Assembly (NCBI RefSeq): GCF_000310185.1 | Contig: NZ_AMXD01000010.1 | Coordinates: forward strand, 1-54,367 | From: Thauera aminoaromatica S2 | GTDB lineage: Bacteria; Pseudomonadota; Gammaproteobacteria; Burkholderiales; Rhodocyclaceae | Direction: 5' to 3' | Length of the DNA stretch: 54,367 bases | Shown: one piece after another, positions 1 to 54,367 of the stretch | How positions within the stretch are numbered: the stretch's first letter is position 1 | How the letters are laid out: each line of letters starts with the position of its first letter | Made by a program: the position numbers and the translations under genes | Notes under the pieces: model-generated | The model's input: only the letters and a program-made list of their open reading frames with translations | Database searches by the model: none | What the model was told of the DNA's origin: nothing

Positions 1-743
1 CGTGCCATTCGTCCGCCGGCCGCCAGCCCGGCTTGACCATGAACGCGGTGCCGCGCAGGTCGCGGATCGATTCGATCGGCTCGCCCGCGGCCAGCCGATG
101 CGTCAGCGCCACCAGCGCACGCTCGGCGTTGCCGAACAGCAGGATGTCGGCCTTGGAGTCGGGCAGCACCGAGCGCCGCACCTTGTCCGACCAGTAGTCG
201 TAGTGCGCGATGCGGCGCAGCGAGGCCTCGATGCTGCCGATCACGATCGGCGTGCCGGGGTACGCCTCGCGCGCGCGCTGGGCATACACGGTCACCGCGC
301 GGTCCGGGCGCTTGCCGGCCTCGGCGCCGGGCGTGTAGGCGTCGTCGGAGCGGATCTTGCGGTCCGAGGTGTAGCGATTGACCAGCGAGTCCATGTTGCC
401 GGCGGTGATGCCGAAATACAGCCGCGGCCGCCCCAGCGCGCGGAAAGGCTCGGCCGAGTGCCAGTCGGGCTGGCTGAGGATGCCGACGCGGAAACCGTGC
501 GCCTCGAGCAGCCGTCCGACCAAGGCCATGCCGAAGCTCGGGTGGTCGATGTAGGCGTCGCCGGTGACGAGGATGACGTCGCATTCGTCCCAGCCCAGCG
601 CGTCCATCTCGGCGCGCGACATGGGCAGGAAGGGGGCGGCGCGGCAGCCGAGAACGGCGCCGGCAAAGAGGCTGGTCGCGACCGGGTCGGCAACGGCCCG
701 GGCGGTTTCGGAGTCGGGATGTGAAGGCATGATGGGCGCCATT
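1..743 (-). CDS. ygiQ: YgiQ family radical SAM protein (N-terminal part; cut by window edge)
   Basis: The reverse strand reads from ATG at 743 (M-A-P-I-M-P-S-H-P) or ATG at 731, in the same frame, and runs off the window. The protein shows the family's opening block [20 protein letters not shown], then [11 protein letters not shown], the [13 protein letters not shown] stretch and [17 protein letters not shown], all typical of the YgiQ N-terminal domain. The radical SAM CxxxCxxC cluster of this family lies further downstream and is outside the window. It sits 80 bp downstream of the ATP-grasp gene on the same strand, so co-transcription is possible. The function of YgiQ is not settled. Confidence 0.88.
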
Positions 744-822
744 GTATCGGGCAGGAGGGTCGACGACGTCTCCTTCGACTCCGATCGCGCGCCCGCATTC
801 CCCGCGCCGAGATCCCCTGGCT

Positions 823-2817
823 TCACGCCGGGAACTGCTCCAGCGCAACGCTCAGCTCCGCGCGCCCGATCTCCTCGAACGCGCCCGCCCCCTTGCCGCC
901 TTGCGCCGGCCCGACACCGCTGTAGCCCGACCCGGCGACGACGAGGACACGGTTGGAGCACGCCGGCACCAAGGATGCGAGCAACTCGTCGAGCAGGGCC
1001 TCGCTTCCGCGCCCGGGCGTGCCGGCCCCCGGTCCGCACGCGACGCGCGGCGACACCGCGGTGCCGGCGAGGACGAGCCAGTGGAAGCGATCCATTGGGA
1101 GTCCCGTCTGCAGGATCTCGTCGTCGTGGATGGCGAGCACGAGGGCATCCACACGCGGGTGGGTGAGCAACATCTGCCCCGAGGCGAACATGCCACCTCC
1201 CCGCACGAGCCATTCATCGTCGATCCCGGCTCCGCGCCGGTCGCACCAGCCCACTGCCCAACCCCGCTGGCGCAGTTGCATCACGAGGACCTCGCTCAAC
1301 GGCGGCGATCCCGCGTCGCCCAGCACGACTACGATCGGGATGCGTCCATCGCCACCGAGCCGCCTGCGCAGGATTTCACCGTAAAGATGTGGCGCCGTGG
1401 TCGCACCGAGCTGGGGTTGCGCATTGATCTCGCAGATCGCCGCCCCGGTCTCGAGCCAGGAGCGCGCGATGTCCGGCATCAGCACATCCACCCCGGCGAG
1501 GTCGAGCCTCAAGGCCTCCACCGCACGCACCGCCAGCGCGGCATTGTCGGGATGCACCCGCTCGTTCACCGCCACCGGCCTACCACCGCCGTTCACGTTG
1601 GCGATGCGGCGCAGCCGGACCTCCCGGCCGCGCGCAGGAACTGCGTCGGCGGCGAGTGTCTGCGCGGCAAGGAGGCGCCTTGCCTCGTCATCGAGGCTCA
1701 GCCTTTTCAGTGCGGCGTGAGGGCCTTCCCCGCGGCGCGGATCCCGATTCTCGCGCGCGACGAGTTCCTCGACGGTGGAGACGCCGTCACCGGTCACCCC
1801 GGCGGGAATCCGTTCGATGGCCCACAGCAATCTCCCATCGAGCACCGTCAGCCGGTAGTCCCTTCCGAAGACGTGCTTCTCGATCAGCACCCGAGGGGAG
1901 ACCGCGCTCGCACCGGCATAGGCGGCGCGAACCTCTTCCTCGGTCTCGAGACCGGTCGACACGCCCACGCCACCATCCCGGTCCACCGGCTTGACGACCA
2001 CGGGGAAGCCGAGCCGCCGTGCGACACGCACGGCTTCGTCCGCGTCGAACACCGCCTGATGGACGGGCACCGGCAGGCCCGCCTGCCGCAGCCGTGCAGC
2101 GGCGGCAAGCTTGTCGCGTGCCAGGGCGACGGCAAGACCTGGCGTCTGCAGGGTCAAGGTACTTTCCAGCCACTGGGCACGCCTGCCGTGGCCGTATTGA
2201 AAGCCTTCGAAGGCGAGCGCCATCACCGGTATGCCGAGCTCGTGCGCGGCACGCAGGAAGCGTGGCGTGTTGCCGCCGCGCGGGGCCTGCCGCCCCAGCG
2301 ACGCCAGGCCCGGGCGCAGGCGTTCCTCCATGCGCTCCAGCCGCATCGGGTCTGCGACCTCGAACGCGCCTTCGAAGAGCTCCAGCACCAGCGACCATGC
2401 CTGCCGGGTCGCATCCGCGCGTCCGGGCATCACGGGGAGCAACAGCGTGGTCCGCGCCGCCGGCCCCGTCTCCCGTCTCGGGAGCTGCAACACCTCCGCG
2501 GCTTCGAATACCGCCAGCCCTGCGCGCTGCAGCAGCGCGACCGCGCACGCACCCAGCAACGCCGCCCACACGCGCCAGGCCGCCGGTGTGGGCGGCTCGG
2601 TGCGCCACGGCAGATCCTCCCCCAGAGCCTTGCGCCAGGCCTGTCCGACGACCTGCCAGACAGGTCCCGGGTCGGCGCTATCCAGCGCCCCCATCGCATC
2701 GGCATCCGCCAGCACGCTGACCAGCATGCAGGGCTGGCGCCTGCCGCGAACATGACCGGGGACCAGGCGGCAAGGCCCGCTCCCAAACAGGCGGCCCTGC
2801 CGCTCCTGCCCGGTCAT
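823..2817 (-). CDS. Cyanophycin synthetase-like ATP-grasp ligase with degenerate Mur half (paralogue 1)
   Basis: Predicted 664 residues. ATG at 2817 is chosen because it overlaps the stop of the upstream methyltransferase as ATGA. Residues about 30-180 resemble the CphA N-domain. Residues about 205-475 form a CphA-type ATP-grasp domain: [37 protein letters not shown], the [17 protein letters not shown] block, [31 protein letters not shown] and the metal-binding end [11 protein letters not shown]. From [12 protein letters not shown] (about 490) the chain still follows the start of the CphA Mur ligase domain. GDAGSPPLS replaces the GTNGKTT loop, and the chain ends about 170 residues later, so only ATP-grasp chemistry (carboxylate-amine ligation through an acyl phosphate) is expected. 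The length resembles cyanobacterial CphA2. The substrate is unknown. Confidence 0.85.
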
Positions 2818-3596
2818 GTCCGCCGCGCCGAGATGGTCATCAAGGACCAGTGCATGGCTGCACCACCGTTGGCGAGCGTGCTCACCCCGAGCTGGTCCTC
2901 GATCGCAGCCTGCGTATCGGCCGGGGTGGATGAACGCAGATCGAAGAGTTCGTGACAGAACATCGCCATTGCGGTTCGATCCGGAAAGACCCAATGAAAA
3001 TCGCGGATCGCGGCGTTCTCCACGGTCCAGCCCGCCTCGGCCAGTTCGCGGAGCGTGCGCTCGTCGAGGAAGATCCCCTCGTGCCCCGTGCTGTTGTGTC
3101 CTCCGACGTAGCCGTCGAGAAAGCGCGCCACGGCCGAGGCCGCCGCGACATCCGACACCACGAGCCGCCCCCCGGGCCGGACGACCCGATGCAGCTCGGA
3201 GAACAGCGGTCGCTTGTCGTCGAGGTGATGCACCCCCGCGAGGCTGATCGCCCGATCCACGGTCGCACGAGCCCAGGGCAAGGGCAGCAGCTGCGTGGGC
3301 TGCCCCGCCACGGCACCATGGTTCGTGAAGCTCGCGCAGGGTTCGTGACCCAGACAGGTGCAGCCGGACGGCAGATACGCCTGAAGATAGCCCCCGCCCG
3401 CCGGCACGTCGGCCACCACCATGCCCGGCGCCGGGGCTGCGGCCTCGATCGCCTGCTCGAACTCCTGCCTGCGGGCCTCCGGGTAACGCCTCATCGCGCG
3501 GTCGTAGGCCGAGCCGCGCTGGTCGAAAAGTTCCTGGTAGGTCTTGCTCAAGATTTCGCCATCATCACTTGCAGCGGCGCCCCGTGTGCGGCGCAT
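2814..3596 (-). CDS. Class I SAM-dependent methyltransferase
   Basis: Predicted 260 residues from ATG at 3596; an in-frame GTG at 3614 would add six residues. The SAM-binding motif I is VVADVPAGGGYL. It is followed by a post-I acidic region, the AISLAGVHHLDDK segment and RVVRPGGRLVVSDVAAA, the usual order in Methyltransf_11-type proteins. The stop overlaps the start of the ATP-grasp gene (ATGA), implying translational coupling and a shared pathway. The terminator of the upstream autotransporter lies just before the start, so a promoter is expected in the short interval 3597-3630. The methyl acceptor is unknown. Confidence 0.82.
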   Translation of the reverse strand: MRRTRGAAASDDGEILSKTYQELFDQRGSAYDRAMRRYPEARRQEFEQAIEAAAPAPGMVVADVPAGGGYLQAYLPSGCTCLGHEPCASFTNHGAVAGQPTQLLPLPWARATVDRAISLAGVHHLDDKRPLFSELHRVVRPGGRLVVSDVAAASAVARFLDGYVGGHNSTGHEGIFLDERTLRELAEAGWTVENAAIRDFHWVFPDRTAMAMFCHELFDLRSSTPADTQAAIEDQLGVSTLANGGAAMHWSLMTISARRT

Positions 3597-3630
3597 GGGA
3601 TCCGTCACCCGCACGGCCCGCCGCCGATCG

Positions 3631-3661
3631 AAAAAAAAGCCACGGGCGTTGAACCCGTGGC
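3631..3661 (-). terminator. Rho-independent terminator of the autotransporter gene
   Basis: On the minus strand an 8-bp stem (GCCACGGG / CCCGTGGC, loop of seven) is followed directly by eight T residues. It lies 27 bp past the autotransporter stop and before the methyltransferase, separating the two transcripts. Confidence 0.88.
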
Positions 3662-3687
3662 TCGAGCTTAGGACAGCGCTTGTCGAA

Positions 3688-6600
3688 TCAGAAGGCCTTG
3701 CGCGCCCTCAGCCACGCGGTGTGGTTGAGGAAGTCGCTGCGGCCCTCGACCTCGTAGCGGGCCGAGAACTCCCAGGACTCGATCGGCGTATTGACCAGCC
3801 CCAGGCCCGCGCGCACCAGCCACGGGCTCGGATCGACACCGCGGGTCACGAAGGAAGCCCCCGGCGCGCCGGCGAGCGTGGAGGTGATCGAGGACTGCTC
3901 GTTCTCGAAGTCGTAACCCACCCCCGCATGACCGACGAAGGTCAGCGTGTCCGACAGCTCGTGCGTGATCTTGCCGTCGAGCGACAGGATCAGCTCGCTG
4001 ACGGTGTTCTTGCCCACGCTGAGGTCGAGCGCGCCCGCGCCCTGCTCCTGATAGGCGTCATCCTTGATCCGGGCGTAGTCGAGGCGGACCGACGGCGTGA
4101 GCGTGGTCTTCTCGCTCATCGGGTAGGTACGCGCGATCCCGACCCCAGCCACGATGCTGCTGCTGTCGTAGCTGGAGGCGGCCACGCCGCCCGTCGTATG
4201 GCGCGTGCCGTCGGTGCTGTGACGACCGAAGCCGATCATGCCGTTGATGTCGGTGCGTTCATCCAGCGTGTGGCTGCCGTACAGCCCGAGCTGGTAGGTG
4301 TCGACATCGGCGGACTGCTTGGCCGCGCCGGTGCTGTCGACGTCGGTCTCGGAATATGCGAACAGCACGCCGACCCGGTTGGTATCGGTCACGATCGCAT
4401 CCACACCGACTGCGAGGCCGGCGGTGTCCGCATCGTAGCCGGAAGCGCCGCTGCGCGCGTCCTGCTCCGCCCAGCTGCCGAAGCCCTTCAGCCACATGCG
4501 CTTGTCGCCGAGGAAGCCGTCGCCGGACGAACGCCCGAGGTTGCTGTCGACCCGCGCCTGCACCACGCGATTCGCCCCGTGCAGCGCACCGAGCGTCGCC
4601 GTGGTGACGCCACCGCTGGCGAGCGGAAGCAGCGTGGCGACCTTGTCCGCGACCTCGCGGGCATTGCCCGAACCGGCCACATCGAAGAGGAAGTCACCCA
4701 AGGCTCCCGGCTGCGAGTCGGCCGATCCGAGCAGGCCGTCGAGCACACCGGCGACTCCCGTGGCCGAACTCAAGCCGGCCGTATTCACCGCGTTGGAGAT
4801 CGTGGTGAGGCCGGTGCCCACGACGGAGAGATCGAGGTCGTTGGGCGATGCGTCCGAAGTCGCCATGAAATTCAGCGGCAGGACGTTGTCCGTCACCTTC
4901 ACCGCACCCCGAGTGATGCCACCCTCGGCATACACCACGTCCTGCAGCACATCCCCGTTGGCGAGCGTGCTGGCCGGGTCGACCATGACGCGGACGCCGG
5001 TGCCATCGGCGAGTTGGGCCGTGCCACCGACATGCAGCGTGCCATAGCCGTTATCGACGACGGCATCCGCCTCGCCGCGGATCGGCACGACGTCGATCTT
5101 CAGCACGCCCGTCGCGCTCTGGGTGAAGTTGCCACCCACGTGGCTCCCGCCACGTTCCAGGGGCGATGCGGCCATCGCCACCATTTCGACTTCTTCCTCG
5201 GCGGGCGCCTCGGACTGATCGCTCAGCAGCCCACCGCTGTCGCGGATGTCGAGCATTCCCGCGTTGTTCATGGCGACCTCGCCACCGAGGAACAAGCGGC
5301 CCGACATCAAGCCACCCTGAAGGTTATTGACCGTTCCGGTGCCACCCGAGGCGATGACGGAAAACACCCCCGCCGACTCGATGCCGCCACGACCTTCTGC
5401 GGTGATGGTTCCGGAGTTGTTCAAGGTGCCGTAGAAGCCATCCTCCGGGACGTCCTCGCCGACCATCACGGCCAGAGTCGGCTCGCTCATGATCTCGTCG
5501 GCGCCGATCACGACGCCTGCGACGCCACTCATGCCCGTAGCGGCAGCCTCGGCAACTGCGCTGATCGTGCCACGGTTGTCGAGCACGCCGTCGGCGCCGA
5601 TGCCATGGACGACCAATACACCAACCGCACCTGCACCTGCGGTCTCCTCGACGTTCTCGCCGTTGGCGGTGACCGTCGCGGAAGCGGATGCATGAATGGT
5701 GCCCGTGTTCGTGAAGCGACCGTCGAAGCCATCCACCACGACGCCGTATGCGGACGCCCCGTCGTAGGATCGAGCCTCGGCCTCCTCGCCCGTGGCGACG
5801 GCCGAGAGGGTGGCTTCTGCCTGGATGGTTCCGGAGTTGGTGAAGTTGCCGGTGTAGACGCCCGGACCCGAAACCCAGATCTCGACGCCAGCCGCCTCGG
5901 CGCCTCCGGCATATGCGCTGGCGCTCGCGCCGCCATTCGCCAGGGCCGTGACCGTCGCGCGCGAAACGATGCTGCCGCCGTTTTCGAAGTCCCCGCCGGC
6001 ACCGCCGAAGCTGACACCCGAGGTCCATGCTTCACTGGCCATCGCTGCCGCAGCATCACCGGTTGCCGAGGCAGACACGATGGCGCTGGCCGACACCGAC
6101 CCGGTGTTCGAGACCTTGCCATCGACCACAGCGCTCCCGATACCTGCGGCGTCGGCGCCGTACGCCCCTGCGTAGGCCTCATCCTCGGCCTCGGCGACGG
6201 CTTCCGAGCGCGCCTCGGCGACAACCGTACCGCTGTTCTCGATACGCCCTTGCGAGGACACCAGCCCGGTACCCACACCGATGGCATACGTGCCACCTGC
6301 GCGCACCGCGACGCTCGTCGAAGGCGCCGGCTCATCTTCCATCGCGAGCAGGCTGTACCCCGCCTCGTAATCACGGCCTTGCGCGAGAGCCGTGGCTGTC
6401 ACCGTGCCCGCGTTGCGCAAGGTGCCCGAGACCTTGCCGTAAGAGTCTTCGCCGTCGTAATCCTCACCCGTGCCGAAACCGACCCCCACCGCGTTCGCGT
6501 AACCATCCTGCGTGATCGAAGTGGCATCGATCGTGCCGTCGTTGCCGATCGTGCCGGTCAGATCGCCGTAGCGGATCGATACGCCACGCGAACGTGCGTT

Positions 6601-8013
6601 CGACGCCTCGGCGCGCGCCGAGATTTCACCGTTGTTCTGCAGCGTCCCGGAGACGTTGTAGCCGACGCCGACCCCGTAGGCGCCGGCGTAGCCATCCTTG
6701 CTCACGGCTTCGGCAGCGATCTCGCCGTCGTTCTGGATCGTGCCGATCAGGTCGCCGGAATAGGTCGAAACACCGTAGGCGTGTGCATAGCCCTCCTCGG
6801 CCTCGCTGCGGGCGCCGATGCTGCCGCTGTTGGCGAGCTTGCCGACCAGATCGCCGGTGACGACGCCATAGGCCTTCGTGTAGGTCGAAGAGCCGCCTTC
6901 GCCCGCGGTCCGGACGGATTCCGCGCGGATCGTCCCGGCATTGTCGATCGTCCCGCTCATCGATCCGTAGGCTCGCACACCGTAGGCATTCGCGTAGCCG
7001 TACTGGTCGCCGCCGCTGACCTCGGTCCGGGCCAGGATCTCGCCCGAGTTGAGCAACTCTCCGGTCAGATCATCGCCGACATGCACGCCGACGGCCCACA
7101 TGTAATCCGAGTAGGAGGAATCCTCGCCTTCCGACGAGCGCTCGACCGATGCACTGATCCTGCCGGTGTTCTCGAGCGAGCCGGTGAGATCCTCTCCGAT
7201 CGAGACCCCGTAGGCTCGAGCGTAGTCATAGTCGTAGTAGTCGCTCCCGGCGCCATCAAGGCTCTCGACGTGGGCTTCGATGACACCGCTGTTGCCGAGC
7301 ACCCCGTTGAGCGATCCACGGATGCGGACGCTCTCGGCATCGGTGTAGGAATAGGAGGAACTTTCGGTACTACCCGTCCGGGACTCGGTCCGGACCTTAC
7401 CCGAGTTGGCCAGCGTCCCATCCACGTCGCCATCGATCGAGACGCCGTACGCCCCAGCGTATCGGTCGTTCTCCGTGGACACCTCGACCATGCCGTCGTT
7501 CGCAAGCGTCCCGCCGAGATCCCCCCTGACCAGCACGCCGTAAGCGTAGGCGTAATCGCTCCCCTGGCCGGTGGCGGAGACGGAGACCGTACCGGTCGAC
7601 GCATTGACGACGCCACCGGAGACCCGCCCCTCGAACAGCACGCCATGGGCGTAGGCGTAATAACCCTCGGCATCGGCCGCGAGCGCGCCCTGGTTCGCGA
7701 AGTTACGTGAATAAGGCGCTGCCATCACCTCGATCGCCACCACGTCCGAACCCGTGACCGCGACGCTCCCGCCGGCCGCGACGGTCACATCGACGTTCTC
7801 ATAGCATTGCGTGGAAGTCTGCGCGTCGGTGAGCGGATTTTGCCCCTCACAGGACTGCGCTGCGGCGAGGCCGGGCCCCATGAAAAGCGCTGCGATCGCG
7901 GTGGCCAGCGCCTTCCTGACCGACGAGGGCTTGCCCTTCGTCGAAGCATTCTCTCCAGCGACGATGTACGCGTTGCGCGCGTCGCTCCAGACGATACGAT
8001 GACTCTTGTTCAT
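3688..8013 (-). CDS. Type Va autotransporter with ESPR signal and repetitive passenger
   Basis: Predicted 1441 residues with a strong ribosome site (AAGGGAGG) 10 bp before ATG. The N-terminus MNKSHRIVWSDARNAYIVA is an extended signal peptide region (ESPR), followed by a hydrophobic segment ending near AAAQS. Residues about 70-1000 are a passenger built of many imperfect repeats of the type YAxAYGVxxxGDLxGxLxNxGxI, rich in Tyr, Gly and Asn, as expected for a beta-helix. Residues about 1160-1441 form the outer-membrane beta-barrel (MWLKGFGSWAEQD onwards) and end in Phe (ARKAF), the usual BAM recognition end. An adhesin or surface-structure role is likely. No protease catalytic motif was recognised. 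An IS21 copy lies 111 bp upstream and may affect its promoter. Confidence 0.92.
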   Translation of the reverse strand: MNKSHRIVWSDARNAYIVAGENASTKGKPSSVRKALATAIAALFMGPGLAAAQSCEGQNPLTDAQTSTQCYENVDVTVAAGGSVAVTGSDVVAIEVMAAPYSRNFANQGALAADAEGYYAYAHGVLFEGRVSGGVVNASTGTVSVSATGQGSDYAYAYGVLVRGDLGGTLANDGMVEVSTENDRYAGAYGVSIDGDVDGTLANSGKVRTESRTGSTESSSYSYTDAESVRIRGSLNGVLGNSGVIEAHVESLDGAGSDYYDYDYARAYGVSIGEDLTGSLENTGRISASVERSSEGEDSSYSDYMWAVGVHVGDDLTGELLNSGEILARTEVSGGDQYGYANAYGVRAYGSMSGTIDNAGTIRAESVRTAGEGGSSTYTKAYGVVTGDLVGKLANSGSIGARSEAEEGYAHAYGVSTYSGDLIGTIQNDGEIAAEAVSKDGYAGAYGVGVGYNVSGTLQNNGEISARAEASNARSRGVSIRYGDLTGTIGNDGTIDATSITQDGYANAVGVGFGTGEDYDGEDSYGKVSGTLRNAGTVTATALAQGRDYEAGYSLLAMEDEPAPSTSVAVRAGGTYAIGVGTGLVSSQGRIENSGTVVAEARSEAVAEAEDEAYAGAYGADAAGIGSAVVDGKVSNTGSVSASAIVSASATGDAAAAMASEAWTSGVSFGGAGGDFENGGSIVSRATVTALANGGASASAYAGGAEAAGVEIWVSGPGVYTGNFTNSGTIQAEATLSAVATGEEAEARSYDGASAYGVVVDGFDGRFTNTGTIHASASATVTANGENVEETAGAGAVGVLVVHGIGADGVLDNRGTISAVAEAAATGMSGVAGVVIGADEIMSEPTLAVMVGEDVPEDGFYGTLNNSGTITAEGRGGIESAGVFSVIASGGTGTVNNLQGGLMSGRLFLGGEVAMNNAGMLDIRDSGGLLSDQSEAPAEEEVEMVAMAASPLERGGSHVGGNFTQSATGVLKIDVVPIRGEADAVVDNGYGTLHVGGTAQLADGTGVRVMVDPASTLANGDVLQDVVYAEGGITRGAVKVTDNVLPLNFMATSDASPNDLDLSVVGTGLTTISNAVNTAGLSSATGVAGVLDGLLGSADSQPGALGDFLFDVAGSGNAREVADKVATLLPLASGGVTTATLGALHGANRVVQARVDSNLGRSSGDGFLGDKRMWLKGFGSWAEQDARSGASGYDADTAGLAVGVDAIVTDTNRVGVLFAYSETDVDSTGAAKQSADVDTYQLGLYGSHTLDERTDINGMIGFGRHSTDGTRHTTGGVAASSYDSSSIVAGVGIARTYPMSEKTTLTPSVRLDYARIKDDAYQEQGAGALDLSVGKNTVSELILSLDGKITHELSDTLTFVGHAGVGYDFENEQSSITSTLAGAPGASFVTRGVDPSPWLVRAGLGLVNTPIESWEFSARYEVEGRSDFLNHTAWLRARKAF

Positions 8014-8124
8014 GACGTCAAGCCTCCCTTAGAGAAGTCACGAGAAACACGTCCATCGACCCAGCCAGAGGGTCTCCGGATCAATCGTATGGCGCCAGTC
8101 TTCACGCTTGTTTCTCGCCCCCAT

Positions 8125-8177
8125 TGTCAGGCGACACCGTAAATTGACCCCCTAGCGACACGAGGAACTGACCCCCT
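8125..8177 (+). repeat. Left terminal inverted repeat of IS21 copy 1
   Basis: Imperfect match to the reverse complement of 10274-10326. Both ends open TGTCA(G/A)GCGACAC and contain two copies of an ACCCCCT motif, matching the multiple transposase-binding repeats of IS21 ends. Confidence 0.85.
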
Positions 8178-8197
8178 CGTTCGCGAGGAGGCCATCA

Positions 8198-9478
8198 TTG
8201 GAAACGAAGCACATCGAGGTGAATCCTGTACGCCGTCTGGTTTGCGGAGTGCAGGAGATGTTGGAGCCGGAGGCGGTCACGACGATCGTTCGGTTGGGGC
8301 AATCGGGCTGGGGTGCGAAGCGGATTGCGAAGGCGCTGGGCATCGCGCGCAACACGGTGCGGCGGTATCTGAACGCGGGCGGGCCGGTGGCGTACCGGCA
8401 GCCGCAGCGTGCCAGCGTGCTGGGCGGTCACGACGCATGGCTGCGGGAGCGTTTCCTGCAGCACCGGGGCAACTGCGACGTGGTGCGTCAGCAGTTGAGC
8501 AAGGAATTGGGGATCGAGACGAGCCTGCGCACGGTCGAGCGCGCGTGTCGAGGGTTCCGCCAGGAACTGGAGGCGAGTCGCCGTGCGACGATCCGCTTCG
8601 AGACCGGACCGGGCGAACAGATGCAGATCGACTTCGGCCAGACACGTGTGCTGATCGGCGGCGAGTCGGTGCGAGTGTTCCTGTTCGTGGCGACGCTGGG
8701 CTATTCGCGCCGGGGATTTGCGTGCGCGTTCCGGCACGAGCGCCAGAGTGCGTGGTTCGCTGGGATCGAGGCGGCGTTTGTCCACTTCGGCGGACGGCCG
8801 CAGACGCTGCTCATCGACAACGCCAAGGCGCTGGTCGACAAACACGACACGCAGACGCGCCAGGTCCGACTCAACAGCCGCTTCGAGGCGTTCTGCCGGC
8901 ACTGGGATATCCGTGCCAAGGCGTGCGCGCCGTTTCGCGCGCGCACCAAGGGCAAGACCGAGAACGGCGTGGGCTACGTGAAGAAGAACGCCATCGCCGG
9001 CCATGCTTTCGAGAGCTGGACGGCGATGGAGGCGCACCTGGCGCGCTGGCAGCGCGAGGTGGCCGATGTGCGCATCCACGGTACGACCGGTGTCACGCCC
9101 GCTGAGCGCTTCGACTTGGAGCGTGAACACCTGCGTCCGGTTGCCGGGATCGCCCCCTTCCTGCAGGTGCGCGAGCTCGTGCGCCGAGTCAATGCGGAGG
9201 GCTGCATCGAGCTCGACACCAACGCCTACAGCGTGCCGTGGCGGCTGATTGGCGAGACGGTGACGGTCGTGGTCAGCGCCGACACCGTGGTGGTCGAGTA
9301 CGCCGGCGAGGAAGTCGCCCGCCATGCGGAGCTCGCCGGCAGTCGCGGTCGCAGCATCGAGCGCAGCCACCTGCTGGGTGGGTCGCTGCCGCCGGCCCAG
9401 ATCGAGGCGCCGCCGCCCACCGATGCGCTGCTGCGTCCGCTGGCCGAGTACGAAGCGCTCGTCGGAGGAGGCTGGTGA
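8198..9478 (+). CDS. istA: IS21 transposase IstA (copy 1)
   Basis: Predicted 426 residues from TTG at 8198, preceded by GAGGAGG about 7 bp upstream; ATG at 8258 is an alternative. An N-terminal helix-turn-helix (GWGAKRIAKALGIARNTVRRYL) binds the ends. The DDE-type catalytic core shows QIDFGQ, LLIDNAKALV and a Glu in KTENGVGYVKKN. The stop overlaps the istB start (ATGA at 9475-9480 region), as usual for IS21 elements. Confidence 0.93.
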   Translation: METKHIEVNPVRRLVCGVQEMLEPEAVTTIVRLGQSGWGAKRIAKALGIARNTVRRYLNAGGPVAYRQPQRASVLGGHDAWLRERFLQHRGNCDVVRQQLSKELGIETSLRTVERACRGFRQELEASRRATIRFETGPGEQMQIDFGQTRVLIGGESVRVFLFVATLGYSRRGFACAFRHERQSAWFAGIEAAFVHFGGRPQTLLIDNAKALVDKHDTQTRQVRLNSRFEAFCRHWDIRAKACAPFRARTKGKTENGVGYVKKNAIAGHAFESWTAMEAHLARWQREVADVRIHGTTGVTPAERFDLEREHLRPVAGIAPFLQVRELVRRVNAEGCIELDTNAYSVPWRLIGETVTVVVSADTVVVEYAGEEVARHAELAGSRGRSIERSHLLGGSLPPAQIEAPPPTDALLRPLAEYEALVGGGW

Positions 9479-10266
9479 TGATCGATGCCGACCGACTCGA
9501 CGAACTGCTCACCCGGCTGCGGCTCACGGCGATCCGCGACCAGCTCGACAGCCTGCTCGACGAAGCCAGCCGGGCGCAGATGACACTGCGCGAAGCGCTG
9601 CTCTTCCTGGCCGAGCGCGAGGTCGCCCGGCGCGACACCCGACGCATCCAGATGGGCATGAAGCTCGCCCGTTTCCCGTGCGTGCGCACGCTCGAAGGCT
9701 TCGACTTCGACGCGCAGCCCTCGATCGATCCAGGGCAGATCCGGGATCTGTCCTCCGGTCGCTGGATCGGGCACGGTCAGGCCCTGCTGCTGCTCGGTCC
9801 GCCGGGCGTAGGCAAGACGCACCTGGCGGTCGCCCTCGGGCGCGAAGCGGTGGATCGCGGCTACACGGTGCTCTTCACCTCGGCAGCGGCGCTGATGGCC
9901 GGGCTCACGAAGGCGCACGCCGACGGACGGCTCGAGGAGAAGCTGCTGCAGCTCTCCAAGCCCAAGCTGCTGATCATCGATGAGCTGGGCTACCTGCCGC
10001 TCGAGCCGGCCGCTGCGCACCTGTTCTTCCAGCTGGTGTCGCGACGCTACGAGCGGGCCAGCATGCTGATCACCAGCAACCGGCCCGTTGGCGAGTGGGG
10101 GCAGGTGTTCGGCGACGCGGTGGCCGCTACCGCCATCCTCGATCGGCTGCTGCATCACAGCCAGGTCATCACAATTAGGGGCGACAGCTACCGGCTGCGC
10201 GACAAGCGCCGCAGCGGCCTTCTGCAGAAGGCCGCTGCCCCCACCCCGATCACGTCGGAGAGTTGA
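9478..10266 (+). CDS. istB: IS21 helper ATPase IstB (copy 1)
   Basis: Predicted 262 residues from ATG at 9478, which overlaps the istA stop. It is an AAA+ ATPase with Walker A GPPGVGKTHLAVAL and Walker B LLIIDELGYLPLE, and arginine-rich sensor region ITSNRPVGEWGQVF. It assembles on target DNA and stimulates IstA strand transfer. The 3' end of the gene contains a perfect 28-bp palindrome (10211-10238). Confidence 0.94.
   Translation: MIDADRLDELLTRLRLTAIRDQLDSLLDEASRAQMTLREALLFLAEREVARRDTRRIQMGMKLARFPCVRTLEGFDFDAQPSIDPGQIRDLSSGRWIGHGQALLLLGPPGVGKTHLAVALGREAVDRGYTVLFTSAAALMAGLTKAHADGRLEEKLLQLSKPKLLIIDELGYLPLEPAAAHLFFQLVSRRYERASMLITSNRPVGEWGQVFGDAVAATAILDRLLHHSQVITIRGDSYRLRDKRRSGLLQKAAAPTPITSES
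10211..10238. repeat. Perfect 28-bp palindrome inside the 3' end of istB copy 1
   Basis: Two 14-base arms (GCAGCGGCCTTCTG and its exact complement) meet without a loop. A comparable hairpin occurs at the same place in the second istB, see 23019-23050. Confidence 0.8.
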
Positions 10267-10273
10267 TTAACCC

Positions 10274-10326
10274 AGGGGGTCAATTCCAGATGTCGTCAGG
10301 GGGTTAAATCTTCGTGTCGCTTGACA
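10274..10326 (-). repeat. Right terminal inverted repeat of IS21 copy 1
   Basis: Reverse complement begins TGTCAAGCGACACGAAG and carries two ACCCCCT motifs at the same spacing as the left end. Confidence 0.85.
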
Positions 10327-10440
10327 CCCCCATCGCGAGCTTCAAGTCTTCTTCGGCACCAAGGTGTAGAAACGATCTCTTATCCAGAAACATACTGCAA
10401 CAAGATCCGATTGCATACCCTGCATGGGCACAAACCTCAC

Positions 10441-11334
10441 ATGCAACGCATGAACGCAACACTCGCGAATCCTCTCCTTCCTCCGCCCGTGCGCATCGCA
10501 CTCGCGCTCATGGCAGCCGGCGCCATGAGCGCGTGCGCGCCGTCCGGGCTCGAAGCGCGCCGGACCGAAGCGCGGAGCCTCGCCGCGCATGCAGGCTGGG
10601 AGCGTGTCGCGATCGACAGCGGACGCTTCGTGCTGATCGCTCACCGCCCCCATCCCGTGCAGCGCGTGGACACGCTCAGTGTCTATATCGAGGGTGACGG
10701 GCTGGCCTGGCTGAGTCGCTCGGAGCCATCGCGCGACCCCACGCCGCTCGATCCGGTTGCCCTGGGCCTCGCGTTGCGTCAACCCTCGGGGGCCGCGGTA
10801 CATCTGGCCCGACCCTGCCAATTCACCCTCGACCCCGAGCGCCGCAACTGCAGCAAGCAATACTGGACCTCCCATCGCTTTGCCGGCGAGGTCGTGGATT
10901 CGATGAGCCGCGCGATCGATCGCCTCAAGGCGGATCAGGGTGCGCAAGGGCTGGAACTGGTGGGGTATTCGGGCGGGGGGGCGATCGCGACGCTGCTCGC
11001 CGCGCGCCGCGGCGATGTCGAACGTCTGATAACCGTCGCCGGCAACCTCGACCCTGCGGCCTGGACACGCCTGCACCGGATCACCCCGCTCGAAGGATCG
11101 CTGGATCCGGTCGATGTGGCGCCCGCGCTCTCGAAGCTGGAGCAGATCCATCTCGCGGGGGCGAAGGATCGCGAACTGCCCGCTGAGCTCGCCGAAGGAT
11201 GGCTGCGCCGCTTGCGCACCCCCAGCGCGGCCCGCCTGCAAGTGGTTCCCGACTTCGACCATCACTGCTGCTGGGTCGAGGCCTGGCCGACGCTCTACCC
11301 GGATCCGGCACCCCGCCCCGACCCGGCGCGCTGA
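10441..11334 (+). CDS. Alpha/beta-hydrolase lipoprotein, unknown substrate
   Basis: Predicted 297 residues from ATG at 10441 (a second ATG at 10450 is equally good). The N-terminus has a lipoprotein signal: hydrophobic ALALMAAGAM followed by the lipobox MSAC. The fold signature is the nucleophile elbow LVGYSGGGAIATLL (G-Y-S-G-G). A late DFDHHCCWVEAWP block could supply the catalytic His. The family is not one I can name. The start lies 114 bp past the IS21 end, and the interval 10334-10440 is AT-richer than its surroundings and may hold the promoter. Its 3' end overlaps the convergent nucleotidyltransferase gene by 40 bp. Confidence 0.72.
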   Translation: MQRMNATLANPLLPPPVRIALALMAAGAMSACAPSGLEARRTEARSLAAHAGWERVAIDSGRFVLIAHRPHPVQRVDTLSVYIEGDGLAWLSRSEPSRDPTPLDPVALGLALRQPSGAAVHLARPCQFTLDPERRNCSKQYWTSHRFAGEVVDSMSRAIDRLKADQGAQGLELVGYSGGGAIATLLAARRGDVERLITVAGNLDPAAWTRLHRITPLEGSLDPVDVAPALSKLEQIHLAGAKDRELPAELAEGWLRRLRTPSAARLQVVPDFDHHCCWVEAWPTLYPDPAPRPDPAR

Positions 11335-12167
11335 GCCTCGTTTGGTCGCGTGCGCACCGACTCGTCGGCGGCGAGCGCTCGACGGCCCTCGACGGCCAGG
11401 AACCGGAGTTCCCCGAGCAGGGTCTCGAGCATCGCCACCGCCGCCGGGTAGTCCCCCGCAGCCGCGCAAGAGAAGAGCTGCGCGATCCGCTGCTCGTAGT
11501 GCGCCGGACGCTGCGGCAGGCGGGCGATGACCAGGCTGCCCCCCTTCACCAGAACCGGATACACCCCATTCACCGCAAAGACGAGGAGGTTGGCGAAGAA
11601 GACGAAGCCCGAGCACAGCCCGACGAGGTATTGAAGATCCAGCCGACGGGAGATCTTCGCCGCATGTGTGACGGTGATTTCGGCCTGCTGGAGGAAGGTA
11701 TCGACGAGCGCGGCCCTGAGCGCGACCGGGAAAGGCGTGGCGGCGGCGCGCAGGCGCTCCAGGTGTCCGTCGGGGTCGCTGCACACGATCAGATGGACGA
11801 CATGGCTGATCAGCCCGGTGCTCAAGTCGCCATGCGGAAAGAGCTGCCGGATCGACCAGGTGAATGCGCCCTCCCGCGCCTGCCCGATCTCGCGCTCGAT
11901 GGCCAGGAGATCCTTCTGGAAGATCTCGAATCGATGCGTACCCAGCCTCCCCGACACGAATCCCGCAGGATCCCTGAGCTCGCAAACCCCGGCGCACGCG
12001 CGAAGCGCGTCGAGGATCTCCCGCGCATCGACCCGTTCGCCGCCACGCCGGAACAGCACCAGATCGAAATCCGAAGCCTCGGAAGCGATCCGCAGCCCGC
12101 GCGAGCCGCCGATGCCAACCCCGACGACCCGATCGAGCCCCCCCAGCGCGCGGATCAGCTCATCCAT
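11295..12167 (-). CDS. Nucleotidyltransferase-fold (MNT/DUF4037-like) protein
   Basis: Predicted 290 residues. The N-terminus carries the polymerase-beta-like signature GVGIGGSRGLRIASEASDFDLVLF: a Gly-Ser pair followed about 13 residues later by DxD (here DFD), the metal-binding pair. The rest is helical, with a hydrophobic stretch YLVGLCSGFVFFANLLVFAVNG near residues 180-205. This layout is seen in DUF4037 and aminoglycoside-nucleotidyltransferase relatives, whose targets vary. Nothing in the sequence identifies the substrate. It converges on, and overlaps, the lipoprotein gene. Confidence 0.65.
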   Translation of the reverse strand: MDELIRALGGLDRVVGVGIGGSRGLRIASEASDFDLVLFRRGGERVDAREILDALRACAGVCELRDPAGFVSGRLGTHRFEIFQKDLLAIEREIGQAREGAFTWSIRQLFPHGDLSTGLISHVVHLIVCSDPDGHLERLRAAATPFPVALRAALVDTFLQQAEITVTHAAKISRRLDLQYLVGLCSGFVFFANLLVFAVNGVYPVLVKGGSLVIARLPQRPAHYEQRIAQLFSCAAAGDYPAAVAMLETLLGELRFLAVEGRRALAADESVRTRPNEAQRAGSGRGAGSG

Positions 12168-12202
12168 GCCCGAGGCCTCCGCCGGTCCCTGTCATGCCCG
12201 GC

Positions 12203-12718
12203 TCAATCCAGCCCGCTCGCCCGCAAGCCGCTGGTGATGCCCTTTAGCGAGCCGGCCACCTTCACCTGCTGCCTGCCGGCGTTGCCGTAGAACTCGAGGT
12301 TGAGCACGCGGCCGGCCTTCAGTGCCTCGATCATGCCCGCGTCGAGCGGCACCGTGGCGATGCAGCCCTGCGCGACACAGGTCAGCGGTGTCATGGCGAA
12401 GCCGTTCTTGCCATCGACGTCGCCCCGGATGCCGTTGGGCAGGTGAATGCCGAGCGGCACGACCACACTCATGCCGACCCCGCCGCCCTGGGGCGGACGG
12501 CTGATGTTGAAGCGCACCGAGCGCTTGTCCCCCTCGCCGAAGGAATGCACCTGCACCAGCGCACAGGCCTTGCTCGCACCGGAAAGCGCCTGGCATTCGT
12601 AGACCCAGTCGCCGAAACGCTCCCCCTGCGCGACCTGCGCGCGCAACATGGAGGGGGCGAGCAAGAGCGACAGGGACAGCAGCAGCGGAATCGCGCGCGG
12701 GGCTCGGGCCTTGAGCAT
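12203..12718 (-). CDS. Invasion-associated locus B (IalB) family periplasmic protein
   Basis: Predicted 171 residues from ATG at 12718, preceded by AGAGGAG. A cleavable signal peptide (IPLLLSLSLLLAPSMLRAQ) is followed by FGDWVYECQ, two Cys pairs (CQALSGASKAC and CVAQGC) and the VVVPLGIHLPNGIRGDVDG block typical of IalB proteins. In Bartonella the name-giving protein affects erythrocyte invasion; in environmental bacteria the role is unknown. It lies downstream of tctA on the same strand, 144 bp away. Confidence 0.8.
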   Translation of the reverse strand: MLKARAPRAIPLLLSLSLLLAPSMLRAQVAQGERFGDWVYECQALSGASKACALVQVHSFGEGDKRSVRFNISRPPQGGGVGMSVVVPLGIHLPNGIRGDVDGKNGFAMTPLTCVAQGCIATVPLDAGMIEALKAGRVLNLEFYGNAGRQQVKVAGSLKGITSGLRASGLD

Positions 12719-12862
12719 TGGACAGCTCCTCTGGTCGGGGTGAAAGCGTGCTTTCATTCTTACCGAAGCTCGCGGCCACTGTACAGCACATCCGGCAGCC
12801 CGGCCGCCAGCGCCAGGCCACGTGCGACGCGCTTCCCGGCGGCCGGCAGCGGGCACGTCGCC

Positions 12863-14350
12863 CTACGCGGCCCTTGCGCTGCGCATCGACCGGCAGACGG
12901 CGACGGCGAGCAGCACGAAGACCGCGCCGAGCGCCGCGAGGGCGATCGGGCTGGAGACGAAGATCGCAAAGTCGCCCTGCGAAATTGCCAGCGCGCGGCG
13001 GAAGTTGTCCTCGACCAGCGGCCCGAGGACGAAGCCGATGAGCACGGGTGCCAGATGCACCCCCGATCGCCTCATCCCGTAGGCCACCAGGCCGATGGCG
13101 AGGGCCGCCCAGACGTCGAAGGCACTGCCGCGCACACCGAAGGTCGCCACCGCGATCAGCACGAGGACGAGTGGATAGAGTCGCTGGGGCGGCAGCCGCA
13201 GGATGCGAACCCAGACCCCCACCAGCGGAACGTTGAGCACGAGCAGCAGCAGGTTGCCGATCACGAAGCTCGCCATCAGCCCCCAGAAGAGCTCCGGATT
13301 CTCGACCGCCAGCAGCGGGCTGGGCACCACCCCATGGGCCGACATCGCGCCGAGCATGAGAGCCATGGTTGCGCTGCCGGGGATGCCCAGCGCCAGCGTG
13401 GGCACGAAAGCCGTCTGCGCCGCCGCGTTGTTGGCCGCCTCGGGGGCCGCCAGCCCGGCGATCGCGCCGCGGCCGAAGCACTCCGGGCGAGCAGAAAGAC
13501 GACGCTCGAGCGCATACGCGGCGATCGACGCCAGGGTGGGTCCGGTGCCCGGCAAGGCACCAAACAATCCGCCCAGCACGCCCCCGCGCAGCACCGGCCC
13601 TGCTGCACGGCGCCACGCCTTCCAGCGCGGGAGCGCGCTGCGCTCGCCAATCCCGCCACGCACCACAGGCAAGGCGCCGAACATCGACAGCATCACCTCC
13701 GAAACGCCGAAGAGCCCCATGGCGAGCACCACCAGCGGAATGCCGTCGCGCAGTTCCGTCAGCCCGAGGGTGAAACGGGCCACGCCGGTCTGGGCGTCGG
13801 TACCGACCATCGCGAGGCCGACCCCGGCGAGCATCGCCACCATGCCCGCGGCCAGACGCCCGCGGCCCACGGCGGCCGTGCAGACCAGTCCGAAGATCAT
13901 GATCGCGAAGTATTCGGCCGGCCCGAGCATGAACGCGAGCCCGGCGAGCGGGGCGGCCATGGCGAGCATCATGCCGATGCCCACGACCGCGCCGCCGAAG
14001 GACGCTCCCGCACTCAGGATCAGCGCCTCGCGGGCACGCCCCGCGCGCGCCATCGGGTGACCGTCGAGACATGAAACCGCGGAAGCGGGCGTTCCCGGCA
14101 CGTTGAGCAGGATCGCCGCGATCGCCCCGCCGTACTCGGAGCCGTAATAGACCCCCGCCAACAGCACCAGCGCCGCGGTCGGCGACAAGGCATGCGTGAA
14201 TGGCAACAGCATTGCGACCGCGGCCAGCGAGCTGACCCCGGGCAACACGCCGACCAGGGTTCCGAGCGCCACCCCGATCAGGCAGAACCAGAGATTGCCC
14301 GGCGACAGCGCGACCTCGAACCCCGCCATCAGGCCGCTCAAGGCATCCAC
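12863..14350 (-). CDS. tctA: Tripartite tricarboxylate transporter large permease TctA
   Basis: Predicted 495 residues from GTG at 14350, which overlaps the tctB stop by 13 bp. It is a polytopic inner-membrane protein with about ten to twelve hydrophobic segments and the two TctA signatures: LVGVLPGVSSLAAVAMLLPFT with YYGSEYGGAIAAILLNVPGTPAS, and LFGALPGTGPTLAS with AAPEAANNAAAQTAFVPTLALGIPGSATMA. It would import a carboxylate delivered by the periplasmic TctC-type protein. The gene order tctB-tctA with a divergent tctC supports a complete transporter. Confidence 0.93.
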   Translation of the reverse strand: MDALSGLMAGFEVALSPGNLWFCLIGVALGTLVGVLPGVSSLAAVAMLLPFTHALSPTAALVLLAGVYYGSEYGGAIAAILLNVPGTPASAVSCLDGHPMARAGRAREALILSAGASFGGAVVGIGMMLAMAAPLAGLAFMLGPAEYFAIMIFGLVCTAAVGRGRLAAGMVAMLAGVGLAMVGTDAQTGVARFTLGLTELRDGIPLVVLAMGLFGVSEVMLSMFGALPVVRGGIGERSALPRWKAWRRAAGPVLRGGVLGGLFGALPGTGPTLASIAAYALERRLSARPECFGRGAIAGLAAPEAANNAAAQTAFVPTLALGIPGSATMALMLGAMSAHGVVPSPLLAVENPELFWGLMASFVIGNLLLLVLNVPLVGVWVRILRLPPQRLYPLVLVLIAVATFGVRGSAFDVWAALAIGLVAYGMRRSGVHLAPVLIGFVLGPLVEDNFRRALAISQGDFAIFVSSPIALAALGAVFVLLAVAVCRSMRSARAA

Positions 14351-14874
14351 GACACCCCCGCAAAAGGATTCCTGAAACTCGCCGCGGGGAGCTCCAGCCC
14401 GACGCCGAACATCGCTGCCACCAGGCCCGCCAGCACTACGGCCTGCAGGAGCTTCCCACGCCGCTCCCAGCGCGCATCCCCAGCGCTCGCAAGCAGCGCA
14501 GCCGCGAAGGCGGCCGGCACATAACCCAGCACGGGCGCGAGCGAGGCGAAACCCGCCAGTCCGGCGACCGCCGCCCACACGCCGCGCAGACCCGCGTCGT
14601 CCCTCTCGCGCGGGGTGGAGGAATCGTCCGCCGACATGGACCATGGCCGCAAGCACGCCAGGGCTGCGGCGATGAGCAGCGCCGCCCCCGCGAGCACGGG
14701 GAACGCCCCGGGCCCGAGGCGTCGCAAGGAGCCCAGGCCCAGCGCGGCGCCCCCGAGCACGAGCCACGCACCGAGGCCCGAGAGCGCAAGCAGCACCAGC
14801 GGCCACAGGCGCGCTTGACGATCCGGCCCCTGCCCCCGCACGCGGCGGTCCTGCGTCGGAGTCATGGCCGGCAC
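14338..14874 (-). CDS. tctB: Tripartite tricarboxylate transporter small permease TctB
   Basis: Predicted 178 residues with four hydrophobic segments (LWPLVLLALSGLGAWLVLGG, AFPVLAGAALLIAAALACL, AAVAGLAGFASLAPVLGYVP, LLQAVVLAGLVAAMFGVGL) and the LGxGSLRRLGPGAFPVLAG motif common in TctB. It overlaps tctA and is divergently transcribed from tctC across a 79-bp gap. TctB proteins are poorly conserved, so the identification leans on topology and context. Confidence 0.85.
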   Translation of the reverse strand: MPAMTPTQDRRVRGQGPDRQARLWPLVLLALSGLGAWLVLGGAALGLGSLRRLGPGAFPVLAGAALLIAAALACLRPWSMSADDSSTPRERDDAGLRGVWAAVAGLAGFASLAPVLGYVPAAFAAALLASAGDARWERRGKLLQAVVLAGLVAAMFGVGLELPAASFRNPFAGVSWMP

Positions 14875-14953
14875 GCCCCCGACGGTGGCGCGGGGGGCCG
14901 CATGGCTCTAGAGTTCGACTCTGCGGTCATCCACTTCCTCCCGAGCGTGATTC

Positions 14954-15931
14954 ATGAACCGACGACATTTCATCGGCGCCCTCGCCGGCCTCGCGGCAGC
15001 GCGCGCCCGAGCCGGAGAAGGAAACGGCGTCCGGATGATACCGGAGCGGCCGACCCTCCTCGTCGCGGTCGCCGCCGGTGGCGGCCCCGATTCGGTCGCG
15101 CGTGCGATCGCTGGGCATCTCGCCGACCGGCACGGCATCCATGCACGCATCGTCAACCTCCCGGACGCCAACGGCGAGCGGGCCCTGGCGGATTTTCTCA
15201 CCCTGCCGGCAGACGGCAGCACCTGGCTGATCGCGGCCGACAGCCTGATCGTGGTGAATCCCCGGCTCTACCCGCGCGAGTCCGCCGACCCGCTGCACGG
15301 TCTTGCACCGGTCGCCCAGGTCGGCAGCAATTTCTTCTTTCTCGCGGTCGGGGCCGAGGATCCGATCCGGAGCATGGCCGAGCTCGTGCTCGAGGCGCGG
15401 GCGGCGGAGCGCCCACTGAACTACGCGAGCGGCGGCATCGGCAGCATGCACCATCTCCTCATGGCCGACCTGGCGGCACGCCTCGGACTGCGGCTGAACC
15501 ACGTTCCCTACAAGGGCGGCGGATCCGCCGCGACCGGTCTCGCGCGCGGCGACGTGCGAGTCGCGTTCGCCGGCGCCTCCGCCCTCCCGCTCGTGCGGGC
15601 GGGCAAGCTGCGGCTGCTCGCAGTCGCGGCGCCGCAACGCTCGCCGCGTTTTCCGGATCTGCCCAGCCTCGCCGAGGTGGCGCCGGGTTTCGACGGCACG
15701 CTCTGGTTCGGCTGGTACGGCCATGCGGGCACGCCGGCACCGATCCGGGACGCGATGCGGGGACTGCTGCAGGAGGCAATGGCCAGTCCGCAAACGAGCG
15801 CCGCACTCGACCGCCAGCACGGCGGGATTTCCCCCAGCTTCACTTCCGGGCCGGCCTTCGACGCGCTGATCGAGCGCGAACGGGAGCGCTACGCCCGGCT
15901 GATTTCCCTCCTTCCGGAACAGACGCGATGA
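14954..15931 (+). CDS. tctC: Tripartite tricarboxylate transporter substrate-binding protein (TctC/Bug family)
   Basis: Predicted 325 residues. The N-terminus MNRRHFIGALAGLAAARARA looks like a twin-arginine or short Sec signal. The mature part follows the Bug fold: LLVAVAAGGGPDSVARAIAGHL, the LNYASGGIGSMHHLLMADLAARLGLRLNHVPYKGGG ligand-site block, and PDLPSLAEVAPGFDG. Bug proteins bind small carboxylates, so the likely cargo is a carboxylate or carboxyl-bearing compound. Unusually, its stop codon overlaps the start of a methyltransferase (ATGA at 15928-15931). Confidence 0.9.
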   Translation: MNRRHFIGALAGLAAARARAGEGNGVRMIPERPTLLVAVAAGGGPDSVARAIAGHLADRHGIHARIVNLPDANGERALADFLTLPADGSTWLIAADSLIVVNPRLYPRESADPLHGLAPVAQVGSNFFFLAVGAEDPIRSMAELVLEARAAERPLNYASGGIGSMHHLLMADLAARLGLRLNHVPYKGGGSAATGLARGDVRVAFAGASALPLVRAGKLRLLAVAAPQRSPRFPDLPSLAEVAPGFDGTLWFGWYGHAGTPAPIRDAMRGLLQEAMASPQTSAALDRQHGGISPSFTSGPAFDALIERERERYARLISLLPEQTR

Positions 15932-16842
15932 GCCATGCACAGGCCCCCCGCCCGCTCGCGCCCGCAGGCACCGGTCCGCTCGCCGAACCTGTGCTCGAAT
16001 CGGCTCCCTTTGCCCTCGAGATCTCGCGCTTCGCCTGTCGCTGCGGCGCGCAAGGGGATTCCTGCCAGCCCTACCACGGCTTCTGGCAGTACCTTCGCCT
16101 GCTCGGGCTGGGAAAGACGATGAGCGGCTTCAGCGCCGAATTCGTCGCCGCGATCCGGCAGGCCGCCCAGACCCATCTCGGCCCCTCGTTTCGCATCCTG
16201 ATCAGCGGCTGCGCCGACTATTCCGCCTACGCCCATGTGCTTGCCGGCTGCGCCGGGCTGTCGGCGCAACCGCGCGTGACCGCGCTCGACCTCTGCGCGA
16301 CCCCGCTGATCCTGAGTCGCTGGTATGCACGCCGGCACGGCGGCGACCTCGCTGCGGTCTGCTCGGACATCCTGGACCATCGCCACCCGGGAGGCTACGA
16401 GCTGATCCTCACCAGCAGCTTCCTGGGCTACTTTCCCCCCGCCCGGCGCGCGGAGCTGTTCTCGCGCTACGCGGCGCTGCTCGCGCCGGGCGGTCGCCTG
16501 ATCTTCACCACCCGGCTGCGTCCCGGCGCGGAAGACCAGCTCGTACCCTTCGGGCCGGACCAGAAGGAAGCGCTCGTGCGCACCGTCGTCGACTCGCTGA
16601 CGGAGCTTTCCGGCCGCGGGCTGGACCGGAGGGAAGCCGCGCAGCTCGCCGCCGCTTACGCCGACCTTTGCGCCTCGTATCCGGTCAATGGCGACGCGAG
16701 CCTGCGCCGGCTCGCCGAAGCCGCGGGCCTGCTCTGGCTGGACTGCGACCGGCGGCGCTCCGAAGCAGCCCGGCCCGGGGTGACCGGGCCGACAGTCGGC
16801 GCAGCGGAATACCTCTTCGTTACTCTGGGACGTCCCGCCTGA
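15928..16842 (+). CDS. SAM-dependent methyltransferase coupled to TctC
   Basis: Predicted 304 residues from ATG at 15928, overlapping the tctC stop. A Rossmann-type methyltransferase core is visible: FRILISGCADYSAYAHVLAGCA (motif I, with a less usual SGCAD loop), VTALDLCATPLILSRWYA (acidic ribose-binding Asp), a middle AVCSDILDH and LLAPGGRLIFTTRLRPG. The N-terminal FACRCGAQGDSCQPY has three Cys and could be a metal or substrate site. The coupling to a solute-binding protein suggests the imported compound or its product is methylated, which is inference. It converges with the ATP-grasp gene only 18 bp away. Confidence 0.75.
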   Translation: MSHAQAPRPLAPAGTGPLAEPVLESAPFALEISRFACRCGAQGDSCQPYHGFWQYLRLLGLGKTMSGFSAEFVAAIRQAAQTHLGPSFRILISGCADYSAYAHVLAGCAGLSAQPRVTALDLCATPLILSRWYARRHGGDLAAVCSDILDHRHPGGYELILTSSFLGYFPPARRAELFSRYAALLAPGGRLIFTTRLRPGAEDQLVPFGPDQKEALVRTVVDSLTELSGRGLDRREAAQLAAAYADLCASYPVNGDASLRRLAEAAGLLWLDCDRRRSEAARPGVTGPTVGAAEYLFVTLGRPA

Positions 16843-16860
16843 GCACGCGGGCAAGGCCCC

Positions 16861-18645
16861 TCACCGGCGCAGGTGCGGCTCGATCATGGGCCGGATCGCA
16901 GCGAGTGCGCCGCGTTCGGCCGCGCTCATCGCCGTCTCGTCGGCGACCCGAAGGCTGTCGAGCACGTCGCTCGGGAGACCCAGCCGCAGGATGTCGGGCG
17001 CCGACATCAGGCACGCCGCGGAGCCGACATCGGCCCGGCACAACAGGGCCTGCGCCGCCGCCAGCGCGTCCTCGAACGGCATGCTTACCCGAGCTCCGCG
17101 CAGGACGAGGCCATGACGCGACGACACGCCATCGACCTCGCCGTGCTGCAGCAGCCGCGCCGAAAGGCCCGCGTGCCAGTCCTCGCGGTCCGGACAGACG
17201 ACGAGGTGGACCGGGATGCGTCCGTCGCCTCCGACGAGCTCGCGCACCACCGCATCGAGCACGCCCGCGTGGGAATTGCCCCCCATCTGCGGTTGGCCGT
17301 TGACCTCGCAGATCGCCCCGCCCGCCTCCAGCCAGGATCTGGAGACATCCTCGATGATCAGATCCACGCCGGCCAGATCCAGCCGCAACGCCATCGCGGC
17401 GTCCACCGCGAGCTGCAGATTCGCCGGATGGACGTCGCCGAGCGCACAGGGGCGGTTTTCCCCACCGGCATTGATGTTGTCGCGCCGCCGCAAGCGAATG
17501 TACTCGCCGGCTGCGGGCACCGATGCGGGCCCCATGCCTCGGCGCGCCAGCAGATCGAGCGCCTCCGCGTCCAGGCTCAGCAGGGGAGCCCCCGCGCGCT
17601 GCGCGCGCCGCCTGTGGATCTCGTCCTCCAGGCGCCGCTCCACGAGAGTGGCCACAGCGGACACGCCATCGCCCACCACGCCCCCCGCCACCCTGCGCAT
17701 CACGCGGACCACCCTGCCCTGGAAGACGGTCAGGCGGTGCGTGTAGCCCTCGACATGGCGCTCGACGAGGATCGTCCGCGACAGGGCGCTGGCCGCGTCA
17801 TACGCGATGCGGACCATCGCATCGTCGGACAGCCCGGCCTGCACCCCCGCCCCCTGCTCCTGGTCCGCAGGCTTGACCACTACGGGGTAGCCCAGCGCAC
17901 GGGCGGCCTCGACCGCGCCTTCCGGCGAGCGCACGACCACCTGCTGCGGCACCGGGAGGCCCGCGGCACGGAGAACTTCTGCGGTATGCACCTTGTTGCG
18001 GGCGATCCCGAGGCCGATGCCGGACGTCCGGTCGGTGATCGTGCTCCTCATCCAGCGCGCCTTCCGCCCCTGACCGAGCACCAGTACATCATGCAGGAGG
18101 CGCCCCACAGGGATCCCGGCGCGGTAAGCGGCAAGTGCGATGTTGATCGGGTTGATGCCGGGGATCGCATGCGCGCCGAGCATGCGATCCAGCTCTTCCA
18201 GCGACTCCTGCGAGCTGCGCCCGTCCTTGCTCCCGGCCTGCCCGCCGGTCGCGCGTCGATTCACCTCGGCCACCACCCAACGCAACGCACGCTCGGTCGC
18301 CGCAGGCTGGTCCGACGGCAGCGCCACCCTGAAGACGCGCACATCCGCCACGGTCCGGATCAGGGTACGATGGCTTCTCCACGACACCGGGATTCCCGCT
18401 CGTCGCTGCAACGCGCCGATGCAGCGAAGGATGCAGTCGATCAGGGACTCGACGCCCGAGGCGCCCGCCGCCCGCTCCCCGCCTGTCGACGCTTCGTCGG
18501 CGAACGCCGCCAGCATCTCCTCGACGATGCCGGCACGCCCCTCGTCCGTCAACACGAGTTCTCCGGCGAGTGCGCCCTGTTGCAAACCGAAGGCGGCTCC
18601 GCGCAGCCATGTGAAGCGGGTGCCCACCCGAACCAATTCGACCAT
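16861..18645 (-). CDS. Cyanophycin synthetase-like ATP-grasp ligase with degenerate Mur half (paralogue 2)
   Basis: Predicted 594 residues; AGGGGAG precedes ATG by a few bases. The N-domain occupies about 1-180. The ATP-grasp domain (about 185-465) shows LGQGRKARWMRSTITDRTS, LGYPVVVKPADQEQGAGV, TILVERHVEGYTHRLTV, GGVVGDGVSAVATLV, the SVPAAGEYIRLRRRDNINAGGEN block, DVHPANLQLA, LDLAGVDLIIED and ICEVNGQPQMGG. As in paralogue 1, GDGRIPVHLVV is followed by CPDREDWHAG instead of the Mur P-loop, and the protein stops about 120 residues later. The usual NxDPRRG motif is replaced by RRLEDEIHRRR, so acceptor specificity may differ. It starts 45 bp after the end of paralogue 3 and is probably in its operon. 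Confidence 0.84.
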   Translation of the reverse strand: MVELVRVGTRFTWLRGAAFGLQQGALAGELVLTDEGRAGIVEEMLAAFADEASTGGERAAGASGVESLIDCILRCIGALQRRAGIPVSWRSHRTLIRTVADVRVFRVALPSDQPAATERALRWVVAEVNRRATGGQAGSKDGRSSQESLEELDRMLGAHAIPGINPINIALAAYRAGIPVGRLLHDVLVLGQGRKARWMRSTITDRTSGIGLGIARNKVHTAEVLRAAGLPVPQQVVVRSPEGAVEAARALGYPVVVKPADQEQGAGVQAGLSDDAMVRIAYDAASALSRTILVERHVEGYTHRLTVFQGRVVRVMRRVAGGVVGDGVSAVATLVERRLEDEIHRRRAQRAGAPLLSLDAEALDLLARRGMGPASVPAAGEYIRLRRRDNINAGGENRPCALGDVHPANLQLAVDAAMALRLDLAGVDLIIEDVSRSWLEAGGAICEVNGQPQMGGNSHAGVLDAVVRELVGGDGRIPVHLVVCPDREDWHAGLSARLLQHGEVDGVSSRHGLVLRGARVSMPFEDALAAAQALLCRADVGSAACLMSAPDILRLGLPSDVLDSLRVADETAMSAAERGALAAIRPMIEPHLRR

Positions 18646-18690
18646 GATCTCCCCTTGCCGTCCGATGGAATCCTCACCCGCCCCGGCGGT

Positions 18691-20664
18691 TCAAGACGCA
18701 GTCCCGCTGGCGTCCCAGGCGCGGCACAGGGCGATCAGCCCGGCCACCTCCGCATCCGCGGCCTGCCGCGCTGGCGAACCGGCCGTCCGGATGTCGCCGT
18801 CGATCACGACGACGCGGTCGACCCGATCCAGCGGGATCCCCGTCCGCAGCAGCTCGAGCGTCTGCACGACAAGGACCAGCGCGCCCACCTCGGCGCGCAG
18901 CGTCAAGGCACGCACCCTTGCATGCAGCCCATCGACCGCCAGGCCGAAGGGTTGGCCGTCGCCGCCCAGGGTACGCACGTCACTGCTCAGGACCGCGGCC
19001 ATGCCGGCCTGGAGCAAGGTCCGCCAGCGCGCTGCAGCCGCCTCCCAGGCGGCCGCCCCGCCCACGAATACCTCGACGGGAATCCGCCCACGCCCATCGA
19101 CCAGGCGGAACAGGTATTCCTCGACGTAGCGCCGCGATATTTCGCCACCGCCCAGCAGGGGGGCGAAATTCACCTCGTTGAGGATGGCGCCGTTGGCATG
19201 CCATGGCGCGGTGATGTCGGGGCTGATCATGTCCACCCCGGCAACCTCCAGGCCGAAGAGGCGTGCGGCGGCAATCGCGGCACGCACGTTCTCGGGATGC
19301 AGCGCATGGGTGACTTCCTCATCCACGCCTCCCGAGGCCGTGGTCTCGATACGACGCAAGGCGACGAACCGGCCGGCACCCGGCACGTCCTCCGGCCCCA
19401 GGCCCTGGCGCGCGAGCATCTCGAGCGCGCTGTCGTCCAGCGCGCAAAGCGGCGCGCGCTTCCACGGTGGCAAACCCATCCGACGCGCGCACTCGGCATC
19501 GACCAGGCCCCCGATCGAAGTCCTGCCATTCCCGTACACGCCGGCCGGGAGCCGCCTCACGGCATACAGCAGACGTCCCGCAGCAACGAAGATCCGATGG
19601 CAGACCCCCGGCGCCTGTCGCTCCACCAGAACCCGCTTGCCCGGCGAGCATTCACGAGCCGTCGTGTAAGCCCGCGCCACTCCCTCGTCATCGCCCACAT
19701 CCACGCTCACCCCTTCGCCGCGATCCCGATCGACGGGCTTGACGACCACCGGATAACCCAGGCTGCGGGCTGCCGCGCGCGCTTCTTCCGCCGTCATGAC
19801 GAGCCGGTTCACCGGCGCCGGCAGTCCGGCCGCACGCAACAGTTCGGACGCCATCCATTTGTCGTGCGTCCAGCGCATGCCGAAGACCGAGTCGCCATCG
19901 GTCGTGCTGCGCTCGATACGCCTCGCCCTGCTGCCCCAGCCGAGCTGATACACGCCCCTTCCAAGGGGCCGGAAGGGAATATCCAGCCGATAGGCTGCGC
20001 GCAAGACCTCGAGGGTCGACTTTCCCGCGGGCATCCGCTTTCCATGGGGCTGCAGAAGCTCGTCTCCGATGGCCACGAAGACACGCTCGCGGTCCTGCGG
20101 GCTGCCCGGATCCGCGCCCTGTGCAAGCTGTGCGATGCGGAATGCGATCCCGACCACCTCCATGCACGCCGTAGCGGAGACGAACTCGGGTCCCGCACAC
20201 AGGAACGCCGCCCGCCACCGCCGCCGATGTTCGTCGACCGGAGCGCAGTCGATGAGCTCGAAGGCGTCGAACACCGGCACGCGGACCAACTGCAGGAACA
20301 GCCGCGCCAGACGCAGCACCTGCTGCAGCCAGTACCGGGCCGTGTCTGCGTCTTCGCACCCCTCGGACGGCCTCGTCCCGAGCGGGGCGTCCTCGCCCAG
20401 CAAGGCCATCCAGGCGCCCAGACGGTTTGTGGCGGGCGCGATCGGCGGTGCGAACTCGATCTCGAAGCGGGTCTGCAACTGACGCGGTCTCGACCAGTGG
20501 CGGCGCGCCCCTTGCGCCCGACCGCCCTCGTGCGCCCAATCGTGGCGCTCCAGAACCGCCTCGACCGCTTCGCGCTGCACCTTGCCTTGTTCGCTCCGCG
20601 GGATGCGGTCGACCCAGATCACGTCGTGCAGGGCATGGCGCCCCAAGGCTGCGCGGACATGGGC
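18691..20664 (-). CDS. 3' part of disrupted AMP-ligase/ATP-grasp fusion: CphA-like ATP-grasp (paralogue 3)
   Basis: The open frame continues from the IS21 insertion point to the stop at 18691 (about 657 residues; first start-like codon is TTG at 20646). Its first 35 residues, RHALHDVIWVDRIPRSEQGK and following, are not CphA: they are the C-terminal A10-type end of an AMP-forming ligase, including its catalytic Lys. After a basic linker comes the CphA-like N-domain (FEIEFAPPIAPATNRLGAWM), then ATP-grasp: [95 protein letters not shown]. The Mur remnant GRGRIPVEVFVGGAAAWE again has no P-loop. No convincing ribosome site lies near the TTG, so expression of this part alone is doubtful. Confidence 0.82.
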   Translation of the reverse strand, partial: AHVRAALGRHALHDVIWVDRIPRSEQGKVQREAVEAVLERHDWAHEGGRAQGARRHWSRPRQLQTRFEIEFAPPIAPATNRLGAWMALLGEDAPLGTRPSEGCEDADTARYWLQQVLRLARLFLQLVRVPVFDAFELIDCAPVDEHRRRWRAAFLCAGPEFVSATACMEVVGIAFRIAQLAQGADPGSPQDRERVFVAIGDELLQPHGKRMPAGKSTLEVLRAAYRLDIPFRPLGRGVYQLGWGSRARRIERSTTDGDSVFGMRWTHDKWMASELLRAAGLPAPVNRLVMTAEEARAAARSLGYPVVVKPVDRDRGEGVSVDVGDDEGVARAYTTARECSPGKRVLVERQAPGVCHRIFVAAGRLLYAVRRLPAGVYGNGRTSIGGLVDAECARRMGLPPWKRAPLCALDDSALEMLARQGLGPEDVPGAGRFVALRRIETTASGGVDEEVTHALHPENVRAAIAAARLFGLEVAGVDMISPDITAPWHANGAILNEVNFAPLLGGGEISRRYVEEYLFRLVDGRGRIPVEVFVGGAAAWEAAAARWRTLLQAGMAAVLSSDVRTLGGDGQPFGLAVDGLHARVRALTLRAEVGALVLVVQTLELLRTGIPLDRVDRVVVIDGDIRTAGSPARQAADAEVAGLIALCRAWDASGTAS
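20660..20664 (+). repeat. Target-site duplication TGGGC, left copy (IS21 copy 2)
   Basis: The same five bases recur at 23148-23152. Both copies lie in the same codon phase of the flanking minus-strand gene (GCC-CA), so deleting the element plus one copy restores the frame. Confidence 0.82.
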
Positions 20665-20792
20665 GACGTGGCCGGCGACAATTAACCTGACCGGTCGACG
20701 ACAACTATCCTGGCCGGTTGGATCTGCAGCCGGGAAGGTCCGGAAGCGAGGGATAGAGTGCTCTTCTGACGACAGGCGTTGGGAGGCGCTCG

Positions 20793-22289
20793 GTGCCCGG
20801 CAAGAAGATCACGGACCAACAAGTGCGCAAATACAAGGAAGCAAGAAGGCAGGCGACGCAGCAGATCGCGGCGGCCCGGATGGGCATCAGCGTGCGCTCA
20901 GCACGGCGCATCGAGCAGGCTGACGGGTTGCCGTCGCAGCGCGGACCGAGGACATGGCGGACGCGCGCCGATCCGTTGGCGGACGTCTGGGAGCAGGAGC
21001 TGGTGCCCTTGCTCGAGCGCGAACCCGGGCTGCAGGGCCGAACCCTGCTCGAGGAGTTGCAGCGCCGTCACGGTGAGGTGTTCGGCGATGGGGTGCTGCG
21101 CACCCTGCAGCGGCGGATCCGCATGTGGCGCGCCGAGCACGGACACGAGAAGGAGGTGTTCTTCTCGCAAGCCAATCCGCCGGGCCGTTTGGCGCTGTCG
21201 GACTTCACCGTGTGTGACGAACTCAGGATCACGGTGGGCGGCGAACACTTCGCGCATCGCCTATACCAGTTCGCGCTGGCGTACTCGGGCTGGCGCCATG
21301 CTGAACTCGTGTGCGGCGGCGAGAGCTTCGCCGCCCTGGCGCAGGGTCTGCAGAATGCCCTGTGGGCCCTGGGTGGGGTGCCCGAAGAACACCGTACCGA
21401 CAGCCTGTCGGCCGCCTTCAACAACCTGGCCGAAGCGGAAACGCTCACGCGCCGCTACGAAGATCTGTGCCGGCACTATGGCCTGCGTCCGAGCCGGAAC
21501 AATCTGGGCCAGTCGCACGAGAACGGCGCCATTGAATCGCGCCAAGGCAGCCTCAAGGGCGCGCTCGAGCAGGCGCTGCTGCTGCGTGGGCACCGCGAGT
21601 TCGCCACCACAGCCGACTATCAGCGGTTCGTCGCAGAGGTCGTCACACGCCTGAACCGGCGCATCCAGACGCGGCTGGCCGAAGAGCGCAGCCAGCTCGC
21701 TGAGCTCCCCATGCGCCGGACCAGCGAGTACGAGGAGATCGAGGCGCGCGTGACCAAGTTCAGCACCGTCAGCATCCGCCGCGTGCTCTACAGCGTGCCC
21801 TCGCGCCTGATCGGCCATCGGCTCCAGTTTCGCCTCTACCCCGAGCGCCTCGAGGGCTGGCTGGGCGGGGTGTGCGTGTTCGAGAGCGCGCGCGGAGCGG
21901 TGCCGGCAGGCAAGCGGCGCGGCAAGCAGCTCGACTACCGGCACTTGCTGCCCGCGCTCAAGCGCAAACCCGGCGCCTTTGCCCGTTGGGCGCTGCGCGA
22001 CGACATGTTCCCCCGCGCCGAGTACCGGCAGACCTGGGAGCGCTTGGTCGAGACCTTGCCCGAGCGCCAGGCCTGCAAGCTCATGGTGGGGCTGCTTGAT
22101 CTGGCCGCACGCGGCGCGTGCGAGGTCCAACTCGCGCAGATCCTCGGGGGTTTGCTGCAGGCGGGCACCTTGCCCGATCTCGAAGGACTCGAGGCGCGCT
22201 TTGCGCCGCGCCAGACGCCCATGCCGGCGGTCACTGTGTCGTTGCCCGCGCTGTCGGTCTACGACACGCTGTACGAGGTGGCGGCATGA
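20793..22289 (+). CDS. istA: IS21 transposase IstA (copy 2)
   Basis: Predicted 498 residues from GTG at 20793 with GGGAGG about 7 bp upstream. The N-terminal helix-turn-helix is QQIAAARMGISVRSARRIEQ. The integrase-like core has LSDFTVCDEL, EEHRTDSLSAAFNN and HENGAIESRQGSLK as the probable D-D-E positions, and the C-terminal part RRVLYSVPSRLIGHRLQFRLYPERLEGW matches the Mu-transposase-like beta domain. It overlaps istB (ATGA at 22286-22289). Confidence 0.93.
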   Translation: MPGKKITDQQVRKYKEARRQATQQIAAARMGISVRSARRIEQADGLPSQRGPRTWRTRADPLADVWEQELVPLLEREPGLQGRTLLEELQRRHGEVFGDGVLRTLQRRIRMWRAEHGHEKEVFFSQANPPGRLALSDFTVCDELRITVGGEHFAHRLYQFALAYSGWRHAELVCGGESFAALAQGLQNALWALGGVPEEHRTDSLSAAFNNLAEAETLTRRYEDLCRHYGLRPSRNNLGQSHENGAIESRQGSLKGALEQALLLRGHREFATTADYQRFVAEVVTRLNRRIQTRLAEERSQLAELPMRRTSEYEEIEARVTKFSTVSIRRVLYSVPSRLIGHRLQFRLYPERLEGWLGGVCVFESARGAVPAGKRRGKQLDYRHLLPALKRKPGAFARWALRDDMFPRAEYRQTWERLVETLPERQACKLMVGLLDLAARGACEVQLAQILGGLLQAGTLPDLEGLEARFAPRQTPMPAVTVSLPALSVYDTLYEVAA

Positions 22290-23083
22290 GCGTCATCGAG
22301 ACGGCGACGCTGCCCATGATGCTCACCGAGCTGCGGCTGCCCACCATCAAGCGGCTGTGGTCGGCGCTGGCCGAGCAGTCGAACCGCGAAGGCTGGCCGG
22401 CCGAGCGGTTTCTGGCCGCCCTGTGCGAGCACGAGATGCACGAGCGCGAGACGCGCCGCATCGACCGCCATCGAGCCGAGTCCGCCTTGCCGCCGGACAA
22501 GCGCCTGTCGGCCTTCGACTTCACGGCCGTGCCGACGGTCTCCAAGGCGCACGTCACCGCGCTGGCCGAGGGCGACAGCTGGCTCGAACAAGGCGCGAAC
22601 ATCCTGCTCTTCGGACCACCGGGTGTTGGCAAGACGCACCTGATCGCCAGTATCGGCCACGCCCTCATCGAACGTGGCTACCGCGTGCTCTTCACCCGCA
22701 CGAGCGATCTGGTGCAGCGCCTGCAGGCCGCCCGGCGCGATCTGCGCTTGCCGGCCGAGCTGGCCAAACTCGACCGCTTCGACCTGCTGATCTGCGACGA
22801 CTTCAGCTACGTCCGCCGCGACCAGGGCGAGACCTCGGTGCTCTTCGAGCTCATCGCCGAGCGCTACGAGCGCAGAAGCCTGGCCATCACTGCGAATCAG
22901 CCGTTCTCGGAGTGGGGCCACGTCTTTGCCGAACCGGCCATGACGCTGGCCACCGTCGACCGGCTCGTGCATCACGCCACGCTCTTCGAGATGAACGTGG
23001 AAAGCTTCCGCCGCCGCGTTGCTCAGAAGGGGCTCGCCCCTTCTGAGCAACGCACCCTCAACACCTCAAAGCCGAAAGGCTGA
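22286..23083 (+). CDS. istB: IS21 helper ATPase IstB (copy 2)
   Basis: Predicted 265 residues from ATG at 22286, overlapping the istA stop. It is an AAA+ ATPase with Walker A GPPGVGKTHLIASI and Walker B LLICDDFSYVRRD, then the ITANQPFSEWGHVF region typical of IstB. The last 20 codons include a 14-bp perfect inverted repeat (23019-23050). Confidence 0.94.
   Translation: MSVIETATLPMMLTELRLPTIKRLWSALAEQSNREGWPAERFLAALCEHEMHERETRRIDRHRAESALPPDKRLSAFDFTAVPTVSKAHVTALAEGDSWLEQGANILLFGPPGVGKTHLIASIGHALIERGYRVLFTRTSDLVQRLQAARRDLRLPAELAKLDRFDLLICDDFSYVRRDQGETSVLFELIAERYERRSLAITANQPFSEWGHVFAEPAMTLATVDRLVHHATLFEMNVESFRRRVAQKGLAPSEQRTLNTSKPKG
23019..23050. repeat. Perfect inverted repeat in the 3' end of istB copy 2
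   Basis: Arms TTGCTCAGAAGGGG and its complement flank the tetraloop CTCG. It lies within the coding sequence, about 35 bp before the stop, at the same position as the palindrome in istB copy 1. Confidence 0.8.
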
Positions 23084-24493
23084 ACCCCTCATGCCTCGCT
23101 TCCACCGGCCAGGATAATTGACGTCGACCGGCCAAGGTAATTGACGCTGGGCAGCGACGAGTTCATGCGCGCTCGGATGCGTTCCAGCTTCGGGAACCAC
23201 CAGCGCGACCGGGACATCCTGCAGCACGCGATGCCGCAGGGGCGTGGCCAGCGCATCGGCCACGCCCGGATGCCGCCGCAGGCACTGCTCGATCTCGGCT
23301 GGATGGAGATTCACGCCACCGACGATCATCATGTCGTCCATGCGCCCTCTGTGCACCAGCTGCCCGTCGGTCGTCAGATGGCCGATGTCCCCGGGATAGA
23401 ACCAGCCCTCCGCGAAGGCCTTGCGGTTCGCCTCCTCGTCACCGAGATAACCGTCGATGACCATCGGCGAGGCGATCCGCACCCGTCCGTCCACCCCTGC
23501 CGGGACCGGCTGCCCGCGCTCATCGACCACCTCGATGCGGATGCCGGGAAAAGGACGCCCCACGCCGCCGCTCGTCCGGTGAACCTCGTCCAGTCGAGTC
23601 AGGGTCGCGGTGTGGCTCTCGTTCGTCCCGTAGAAGACATGGATGCGGGGGGTCAAGCGTCGCCGGATCTCGTCGCGCAGCGCCATCGACACCGTCGAGC
23701 CCCCCACCATCAGCGCCTGCAGCCGGGCGAACGCGCCGGTCGCCTCCGCCGGAAGCCGACGCAGGAGGGTCTCGATGTGGCAGACCATGGCGTGGATCAC
23801 CGTCACCTCGCCCTCGGCGACTTCACGGCGAAGGTCCACGCGGCCGGGGGTGTCCAGGAAGATTCCCGCCCCGATCGCCATCGCCTCCAGGCAGCGCTGC
23901 TTCGCGGAATAGAAATGCATGCTCACCATGGAGCACAAGACGTCCTGCGCGCCATAGGGCAGCCAGCTCGGCCCCAGCCTCGAGCGCAGGCATTGCTGCC
24001 GGTGCGTGACCGGCATGATCTTGGGTCGCCCCGTGGAACCAGAGCCCGTCACATAGATCCACGGCCGATCCGCCACCTCGCGCGCCGGCTCGGGCGTCAT
24101 CGACGGCGGGCTTCTCTCGAGCATGGACCAGGCGAGGACCGGGAGCCCGCCGAGGTCCGCTCCAGTTCGACGACCGTCGTCGGCGAGCGCCCGACCAGCC
24201 CGCGTGAGCGCCAACAGTCGCCCACGCAACGCATCGGGCAGGGTGCGCGGGACACTCACCACCGTCGCCCCCCGATGAGCGACCGCCAAGGACGCCACCA
24301 GATGATCGAGGGGGTCGTCCAGACATAGCGCGAGCACGTCCCCTCGCGCCACTCCGGCGTTCGCCAGGCCCGCGGCCACCGAGCACACCCTCCGCCCCAA
24401 GGCCCCATAGCCGAGCACTTCATCGCCATGGCGCACGGCGAGGGCCTCCGGGCGACTCGAAGCCTGCTGCAGAAGCAGATCGACAACATTCAT
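23066..24493 (-). CDS. AMP-forming acyl/aryl-CoA ligase-type enzyme, 5' part of the disrupted fusion gene
   Basis: From ATG at 24493 the native sequence runs 448 codons to the insertion point at 23150, then continues through IS21 DNA to a chance stop at 23066. It is an ANL-superfamily adenylation domain: YVTGSGSTGRPKIMP (P-loop, residues about 148-162), FYGTNESH (about 287-294), GWFYPGDIGHLTTDGQLVHRGRMDDMMIVGGVNLHPAEIEQ (about 363-403). The C-terminal A10 Lys is missing; it is found on the other side of the element (IPRSEQGK), so this fragment should not complete catalysis. Domains of this type activate a carboxylate as an adenylate and pass it to CoA, a carrier protein or an amine. The substrate is unknown. 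It is divergent from the gene at 24674. Confidence 0.85.
   Translation of the reverse strand: MNVVDLLLQQASSRPEALAVRHGDEVLGYGALGRRVCSVAAGLANAGVARGDVLALCLDDPLDHLVASLAVAHRGATVVSVPRTLPDALRGRLLALTRAGRALADDGRRTGADLGGLPVLAWSMLERSPPSMTPEPAREVADRPWIYVTGSGSTGRPKIMPVTHRQQCLRSRLGPSWLPYGAQDVLCSMVSMHFYSAKQRCLEAMAIGAGIFLDTPGRVDLRREVAEGEVTVIHAMVCHIETLLRRLPAEATGAFARLQALMVGGSTVSMALRDEIRRRLTPRIHVFYGTNESHTATLTRLDEVHRTSGGVGRPFPGIRIEVVDERGQPVPAGVDGRVRIASPMVIDGYLGDEEANRKAFAEGWFYPGDIGHLTTDGQLVHRGRMDDMMIVGGVNLHPAEIEQCLRRHPGVADALATPLRHRVLQDVPVALVVPEAGTHPSAHELVAAQRQLPWPVDVNYPGRWKRGMRGSAFRL
23148..23152 (+). repeat. Target-site duplication TGGGC, right copy (IS21 copy 2)
   Basis: Matches 20660-20664 exactly and abuts the right end ...AATTGACGC of the element. 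Confidence 0.82.
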
Positions 24494-24673
24494 GTCCTGC
24501 GCGAATCCTTGAGCGGGAAAACAAGGCTGCGTGCGGCTCAGCCCGAGCGCCCGATCATATGCGCATTCCACCGGGTGGAGTGCCGCGACCGCCACCGCAG
24601 GCGACCCGTCGCGGCGGAGAGCCCGCAGCGCCACGCATGGTAGACTCGCGCCGCCTTCAGACACCCGACCTCG

Positions 24674-25744
24674 ATGCAGATCCAGCTCCTGATCCCCGGC
24701 CTGCTATGGCCTGTCGCAACCTTGCTCGGGCCGGCCTCCGGACTCGCGCTCGAGGGTCTCGCGACCCTGCTCGGCCGCGGCCGCCGGGAGCTGACCGCCT
24801 TCGAGCCTTACGATCGCCAGCTCGCGCGCCTGTTCGGCGTGCACGGCGACACCCTGCCGATGGCGACCCTGCGCCGCCTGGGCGAGGCCGATGCGCCGGC
24901 GCCCGAGCCCGGCAGGCACTGGCTGTGCGCGGATCCGGTGAACCTGTCGTTCGCCCGCGAACACCTGCTGCTGCAGGCTTTTCCGGACGAAGAGCTGGAC
25001 GCGGCGGAGAGCGCCGAGCTGGTCGCCGAGCTCAACGCGATCTTCGCCGACCTCGGCCGCTTCGAAGCCTGCACGCCCACGCGCTGGTACCTGCGCCTGC
25101 ACCGCCCGACCGCGGTCACGCTCTACCCGCTCGACGACGTGACCGGGCGCCCGGTCAAGCACTTCCTGCCCGAAGGCGAAGATGCCCGGTTGTGGCAGCG
25201 CACCATGAACGAAGCGCAGATCGTGCTGCACAACCATGCGCGCAGCCGCGCCCGCGAGGAGGCCGGCCGCCGCGCGGTCAACAGCGTCTGGCTGTGGGGC
25301 GCGGGCGCGCTCGATGCGCCGCCGCGGGCGCCCGCCCGCCAGGTCCAGGCGAGCGATCCGGTCAGCATCGGCCTCGCGCGCGCTGCCGGGGTGGCGTTCG
25401 GTGCGCCGGATCCCGCTGCAGCGCTTGCGCAGGACACGCTGGTCGTCCTCGACGAGCTGCGCAAGCCCGCACAGCAGCTCGACCTCGACACCTGGCGGCG
25501 CGGCCTCGAGGCGATGGAGCGCGACTGGTTCGGCCCGCTCGCCGAGGCCTTCCGCGCCGGTCGCATCGACACCCTGCGTCTGACCGCCCCCGGCGATCGC
25601 GGCACGCTGCAACTCGAGCTGCGCGCCGGCGAACGCTGGAAGTTCTGGCGCAAGCCCTACGCCTTCGACGCGCTGCTGAAGTCCATCGCCCCCGCGCCGA
25701 TGCAGATGCCCGACGCCCCGCGCCCCGCCCATGGCGCCCCATAG
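24674..25744 (+). CDS. Conserved protein upstream of recJ (phosphoglycerate-mutase-like annotation in relatives)
   Basis: Predicted 356 residues beginning MQIQLLIPGLLWP. It lacks a clear signal peptide. Notable segments are PYDRQLARLFG, HWLCADPVNLSFAREHLLL, WYLRLHRPTAVTLYPL and RRAVNSVWLWGAGAL. Such proteins occur immediately upstream of recJ in many betaproteobacteria and are often labelled as cofactor-independent phosphoglycerate mutase-like, but I see no metal-binding phosphatase residues that prove this. The genomic position is the main support; the biochemical role is uncertain. Confidence 0.6.
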   Translation: MQIQLLIPGLLWPVATLLGPASGLALEGLATLLGRGRRELTAFEPYDRQLARLFGVHGDTLPMATLRRLGEADAPAPEPGRHWLCADPVNLSFAREHLLLQAFPDEELDAAESAELVAELNAIFADLGRFEACTPTRWYLRLHRPTAVTLYPLDDVTGRPVKHFLPEGEDARLWQRTMNEAQIVLHNHARSRAREEAGRRAVNSVWLWGAGALDAPPRAPARQVQASDPVSIGLARAAGVAFGAPDPAAALAQDTLVVLDELRKPAQQLDLDTWRRGLEAMERDWFGPLAEAFRAGRIDTLRLTAPGDRGTLQLELRAGERWKFWRKPYAFDALLKSIAPAPMQMPDAPRPAHGAP

Positions 25745-25755
25745 GCGCAGCCGAT

Positions 25756-26010
25756 GATCGCGACTTGCGTCGCTCCTACGACAGTCCGGATGCGCGACAC
25801 GTTCTGTAGGAGCGGCGCAAGCCGCGATTGCCGCGGCTCCGGATGCGCGGCGCCGACCGCAAGGCCGGTGATCGCGACTTGCGTCGCTCCTGCGGCAGTC
25901 CGGATGCGCGACACGTTCTGTAGGAGCGGCGCGAGCCGCGATTGCCGCGGCTCCGGATGCGCGGCGCTTTCCGTAGGAGCGGCGCGAGCCGCGATTGCCG
26001 CGCCGCCGAC
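25756..26010. repeat. REP/BIME-type tandem repeat array, 114-bp period
   Basis: A 114-bp unit is repeated twice, with a partial third. Each unit pairs an inverted REP (GATCGCGACTTGCGTCGCTCC at 25756 and 25870) with a forward REP (GTAGGAGCGGCGC(A/G)AGCCGCG at 25806 and 25920; partial third at 25973). Forward and inverted copies can fold into a stem. The array fills most of the 317-bp gap between the conserved gene and recJ. Similar GTAGGAGCGGC elements are common extragenic repeats in Proteobacteria. Confidence 0.88.
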
Positions 26011-26061
26011 GCGCCGCGGCCTGTGCATGAACACCGGCCACCTACAAGCTTTCTTCGACCG

Positions 26062-27753
26062 ATGACCCGAATCCAGCCCCGCTCCATCCCGCAGCAAGCC
26101 TTCGCCCGCCTCGCCGATGCCGGCCTGCATCCGCTGCTCGCCCGCCTCTACGCCGCGCGCGGCATCGCGCGCGCCGACGAGCTCGACACCAGCCTGAAGA
26201 ACCTGCTGCCGCCCGAGGCGCTCACCGGCACGGCGGAAGCCGCGATCCTACTCGCCGACGCCATCGAGGCCGGCGCGCGCATGGTCATCGTCGCCGACTA
26301 CGACTGCGACGGCGCCACCGCCTGCGCGGTGGGCGTGCGCGCGCTGCGCGCCTTCGGTGCCGACGTGCATTACCTCGTGCCGGACCGCGTCACGCTCGGC
26401 TACGGCCTCACCCCGGCCATGGTCGAGATCGCCGCGCGCCTCGAGCCCGACGTGCTGATCACCGTCGACAATGGCATCGCCAGCGTCGAGGGCATCGCCG
26501 CCGCGCGCGCCCATGGCATGGCCACGGTGATCACCGACCATCACCTGCCCGGCGACGTGCTGCCCGAAGCCGACGTGATCGTGAACCCCAACCAGCCCGG
26601 CTGCGACTTCCCGAGCAAGGCGCTGGCCGGCGTGGGCGCGATGTTCTACACGATGCTCGCGCTGCGCGCCGAACTGCGCGAGCGCGGCGCCTTCGCCGGC
26701 GCCAAGGAACCCAACCTTGCCGACCTGCTCGACCTCGTCGCGCTCGGCACCGTGGCCGACGTGGTCAAGCTCGACCGCAACAACCGCATCCTGGTCGCGC
26801 AAGGCCTCGCGCGCATGCGCGCCGGGCGCCTGCAGCCCGGCATCCGCGCGCTGTTCGGGCTCGCCGGGCGCGACCCGGCGCGCGCCAGCACGATGGACCT
26901 CGGCTTCATGATCGGCCCTCGCCTCAACGCGGCCGGGCGACTCTCCGACATGAGCCTGGGCATCGAGTGCCTGATCACCGACGACCCCGGCCGGGCGATG
27001 AACATCGCCCAAGAGCTCGACAAGCTCAACCGCGAACGCCGCAGCATCGAGGCCGGCATGCAGGAAGAAGCGCTCGCCCGCCTGGCGGGTTTCGACGCCG
27101 GCAACCGCGCCACCGTGGCGCTCTTCGAACCCGACTGGCACCAAGGTGTGATCGGCATCGTCGCCGGCCGCATCAAGGAGCGGCTGCACCGCCCCACCAT
27201 CGCCTTCGCGCGCGCGAGCGACGGCGAACTCAAGGGCTCCGGGCGCTCGATCCCCGGCCTGCACCTGCGCGACGCGCTCGACCTCGTCACCAAGCGCCAG
27301 CCCGACCTCATCGTGCGCTTCGGCGGCCACGCCATGGCGGCCGGCCTGACCATCCGCGAATCGGAACTCGCACGCTTCGACGCGGCCTTCGAGGAGGTCG
27401 TCGGCGAACTGCTCGAGCCCGCCCAGCTCGAGCGCCGCATCGATACCGACGGCAGCCTCGAATCCGGCTACTTCGCGCTCGACGCCGCGCGCATGCTCGA
27501 CAACGAGATCTGGGGCCAGGGCTTTCCGGCGCCGCTGTTCGACGACGTCTTCCGCGTCGAGCGCCAGCGCCTGTTGAAGGACAAGCACCTCAAGCTCGAT
27601 CTGTGCCGCAACACCGCGCGCTACGAGGCGATCCAGTTCAACCACGCCGGTGGCGCCCCGGAGCAGATCCACGCGGCCTACCGCCTGGGGATCAACGAGT
27701 TCCGCGGTGTGTCGAGCGTGCAGTTGATGCTGGAGCACTTCGAGGCGGCCTGA
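26062..27753 (+). CDS. recJ: Single-stranded-DNA-specific exonuclease RecJ
   Basis: Predicted 563 residues from ATG at 26062, close to the usual 560-580. The DHH phosphoesterase motifs are in order: VIVADYDCDGATA (motif I), ITVDNGI (motif II), VITDHHLP (motif III, DHH) and LVALGTVADVV (motif IV). The DHHA1 domain ends with SGRSIPGLHLRDAL and FGGHAMAAG. RecJ degrades single-stranded DNA 5' to 3' in recombination and mismatch repair. Its 3' end overlaps the convergent Crp-like gene by 76 bp. Confidence 0.96.
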   Translation: MTRIQPRSIPQQAFARLADAGLHPLLARLYAARGIARADELDTSLKNLLPPEALTGTAEAAILLADAIEAGARMVIVADYDCDGATACAVGVRALRAFGADVHYLVPDRVTLGYGLTPAMVEIAARLEPDVLITVDNGIASVEGIAAARAHGMATVITDHHLPGDVLPEADVIVNPNQPGCDFPSKALAGVGAMFYTMLALRAELRERGAFAGAKEPNLADLLDLVALGTVADVVKLDRNNRILVAQGLARMRAGRLQPGIRALFGLAGRDPARASTMDLGFMIGPRLNAAGRLSDMSLGIECLITDDPGRAMNIAQELDKLNRERRSIEAGMQEEALARLAGFDAGNRATVALFEPDWHQGVIGIVAGRIKERLHRPTIAFARASDGELKGSGRSIPGLHLRDALDLVTKRQPDLIVRFGGHAMAAGLTIRESELARFDAAFEEVVGELLEPAQLERRIDTDGSLESGYFALDAARMLDNEIWGQGFPAPLFDDVFRVERQRLLKDKHLKLDLCRNTARYEAIQFNHAGGAPEQIHAAYRLGINEFRGVSSVQLMLEHFEAA

Positions 27754-28463
27754 GCCTCGAACAGGCGATCGCACTCCGTTCGCACCGCGCGGTAACACTC
27801 GCAGGTGCGCGCCTCGAGGCCGGCGCGATCATTCACCGTGATGTGGCCGCGTCGATAGCGGATCAGGCCTTCGGCCTGCAGCTTGCCCGCCGCCTCGGTG
27901 ACCGCCTCGCGGCGCACGCCGAGCATGTGCGCGATCACCTCCTGGGTGACATCGAGCTGATTGCCCGGCAGCAGATCCAGGCTGGACAACAGCCAGCGAC
28001 ACAATTGGCGGTCAACCAGGTGGTGGCGATTGCAGACGATGCTGTGCGCCATCTGCGTCATCAGCGCCTGGGCATAGCACAGCGACAGACGCTGCAGCGT
28101 GCCGCCCCGGTCGCGTTCGCGGGCAATCACCTCGGCGGGCAGGCGCCAGGCCTCGCCCCCGCTCTGCACCGTCATCGCAAAGCGCGTGCTCACGCCCCCG
28201 AGCACCAGCGGGATGCCGACCAGGCCGTCCTTGCCGGTCATCGCCAACTCGGCCGACGCGCCGCTGTCGTTGGCGAGGATCAGCGCCACGATGGCGGTGG
28301 TGGGAAAGTACGCGAACTCGAAGGGCGCACCGGGCGCGTGGAGAAGCACGCCCGGCACCAGGGTGACACGCTCGAGCTCCCCCACCAGCCGCGCGTAGTC
28401 GCGCGCTGGAAGCGCCGCCAGAATCTGGTTCTGGCGTGGATCGTGTGCCAGTAGCCGCACCAT
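27678..28463 (-). CDS. Crp/Fnr-family transcriptional regulator (paralogue 1)
   Basis: Predicted 261 residues from ATG at 28463. The N-terminal half is an atypical cyclic-nucleotide-binding-like beta barrel (GVLLHAPGAPFEFAYFPTTAIVALI, AMTGKDGLVGIPLVLGG) lacking the standard cAMP-contacting Arg-Ser motif. The C-terminal half is a winged helix with recognition region VTQEVIAHMLGVRREAVTEAAGKLQAEGLIRYRRGHITV. The sequence is strikingly close to the protein at 30929, which adds a PAS domain. The effector is unknown. Its last 25 or so codons overlap recJ on the other strand. Confidence 0.85.
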   Translation of the reverse strand: MVRLLAHDPRQNQILAALPARDYARLVGELERVTLVPGVLLHAPGAPFEFAYFPTTAIVALILANDSGASAELAMTGKDGLVGIPLVLGGVSTRFAMTVQSGGEAWRLPAEVIARERDRGGTLQRLSLCYAQALMTQMAHSIVCNRHHLVDRQLCRWLLSSLDLLPGNQLDVTQEVIAHMLGVRREAVTEAAGKLQAEGLIRYRRGHITVNDRAGLEARTCECYRAVRTECDRLFEAQAASKCSSINCTLDTPRNSLIPRR

Positions 28464-28538
28464 GTCACTCCTCTGCTGCTGATACCGCCGATCGGTGTGC
28501 GCTGTGGAAAAAGACCCGCAGCGCGACGCGTGTCCAGT

Positions 28539-28575
28539 TGAACTTGTATTCCTCATGTCGGCATGCATCTGTTCG
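28539..28575 (+). promoter_or_regulatory. Shared upstream element, copy A (TGAACT...TATTCC...GCATGCATCTGTTCG)
   Basis: TGAACTTGTATTCC, eight bases, then GCATGCATCTGTTCG. The second copy at 30830-30867 has TGAACTATTATTCC, nine bases, then the same 15-mer. Placement upstream of genes in both cases suggests a promoter or operator; the function is not known. Confidence 0.5.
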
Positions 28576-28623
28576 ACGGCGCACGCACGGGACGAGGGCG
28601 AGCCCGGAAATTTCGACCGCGGC

Positions 28624-28645
28624 TTATGTGCCCTGACGTACAGAC
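28624..28645 (+). promoter_or_regulatory. Dyad motif upstream of csbD-like gene (TATGT-N10-ACAGA)
   Basis: TTATGT, ten bases, ACAGAC. The same layout occurs at 36056-36077 and, on the minus strand, at 50410-50431. It ends 95 bp before the CsbD-like start. Confidence 0.6.
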
Positions 28646-28740
28646 CGCGCTCATGGATACGCACATCCTGCATGAACCCGCTGCCCGGCACCGTCCCCGC
28701 AGCGGCGCCGAAAGGCCAACCCAGCAGCAAGGAGACGCGC

Positions 28741-28929
28741 ATGAACAAGGATCAAGTCAAGGGCCGGATCAAGGAAGCGACCAGCAAGGTGAAGGAAGTC
28801 ACCGGCAAGGTGGTCGGCAACGAAAGCCTGGAAGCGGAAGGCAAGGTCGACCAGGTGGTCGGCGAGGTCCAGGCCGACTATGGTGACCTGAAGGAAGACA
28901 TCAAGGACGCCGTCAAGAAGCCCGCCTGA
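28741..28929 (+). CDS. CsbD family stress protein
   Basis: Predicted 62 residues: MNKDQVKGRIKEATSKVKEV, then TGKVVGNESLEAEGKVDQ and a charged helical tail. This is the full CsbD pattern (Pfam CsbD): small, hydrophilic and helical, with no signal peptide. In Bacillus subtilis the family founder belongs to the sigma-B general stress regulon; the biochemical role is unknown. A good ribosome site (AGCAAGGAG) lies about 10 bp before the ATG. It is followed by a PRC-barrel gene, a common stress-gene pairing. Confidence 0.93.
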   Translation: MNKDQVKGRIKEATSKVKEVTGKVVGNESLEAEGKVDQVVGEVQADYGDLKEDIKDAVKKPA

Positions 28930-28968
28930 CGCCACGCTGTTTGACCCCATGCACTGCCAGGGGCTGAG

Positions 28969-29412
28969 ATGAATGACGAAGAACGCGACAATTACGGGAT
29001 GTACAAAGCCATCGCCCCGACCACACTGGGGCCCGACATGGAAACCGGACCGGGTCCGCACCTGATGGGCGCAGATACCTTGATCGGCAATGAGGTGGTG
29101 AACCACGACGACGAAAACGTCGGCGAAATCAAGGAGATCATGCTGGAAGTGCACAACGGCCGCATCGCTTACGCCGTGCTGTCCTTCGGCGGTTTCCTGG
29201 GAATGGGCGAGAAGCTCTTCGCCGTACCATGGAGCGCCTTGAAGCTCGACACCGAGAACAAGCGTTTCGTGCTCAACGTCGCCAAGGATCGCCTCAGCGA
29301 GGCGCCCGGCTTCGACAAGGGCAAGTGGCCGAACATGGCCGACCCCGCGTGGTCAAGCACCATCCATTCGTACTACGGCACCCAGCAGCACAGGGATGAG
29401 CTGACCCACTGA
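28969..29412 (+). CDS. PRC-barrel domain protein
   Basis: Predicted 147 residues. The PRC-barrel beta domain spans about 30-110: LMGADTLIGNEVVNHDDENVGEIKEIMLEVHNGRIAYAVLSFGGFLGMGEKLFAVPWSAL. The tail FDKGKWPNMADPAW is typical of the stress-linked versions found beside csbD genes. Such proteins are thought to bind partners or RNA/protein surfaces, but no enzymatic residues are seen. It starts 39 bp after the csbD-like stop, so the two probably share a transcript. Confidence 0.9.
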   Translation: MNDEERDNYGMYKAIAPTTLGPDMETGPGPHLMGADTLIGNEVVNHDDENVGEIKEIMLEVHNGRIAYAVLSFGGFLGMGEKLFAVPWSALKLDTENKRFVLNVAKDRLSEAPGFDKGKWPNMADPAWSSTIHSYYGTQQHRDELTH

Positions 29413-29470
29413 GTGCCCATCGAGAACCACGCGCCCCCCGTCTGCACCCAGCGGCGGAGGGTGCCCTGTC

Positions 29471-29818
29471 ATGAGGCAAACGGTCATGTTGATCAAGTTC
29501 AAGTCCGCAGCAAGCAATGATGTGCTGATGTTCGAGACGGCCGCGAAGGATTTCCTGCGCTGCATCGGCAAGGCCCCGGACGAGGCCACCGGGATCATCA
29601 CGGTGGACCAGCTTCCAGCCGCCATCGACAGCGTTCGGGCGGCCATTGCTGCCGACAAGACCCAGCCGCTCGCAGCGGCCGACAACGCCGGCAAGGAGGT
29701 GGCCAGCGGGGACGACGAGCTCGACGAGCGCGTCGAATTCGGTCAGCGTGCGGTGCCGATGCTCGAGCTCATGGAGCGCGCGCTGGCAGAAGGCGCGCCC
29801 GTCGTCTGGGGGGTTTAG
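29471..29818 (+). CDS. DUF1840 family protein
   Basis: Predicted 115 residues from ATG at 29471, which has GGAGG at suitable distance. ATG at 29486 gives MLIKFKSAASNDVLMF, closer to the family's usual first residues. The body (FETAAKDFLRCIGKAPDEATGIITVDQLPAAIDSVRAAIAAD) and the acidic middle followed by VEFGQRAVPMLELMERALAEGAPVVWGV match DUF1840, a betaproteobacterial family of unknown function. The protein appears soluble and helical. Confidence 0.85.
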   Translation: MRQTVMLIKFKSAASNDVLMFETAAKDFLRCIGKAPDEATGIITVDQLPAAIDSVRAAIAADKTQPLAAADNAGKEVASGDDELDERVEFGQRAVPMLELMERALAEGAPVVWGV

Positions 29819-29919
29819 CCGGCGCGGCAGCGCGTGCATTCCGCGTCTCGCGTTCCGCATTTCGCCTTTCGCACTCACCGTCGGAGGAGAACCACCATCA
29901 AGAATCCCAACCGGTCCTT

Positions 29920-30599
29920 TTGCCCGGACTACTCAACGACGCGAGCCTGTTCGAGCAACAGGCCGACGCGCTTGCAGACGTTGCCGGCATCACCATCGCA
30001 GACCTCACCGGCGCTGACACGATCGGCCAGCTTGCCGCCGACACCCTCGCCTCTGCACCCGATGGACAGTTCGTGCTCGTCGGCCTGTCGATGGGCGGCT
30101 ACGTCGCGCTGGAGATCATGCGTCAGGCACCCGAACGCGTCCGCGCGCTGGTCCTCGTGAGCACGAGCGCGCACCCCGAGACGCGCGAAGCCACCGCCGC
30201 GCGCAAGAAGCTCGTCGATCTCGCCGAAACGAAGTTCCAGACCGTCATCGAAACCCTGCTGACGCGCATGGCGCACCCCGACCACGCACGCCCGAGGTCG
30301 GCGGCATGTTCCAGTCATCCGCAAACGGACTGGGAAAAGAGGTTTTCGTGCGCCAGGAACGCGCCATCATCGGCCGCAGCGACAGCCGCCCCGGCCTCGC
30401 CCGCATCAAGTGCCCGACCCTGGTGATCTGCGGCCGCGAGGATGTGATCACGCCACCCGCTGTGCACGAAGAACTGGTCGCGGCAATACCCGGGGCGAAA
30501 CTGGAGGTCATCGAGAACTGCGGCCACCTTTCGCCACTCGAGCAGCCCGGGCAGGTCACCGAGATCCTGCGCGACTGGCTGCGCACACTGCCGGGTTGA
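29920..30599 (+). pseudogene. Alpha/beta-hydrolase, frameshifted
   Basis: The first part (from about 29920, where only a TTG start is available) gives LLPGLLNDASLFEQQADAL and the nucleophile elbow VGLSMGGYVALEIM. At about 30290-30300 the frame shifts by one base (a deletion): PDHARP continues in the next frame as EVGGMFQSSANGLGKEVFVRQERAI, then CPTLVICGREDVITPPAVHEEL (acid) and ENCGHLSPLEQPGQV (catalytic His). The three parts together make one complete hydrolase. The absence of an in-frame ATG at the front suggests a second small change there. Real decay or sequencing error cannot be told apart here. Confidence 0.78.
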
Positions 30600-30928
30600 A
30601 CGACGGCAGCGGCACCCGCCAACAGGTCATGAGGAGCGCGCTTCCCGAGGCCTGCCGACTTCCCTGCCAGTTCATTCAGCGCGGAGGTGTTGACCAGCCG
30701 TATCGCCAGCTCGAACCGGACGCGCGGCGACCCGCGTTTCCGTGTTGGTCGAGATTCGCGTGCTACCTTCGACACCCTTTGCGCCGGCCTGCCCCACGAG
30801 CGGCTTGCCGAAGCATCCTTCCTTTTTCGTGAACTATTATTCCACTCAGGCTGCATGCATCTGTTCGGCAGTGCACCCCGGCCACCGCCCCGCGCAAGCC
30901 AGCACACGGCAACTGAAAGGAGACCCCG
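30600..30928. other. 329-bp intergenic region upstream of the Crp-PAS gene
   Basis: No credible gene seen. It contains the second copy of the TGAACT...GCATGCATCTGTTCG element at 30830-30867, and an AAGGAGA ribosome site just before the ATG at 30929. Confidence 0.6.
30830..30867 (+). promoter_or_regulatory. Shared upstream element, copy B
   Basis: Same arrangement as 28539-28575, ending 61 bp before the Crp-PAS start codon. The 15-base core GCATGCATCTGTTCG is identical in both. Confidence 0.5.
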
Positions 30929-32302
30929 ATGACCGAGCCCCCGGTGCCCGCCGCTGGCGAGAACCGCATCCTCGCCGCCCTTCCGGTCAACGAGCGCGCG
31001 CGACTGATGGACGACCTCGAACAGGTCACCCTGCCGCTCGGCCATGTGCTCTACGAGCCGGGCGACGTGCTCGGCTTCGTTTACTTCCCCACCTCCTGCA
31101 TCGTGTCGCTGGTGTTCACCACCGAGAACGGCGCCACCGCCGAGCTGGCCATGACCGGCAAGGATGGCCTGGTCGGCATTCCGCTCGTTCTCGGCGGCCG
31201 GACCTCTACGCACAAGGCGGTAGTCCAGTGCGCAGGCACGGCGTGGCGGCTGCGCGCCGAGGTGATGACCTGGGAACTCGAGCAGCACGGCCACCTGCTG
31301 CGCCTGGCGCTGTGCTACACGCAGGCGCTGATGACGCAGATGGCGCAGAGCGTGGTGTGCAACCGCCATCACGCGGTGGATCAGCAGTTGTGCCGCTGGC
31401 TGCTGCTGAGCCTGGACCAGTTGCCCGACAATCAGTTGAACATGACCCAGGAGCTGATCGCCAACATGCTCGGTGTGCGCCGCGAGGCGGTCACCGATGC
31501 GGCAGGCAAGCTGCAGGCCGCCCGGCTCATCCGTTACCGCCGCGGGCAGATCACGGTCACCGACCGCCCCGGCCTCGAAGCCCGCGTGTGCGAGTGCTAC
31601 AGCGTCGTTCGCGCAGAGTACGAGCGCCTGTTCCTCCTCCCGCAGATGATCCTGCCCAGCGACCGCGCGCGCCCCAATCCGGCCAGCCTGCGCAAGCGGG
31701 CCGAAGCGCGGCTGGAGAAGGAGAGAGCCGAGCGGGCCGCAGCATCGAAGGCAGAATCGAACGCGGACGCCGCATGGCAGCAAGCACGGATGGTGCACGA
31801 ACTCGAAGTTCACCAGATCGAGCTCGAGATGAGCAACGAGGCCCTGCGCCAGGCCTATGACGAGGCCGATGCGCTGCACCGCAAGTACGCGGATATCTAC
31901 GACTTCGCACCCATCTCCTATTTCACGCTCGATGCCCAGGGCGTGATCGTCCAGTTCAACCTGGCCGGGGCAATCCTGCTCGACATCCAGCGCTCGCAAA
32001 CGCGGCCTCACCGCTTCGCCGCGTTCGTCAAGCCCGAGTTCCTGCCCGTGTTCAATGACTTTCTCGACGAGAAGCTGCGCGGCAGGTGCAGGCGAAGCTG
32101 CGAGCTCGTGCTGCTCGTCACCGCCCACCACGCGGAGCGTCCGGTCCGCATCCAGGCCGTTGCCGATGAGAGCGGTCACGAGATCCAGATGGCGGTGCTC
32201 GACATCATCCCGAGCGGGCCAACGGCGGAGCATGACCGCCGCCACACGGATCCCGAACACCAGGTAGTCAATGACCACACAGCCCAAGCGTCCGCGCAGT
32301 AG
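30929..32302 (+). CDS. Crp/Fnr-family regulator fused to a PAS domain (paralogue 2)
   Basis: Predicted 457 residues. Residues 1-235 closely match the regulator at 27678 (AELAMTGKDGLVGIPLVLGG, CYTQALMTQMAQSVVCNRHH, NMLGVRREAVTDAAGKLQAARLIRYRRGQITV). A basic helical linker (about 245-285) leads to VHELEVHQIELEMSNEALRQA and a PAS domain (YADIYDFAPISYFTLDAQGVIVQFNLAGAILL). The same helix-plus-PAS module opens the GGDEF protein at 35036. So a transcription factor has gained a sensory module, or a PAS-type protein has been joined to a Crp regulator. Its 3' end overlaps the CheB-CheR gene by 32 bp. Confidence 0.85.
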   Translation: MTEPPVPAAGENRILAALPVNERARLMDDLEQVTLPLGHVLYEPGDVLGFVYFPTSCIVSLVFTTENGATAELAMTGKDGLVGIPLVLGGRTSTHKAVVQCAGTAWRLRAEVMTWELEQHGHLLRLALCYTQALMTQMAQSVVCNRHHAVDQQLCRWLLLSLDQLPDNQLNMTQELIANMLGVRREAVTDAAGKLQAARLIRYRRGQITVTDRPGLEARVCECYSVVRAEYERLFLLPQMILPSDRARPNPASLRKRAEARLEKERAERAAASKAESNADAAWQQARMVHELEVHQIELEMSNEALRQAYDEADALHRKYADIYDFAPISYFTLDAQGVIVQFNLAGAILLDIQRSQTRPHRFAAFVKPEFLPVFNDFLDEKLRGRCRRSCELVLLVTAHHAERPVRIQAVADESGHEIQMAVLDIIPSGPTAEHDRRHTDPEHQVVNDHTAQASAQ

Positions 32303-35039
32303 TCCGCGCACCAAGTCACCGCCCGCCCCCGCCGCCACGACGGGTGCCGAGCCACGCGACGACGCGCCCGCAACGCCCTTCCCGATCGTCGGCATCGGCG
32401 CATCGGCAGGCGGGCTCGAGGCGCTGGAGCAGTTCCTGGGCAAGGTGCCGCCCTCCTCGGGCCTCGCCTATGTGGTCGTCCAGCATCTCGATCCGACCCA
32501 CAAGGGCATGATCGTGGAGCTGCTCCAGCGCGCCACCGCCATCCCGGTCACCCAGGTCGAGGACGGCGTCAAGGTCGCGCCCGACCATGTCTATGTGATC
32601 CCGCCCAACCGCGACCTGTCGATCCTGCACGGCGCGCTCTACCTGCTCGAGCCGGCCGCTCCGCGTGGCCTGCGCCTGCCGATCGACTTCTTCTTCCGCT
32701 CGCTCGCCGACGATCAGCAGGCGCTGGGCATCGGCGTGATCCTTTCGGGCATGGGCTCGGACGGCATGCTGGGCCTGCGCGCCATCAAGGAGAAGGCGGG
32801 CGCGGTGTTCGTCCAGGCCCCCGCCTCGGCCAAGTTCGACGGCATGCCACGCAGCGCGGTCGATGACGGCCAGGCCGACGTGGTGGCCAGCGCCGCGGAG
32901 CTGCCGGGCCGCATCCTCAGCTACCTACAACACCTGCCGACACTTGACGCGCCGCCCACCCCCCAGACGACGGACACCAACCAGAGCGGACTGGAGAAGG
33001 TGCTGGTGCTCCTGCGCGCGCGCACCGGGCATGATTTCTCGCTCTACAAAAAGAGCACGCTGTATCGCCGCATCGAGCGCCGCATGGGGCTGCACCAGCT
33101 CGCCCACATCGGCGACTACGTGCGCTACCTGCGCGACAACCCGCAGGAGGCCGACCTCCTGTTCAAGGAGCTGCTGATCGGCGTCACCCGCTTCTTCCGC
33201 GACCCCGAGGTCTGGAAGCAGTTGCGCACCGAGATCCTGCCCGCGCTGCTGGCCGCCCACCCCGAGGGCGCCGTCCTGCGGGCATGGACGGCCGGCTGCT
33301 CCACCGGCGAGGAGGCCTACTCGCTCGCCATCGTCTTCCGCGAGCTGCTGCAGGCGCTCGCGCCCGCGGCGCGCTTCAGCCTGCAGATCTTCGCCACCGA
33401 CCTCGACCATGACGCCATCGACAGGGCGCGCACCGGCATCTATCCCGCCAACATCGCCGCCGATGTCGGCGAGGAACGCCTGAAGCGGTATTTCGTGCAG
33501 GACGATCACGGCTATCGGGTGAGCAACGAGATCCGCGAGATGGTCATCTTCGCGCCGCAGAACCTGGTGATGGACCCACCCTTCACCCGCCTCGACCTGC
33601 TGAGCTGCCGCAATCTGCTGATCTACCTCGAGGCCGAACTGCAGAAGAAGCTGCTGCCGCTGTTCCACTACAGCCTCAACCCCGGCGGCGTCCTGATCCT
33701 GGGGAGCGCCGAGACCATCGGCGACGCGACCGACCTGTTCGCACCCCTGCCCGGGCGCACCCGGCTCTACCTGCGCCGGGACCACGACGCGCGCAGCGAG
33801 CTGATGGGTTTTTCGACGGCCTTCGCGCGCCAGCGCGCAGCCGCCGCAGTGTTGCCGACGTCGACCACGGCCACCGAGCCCGCGTCGCTGTCTGCCCCAA
33901 ACCTGCAGGCCCTCACCGAGGCCGAGCTCCTGTTGCACCACTGCCCGGCTGCGGTCCTCACCAGCGCCAAGGGCGACATCGTCTACATCAGCGGCAGGAC
34001 CGGAAAGTACCTCGAGCCGGCCGCCGGCAAGGCCAACCTGAACATCTTCGCCATGGCACGCGATGGTCTGGGCAGCGCCGTGCATTCGGCCTTTGCCAAG
34101 GCCCTGCGCCAGCAAACGCAGGTGACCCTGAACGCCCTGCGGGTCGGGACCAACGGCGGAACACAGTACGTCGACGTCAGCGTGCAGGCGCTCACCACTG
34201 CGGATGCCACACGCGCCATGGTGCTGGTCGTGTTCCGCGACGTCGCCCCGCCCGTCACGACGCTCCAGGAGGTCGCGCCCGACCCCATCGGCGTCCATCG
34301 CGCCCGCCTGAGCGCGGCCGAAAAGGAGCTGGCGCAGTGCCGCGACGAGCTGCACATCACCCGCGAGGAGATGCAAAGCTCGCAGGAGGAGCTCAGGGCG
34401 GCGAACGAGGAGTTGCAGTCCACCAACGAGGAACTGCAGAGCACGAACGAAGAGCTGACCACCTCCAAGGAAGAGATGCAGTCGATGAACGAGGAGCTGC
34501 AGACGGTCAACCACGAGCTCCAGGCCAAGGTGGACGAGCTGTCGCAGGCCAGCGACGACATGAAGAACCTGCTCAACAGCACCGACATCGCCACCCTGTT
34601 CCTCGACGAGGACCTCAGGGTGCGCCGCTTCACGGACCAGACCACGAGCATCATCAAGCTGATCCCGAGCGACGCCGGCCGCCCCGTCACCGACCTCGTC
34701 ACCGAGCTGGAATACCCGCAACTGGCCGATGATGTGCGTGAGGTGCTGCGCTCGCTGATCTTTCGCGAATGCCACGTACCGGCACGCGACGGGCGCTGGT
34801 TCACCGTGCGCATCATGCCCTACCGCACCCAGGACAACCGCATCGACGGCGTGGTGATCACCTTCGTCGACGTAAGCGCGGCCCACGCCCAGGAAGAGAC
34901 CTTGCGCGAGGCGCTGGCAGCGCTGCAGGGCCGCTTCGCGGAGCAGACCGAGGCGCTGGACCGCGCGAAGGCGCTGGAAGAGGTGCTGACGAAGGCCCAG
35001 CGCATCCTGGAAAAGCGTCTCGGAGACCTGAGCACATGA
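32271..35039 (+). CDS. CheB methylesterase-CheR methyltransferase-PAS fusion protein
   Basis: Predicted 922 residues. After a disordered start, residues about 37-225 are a CheB catalytic domain (IVGIGASAGGLEAL with Ser, VVVQHLDPTHKG with His, ILSGMGSDGMLGL with Asp) and lack a receiver domain. Residues about 240-510 are CheR: STLYRRIERRMGL, LLIGVTRFFRDPEVW, RAWTAGCSTGEEAYSLAIVF. A long coiled coil follows (about 670-765, with repeated EELQSTNEEL units), then a PAS domain to about 885. Such hybrids occur in complex signalling systems rather than plain chemotaxis; no chemoreceptor is encoded nearby. The stop overlaps the next start as ATGA (35036-35039). Confidence 0.93.
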   Translation: MTTQPKRPRSSPRTKSPPAPAATTGAEPRDDAPATPFPIVGIGASAGGLEALEQFLGKVPPSSGLAYVVVQHLDPTHKGMIVELLQRATAIPVTQVEDGVKVAPDHVYVIPPNRDLSILHGALYLLEPAAPRGLRLPIDFFFRSLADDQQALGIGVILSGMGSDGMLGLRAIKEKAGAVFVQAPASAKFDGMPRSAVDDGQADVVASAAELPGRILSYLQHLPTLDAPPTPQTTDTNQSGLEKVLVLLRARTGHDFSLYKKSTLYRRIERRMGLHQLAHIGDYVRYLRDNPQEADLLFKELLIGVTRFFRDPEVWKQLRTEILPALLAAHPEGAVLRAWTAGCSTGEEAYSLAIVFRELLQALAPAARFSLQIFATDLDHDAIDRARTGIYPANIAADVGEERLKRYFVQDDHGYRVSNEIREMVIFAPQNLVMDPPFTRLDLLSCRNLLIYLEAELQKKLLPLFHYSLNPGGVLILGSAETIGDATDLFAPLPGRTRLYLRRDHDARSELMGFSTAFARQRAAAAVLPTSTTATEPASLSAPNLQALTEAELLLHHCPAAVLTSAKGDIVYISGRTGKYLEPAAGKANLNIFAMARDGLGSAVHSAFAKALRQQTQVTLNALRVGTNGGTQYVDVSVQALTTADATRAMVLVVFRDVAPPVTTLQEVAPDPIGVHRARLSAAEKELAQCRDELHITREEMQSSQEELRAANEELQSTNEELQSTNEELTTSKEEMQSMNEELQTVNHELQAKVDELSQASDDMKNLLNSTDIATLFLDEDLRVRRFTDQTTSIIKLIPSDAGRPVTDLVTELEYPQLADDVREVLRSLIFRECHVPARDGRWFTVRIMPYRTQDNRIDGVVITFVDVSAAHAQEETLREALAALQGRFAEQTEALDRAKALEEVLTKAQRILEKRLGDLST

Positions 35040-36042
35040 TCACGCCGGGCCCGTCCCCCCCGGACACCGAGCGCACGCGACGCCTGCTGCACGAACTCGA
35101 GGTTCATCAGATCGAACTCGAAATGCAGAACGAGGAGCTGCGCAAGTCACGCGCGCTGGTCGAGGCCGCGCTCGCGCGCTACACCGAACTCTATGACTTC
35201 TCCCCGCTGGCCTACTTCAGCCTCGATCGCAAGGGGACGATCCTCCAGACCAATCTGGCCGGCGCCAGGCTGCTGGGTGTCGAGCGTGCGCGCCTCACCC
35301 GGGGGCAATTGGGGGCCTTCATCGCCCCCCACGACCTGCCCGGCCTGAATGCTTTTCTGGGCCAGGTGTTGGACGCTCGGCCGGCGCCCGCCCGTGAGTT
35401 ACGCCTGGCCGGCAACCATGAACCTCCACGCATCGTGAGCATCGAGGCCACCCTGGCCCACGACGGGCTCGGCTGCAACGCGGTCGTCACCGACATCACC
35501 ACGCTCAAGGCGCAACAGCAGCAGCTCGAGCGCATCGCGCATTACGACCTGCTCACCAACCTGCCCAACCGCGTGCTGCTGGCCGACCGACTGCAGCACG
35601 CCATGCTGCAATGTCAGCGCCGCGGGCGCTCGCTCGCAGTGGCCTATCTCGACCTCGATGGCTTCAAGGAGGTCAATGACCGCCATGGGCACAAGGTCGG
35701 CGACGACCTGCTGGTGATCCTCGCGCAACGCATGAAGGCGGCCCTACGCGGGGGCGACACCTGGCCCGCATCGGCGGCGACGAGTTCGTCGCCGTGCTGG
35801 TCGACCTCGAACACCTGCGGGACTCCACGCCGATGCTCGTCCGCCTGCTGGCATCCGCTTCGGCACCGGTTTCGCTGGCCGGCACCACGCTCCAGGTGTC
35901 CGCCAGCATCGGCGTGACGCTCTACCCGGAGGACGCCACGGATGCCGACCATCTGCTGCGTCATGCCGACCAGGCGATGTACCGGGCCAAGCAGGCCGGC
36001 CGCAATCGCTATTGCTTGTTCGACGTGCAACGGAGCGCCTGA
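35036..36042 (+). pseudogene. PAS-GGDEF diguanylate cyclase with a frameshift at the GGDEF motif
   Basis: ATG at 35036 overlaps the CheB-CheR stop. The first frame gives LHELEVHQIELEMQNEELRKSR, a PAS domain (YTELYDFSPLAYFSLDRKGTI) and the first half of GGDEF (HYDLLTNLPNRVLLADRL, YLDLDGFKEVNDRHGHKVGDDLL). At 35752-35763 one base appears missing in CACCTGG. Reading CACCCTGG gives DTLARIGGDEFVAVLVDLE, and the other frame then runs to VSASIGVTLYPEDATDADHLLRHADQAMYRAKQAGRNRY and a stop at 36040-36042. As given, the protein ends wrongly before the active-site GGDEF, so cyclase activity would be lost. Confidence 0.82.
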
Positions 36043-36055
36043 CGCCCTCCGCGCC

Positions 36056-36077
36056 TTATGTGCGCCAGGAGACCGAC
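36056..36077 (+). promoter_or_regulatory. Dyad motif upstream of lmo0937-like gene (TATGT-N10-ACCGA)
   Basis: TTATGTGCGCCAG then ACCGAC at the same spacing as 28624-28645, 55 bp before the start codon at 36133. Confidence 0.55.
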
Positions 36078-36132
36078 GCCCGCCACCCAAGCGTCGATAG
36101 TGAGTCCTGCACACATGAGAACGGAGGATTCC

Positions 36133-36279
36133 ATGCTCTACACCATCGCCGTCATATTGCTCATCCTGTGGCTGCTCGGATTGGTCACCTCGACCACCAT
36201 CGGCGGCTTCATCCACGTCCTGCTGGTGATCGCGATCGTCGTCGTCCTGCTTCAGGTCATCAACGGACGCCGCCTCTGA
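36133..36279 (+). CDS. lmo0937-family small membrane protein
   Basis: Predicted 48 residues: MLYTIAVILLILWLLGLVTS, then TTIGGFIHVLLVIAIVVVLLQVINGRRL. Two transmembrane helices joined by a short Gly-rich turn are the hallmark of this tiny family (DUF5670). GGAGG lies 5 bp before the ATG. The family often accompanies stress genes; its function is unknown. Confidence 0.88.
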   Translation: MLYTIAVILLILWLLGLVTSTTIGGFIHVLLVIAIVVVLLQVINGRRL

Positions 36280-36375
36280 CCCGCAAGGCTCAGGCCAAAG
36301 CCGCGAAAGATACGCGCCAGGCGCCATAATTCCGGTCTTTCAGGTGACCCCTGAACTGCACCGGAGGCGTCGAGC

Positions 36376-37611
36376 ATGCCCAATCTGCGCTGGTTGATCA
36401 CCGAACTCGCCCGCCGCCTGTGGGTGCGGGCGAGTATCTTTGCCGTGGCCGGCATCTTTACCGCCATCATCGGCATTGCCCTCGCACCCCTGATTCCCGC
36501 CGACTGGTCGGGCAGGATCGGCGCCGACTCGGTCGGCAACGTACTCGACATCCTGGCCTCGAGCATGCTGGCGGTAACGACGTTCTCGCTGGCGACCATG
36601 GTGTCGGCCTATGCCAGCGCGTCGAGTGCGACCACCCCGCGAGTGGCCGAGTTGCTGATCCAGGACAGCAGCGCGCAGAATGCCCTCGCGACCTTCGTCG
36701 GCAGCTTTCTGTTCAGCCTGGTGGGTATCATCGCGCTCAATGCCGGCGTGTATGGCGACAGCGGGCGCGTGGTGCTTTTCGTCGGCACGATCGGCGTCAT
36801 CGCCGTCATCGTCATCACCTTGCTGCGCTGGATCGACCTGCTCGCGCGCTTCGGCCGGGTGGGCGACGCCATCGACCGCGTCGAAGCCGCGGCCATCCAT
36901 GCCATGCGCGCACGCTGGAAGCACCCCTGCATCGGCGCGCGCATGCGGGCCGGGCCGGCGCCGACGGTCGCTGCGGTCAGCAGCGCGAAGATCGGCTACG
37001 TTCAGCACATCGACGTCGAAGCGCTGGAGCGGGTGGCGGCTTTGGGCGGCGGCGAGATCCACGTCGAGGCCCTGCCGGGCGCCTTCGTCGATACGGCAAG
37101 ACCGATCGCATGGCTCGACTTCGCCCCGGATGACGATGCCGTGCAGGCGGTGCGCACCGCCTTCAATGTCGGCGCCCGGCGCTCGTTCGACCAGGACCCG
37201 CGCTTCGGTCTCATCGTGCTGTCGGAGATTGCGGCGAAGGCGCTCTCCCCCGCCATCAACGACCCCGGCACCGCGATCGCAACGATGGCCGCACTGGTGC
37301 GCGTGCTCGCGATCCTGGTCGAGCCCCGTCACGAGGACTGCGAGATCTTCTACCCCCACGTATTCATTCCGGTGCTGGCGGTCGACGATCTGTTCAACGA
37401 CGCCTTCTCGCCGGTTTCCGAATCCGGCGCCGGCACGCTCGCGGTCGGCATCCGGCTGCAGAAGACCCTGCACGCCCTGGCCGCGCTCGATCACCCCGAG
37501 TTTCGCAACGCAGCACGCCATCAGTCGGCGCTTGCCGTGGCACGCGCCCGTCACGCGATCCCCCTCGCCGCCGATGTCGCGAGGCTGGAGCAGGTGTCGG
37601 CGACGATCTGA
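36376..37611 (+). CDS. DUF2254 family membrane protein
   Basis: Predicted 411 residues with GGAGG before ATG. The N-terminal third has four membrane segments (IFAVAGIFTAIIGIALAPLI, VLDILASSMLAVTTFSLATMV, ATFVGSFLFSLVGIIALNAGV, VVLFVGTIGVIAVIVITLL). A soluble domain follows, with conserved pieces DQDPRFGLIVLSEIAAKALSPAINDPGTA. This matches DUF2254, a widespread inner-membrane family of unknown role. It is not obviously linked to its neighbours. Confidence 0.88.
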   Translation: MPNLRWLITELARRLWVRASIFAVAGIFTAIIGIALAPLIPADWSGRIGADSVGNVLDILASSMLAVTTFSLATMVSAYASASSATTPRVAELLIQDSSAQNALATFVGSFLFSLVGIIALNAGVYGDSGRVVLFVGTIGVIAVIVITLLRWIDLLARFGRVGDAIDRVEAAAIHAMRARWKHPCIGARMRAGPAPTVAAVSSAKIGYVQHIDVEALERVAALGGGEIHVEALPGAFVDTARPIAWLDFAPDDDAVQAVRTAFNVGARRSFDQDPRFGLIVLSEIAAKALSPAINDPGTAIATMAALVRVLAILVEPRHEDCEIFYPHVFIPVLAVDDLFNDAFSPVSESGAGTLAVGIRLQKTLHALAALDHPEFRNAARHQSALAVARARHAIPLAADVARLEQVSATI

Positions 37612-37799
37612 GCTCCGCTGCCGCGGCGCGGGTCGATCGCAACGCCGACGGACGCCCCGGGCCGCCGGGAACCATGCGCCCACCCTTCCGTCGCAGGCGT
37701 GCGGCGGGTGCGCATGTGCACGAGAAGCGTGGGGCGGGCGTGCCGAACTGGGTAGGATCGCGGGAATATTTTCCAACCTTCCCGTGCCCCCAATTCGAC

Positions 37800-39116
37800 A
37801 TGAACAATCGGATTGCCCTCAGCCAGCTCCCACAAACCACCCTCTTCCGCAAAGGCGACGTGTTCGTGCTCTTCGGCGAACTGTTCGGCCGCGGTTACGC
37901 CAGCGGCCTTGTCAATGAAGCACGCCAGGCGGGCTTGGAGATCGTCGGCATCACCGTCGGGCGGCGCGACGAGAACAACGCGCTGCGCCCGCTCAACGAC
38001 GAAGAGCTGGCCACGGCCGAGGCCGGGCTGGGCGGCAGAATCATCAACGTCCCCCTGATGGCCGGTTTCGACCTCGATGCGCCGGCGGGCGAACCCACGC
38101 CGACCGATCTGCTCAACAAGATAACGCTGAAGACCTGGGAGCAGGACACGCTCGACTGGGCCCATATCGACAAGTGCCGCGCGCTCGGCACCCGGCGTTT
38201 CCGCGCTGCGGTGGCGGAAGCCATGGCCGTGCTCGACGGCATGATCGGTGAGGACCGCAACGTGCTCTTCGCCCACACCATGGCCGGCGGCATCCCCAAG
38301 GCCAAGGTCTTCATGGTGATCGCCAATCGCATCTACAAGGGGTCGGGCGACCGCTTCATGTCGTCCCGGACCCTGCTCGACAGCGACTTGGGCAAGCTGA
38401 TCCTGCAGAACTTCGATGAAGTCTCGGCCAACACCTTCCAGCATCTGATCGAAGGCAGCGCGGCGATCCGTGCTCGCGTCGAAACCTCCGGCGGCCAGGT
38501 CCGCTTCACCGCCTACGGCTATCACGGCACCGGAATCCTCATCGACGACCGCTACCAGTGGCAGACCTACACCAACTACACCCAGGGTTACGCCAAGATG
38601 CGCCTCGAGCGCATTGCCGAGGCAGCGTGGGCGCAAGGCATCAAGGCCACGGTCTATAACTGCCCCGAGATCCGCACCAACTCGACCGACGTCTTTGCCG
38701 GCGTGGAGCTGCCGCTGATCTCGCTCCTGTACACGTTGAAGAAGGAAGGCGGCGGCGCATGGGCCGAGTCGCAGTGGCAGGCCTGCCGCGAGCGCCTGGC
38801 AGAGGGCTTCAGCCTGGAGGACGTGCTGCACAAGATCGACGCCTTCCAGGGCAGCGAGGTCATGCGGGCGTTCCGCGACTTTGCGGCTTGGCCGATGCCC
38901 AACAGCCCCGCCCAGGCCGAGCTGCAGATACGTACCTCGGACGAAATCGTGCAGATGCACAAGGACCGCAAGGCCCTGATCACCGATCTCCTCAGCGGTC
39001 TCGTCCTCGAGGCTAGCGGCGCCCTGATCTTCCGCGAATCGTCGGCGCCCTCGGGCCCGGTGCTGTGGCTCAACCACGACATCGTTGCCCGGCAACTGAA
39101 CCAGCTCCACGCCTGA
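37800..39116 (+). CDS. Enoyl-ACP reductase FabMG-like protein
   Basis: Predicted 438 residues from ATG at 37800. There is no signal peptide. Features are LFRKGDVFVLFGELFGRGYASGLVNEARQAG, EIVGITVGRRDENNALRPL, FAHTMAGGIPKAKVFMVIANRIYKGSG, and AYGYHGTGILIDDRYQWQTYTNYTQGYAKMRLE. I connect it to the FabMG-like family from memory of these blocks (Tyr-rich YxxxY, N-terminal nucleotide-like segment). The link to fatty-acid synthesis is therefore tentative. The gene stands alone, with 188 bp of non-coding DNA before it. Confidence 0.55.
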   Translation: MNNRIALSQLPQTTLFRKGDVFVLFGELFGRGYASGLVNEARQAGLEIVGITVGRRDENNALRPLNDEELATAEAGLGGRIINVPLMAGFDLDAPAGEPTPTDLLNKITLKTWEQDTLDWAHIDKCRALGTRRFRAAVAEAMAVLDGMIGEDRNVLFAHTMAGGIPKAKVFMVIANRIYKGSGDRFMSSRTLLDSDLGKLILQNFDEVSANTFQHLIEGSAAIRARVETSGGQVRFTAYGYHGTGILIDDRYQWQTYTNYTQGYAKMRLERIAEAAWAQGIKATVYNCPEIRTNSTDVFAGVELPLISLLYTLKKEGGGAWAESQWQACRERLAEGFSLEDVLHKIDAFQGSEVMRAFRDFAAWPMPNSPAQAELQIRTSDEIVQMHKDRKALITDLLSGLVLEASGALIFRESSAPSGPVLWLNHDIVARQLNQLHA

Positions 39117-39271
39117 GCGCGCTCGAAGGGGACGTCGGGCGCGTTGGGGCGCGGCACGCAGCGGTGCGCCGCGCCCGTGAAGCTATCTTTTGCCGACGCC
39201 GGTTTTCCGCGCTCCATAGGCCTATAGTGGGGAGGGGCCGACATTCGCCGGTCCGCGTCAGGAGCACGACC

Positions 39272-39400
39272 ATGAACAAGATCCGAAAGAGCAACAAGGA
39301 AACCAAGAAACAGCCGGCCCTCGACCCGAAGGAAAAGAAAGCCGCCAAGCAGGCCAAGAAGCACGCCAACGACGCCGCTCCGCTGATCACCCCGCGTTGA
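39272..39400 (+). CDS. Small lysine-rich protein, unknown
   Basis: Predicted 42 residues, about one third Lys and Arg (KIRKSNKETKKQPALDPKEKKAAKQAKK), preceded by CAGGAG. It has no membrane segment or known motif. The strongly biased composition and a usable ribosome site favour a real gene, perhaps nucleic-acid-binding. Confidence 0.55.
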   Translation: MNKIRKSNKETKKQPALDPKEKKAAKQAKKHANDAAPLITPR

Positions 39401-39469
39401 ACCGGGCGCACGCCACCTGCGTGCCCAACCCTGTGTATCTCCTGCGCGCCCGCGCCGGGCGCGCTGCGC

Positions 39470-42400
39470 TCAGGCCCCGCCGCCCAGGCCTGCGGCCTCG
39501 GCCTTGCGCCACACCTCCACCTCGACCCGATGCTCGCGCTGATCTTCCACCAGCGTAATGCTGCGGTCAGCCAGTTCCACCCCATCGAGCCTCACGCGCT
39601 GAAGACCGCCCGCCGCATCGCCGCGGGCGGGCAGTTGCACGATGAGGATGTGGTAGACGGTTTCCCGATAACGGTAGTGAAGCCTGAGCTGCGGCCACTC
39701 GGCCGGCAGGTTCGGCATGAAGCATAGCCGATCGCCTTCCACGCGTAGCCCAAGCAGCGACTCCATCATCAGCCGGTACATCCAGCCTGCCGAGCCGGTG
39801 TACCAGCTCCAGCCCCCGCGCCCGGTGTGCGGCGCGCGCGCATAGACATCTGCAGCAACGACGTAGGGCTCCGCCTTGTAGACGTCGATCGCCTGGGGCG
39901 AGCGCGCGTGGTTCACCGGATTGATGATGCGCAGCAGTTCCCACGCCCGCTCGCCGTCGCCGAGAGCGGCAAAGGCCATCGCCGCCCAGATCGCACCGTG
40001 GGTGTATTGGCCGCCGTTCTCGCGCACGCCCGGCACGTAGCCGCGGATGTAGCCGGGGTCGAGACTGGCGCCACTGGCGCCGGCGCCATCGAGCCGGGCG
40101 CTGTCGAAGGGCGGGTCGAGCAACTGGACGAGGCCGTCGGCGCGCCGTACGAGGTGTTCGTCGACCGCCTGCATCGCCCGCCGCGAGCGCGCCTCGTCGG
40201 CAACGCCCGCCAACACCGACCAGCTCTGCGAGATCGAATCGATGCGGCATTCCGCGCCCTGCGCCGAACCGAGCACCGTGCCGTCGTCGAACCACGCGCG
40301 GCGGTACCAGTCGCCGTCCCAGGCGTGCTGCTCGATGCGCTGGCGCAGTGCTGCGCCCTCGCCGCGGCAGAAGCCGGCGAAATCATGATCGCCGCGGTTG
40401 TCTGCCAGGTCGGCGAATCGCCCCAGCACCTCGCACAGGAAGAAGCCCAGCCACACGCTCTCGCCCCGGCCCTGGATGCCGACGCGGTTCATGCCGTCGT
40501 TCCAGTCGCCCGAGCCCATCAGGGGCAGGCCGCGCTCGCCGAAGCGCAGGCCGTGGCGGATGGCGCGCACGCAGTGCTCGTAGAGGCTGGCCTCGTCGCT
40601 CGAGCGCATGGGCAGGTCGTAGTAGGAGTCCTCCTCGGGCAGGACCGGCCGCCCCTCGAGGAAGGGCTGGCGCTCGTCGAGCACGCCGGTGTCGCCGGTG
40701 GTGCTGACGTAGCGACACACCGCCAGCGGCAGCCACAGGTAGTCGTCCGAACACTGGGTGCGCACGCCGCGCCCCGCGGGCGGGTGCCACCAGTGCTGCA
40801 CGTCGCCCTCGATGAACTGGCGACTCGCGCACAGCAGCAGATGCGCGCGCACCAGCCCGGGTTCCGCATGGACCAGCGCCATCGCGTCCTGCAACTGATC
40901 GCGAAAACCGAAGGCGCCGCCCGATTGGTAGTAGCCGCTGCGCGCCCACATCCGGCACGCCAGGGTCTGGTACATCAGCCAGCCATTGGCGAGTACATCG
41001 AGCGCAGGCTCGGGAGTCTCGACCTGCACCGCACCGAGGGTGTGATTCCAGCGCTGCCACACCGCCTCGAGCGCCGTGCGCGCGGCTTCCGCACCGCGGA
41101 ACCGGCGCACGAGCACACTGGCCTCGTCGGCGTTGCGGCCGACGCCGAGGCGGAACACGATCTCGCCTGCCTGCCCGGCTGGCAGATCGACCGTGACCTG
41201 GATCGCCCCGCACGGGTCCAGCCCCGCCCCCACCGTGCCCGACAGGCGCGATCGCCCCAGGGCCGCAGGATGGCGCAGGCTGCCGTTGCGACCGACGAAT
41301 TCGGCACGGTCGCCGCTCACCCTGCGGGTCGGATCATCGACATCGAAGAAGGCCACACGCTCGGCGAACTCGGCATTGAAGGGATTGCGCGCCAGCAATG
41401 CGCCGCTGGCGGAGTCGATTTCCGTGCTGACGTGCATGGCCGACTTCGCCCGCAGGTCGCCCAGCACCCATTCGACGTACGCAGTCGCCGACAGCCGACG
41501 CGGCCGTCCGGACTCGTTGCGCAGCTTTAACACCGAGAACTTGATCGCGGCATCGGTGGCGACATACACCCACAGCTCGGAGACGATGCCATGCACCCGC
41601 GTCTCGAAGACGCTGTAGCCAAAGCCGTGGCGGATCACGCACGTGGCCTCGGCCCGCATCGGCTGCGGCGTCGGCGACCACGACTCGCCGCTGTCCTCAT
41701 CGCGCAGGTAGAGCGCTTCGCCGCCCGCATCGCTGACCGGGTCGTTGTCCCACGGCGTCAGGCGGAACTCGTGCGCGTTCTCGCCCCACGTGTACGCCGC
41801 CCCGCGCTCCGACACCACGGTGCCGAAGGACGTATTGGCGAGCACGTTCACCCACGGCGCGGGCGTGACCTGCCCGGGCGCGAGCGTGATCACGTACTCG
41901 CGCCCGTCGGCGGTGAAGCCGCCCAAGCCGTTGCCCAGGATCAGATCGGTGCGCGGCGCCGGCCCCGACACGCCCGCAGCCCCTGAAGTCGTCGTCCCGG
42001 GACTGTCGGACGCAAGCGCCAGCGCATCGCTGCGCCGGGGCCGGAAGGCCGGCTCGCGCACCCTGGCCGGAGCTGGCTGGTCGAGCTGCTCGGCGAGGGT
42101 GCCGCGCGCATCGGAGAGCACCGCCCGCGCCACCGACTGCAGCAGGATGCGGTCTTCGCTGGCGATCTGCTCGGCCATGCGCACGAAGATGCCGCCCGGC
42201 CGGTCGATCACGCTCGCGCCCACGCCAGACGCGATCAAACCCATGATCTCGTCCTGCAGGCGCTGACGGTAGCCGACGTGCTCCTCGTTCCAGATCACCA
42301 GATCCACCGCCAGCCCCTTCAGCCGCCAGTAGGCGTGGGCCTGCACCAGTTGGCGGACGAGATCGAGGTTGGCCGTGTCGGCGATCTGCAGCAGCACGAT

Positions 42401-45400
42401 CGGCAGGTCGCCCGAGATCGCATACCCCCACAGCCCGGACTGGCCGCGATGGTTGCGCACCAGCACGCTGGCATCGGCGCGGCGCGCGGCGTTGGCGTAG
42501 AGCACCGCGCTCGCCAGGCGAGCGTGCAACTGGGCGTCGGCGTCGCTCAGGTCGAGCTGGCGCAGCACGACCTGGCTGTGCGTCCACGACAGCTCGAAGA
42601 CGCGGTCGGCGAGGTGGCGGTCCTGGTACTTGTCGATCAGGCACTCGGCCACCTCGCGGCGCTCGGCGATGCCGGTGACGATGTCGATCATGGCGGTCTG
42701 GTCAGGCTCGAGGGTGACCGTGCAGCGGATGGCCACGATCGGGTCGAGCACCGAGCCCTCGCTGTCGGACAGCGGCCCCGCGGCGCGCATCGCCAGTGGC
42801 TCCGCGGTGCTGGCATTGCGGCCGATGAAGCGTGCGCGATCGGTCTCGTAAGACACCGTGCCCGGCCCGGCCTTGGAACCAGGCTCAGCCCCAACCCCGG
42901 ACGCCACTCCGGACGCCTGCGGGCGCACCACCATCAGATGGAACATCCACGGCGCCTGCTCGTCGCGCGAACGCGGCCGGCGGGTGCACAGGATGGCCTG
43001 GCGGGCGCGCACGATCTCGGTCTGCACGAACAGGCTGCTGAACGCCGGATGCAAGGCGTCGGTGGCCGGTGGTGCGATCACCACCTCGGCGTAGCTGGTG
43101 AGCTCGAGCTGTCGGCGCTGGCCCGAGCGATTGGTGAGGCGCACCCGGCGCAGCTCGATGTCGTCCTCTGGCGAGACGACGATCTCGGTGTAGGTCTCGA
43201 TCTGGTCCACCCTGCCTACGTCCACCCTGTCGCCGCCCTCCCCTGCGCTGCCCTCGCTCGAGCTCCCGTCACCGAGCACGTCGTGGCGGCGGAACTCGGC
43301 GCGGCCTTCGGAAAAGATCGCCTCGTAGACGGCCGATGGCTTCAGCGTGGGCTGGCAGGTGGTCGACCACACCTGCCCGGTGCCCAGTTCGCGCAGGTAG
43401 CAGAACGCGCCACGGTTGTCACAGGTGCCGTCTTCGCGCCAGCGCGTGAGCGCGAGCTCCTTCCACCGGCTGTAGCCGCCACCGGCGTTGCTGAGCATGA
43501 CGTGGTAGCGCCCGTTGGACAGCAACTGAACCTCGGGCATCGGCGTGTGCGGCGTGTCGAAGAAGCGGATCGGTGGTTCCTCAGCGGGCGCCGCCGAGTG
43601 CATCTCGGCGAGCTGGGCAGTGTGCGGAAACAGTTCGGTCGCGCGCGGGATGCGTTCCTGCAGCAGCAGCAGCGCCGACTGGAACTCCCGATCGGCCTCG
43701 AAGCGGCGCTGCATGGGGCGCGCCAGCACGAGGGAGGCGAGCGCGAGCAGCGTCATGCCCTGATGGTGCGCCATGAACGAGCGCACCACGACGCATTCCT
43801 GCCCGCGCCGCTGGCGCGCCGGCGTGTAGTCGATGGCTTCGAACAGGCCGAAGCGGCCCATGAAGTCTGCCGCGGCCAGGCGCTGCAGATTGGCGCACGC
43901 CTCCTCGGGCGCCACCATCAGCGCCAGCGCCGAGGCGTAGGGTGCGACCACCAGGTCGTCGGCCAGGCCGCGCTTGAGTCCCAGACCGGGGACGCCGAAG
44001 GCACGGTACTGGTAGTTGAGGTGCACATCCACCGTGTTGTAGCCGGACTCCGAGATGCCCCAAGGCACGCCGCGCTGGCGGCCATACTCGATCTGGCGCG
44101 CCACTGCCGCCCGGCAGGTCTGGTCCAGCAAGGTGTCGTCGTAGGTCGGCATCACCAGCAGCGGCATCAGGTACTCGAACATCGACCCGCTCCACGACAG
44201 CAGCGCCGGCTCGCCCGCGGTGCGGGTCAGCAGGCGGCCAAGGGCGAACCAGCTCTCTTGCGGGATCTGCCCCTGGGCAATGGCGACGAAGGTGCTCAGG
44301 CGTGCTTCGGACGCCAGCAGGTCGTAATAGCTCGCATCGACACGCTGTTCCGCCACGTTGTAGCCGATGGTGAACAAATGGCGGGCGTGGTCGTACAGGA
44401 AGCCGAACTCCATATGCCCCAGCTCGCCGGCCTGCATGGCCAGTGTGTCGATGGTCGCGAGACGCTCGCGGGCACGCGCACCGGCGATGACGAGCTGGCG
44501 CTGCAACGCGCTCAGCCAGGCATGGCGGGGCGCAGTCGCGGCCGCGGACGCCGCCAGCGCCAGGCGATCGGCGATGAGCGGTGCGCAGCGCACGTCCACG
44601 CTCGCGAGCTCCAGCAGGGTCGGAATCGGCGCGTCCGGACCGATCGGGGCGAGCGCGCCGGCGAGCTCGGCGCCAAGCTCGCCAGCAAGCTCTGCCTCCA
44701 GCCCCGGCGGAAGCGGCGCAAGGCTCAGCCAGGGGGCAAGGAAATCGACTTCATCCAGCACCGCACGGCACTGGCCCGCGAGCGCCCGGGGCCATTCGCC
44801 CCCGGCGCCCTCGGGCGCGCGCGTCTCCCGCTGCAGCACGTTGTCACCCTGTGCGCTGTCGCCCTGCATGTTCTCGCCCCCTGGGCGCTCGCCCGCTGCG
44901 GGGACCAGCACCTCCGCGAGACCGGCCAGTGCCGCCAGACTGGCCCGCAGCGCCGCGAGGGCCATGGTCGGCGTACCGGCCGCGCCCGCCAGCGCCTGGC
45001 CAAATGCCGCCAGGCGATCCGGCGCGATATCGGAGTCCGCCTCGACGATGGCGAAGGTGTCACGCACGCCCTCGAGCAGCCGCGCCGGCACGATCGGGTC
45101 GGTGCCGAGCGCGCGCAGGCCTGCCTGCAGCGTGATGAGGTGGCCGGCAAGGTTGCCGCTGTCCACCGTGGACACATAGAGCGGCGGCATCGGCTGCAGC
45201 GTGCGCGTGTCGTACCAGTTGTAGAAGTGCCCGCGGTGGCGCTCCAACCCGGCCAGGGTGTGCAGGGTATCGGCCGTGCGCTGCACGACGCCGCCGGCGG
45301 TGAGATAGCCGAAATCGTAGGCGGACAGGTTCGCCAGCAGGGCCATGCCGATGTTGGTGGGCGAGGTGCGGTGGGCGACCAGGCCCACGCGATATTCCTG

Positions 45401-48400
45401 GAAGTTGTCCGGCGGCAGCCAGTGGTCGAGGGGACCGACGAAGGTGTCGAAGAAGGCCCAGGTCCGGCGCGACAACACGCGCAGGAATCGAAGCTGTTCG
45501 AGCGAGAGCTCCACCACCGGGCGGGCGAGCGGCCGACTGATCCACCACGCGATGGCGGGCGATGCGAACCACAGCAGCAGTACGGGAAGCGCCGCACCGA
45601 GGGCGGCGGGATTCGTCAGCGCAAGCAGGGAAACCACGGCGCCAGAGAGCGTCGGCCCCATCCACATCGCGCGCAGCACGCTGGCGAAGCCATGGGCGCC
45701 ACGCTGGGCCGAGGCCCGCTCGGCCTCGCTGGAGGGGTTCCACTCCAGCAGCCGTCGGTGCGACACCGCCATGCGCCACACGCTGCGCAGGATCGCATCC
45801 AGACTGAACCAGGCCTCGTGCGGCAGGCAGGCCAGTTCGAACGCCACCTGTCCGCCGCGGCGCGCCGCCGCGATTCTTGCCGCGGTCACGTGCTGCAGCC
45901 AGCTCACCTCCTGCGGCTTGTGCACGAACCCGTGCAGCGTCGCGAGCACCGACGGCAGCAGTACGATGGCGATCACCGACAGCGTCCACGTCCATGCCAC
46001 GCCGGGTACGATCCAGCCCAGCACCAGCAGCAGCACCAGCGCCGCGGGGACGAGGCTGCGGCGCAGGTTGTCGAACAGCTTCCAGCGCGACAGGGCCGAC
46101 AGCGGATTGGGCTCGCGACAGGGGGCCCGGGTTTCGCCACCCTCGCCGGCCGTGGGCTCGGCGCACTGCACCGGCACGGGCGACCGCAGCCACGCGATGA
46201 GCTGCCAGTCGCCACGAATCCAGCGCTGACGGCGGCTCACGTCCGTGCCGTAGCGCGCCGGATAGTCCTCGTAGAGCGACACGTCGCTGAGCAGCCCGGA
46301 TCGCGCATGGCAGCCCTCGAGCAGGTCGTGACTGAGGATGCGATCTGGCGGCAGACGGCCGCCGAGGCAGTGTTCGAACGCTTCGACATCGTAGATGCCC
46401 TTGCCGACGAAGGAGCCTTCGCCGAAGAGGTCCTGGTACACGTCCGACACCGCCCGCGTGTACGGATCGACTCCCGATTCACCACCATTCAAGCGCGCAT
46501 AGCGGGAGCGGCTGGCGCCCGGCAGGCTGATCGCCACCGCGGGCTGCAGGATGCCGTAGCCGGCAACGACACGGCGCGTGAGCCGATCGTGCTGCGGGCG
46601 GTTGAGCGGGTGCGCCATGGCCGCCACCAGCACCCGACCCACATCGCGCGGCAACTGGGTATCGGTGTCGAGGGTGATGACGAACTTCACCCCGGACAGC
46701 GCAGCGGTATCGCCCACCACGCACGCGAAGCCCGCGCCCCGGGCAGCGGGAATGCCGCGCAGCAGCGCGTTGAGCTCGGCGAGCTTGCCGCGCTTGCGCT
46801 CATGCCCCATCCACACGCCTTCCTTCGGGTTCCAGCGCCGCGGGCGATGGAAGAGGAAGAAGATGTCGCCAGCGGCATTGGGCCGGCCATCGCCATATTT
46901 GCGGTTGAGCGCATCGATGCTGAGGCGCGCGCGCTCGACCAGCGCGGCATCTTCAGGCAGCGACTGCTGGCGGGCGTCGAGCAGGTCGGTGAGCAGGCCA
47001 AAATGCAGGCTGTCGTCGCGATTGGCCAGGAAGCGTACTTCCAGCGCCTCGACCAGCTCGTCGACGTTGTCCGCACTGGTAAGCATGGTCGGCACCACCA
47101 CCAGCGTGCGCCACTGCGGCGGGATGCCGGCCGAGAAGTCCATGCGTGGCAGCGGGTGCGGCGTCGCCAGCAGCGTAGCCAGCCAATTCACCAGGGCTGC
47201 GCCCAGCCGGCTCGCGGCGAGCAGCGCAAGGGGGGCAGCTGCCGCGGCCAGCAGCCAAGCCCCTCCTCCGCCCACCGCAGCATCCTCCGCGACGCGGGCG
47301 TGCAAGGGCCAGAGCAAGCCGACGGCGATGGCGATACTCAACAGCGCGATGGCGCCGAGATAGAGAGCCAGCGGGCAACGCCGCGCCCGAGCCCTCAACG
47401 CCGCGCGCCGGGATGGACGAAAGGCGACCGCGCGCTCGAGCGCCGGCCGGCCCTTGTCGATGAGATAGAAGCCGACGTGCCCGGCGCGGGCTGACGCGTC
47501 GCCTTTCTCCTCCGCATCCTCCGCGCGATCCCCTGCTTGCTCACCCGCCGGGATAGCGCCACCCGCCAGCACTACCGCCTGGTGCGCCACCCCGCCTTCG
47601 CTGCAGGCGCTCTTCTTCGCGATCGCCTCGACCACGTGCCGGTAACGGTCACGGGTTGCAAAATCCATCCCCGCGTACATCCTGCTGGGGTCCTCACGCA
47701 GCGCATGCTCGACCACGCTCATGGTCTCGACGAAGGCGCGCCAGTCCAGCGCGCTCAACAACCGCAGGCTCCCGATGCTGTTGCTGATCGACACCTGATC
47801 GGCGGCCTGCTGCTGGTTCTCGGCCTGGATCGACTGCTCGACCGTCATGCCGTGTTCGGTAAGCTGCTGCTCGATCCACGACAGCGGCAAGGCCAGCGCG
47901 GGGCCGCGATGCTGGAACCGACGCACGAGTCCGGCAACGAAGGTGCAGCTCATGGGCGGGTTCGAGCGCGCCATGTCGGCTAGCACCAGGATCAGGCTCT
48001 TGGGGTCGGTGTCGGCAGCCTCGGTCACGCGGTCGGCCCAGGAGTCGGCCAGATCACGCTCGGCGCAGGCATCGGCCACCCGCACGCTGGTTCGGCGCAG
48101 GCCCTCGACCAGCGCGAGCCGCAGCATGATCGGGATCGCCCAGAGCTCGCCCAGCTTCAATGCACTGACGGTCTGGTACGCGGCGATGAAGCGGCGCAGC
48201 TCTTCGGCATCCACGCGACCATCGCCATGCGACACGATCTCGAGCATCAGGTCGTACACGCGCGGCTGCCCGGCCGATGGCCCATTGGCCAGGCGCGGCA
48301 GGCCGACACTGTAGCCGCGCGGCAGGTGTCGCCGTGCGGTGCGGATCTGTTCCTCGATGAGATAGAAGTTGTCGAGCAGCCATTCGCCCGCCGGCGTAAT

Positions 48401-48697
48401 GCGGCGGCCCTCGGTGACGGCGGTGGTAAGACGCCGCGAGGCTTCGACAAGTGCGTGCTCGTTGGCCGCCAGCCGGGTCAGCAGTTGGTCCGGACGCGGG
48501 CCCGACGCGAGTTCATGGGCGGCGGCAAGGGCCTTGCCGTGCTGCGCCATCTGCTCGCTGCTGAACAGCTCTGCGCGCAATGGCGACTCGGCGTCGGCAG
48601 CGTTCCCCATTCGGGAGCGCAACGCTGGAAAGACCGCAAGGGAAGCCCCGCGGCCACCGTCGATGATGCGCTTCAGCAGTGGCCACGGGAAAGGCAT
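39470..48697 (-). CDS. Cyclic beta-1,2-glucan synthase-type giant enzyme (GT84/GH94)
   Basis: Predicted 3075 residues, near the 2800-2900 of Brucella Cgs and rhizobial NdvB. Membrane helices lie near residues 440-510 and 880-1080. Between them is the glycosyltransferase part: VVVPTMLTSADNVDELVEAL, FVITLDTDTQLPRDVGRVLV (metal-binding D-x-D) and RQRWIRGDWQLIAWL. Downstream are a glycoamylase-like region (SWSGSMFEYLMPLLVMPTYDDTLLD) and two phosphorylase-like beta domains. A C-terminal GH94 (alpha/alpha)6 domain carries LMGSGDWNDGMNRVG, with the catalytic Asp. It likely makes periplasmic cyclic glucans for osmoadaptation or the envelope. It begins 3 bp after the BON protein gene. Confidence 0.9.
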   Translation of the reverse strand: MPFPWPLLKRIIDGGRGASLAVFPALRSRMGNAADAESPLRAELFSSEQMAQHGKALAAAHELASGPRPDQLLTRLAANEHALVEASRRLTTAVTEGRRITPAGEWLLDNFYLIEEQIRTARRHLPRGYSVGLPRLANGPSAGQPRVYDLMLEIVSHGDGRVDAEELRRFIAAYQTVSALKLGELWAIPIMLRLALVEGLRRTSVRVADACAERDLADSWADRVTEAADTDPKSLILVLADMARSNPPMSCTFVAGLVRRFQHRGPALALPLSWIEQQLTEHGMTVEQSIQAENQQQAADQVSISNSIGSLRLLSALDWRAFVETMSVVEHALREDPSRMYAGMDFATRDRYRHVVEAIAKKSACSEGGVAHQAVVLAGGAIPAGEQAGDRAEDAEEKGDASARAGHVGFYLIDKGRPALERAVAFRPSRRAALRARARRCPLALYLGAIALLSIAIAVGLLWPLHARVAEDAAVGGGGAWLLAAAAAPLALLAASRLGAALVNWLATLLATPHPLPRMDFSAGIPPQWRTLVVVPTMLTSADNVDELVEALEVRFLANRDDSLHFGLLTDLLDARQQSLPEDAALVERARLSIDALNRKYGDGRPNAAGDIFFLFHRPRRWNPKEGVWMGHERKRGKLAELNALLRGIPAARGAGFACVVGDTAALSGVKFVITLDTDTQLPRDVGRVLVAAMAHPLNRPQHDRLTRRVVAGYGILQPAVAISLPGASRSRYARLNGGESGVDPYTRAVSDVYQDLFGEGSFVGKGIYDVEAFEHCLGGRLPPDRILSHDLLEGCHARSGLLSDVSLYEDYPARYGTDVSRRQRWIRGDWQLIAWLRSPVPVQCAEPTAGEGGETRAPCREPNPLSALSRWKLFDNLRRSLVPAALVLLLVLGWIVPGVAWTWTLSVIAIVLLPSVLATLHGFVHKPQEVSWLQHVTAARIAAARRGGQVAFELACLPHEAWFSLDAILRSVWRMAVSHRRLLEWNPSSEAERASAQRGAHGFASVLRAMWMGPTLSGAVVSLLALTNPAALGAALPVLLLWFASPAIAWWISRPLARPVVELSLEQLRFLRVLSRRTWAFFDTFVGPLDHWLPPDNFQEYRVGLVAHRTSPTNIGMALLANLSAYDFGYLTAGGVVQRTADTLHTLAGLERHRGHFYNWYDTRTLQPMPPLYVSTVDSGNLAGHLITLQAGLRALGTDPIVPARLLEGVRDTFAIVEADSDIAPDRLAAFGQALAGAAGTPTMALAALRASLAALAGLAEVLVPAAGERPGGENMQGDSAQGDNVLQRETRAPEGAGGEWPRALAGQCRAVLDEVDFLAPWLSLAPLPPGLEAELAGELGAELAGALAPIGPDAPIPTLLELASVDVRCAPLIADRLALAASAAATAPRHAWLSALQRQLVIAGARARERLATIDTLAMQAGELGHMEFGFLYDHARHLFTIGYNVAEQRVDASYYDLLASEARLSTFVAIAQGQIPQESWFALGRLLTRTAGEPALLSWSGSMFEYLMPLLVMPTYDDTLLDQTCRAAVARQIEYGRQRGVPWGISESGYNTVDVHLNYQYRAFGVPGLGLKRGLADDLVVAPYASALALMVAPEEACANLQRLAAADFMGRFGLFEAIDYTPARQRRGQECVVVRSFMAHHQGMTLLALASLVLARPMQRRFEADREFQSALLLLQERIPRATELFPHTAQLAEMHSAAPAEEPPIRFFDTPHTPMPEVQLLSNGRYHVMLSNAGGGYSRWKELALTRWREDGTCDNRGAFCYLRELGTGQVWSTTCQPTLKPSAVYEAIFSEGRAEFRRHDVLGDGSSSEGSAGEGGDRVDVGRVDQIETYTEIVVSPEDDIELRRVRLTNRSGQRRQLELTSYAEVVIAPPATDALHPAFSSLFVQTEIVRARQAILCTRRPRSRDEQAPWMFHLMVVRPQASGVASGVGAEPGSKAGPGTVSYETDRARFIGRNASTAEPLAMRAAGPLSDSEGSVLDPIVAIRCTVTLEPDQTAMIDIVTGIAERREVAECLIDKYQDRHLADRVFELSWTHSQVVLRQLDLSDADAQLHARLASAVLYANAARRADASVLVRNHRGQSGLWGYAISGDLPIVLLQIADTANLDLVRQLVQAHAYWRLKGLAVDLVIWNEEHVGYRQRLQDEIMGLIASGVGASVIDRPGGIFVRMAEQIASEDRILLQSVARAVLSDARGTLAEQLDQPAPARVREPAFRPRRSDALALASDSPGTTTSGAAGVSGPAPRTDLILGNGLGGFTADGREYVITLAPGQVTPAPWVNVLANTSFGTVVSERGAAYTWGENAHEFRLTPWDNDPVSDAGGEALYLRDEDSGESWSPTPQPMRAEATCVIRHGFGYSVFETRVHGIVSELWVYVATDAAIKFSVLKLRNESGRPRRLSATAYVEWVLGDLRAKSAMHVSTEIDSASGALLARNPFNAEFAERVAFFDVDDPTRRVSGDRAEFVGRNGSLRHPAALGRSRLSGTVGAGLDPCGAIQVTVDLPAGQAGEIVFRLGVGRNADEASVLVRRFRGAEAARTALEAVWQRWNHTLGAVQVETPEPALDVLANGWLMYQTLACRMWARSGYYQSGGAFGFRDQLQDAMALVHAEPGLVRAHLLLCASRQFIEGDVQHWWHPPAGRGVRTQCSDDYLWLPLAVCRYVSTTGDTGVLDERQPFLEGRPVLPEEDSYYDLPMRSSDEASLYEHCVRAIRHGLRFGERGLPLMGSGDWNDGMNRVGIQGRGESVWLGFFLCEVLGRFADLADNRGDHDFAGFCRGEGAALRQRIEQHAWDGDWYRRAWFDDGTVLGSAQGAECRIDSISQSWSVLAGVADEARSRRAMQAVDEHLVRRADGLVQLLDPPFDSARLDGAGASGASLDPGYIRGYVPGVRENGGQYTHGAIWAAMAFAALGDGERAWELLRIINPVNHARSPQAIDVYKAEPYVVAADVYARAPHTGRGGWSWYTGSAGWMYRLMMESLLGLRVEGDRLCFMPNLPAEWPQLRLHYRYRETVYHILIVQLPARGDAAGGLQRVRLDGVELADRSITLVEDQREHRVEVEVWRKAEAAGLGGGA

Positions 48698-48700
48698 CGC

Positions 48701-49015
48701 TTACTTCAGGCGCATGTCGTTTTTGACCGACTGCACGCCCGTGATGCCGCGTGCCAGTCCGACCGCGGTGTTGATGTCGGCTTGCGAATTGACGAAGCCA
48801 CTGAGCTGGACCACGCCCTTGAAGGTCTCGACGTTGATTTCAGCGGACTTGAGGCTGGGATGTTCGAAGATGGCCGCCTTGACCTTGGCCGTGAGGACGC
48901 TGTCATCGACATACTCGCCCATGCCCTCTTGCTTCGAGGTCGAGGCGCAACCCACGGCGGTGATCAGGGTGAGTGAGAGGAAAAGCGCGGATAGATACTT
49001 GCCAAGCTGTTTCAT
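48701..49015 (-). CDS. BON-domain (OsmY-like) lipoprotein
   Basis: Predicted 104 residues from ATG at 49015. A lipoprotein signal (FLSLTLITAVGCAS) is followed by one BON domain: DDSVLTAKVKAAIFEHPSLKSAEINVETFKGVVQLSGFVNSQADINTAVGLARGITGVQSVKNDM. BON domains bind membranes or phospholipids and are induced in osmotic stress. It directly precedes the cyclic glucan synthase-like gene (3 bp gap), which suggests a joint envelope or osmotic stress role. Confidence 0.92.
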   Translation of the reverse strand: MKQLGKYLSALFLSLTLITAVGCASTSKQEGMGEYVDDSVLTAKVKAAIFEHPSLKSAEINVETFKGVVQLSGFVNSQADINTAVGLARGITGVQSVKNDMRLK

Positions 49016-49100
49016 GATCGGAATCTCCAAAGTTTGGTGACGCGGGACTTCTGACTGCTGCTTCAGTCCGGTTGCGGACATGCCGCGCCGGATTCATGCA

Positions 49101-49436
49101 TCACCGGCTTCGCCACATCGTGGCGATGACCAACCCGGCCACGGCGGCAGCGCCGAGGACCTTCCAGGGGTTGTGGACCACATACTCGTGGGTGATGTCG
49201 GCGGCCTCACCCATGCGTCGGCCGGCCGCAACGCGCGCCTTGTCCAGACGCACACTGACCTCGCCCAGGCGGTCATCGATGCGCGTTCGCACCGCGGCGA
49301 ACTCGTCGCTGCTGGCGGCGAGCACTTCCTTGAGCAGGCTCTCCGTATCGGCGACAAGCCCCTTCAGATCCTGCACCACCTGCCCGCGCATGTCCGCGAC
49401 CGCACTGTGCTCGGCTGCATTGAGTTGGGTATTCAT
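49101..49436 (-). CDS. DUF883 (ElaB/YqjD-type) inner-membrane protein
   Basis: Predicted 111 residues. An amphipathic helical region (LKGLVADTESLLKEVLAASSDEFAAVRTRIDDRLGEV) leads to a C-terminal glycine-rich membrane segment (NPWKVLGAAAVAGLVIATMWRSR), the DUF883 layout. E. coli members are tail-anchored, RpoS-dependent and ribosome-associated. It precedes the BON gene by 85 bp on the same strand, forming a likely DUF883-BON-glucan synthase operon. Confidence 0.9.
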   Translation of the reverse strand: MNTQLNAAEHSAVADMRGQVVQDLKGLVADTESLLKEVLAASSDEFAAVRTRIDDRLGEVSVRLDKARVAAGRRMGEAADITHEYVVHNPWKVLGAAAVAGLVIATMWRSR

Positions 49437-49741
49437 AATTGCTCCTGTTGAGCGTCGTTGGCCCGACGGTTCGAATCCGGGCGGGTATTCCCTGTGAATA
49501 AGGTCGGGGATACGCTGGATTCGGATACTCGTCCTTGCGGCCAAACCCGTCTGTGCGCCAGCCAACAGACCGCAGATCACGTCTCGCCAAGACTCGGCCA
49601 AGGCAAGGGTGACGCGCAGCCACTCGTTTGGCGCCGCGCATCCCGACCGGTCCTCAGCCCGAACGCACGACGCAACATTGCTGCGATCGCGGTTTGTGGG
49701 CGCCGTGCCGAAGGCACTCAATGACTGCAAGGAAAACTAAA
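49437..49741. other. 305-bp divergent intergenic region
   Basis: Separates the DUF883 operon from the DUF3309 gene and should hold both promoters. No gene is supported. A short GGTTCGAATCC string at 49469-49479 resembles a tRNA T-loop but has no tRNA around it. Confidence 0.6.
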
Positions 49742-49900
49742 ATGTCACTCGGAACCATCCTGCCGATCGTGCCGATCCTGTTCCTGATCGGCGCTCTTCC
49801 AAGCTGGCCGCATAGCCGGAGCTGGGGTTACGCGCCCAGCGGACTGCTCGGTGTGGTGCTGCTGGTCGTGCTGATCCTTTTCCTGATGTGGCGGATCTAG
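49742..49900 (+). CDS. DUF3309 family small membrane protein
   Basis: Predicted 52 residues: MSLGTILPIVPILFLIGALP, then SWPHSRSWGYAPSGLLGVVLLVVLILFLMWRI. Two hydrophobic segments flank the WPHSRSWGYAPSG loop that defines DUF3309. AAGGAAA precedes the ATG. The function is unknown; often found among stress genes. Confidence 0.93.
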   Translation: MSLGTILPIVPILFLIGALPSWPHSRSWGYAPSGLLGVVLLVVLILFLMWRI

Positions 49901-49927
49901 CAAGCGCCACGAGCACGGGGAGAAGGT

Positions 49928-49967
49928 GAACGACGGAGAGCCGCTCGGGAGCGGCTCTCCGTCGTTC
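49928..49967. terminator. 18-bp perfect hairpin between DUF3309 and glycine-zipper genes
   Basis: Arms GAACGACGGAGAGCCGCT and its exact complement flank the tetraloop CGGG. It lies between two convergent genes, so a bidirectional transcription stop is likely even though no T-run follows on either strand. Confidence 0.65.
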
Positions 49968-50018
49968 CAGAACGGCTCGGGCTTGAAGCCCCGCGCCGTG
50001 CGCGCGCATCGCGAGACC

Positions 50019-50234
50019 TTACTTGCCGACCTCGTGACCGATGATGCCGCCGACCGCGGCCCCCCCGACGGTGCCGATGGCGCTGCCACCGGTGAGCACT
50101 GCACCACCGACCGCGCCGACACCGGCGCCGACAGCCGTGTTCTTGTCCTGATTCGACATGCCGGCACAGCCCGCGAGGCCGAGCAGCATCGCGGCTGCGA
50201 CCGTACCAACGGCCAATCCGTGCATTGTTCTCAT
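50019..50234 (-). CDS. Glycine-zipper (OsmB-like) lipoprotein
   Basis: Predicted 71 residues: signal VGTVAAAMLLGLAGCAG with a lipobox at LAGC, then a Gly-rich zipper (AVGAGVGAVGGAVLTGGSAIGTVGGAAVGGIIGHEVGK). This resembles OsmB-type or Gly-zipper_2TM proteins of the outer membrane, commonly stress-induced. The TATGT-N10-ACAGA motif lies upstream on the same strand at 50410-50431. Confidence 0.88.
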   Translation of the reverse strand: MRTMHGLAVGTVAAAMLLGLAGCAGMSNQDKNTAVGAGVGAVGGAVLTGGSAIGTVGGAAVGGIIGHEVGK

Positions 50235-50409
50235 GGCATTACTCCTTGATCTGATGAAGCGGGAAGTGATGCCTTGGCGGATCGCGCCGGGTCATGCACC
50301 CCACCTTGCCAAGGAGCGGAGAGGACCGGCGAGGATGCGTCGCATCGGTGGAAAACCCCCTGCACCGTTCGGCTCGGATTTGATCAAACTGAGCCCTCGC
50401 GCCGATCCC

Positions 50410-50431
50410 GTCTGTCGGCTGGCGCACATAA
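50410..50431 (-). promoter_or_regulatory. Dyad motif upstream of glycine-zipper lipoprotein (TATGT-N10-ACAGA)
   Basis: Minus-strand TTATGTGCGCCAG followed by ACAGAC with the same ten-base spacing as at 28624. It lies 176 bp before the start codon. Confidence 0.55.
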
Positions 50432-50469
50432 CGCGCGCCGCTCGCCATGCGCAGGCGCGCACATGCTCG

Positions 50470-50755
50470 TTGGTCGGCGACCGCCAGCAGCATGTTGGCG
50501 CCGGGCGGCAGATGGACATGGATGATGTCCGCCTTCTCGTCGACCAAATGATCGATGAAGCCCGGGTCCTGGTGTGAGAAGCCCTTGTGGTCCTGACGCC
50601 AGACATGCAAGGTGAGCAGCTCGTCGAGCGAGGCGATCGGCCGTCGCCACGGGATCTCCATGCTGGTGGCCTTGAGCCGCTTGGCATGCTGATTGAACAT
50701 CGAGTCGATGATGTGGACAAAGGCCTTGTAGGATGAAGAAAAGCCAGGGCGTCCA
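50470..50755 (-). pseudogene. Remnant of a phosphoketolase gene
   Basis: The minus frame reads [80 protein letters not shown] and [15 protein letters not shown], about 95 residues matching the middle of xylulose-5-phosphate/fructose-6-phosphate phosphoketolase (native enzymes are about 790 residues). Homology stops abruptly on both sides, so no active enzyme remains. The adjoining DNA at 50756-50960 is unrelated and not recognised; it could derive from a past insertion or deletion. Confidence 0.75.
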
Positions 50756-51056
50756 GCGAGGGTTTGTGAGAATTCCCCGTCAACGCCTTTGTCCTGTTCC
50801 TTGCCTTGGCCCGCAAGCTGATGCGTATGGCCAGCCTGGCGCCGGAGATGCTCGCCCTGGGGAAAGGTGCGCCTGCAGCCTCCGAAATCGGGGTTTTAGA
50901 GTACGAAACGGCGAAGGACGACCCAAGAAGCCGGAAGGCGCGAGCACATTCATGCTGAACAGATCATCCCAGCGTTACAGCGGTCACAAACCCGCTCACG
51001 CCCCCTTCTGCGGGCGTGATCGAAAAGATCACAAGCTCTGAGCCGGGCCTGCCGCG
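50756..51056. other. Non-coding scar region
   Basis: About 300 bp without a supported gene, between the phosphoketolase remnant and the phosphatase gene. Small hairpins are present at 50998-51018 (ACGCCC/GGGCGT) and 51018-51030 (GATC/GATC). No insertion-sequence ends were identified. Confidence 0.5.
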
Positions 51057-51737
51057 ATGAGTACGGACGCCTCGGACTGGCGGGTCCCCGCCGCCACCCT
51101 GCGCTGGCTGGACGCGGTGCCGGCCGAGCGCGGCGTGGCCATGCTGGTCCGCCATTCGGTGCGCGACCCCTTGCCGCCCGGCGACCTCGGCTACGCCAAC
51201 GCGCTCAACGCCGAAGGCGTCGAGCTCGCGCGCAGCCTTGGCGAGCGCCTGCACGGACGCCTGCGCAGCCTGCACACCAGCCCGCTGCAGCGCTGTGTGC
51301 ACACCGCCGAGGTCTTCGCGCGCGTGGCCGGCGACACGCCACCGATCGTCACCGACCGCATGCTCGGCGACCCCGGCGCCTGGGTGCTCGACCGCGCGCT
51401 GGCGGGCGAGAACTGGAAGCGCCTCGGCAGCGAGGGGATCATGGAGCAGTTGGCGACGACCGACGAGGACCTGCCCGGCACGCGTCCGGCGCGCGTGGGC
51501 GCGCAGAACCTCGCCATGCACATGCTCGCGATCGCCGCGGGCTCGCCCGGTCTGCACGTCTTCGTCACCCACGACATCCTGCTCGCGATCGCGGCGGCGC
51601 GCTTCCTCGGCCCGCCGCCGGCCGGCCCGGAGCGCTGGCCGGGCTACCTCGAGGCCGCCTTCTTCTGGCAGGACGACGACGGCCTCCACGCCGGCTATCG
51701 CGACCGCCACCGCGGCGGCCTCACCGGCGCGCGCTGA
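51057..51737 (+). CDS. Histidine phosphatase superfamily protein
   Basis: Predicted 226 residues. The phosphate-pocket signature is VAMLVRHSVRDPL (RHS in place of the common RHG). It is followed by LNAEGVELARSLGERL, the SPLQRCVHTAEVFA block and the late catalytic HVFVTHDILLAI. These mark the branch 1 phosphoglycerate mutase/phosphatase fold. The substrate is unknown. It lies 190 bp upstream of the dehydrogenase operon on the same strand and may be transcribed separately. Confidence 0.85.
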   Translation: MSTDASDWRVPAATLRWLDAVPAERGVAMLVRHSVRDPLPPGDLGYANALNAEGVELARSLGERLHGRLRSLHTSPLQRCVHTAEVFARVAGDTPPIVTDRMLGDPGAWVLDRALAGENWKRLGSEGIMEQLATTDEDLPGTRPARVGAQNLAMHMLAIAAGSPGLHVFVTHDILLAIAAARFLGPPPAGPERWPGYLEAAFFWQDDDGLHAGYRDRHRGGLTGAR

Positions 51738-51926
51738 CGAAGCGGCAACCGCGTCGGGAACATCCGCGCACGGGCGCGCTCCAATCCCGCAAACGGAAAA
51801 CGTCGCGGCGCCGCCACCCGGTCGCCGACGACATCCACGCCCGGATGCCACCGGCGCCCAAAGGAGACGAACCCCGACCGGGGCGCGCAGGCATGCGGGG
51901 CCGACCGAGCCTGAAGGGAGCGCGCC

Positions 51927-53030
51927 ATGAGCACTGTCGCCCGGTTCCACATCGATCACGTCCGTTTCCTCGACCCGCAGGGCGAGGCGCTCGGGCCGCT
52001 GCCCGACTTCGCGCGCGATCCCGCACAGCTGGTCCCGATGTACCGCGCGATGTACCTCACGCGCACCTTCGACGCCAAGGCGATCGCGCTGCAGCGCACC
52101 GGCAAGCTCGGGACCTTCGCGTCGGCGCTCGGCCAGGAGGCGATCGGGGTCGGGGTGGCGAGCGCGATGCGTGCCGAGGACGCGCTGTTTCCCTCCTATC
52201 GCGAGCACGCCGCCCAGCTCGTGCGCGGCGTGCGCATCGAGGAGAGCCTGCGCTACTGGGGCGGCGACGAGCGCGGCAGCGACTTCGCCCAGGCCCGCCA
52301 CGACTTTCCCAACTGCGTGCCGATCGGCACCCAGGTCTGCCACGCCGCGGGCGCGGCCTATGCCTTCAAGCTGCGCGGCGAGGCGCGCGCGGCGGTGTGC
52401 TTCCTCGGCGACGGCGGCAGCTCGAAGGGCGACTTCTACGAGGGGCTCAACTTCGCCGCGGTGTGGAAGGCGCCCCTGCTGATCGTGGTGAGCAACAACC
52501 AGTGGGCGATCTCGGTGCCGCGCAGCGCGCAGAGCGCCACCGCCACGCTGGCGCAGAAGGCCATCGCCGCCGGCGTCGAGGGCGTGCAGGTCGACGGCAA
52601 CGACCTCGTTGCAGTGCACCACGTTGCCCGTGAAGCGCTGGCGAAGGCCCGCGCCGGCGGTCGACCGACCCTGATCGAGGCGGTCACCTATCGCCTCGGC
52701 GACCACACCACCGCCGACGACGCCTCGCGCTACCGCGACCCTGCGGTGGTGCAGGAGCAGTGGTCCTTCGAGCCGCTGACCCGGCTGCGCAACCACCTGG
52801 TCGGGCTCGGCGCCTGGGGGCCGGACAAGGAGGAGGCGCTCGCGCGCGAATGCACCGAGACCGTGAATGCCGCGGTCGAGGCCTATCTGAACACCCCGCC
52901 GCCCACCACCGCGGCGATGTTCGAGCACCTCTTCGCGACCCTGCCCGCCGCGCTCGTGGCCCAGCGCGACGAGGCCCTGCGCTTCACGCCGCGCAAGGCG
53001 GGCGGACAACCGGGAGGCGATCATGGCTGA
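51927..53030 (+). CDS. pdhA: 2-oxo acid (pyruvate) dehydrogenase E1 component, alpha subunit
   Basis: Predicted 367 residues with GGGAG before ATG. The E1-alpha fold shows MYLTRTFDAKAIALQRTGKLGTFASALGQEAIGVGVASAM, and the thiamine-diphosphate motif GDGGSSKGDFYEGLNFAAVWKAPLLIVVSNNQW. The phosphorylation-loop region is RLGDHTTADDASRYR. It decarboxylates a 2-oxo acid and passes the acyl group to E2. Pyruvate is the usual assignment for this subgroup, but branched-chain or acetoin substrates cannot be excluded. It overlaps E1-beta by 8 bp. Confidence 0.9.
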   Translation: MSTVARFHIDHVRFLDPQGEALGPLPDFARDPAQLVPMYRAMYLTRTFDAKAIALQRTGKLGTFASALGQEAIGVGVASAMRAEDALFPSYREHAAQLVRGVRIEESLRYWGGDERGSDFAQARHDFPNCVPIGTQVCHAAGAAYAFKLRGEARAAVCFLGDGGSSKGDFYEGLNFAAVWKAPLLIVVSNNQWAISVPRSAQSATATLAQKAIAAGVEGVQVDGNDLVAVHHVAREALAKARAGGRPTLIEAVTYRLGDHTTADDASRYRDPAVVQEQWSFEPLTRLRNHLVGLGAWGPDKEEALARECTETVNAAVEAYLNTPPPTTAAMFEHLFATLPAALVAQRDEALRFTPRKAGGQPGGDHG

Positions 53031-54003
53031 GATCAATCTCGTCGAGGCGGTTAACCTGGCCCTCGCCCACGAGCTCGCGCGCGACGAGGCGGTCGTGCTG
53101 CTCGGCGAGGACATCGGCGCCAACGGCGGCGTGTTCCGCGCCACGGTCGGGCTGCAGCAGCGCTTCGGCGCCGGGCGCGTGGTCGACACCCCGCTCGCCG
53201 AGACCGCGATCGTCGGCACCGCGATCGGCATGGCGGCGATGGGCCTCAGGCCGGTGGCGGAGATCCAGTTCTCCGGCTTCCTGTATCCGGCGATCGACCA
53301 CCTGATCAACCATGCCGCGCGCCTGCGCAACCGCACCCGCGGCCGGCTCACCTGCCCGCTGGTCGTGCGCACCCCCTGCGGCGGCGGCATCCATGCGCCC
53401 GAGCACCACTCGGAGAGCCCGGAGGCGATGCTCGCCCACACCCCCGGCCTGCGCGTGGTCATGCCGTCCTCGCCCGCACGCGCCTACGGCCTGCTGCTGG
53501 CGGCGATCCGCGACCCCGACCCGGTGATGTTCCTCGAGCCGACGCGGATGTACCGCCTGTTCCGCCAGGAGGTCGCCGACGACGGCGAGGCGCTGCCGCT
53601 GGACGTGTGCTTCACGCTGCGCGGCGGCACCGACCTCACCCTGGTGAGCTGGGGCGCGATGCTGCACGAGACCCAGGCCGCGGCCGACGCGCTCGCCACC
53701 GAGGGCATCTCGGCCGAGGTCATCGACGTCGCCACGCTCAAGCCGCTCGACCTGCCGACCATCCTGGAGTCGGTCGCCCGCACCGGGCGTTGCGTGATCG
53801 TGCACGAGGCCGCGCGCACCGCCGGCCTGGGCGCCGAGATCGCGGCCGGCCTCGCCGAGGAGGGCCTGTATTCCCTGCTCGCGCCGGTGCAGCGCGTCAC
53901 CGGCTACGACACGGTGATGCCGCTGTCGCGGCTCGAAACCCAGTACCTGCCGAGCGTCGAACGCATCGTCGCGGCGGCGCGCAAGACCCTGGAGGCATCA
54001 TGA
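53023..54003 (+). CDS. pdhB: 2-oxo acid (pyruvate) dehydrogenase E1 component, beta subunit
   Basis: Predicted 326 residues, full length for the family. Key pieces are VVLLGEDIGANGGVFRATVGLQQRFG, RVVDTPLAETAIVGTAIGMA, RPVAEIQFSGFLYPAIDHLINHAAR and the C-terminal CVIVHEAARTAGLGAEIAAGL. With E1-alpha it forms the alpha2beta2 decarboxylase. It overlaps both neighbours, indicating translational coupling. Confidence 0.92.
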   Translation: MAEINLVEAVNLALAHELARDEAVVLLGEDIGANGGVFRATVGLQQRFGAGRVVDTPLAETAIVGTAIGMAAMGLRPVAEIQFSGFLYPAIDHLINHAARLRNRTRGRLTCPLVVRTPCGGGIHAPEHHSESPEAMLAHTPGLRVVMPSSPARAYGLLLAAIRDPDPVMFLEPTRMYRLFRQEVADDGEALPLDVCFTLRGGTDLTLVSWGAMLHETQAAADALATEGISAEVIDVATLKPLDLPTILESVARTGRCVIVHEAARTAGLGAEIAAGLAEEGLYSLLAPVQRVTGYDTVMPLSRLETQYLPSVERIVAAARKTLEAS

Positions 54004-54367
54004 AGATCTTCAAGCTGCCCGACCTGGGCGAAGGACTGCAGGAAGCCGAGATCGTCGAATGGCATGTCAAGGCGGGCGACGAGATCGCCGCCGACCAGCC
54101 GCTGGTATCGGTCGAGACCGCCAAGGCGATCGTGGACATCCCCTCCCCTTACGATGGGCGGGTCGCGAAGCTGTACGGCGAGGTCGGCCAGCTCGTGCAT
54201 GTGGGCGCACCGCTCGCCGGCTTCGAGGGCGGCGCCGAGACCGCCGACACCGGCACCGTGGTCGGCGAGATGCAGGTCGGCCAGGAGGTGCGCGCCGAGG
54301 CGCCGGCCGCGCTCGCACCGGCAGCCCACGGCGGAGCGGGGATCCGCGCCACCCCGGCGGTGCGCGC
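54000..54367 (+). CDS. Dihydrolipoamide acyltransferase E2 (N-terminal part; cut by window edge)
   Basis: ATG at 54000 overlaps the E1-beta stop. The lipoyl domain MKIFKLPDLGEGLQEAEIVE...VSVETAKAIVDIPSPYDGRV carries the lipoylated Lys in ETAKA (residue about 43). A flexible Ala-rich linker and the start of the subunit-binding domain (IRATPAVR) follow. The catalytic domain is outside the window. Confidence 0.93.
   Translation, partial: MKIFKLPDLGEGLQEAEIVEWHVKAGDEIAADQPLVSVETAKAIVDIPSPYDGRVAKLYGEVGQLVHVGAPLAGFEGGAETADTGTVVGEMQVGQEVRAEAPAALAPAAHGGAGIRATPAVR

What the first reader, a model, noticed from the sequence alone, without database searches (positions are those of the whole stretch)
18691..24493. 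An AMP-ligase fused to a CphA-like ATP-grasp enzyme, split by an IS21 element
Seen: the 24493-to-23150 frame ends inside an adenylation domain, and the 20664-to-18691 frame begins with the missing A10 end (IPRSEQGK) and runs on without a stop into a CphA-like ATP-grasp domain. TGGGC occurs at both junctions in the same codon phase. Removing the 2483-bp element and one copy gives one 1104-codon frame reading ELVAA-HVRAALGRHALHDV. Known: ANL ligases activate carboxylates and CphA ATP-grasp domains join amino acids. Inferred: a bifunctional enzyme that activates a starter acid and extends it with amino acids. I know of no described family with this order.
Basis: partly seen in the sequence, partly recalled or inferred. 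Interest (0 to 1): 0.88.

Follow-up and report, generated by a model that had tools for sequence, protein, structure and literature searches.

The report
Fused ligase gene split by IS21
A bacterium carries a gene for an apparently undescribed two-part enzyme that probably activates an acid and then adds amino acids to it; a mobile element has broken this copy, but intact copies exist in other bacteria.

Summary
An IS21-family element (20669-23153, 2485 bp, duplication GCGACG) interrupts one minus-strand gene whose parts encode an ANL (AMP-forming) ligase and a cyanophycin-synthetase-like ATP-grasp ligase. With the flanks joined in a script, the empty site is one frame of 1103 residues that aligns across the junction without a gap to five uninterrupted fusions (1081-1105 aa, 38-53% identical) in other genomes. 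So the fusion is a real family; this copy is broken. Unfused, adjacent ligase and ATP-grasp genes of the same families also exist. The ATP-grasp half matches CphA's G domain but has lost the Mur-ligase P-loop. The gene lies in a 23.8-kb accessory island (absent at this locus in 11 of 11 same-genus genomes examined) with two more such ligases, methyltransferase-like genes, a hydrolase and an autotransporter. Related stand-alone ligases sit beside aKG-HExxH beta-hydroxylases and autotransporters more often than chance predicts (post hoc). Most likely the enzyme makes an acylated non-ribosomal peptide; substrates and product are unknown. I found no printed description of this domain order.

The parts
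23160..24493 (-). ANL (AMP-forming) ligase part of the broken fusion gene, ATG at 24493 (start chosen by homology); lacks the A10 lysine end
   Evidence: Pfam AMP-binding 2.9e-42; 23147-24493 is 60% identical to residues 1-449 of the intact G027 fusion
23154..23159 (.). right copy of the target-site duplication GCGACG
20669..23153 (+). IS21-family element, 2485 bp, inverted ends about 84% alike over 50 bp
   Evidence: five complete copies of the same length in own genome; 87% identical over its whole length to elements annotated as ISAzo16 family on two Aromatoleum aromaticum EbN1 plasmids
20793..22289 (+). istA transposase
   Evidence: NF033546 217.9 bits, cut-off 160
22286..23083 (+). istB helper ATPase
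   Evidence: NF038214 273.8 bits, cut-off 200
20663..20668 (.). left copy of the target-site duplication GCGACG
18691..20668 (-). rest of the fusion gene: A10 end of the ligase, remnant of the CphA N domain, CphA-like ATP-grasp (G) domain, truncated Mur-ligase start without P-loop
16861..18645 (-). second CphA-like ATP-grasp ligase (594 aa), 45 bp downstream
823..2727 (-). third CphA-like ATP-grasp ligase (634 aa by my gene call)
2814..3614 (-). methyltransferase-like protein
   Evidence: weak NCBIfam methyltransferase matches, below cut-offs
3688..8013 (-). autotransporter (ESPR + beta-barrel); homologues lie beside relatives of these ligases in G322 and G843
10489..11334 (+). alpha/beta hydrolase-like protein (Pfam matches below cut-off); homologue, 49% over 256 aa, beside ligase and autotransporter in G843
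15928..16842 (+). methyltransferase-like protein (Pfam matches below cut-off); homologue, 34% over 169 aa, in the G434:C1 ligase cluster
827..24600 (.). accessory island between the Radical_SAM_N gene (2-826, ygiQ-like, name recalled) and the PGM-like and recJ-like genes (24674 onward; recJ name recalled)
   Evidence: the two flanks lie 1.2-3.6 kb apart in 11 of 11 same-genus genomes examined (of 17 others that matched); none of 13 island proteins found in the fetched stretches

Best explanation
The broken gene encodes a bifunctional amide-forming enzyme. Its N-terminal ANL domain would adenylate a carboxylic acid that is probably not an alpha-amino acid, and pass the acyl group to the amine of an amino acid. 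Its C-terminal CphA-type ATP-grasp domain would then phosphorylate the new C-terminal carboxylate and add one or more further amino acids. Neighbouring ATP-grasp ligases would extend the chain; hydroxylases, methyltransferases, epimerases or glycosyltransferases in such clusters would tailor it. Shown: one gene, domain order, intact homologues, conserved motifs, IS interruption, accessory island. Inferred: the reaction order, amide (not CoA) product, substrates and product. In this strain the ligase half is very probably dead (no A10 lysine); the ATP-grasp half might still be translated from an internal start.
For: Five intact fusions of 1081-1105 aa, 38-53% identical, gap-free at the junction, with 179 invariant columns that include A10 K474, ATP-grasp K755 and E943/N945 (catalytic roles assigned from recalled family knowledge and the CphA alignments). 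Unfused adjacent pairs of the same two families in G559:C7 and L047. All five fused ligases, the window's and four unfused relatives form one clade against the ten other ANL ligases in the tree, support 100/98. No carrier-protein domain in the two fusions scanned with Pfam (G429, G559). In an NRPS alignment the Asp that anchors the alpha-amino group (recalled rule) is Tyr here. Precedents for separate enzymes: CysC (ANL amide synthetase) then CysD (ATP-grasp) in cystargolide (PMC11427300, passages); an ATP-grasp and then an amide bond synthetase in E-64 (PMC12568646, passages). aKG-HExxH peptide beta-hydroxylase genes stand beside such ATP-grasp ligases in 4 of 6 occurrences in 12 genomes.
Against: No substrate, product or activity is known. 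ANL domains may equally make acyl-CoA. G260's fusion does not group with the other fusions in the ATP-grasp tree (support there is weak), so fusion may have happened twice or been lost. The aKG-HExxH link comes mostly from stand-alone ATP-grasp relatives: of the six genomes with a fusion (the window's included) only G429 has one near its ligases, and none was found in this genome. The window's autotransporter is about 1 kb from the third ATP-grasp gene but about 10.7 kb from the fusion. Whether ordinary CphA loci have the same neighbours was not tested. The structure model of the ATP-grasp piece was poor (mean pLDDT 47).
Confidence: 0.6

Rival explanations
1. The ligases modify a protein: ligase and ATP-grasp decorate a large secreted surface protein (autotransporter, RTX or two-partner exoprotein) encoded next door, as RimK-type ATP-grasp enzymes add residues to proteins (recalled).
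For: Autotransporters within 5 kb of an ATP-grasp relative in 3 of 10 occurrences in 12 genomes, p about 1e-5, post hoc (2 of 10 within 2 kb, p 2.6e-4). An RTX-repeat protein of 2611 aa beside the unfused pair in G559:C7, with secretion-like genes further on, a TPS-domain exoprotein beside G927's ATP-grasp, and an RTX/VWA protein plus Peptidase_C93 and LapD-type genes beside G260's fusion.
Against: RTX matches are abundant in most of the genomes that have them, so those cases carry little weight. In 9 of the 12 genomes no PF03797 autotransporter lies near an ATP-grasp locus. The nearest characterised relatives, cyanophycin synthetases, act on a peptide polymer, not on folded proteins.
Confidence: 0.15
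2. A CphA2-like polymerase with a primer-making head: the ANL domain makes an acylated primer and the ATP-grasp domain polymerises one building block into a storage or surface polymer.
For: The ATP-grasp part aligns with CphA over the end of the N domain, the G domain and the start of the M domain. CphA2 polymerises beta-Asp-Arg (PMC9262961, passages); PDB entries 7ta5 and 8fxh also match (that these are CphA2 is recalled).
Against: Weaker match to 7ta5 and 8fxh than to the cyanophycin synthase entries; several different ligases and tailoring genes in the clusters fit a defined product better.
Confidence: 0.15
3. Two ordinary neighbouring genes, or a chance open frame, wrongly joined.
For: Separate ligase and ATP-grasp genes exist in G559:C7 and L047.
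Against: Five intact fused frames in other genomes and a gap-free junction.
Confidence: 0.01

Closest known systems
Cyanophycin synthetase CphA1 (N-G-M domains)
   Same: ATP-grasp G domain alignable over its length, with remnants of the N domain and the first part of M (hhalign probability 100; PDB 7lgm E 1.9e-46)
   Different: No Mur-ligase P-loop, M domain truncated, no HxxEH in the remnant N region, ANL ligase fused in front
CphA2 (polymerises beta-Asp-Arg dipeptides)
   Same: ATP-grasp part of similar size (about 600 aa), with the G domain as the only expected active ligase
   Different: Described as cyanobacterial (PMC9262961, passages); entries taken to be CphA2 match less well than CphA1; no ANL domain
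Cystargolide CysC + CysD and E-64 pathway (ANL amide synthetase and ATP-grasp ligase)
   Same: Same pair of chemistries in one NRPS-free route (PMC11427300, PMC12568646, passages)
   Different: Separate proteins there; fused, with a CphA-type ATP-grasp domain, here
IS21 family, ISAzo16 group
   Same: istA/istB, aligned end to end with ISAzo16-family elements at 87% identity
   Different: Ordinary member

Membership tests
ANL (AMP-forming) ligase | AMP-binding domain above Pfam cut-off, A3 motif | tested here: met
   145.3 bits, cut-off 29.9; GSGSTGRPK
ANL (AMP-forming) ligase | A10 lysine in the C-terminal subdomain | tested here: met
   K474 invariant in the joined frame and five homologues; absent from the broken ligase piece alone
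NRPS adenylation module | carrier-protein domain after the A domain | tested here: not met
   No such Pfam match in the G429 and G559 fusions or the window pieces
ATP-grasp superfamily | Pfam ATP-grasp clan match above cut-off | tested here: met
   ATP-grasp_5 34.1 bits, cut-off 27.6; RimK 24.7, cut-off 21
Cyanophycin synthetase CphA1 | active Mur-ligase M domain with P-loop | tested here: not met
   GTNGKTTT aligned to unrelated residues; no G.[NT]GKT or GKTT string in the window pieces or the five homologues (G027 has a GKT elsewhere)
Cyanophycin synthetase CphA1 | NCBIfam equivalog TIGR02068 above cut-off | tested here: not met
   202 bits, cut-off 850
CphA2 | polymerises beta-Asp-Arg | not testable with these tools
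   No assay possible
IS21 | istA and istB, terminal inverted repeats, short target duplication | tested here: met

The most novel reading that the evidence does not exclude
A distinct non-ribosomal assembly logic: an ANL-ATP-grasp initiator enzyme loads a starter acid and the first amino acids, a series of CphA-derived ATP-grasp ligases extends it, and the acyl-peptide is beta-hydroxylated, methylated or glycosylated and displayed or exported together with a dedicated surface protein.
Probability: 0.25. Interest if true: 0.8.

Novelty: new variant of a known kind. Interest (0 to 1): 0.6.

Why it matters
ANL amide synthetases and ATP-grasp ligases are of interest as biocatalysts and have been combined by using separate enzymes in sequence (PMC11427300 and PMC12568646, passages). 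A natural fusion that would couple the two steps, with intact homologues at hand, gives a testable single-chain catalyst. The clusters also point to a group of CphA-derived ligases, linked to peptide beta-hydroxylases and perhaps surface proteins, whose products are unknown.

Tried and rejected
Defence-system reading: no PADLOC match for 9 of 10 proteins given (ligase pieces, ATP-grasps, autotransporter, hydrolase, a 290-aa protein, two fusions); one weak match (mad2) to the methyltransferase-like protein. First ATP-grasp tree held three CphA rows that were wrong or misaligned (cphA_L008, L009, L022); it was rebuilt with seven checked CphA rows, and L047 and G1345_b were left out as long branches. 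In the ligase tree two of eleven chosen outgroup stretches (L034, L038) were dropped because they held stop codons in the frame taken. RTX association: not pursued, RTX matches too common. Self-trained gene calls went wrong on L115, L132 and L133; codon-position GC was used for these and six other loci (it gave nothing for L166). Rfam: no match in the window at gathering scores. The neighbour test left out G448, G676, G162 and G390, and ordinary CphA loci were not tested as a control.
Full report
WHAT IS THERE. The ligase piece (minus strand, ATG at 24493) matches Pfam AMP-binding at E 2.9e-42 and a truncated AMP-binding_C. The downstream piece (18691-20646) matches ATP-grasp families and, among NCBIfam models, cyanophycin synthetase best but far under cut-off. 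Between them lie istA and istB of an IS21 element.

THE ELEMENT. Its sequence occurs in five complete copies of 2485 bp in the own genome, the window's included, and is 87% identical, end to end, to elements annotated as ISAzo16 family on two Aromatoleum plasmids. All five copies share the ends TGGCCGGC and GCTGGGCA. In the window this sets the element at 20669-23153 and the duplication as GCGACG; the other four full copies have 6-7-bp duplications by my reading. The full copies match at 100% as rounded by the tool, and both gene halves are otherwise open, so the insertion looks recent (inference).

THE EMPTY SITE. With the flanks joined in a script the frame is 3312 nt, 1103 residues and one terminal stop. 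It aligns with five uninterrupted fusions: G027 52.7%, G429 51.1%, G260 40.3%, G559 39.2%, G1345 38.2% identity; the junction has no gap in any of them. The fusions were found in draws of 297 family genomes (G027, G260), 399 order genomes (G429, G559), 369 class genomes (none fused) and 398 phylum genomes (G1345). Draws overlap in part and used different queries and thresholds (ATP-grasp piece at 1e-30; G027 fusion at 1e-80; G260 fusion at 1e-70 twice), so these are not frequencies. Two fragments at contig ends (G390, G162) may be further fusions.

ANATOMY. The N-terminal about 475 residues are a complete ANL ligase with the A10 lysine. Then comes a stretch that hhalign aligns with the end of the CphA N domain, a full G domain, and the first part of the M domain in which the P-loop GTNGKTTT is replaced. 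HxxEH, the N-domain peptidase motif of CphA1 (PMC9262961, passages), is absent from that region; one HxxEH string in the G429 fusion lies in its ligase part. The position aligned to the NRPS aspartate that binds the alpha-amino group is Tyr ([quoted passage not shown] No carrier domain was seen in the two fusions scanned.

RELATIVES. Unfused adjacent pairs exist in G559:C7 (ATP-grasp then ligase, overlapping by a few bases) and L047, a gammaproteobacterial MAG. In the ligase tree the fused ligases, these partners, a second G559 ligase convergent to its fusion and an Undibacterium ligase (L033, no ATP-grasp detected in its stretch) form one clade with support 100/98 against nine other ANL ligases and one G434 ligase. 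In the ATP-grasp tree five fusions (window, G027, G429, G1345, G559) group at 99/97; G260's groups weakly with unfused ones. The two other window ligases fall in a second group, with single ATP-grasps of G434 and G027.

CONTEXT. Of 17 other same-genus genomes that hold the PGM-like gene I examined 11. In all 11 the ygiQ-like gene lies 1.2-3.6 kb from it (distances worked out); here the gap is 23.8 kb. None of 13 island proteins was found in the fetched stretches at 1e-10, and none of the 11 same-genus genomes listed matched the ATP-grasp at 1e-30. The island holds three CphA-like ligases, two methyltransferase-like genes, an autotransporter, a hydrolase-like gene, TctA- and TctC-type transporter genes and another IS21 element.

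NEIGHBOUR STATISTICS. In 12 genomes with such ligases, 3 of 10 autotransporters lie within 5 kb of one (expected 0.04, p 1e-5; 2 of 10 within 2 kb, p 2.6e-4; 3 of 10 within 10 kb, p 5e-5), and 4 of 6 aKG-HExxH genes within 2 kb (expected 0.02, p 2e-9; 4 of 6 also within 5 and 10 kb). Both families were noticed first and tested afterwards, ligase positions were entered by hand from earlier calls, genome sizes are rounded, one genome is 79% complete, and ordinary CphA loci were not used as a control. For the fusions themselves the link is thin: of six genomes with a fusion, only G429 has a nearby aKG-HExxH gene and only the window's has a nearby autotransporter, next to the third ATP-grasp gene and about 10.7 kb from the fusion. 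The two proteins called TIGR04267 exceed its cut-off; PMC12636437 (passages) reports beta-hydroxylation of Gln by such enzymes and cites Asp for another. RTX neighbours were not tested further because RTX matches are too common.

READING. I take the fusion as an NRPS-free initiation-elongation enzyme, as CysC and CysD do in two proteins and the E-64 enzymes in the reverse order. The IS insertion should abolish the ligase half here. What is not known: acid, amino acids, chain length, amide against CoA chemistry, and any tie to the surface proteins.

NOVELTY. Both domains are known kinds; the fusion, and the group of M-domain-deficient CphA-like ligases with these neighbours, I did not find in print (searches; an open-licence library only; listings, plus passages of six papers). 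PMC2922099 (passages) describes other operons that combine ATP-grasp ligases with amino-acid-modifying enzymes.

Noticed in passing
window 8198-10266: A second, different IS21-family element (istA-like 8198-9478, istB 9478-10266) lies between the autotransporter and the hydrolase-like gene of the island.
   Followed up: partly
window 827-24600: The whole interval is missing from the ygiQ-recJ locus of 11 of 11 same-genus genomes examined.
   Followed up: yes
L116 (G162) 2-808: A fragment of the ATP-grasp half also lies beside recJ-like and PGM-like genes in another genus, so this locus may be a recurrent insertion site.
   Followed up: no
L130, L135, L165, L166: aKG-HExxH peptide beta-hydroxylase-type genes stand next to CphA-like ligases in four genomes.
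   Followed up: partly
L133 887-17999; L115 6771-19000; L163 12978-19499: Large secreted proteins beside ligase relatives: RTX-repeat protein with secretion-like genes (names recalled), RTX/VWA protein with Peptidase_C93 and LapD-type genes, TPS-domain exoprotein.
   Followed up: partly
L130 7047-10508: A CphA-like protein that keeps a Mur-ligase domain (Pfam) and its P-loop sits in the same cluster as the G429 fusion.
   Followed up: no
L033 7975-11503: In Undibacterium fentianense the related ligase stands beside a gamma-glutamyltranspeptidase gene, without a detected ATP-grasp.
   Followed up: no
window 39470-48697: A protein of about 3000 aa; the part scanned (39473-46000) has glycoside-hydrolase family 94 and glycoamylase-like domains, as in cyclic beta-glucan synthases (name recalled).
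   Followed up: no
L165 9595-11426: G716's ATP-grasp relative carries an in-frame TAG and its homology is split over two frames; it looks like a pseudogene.
   Followed up: no
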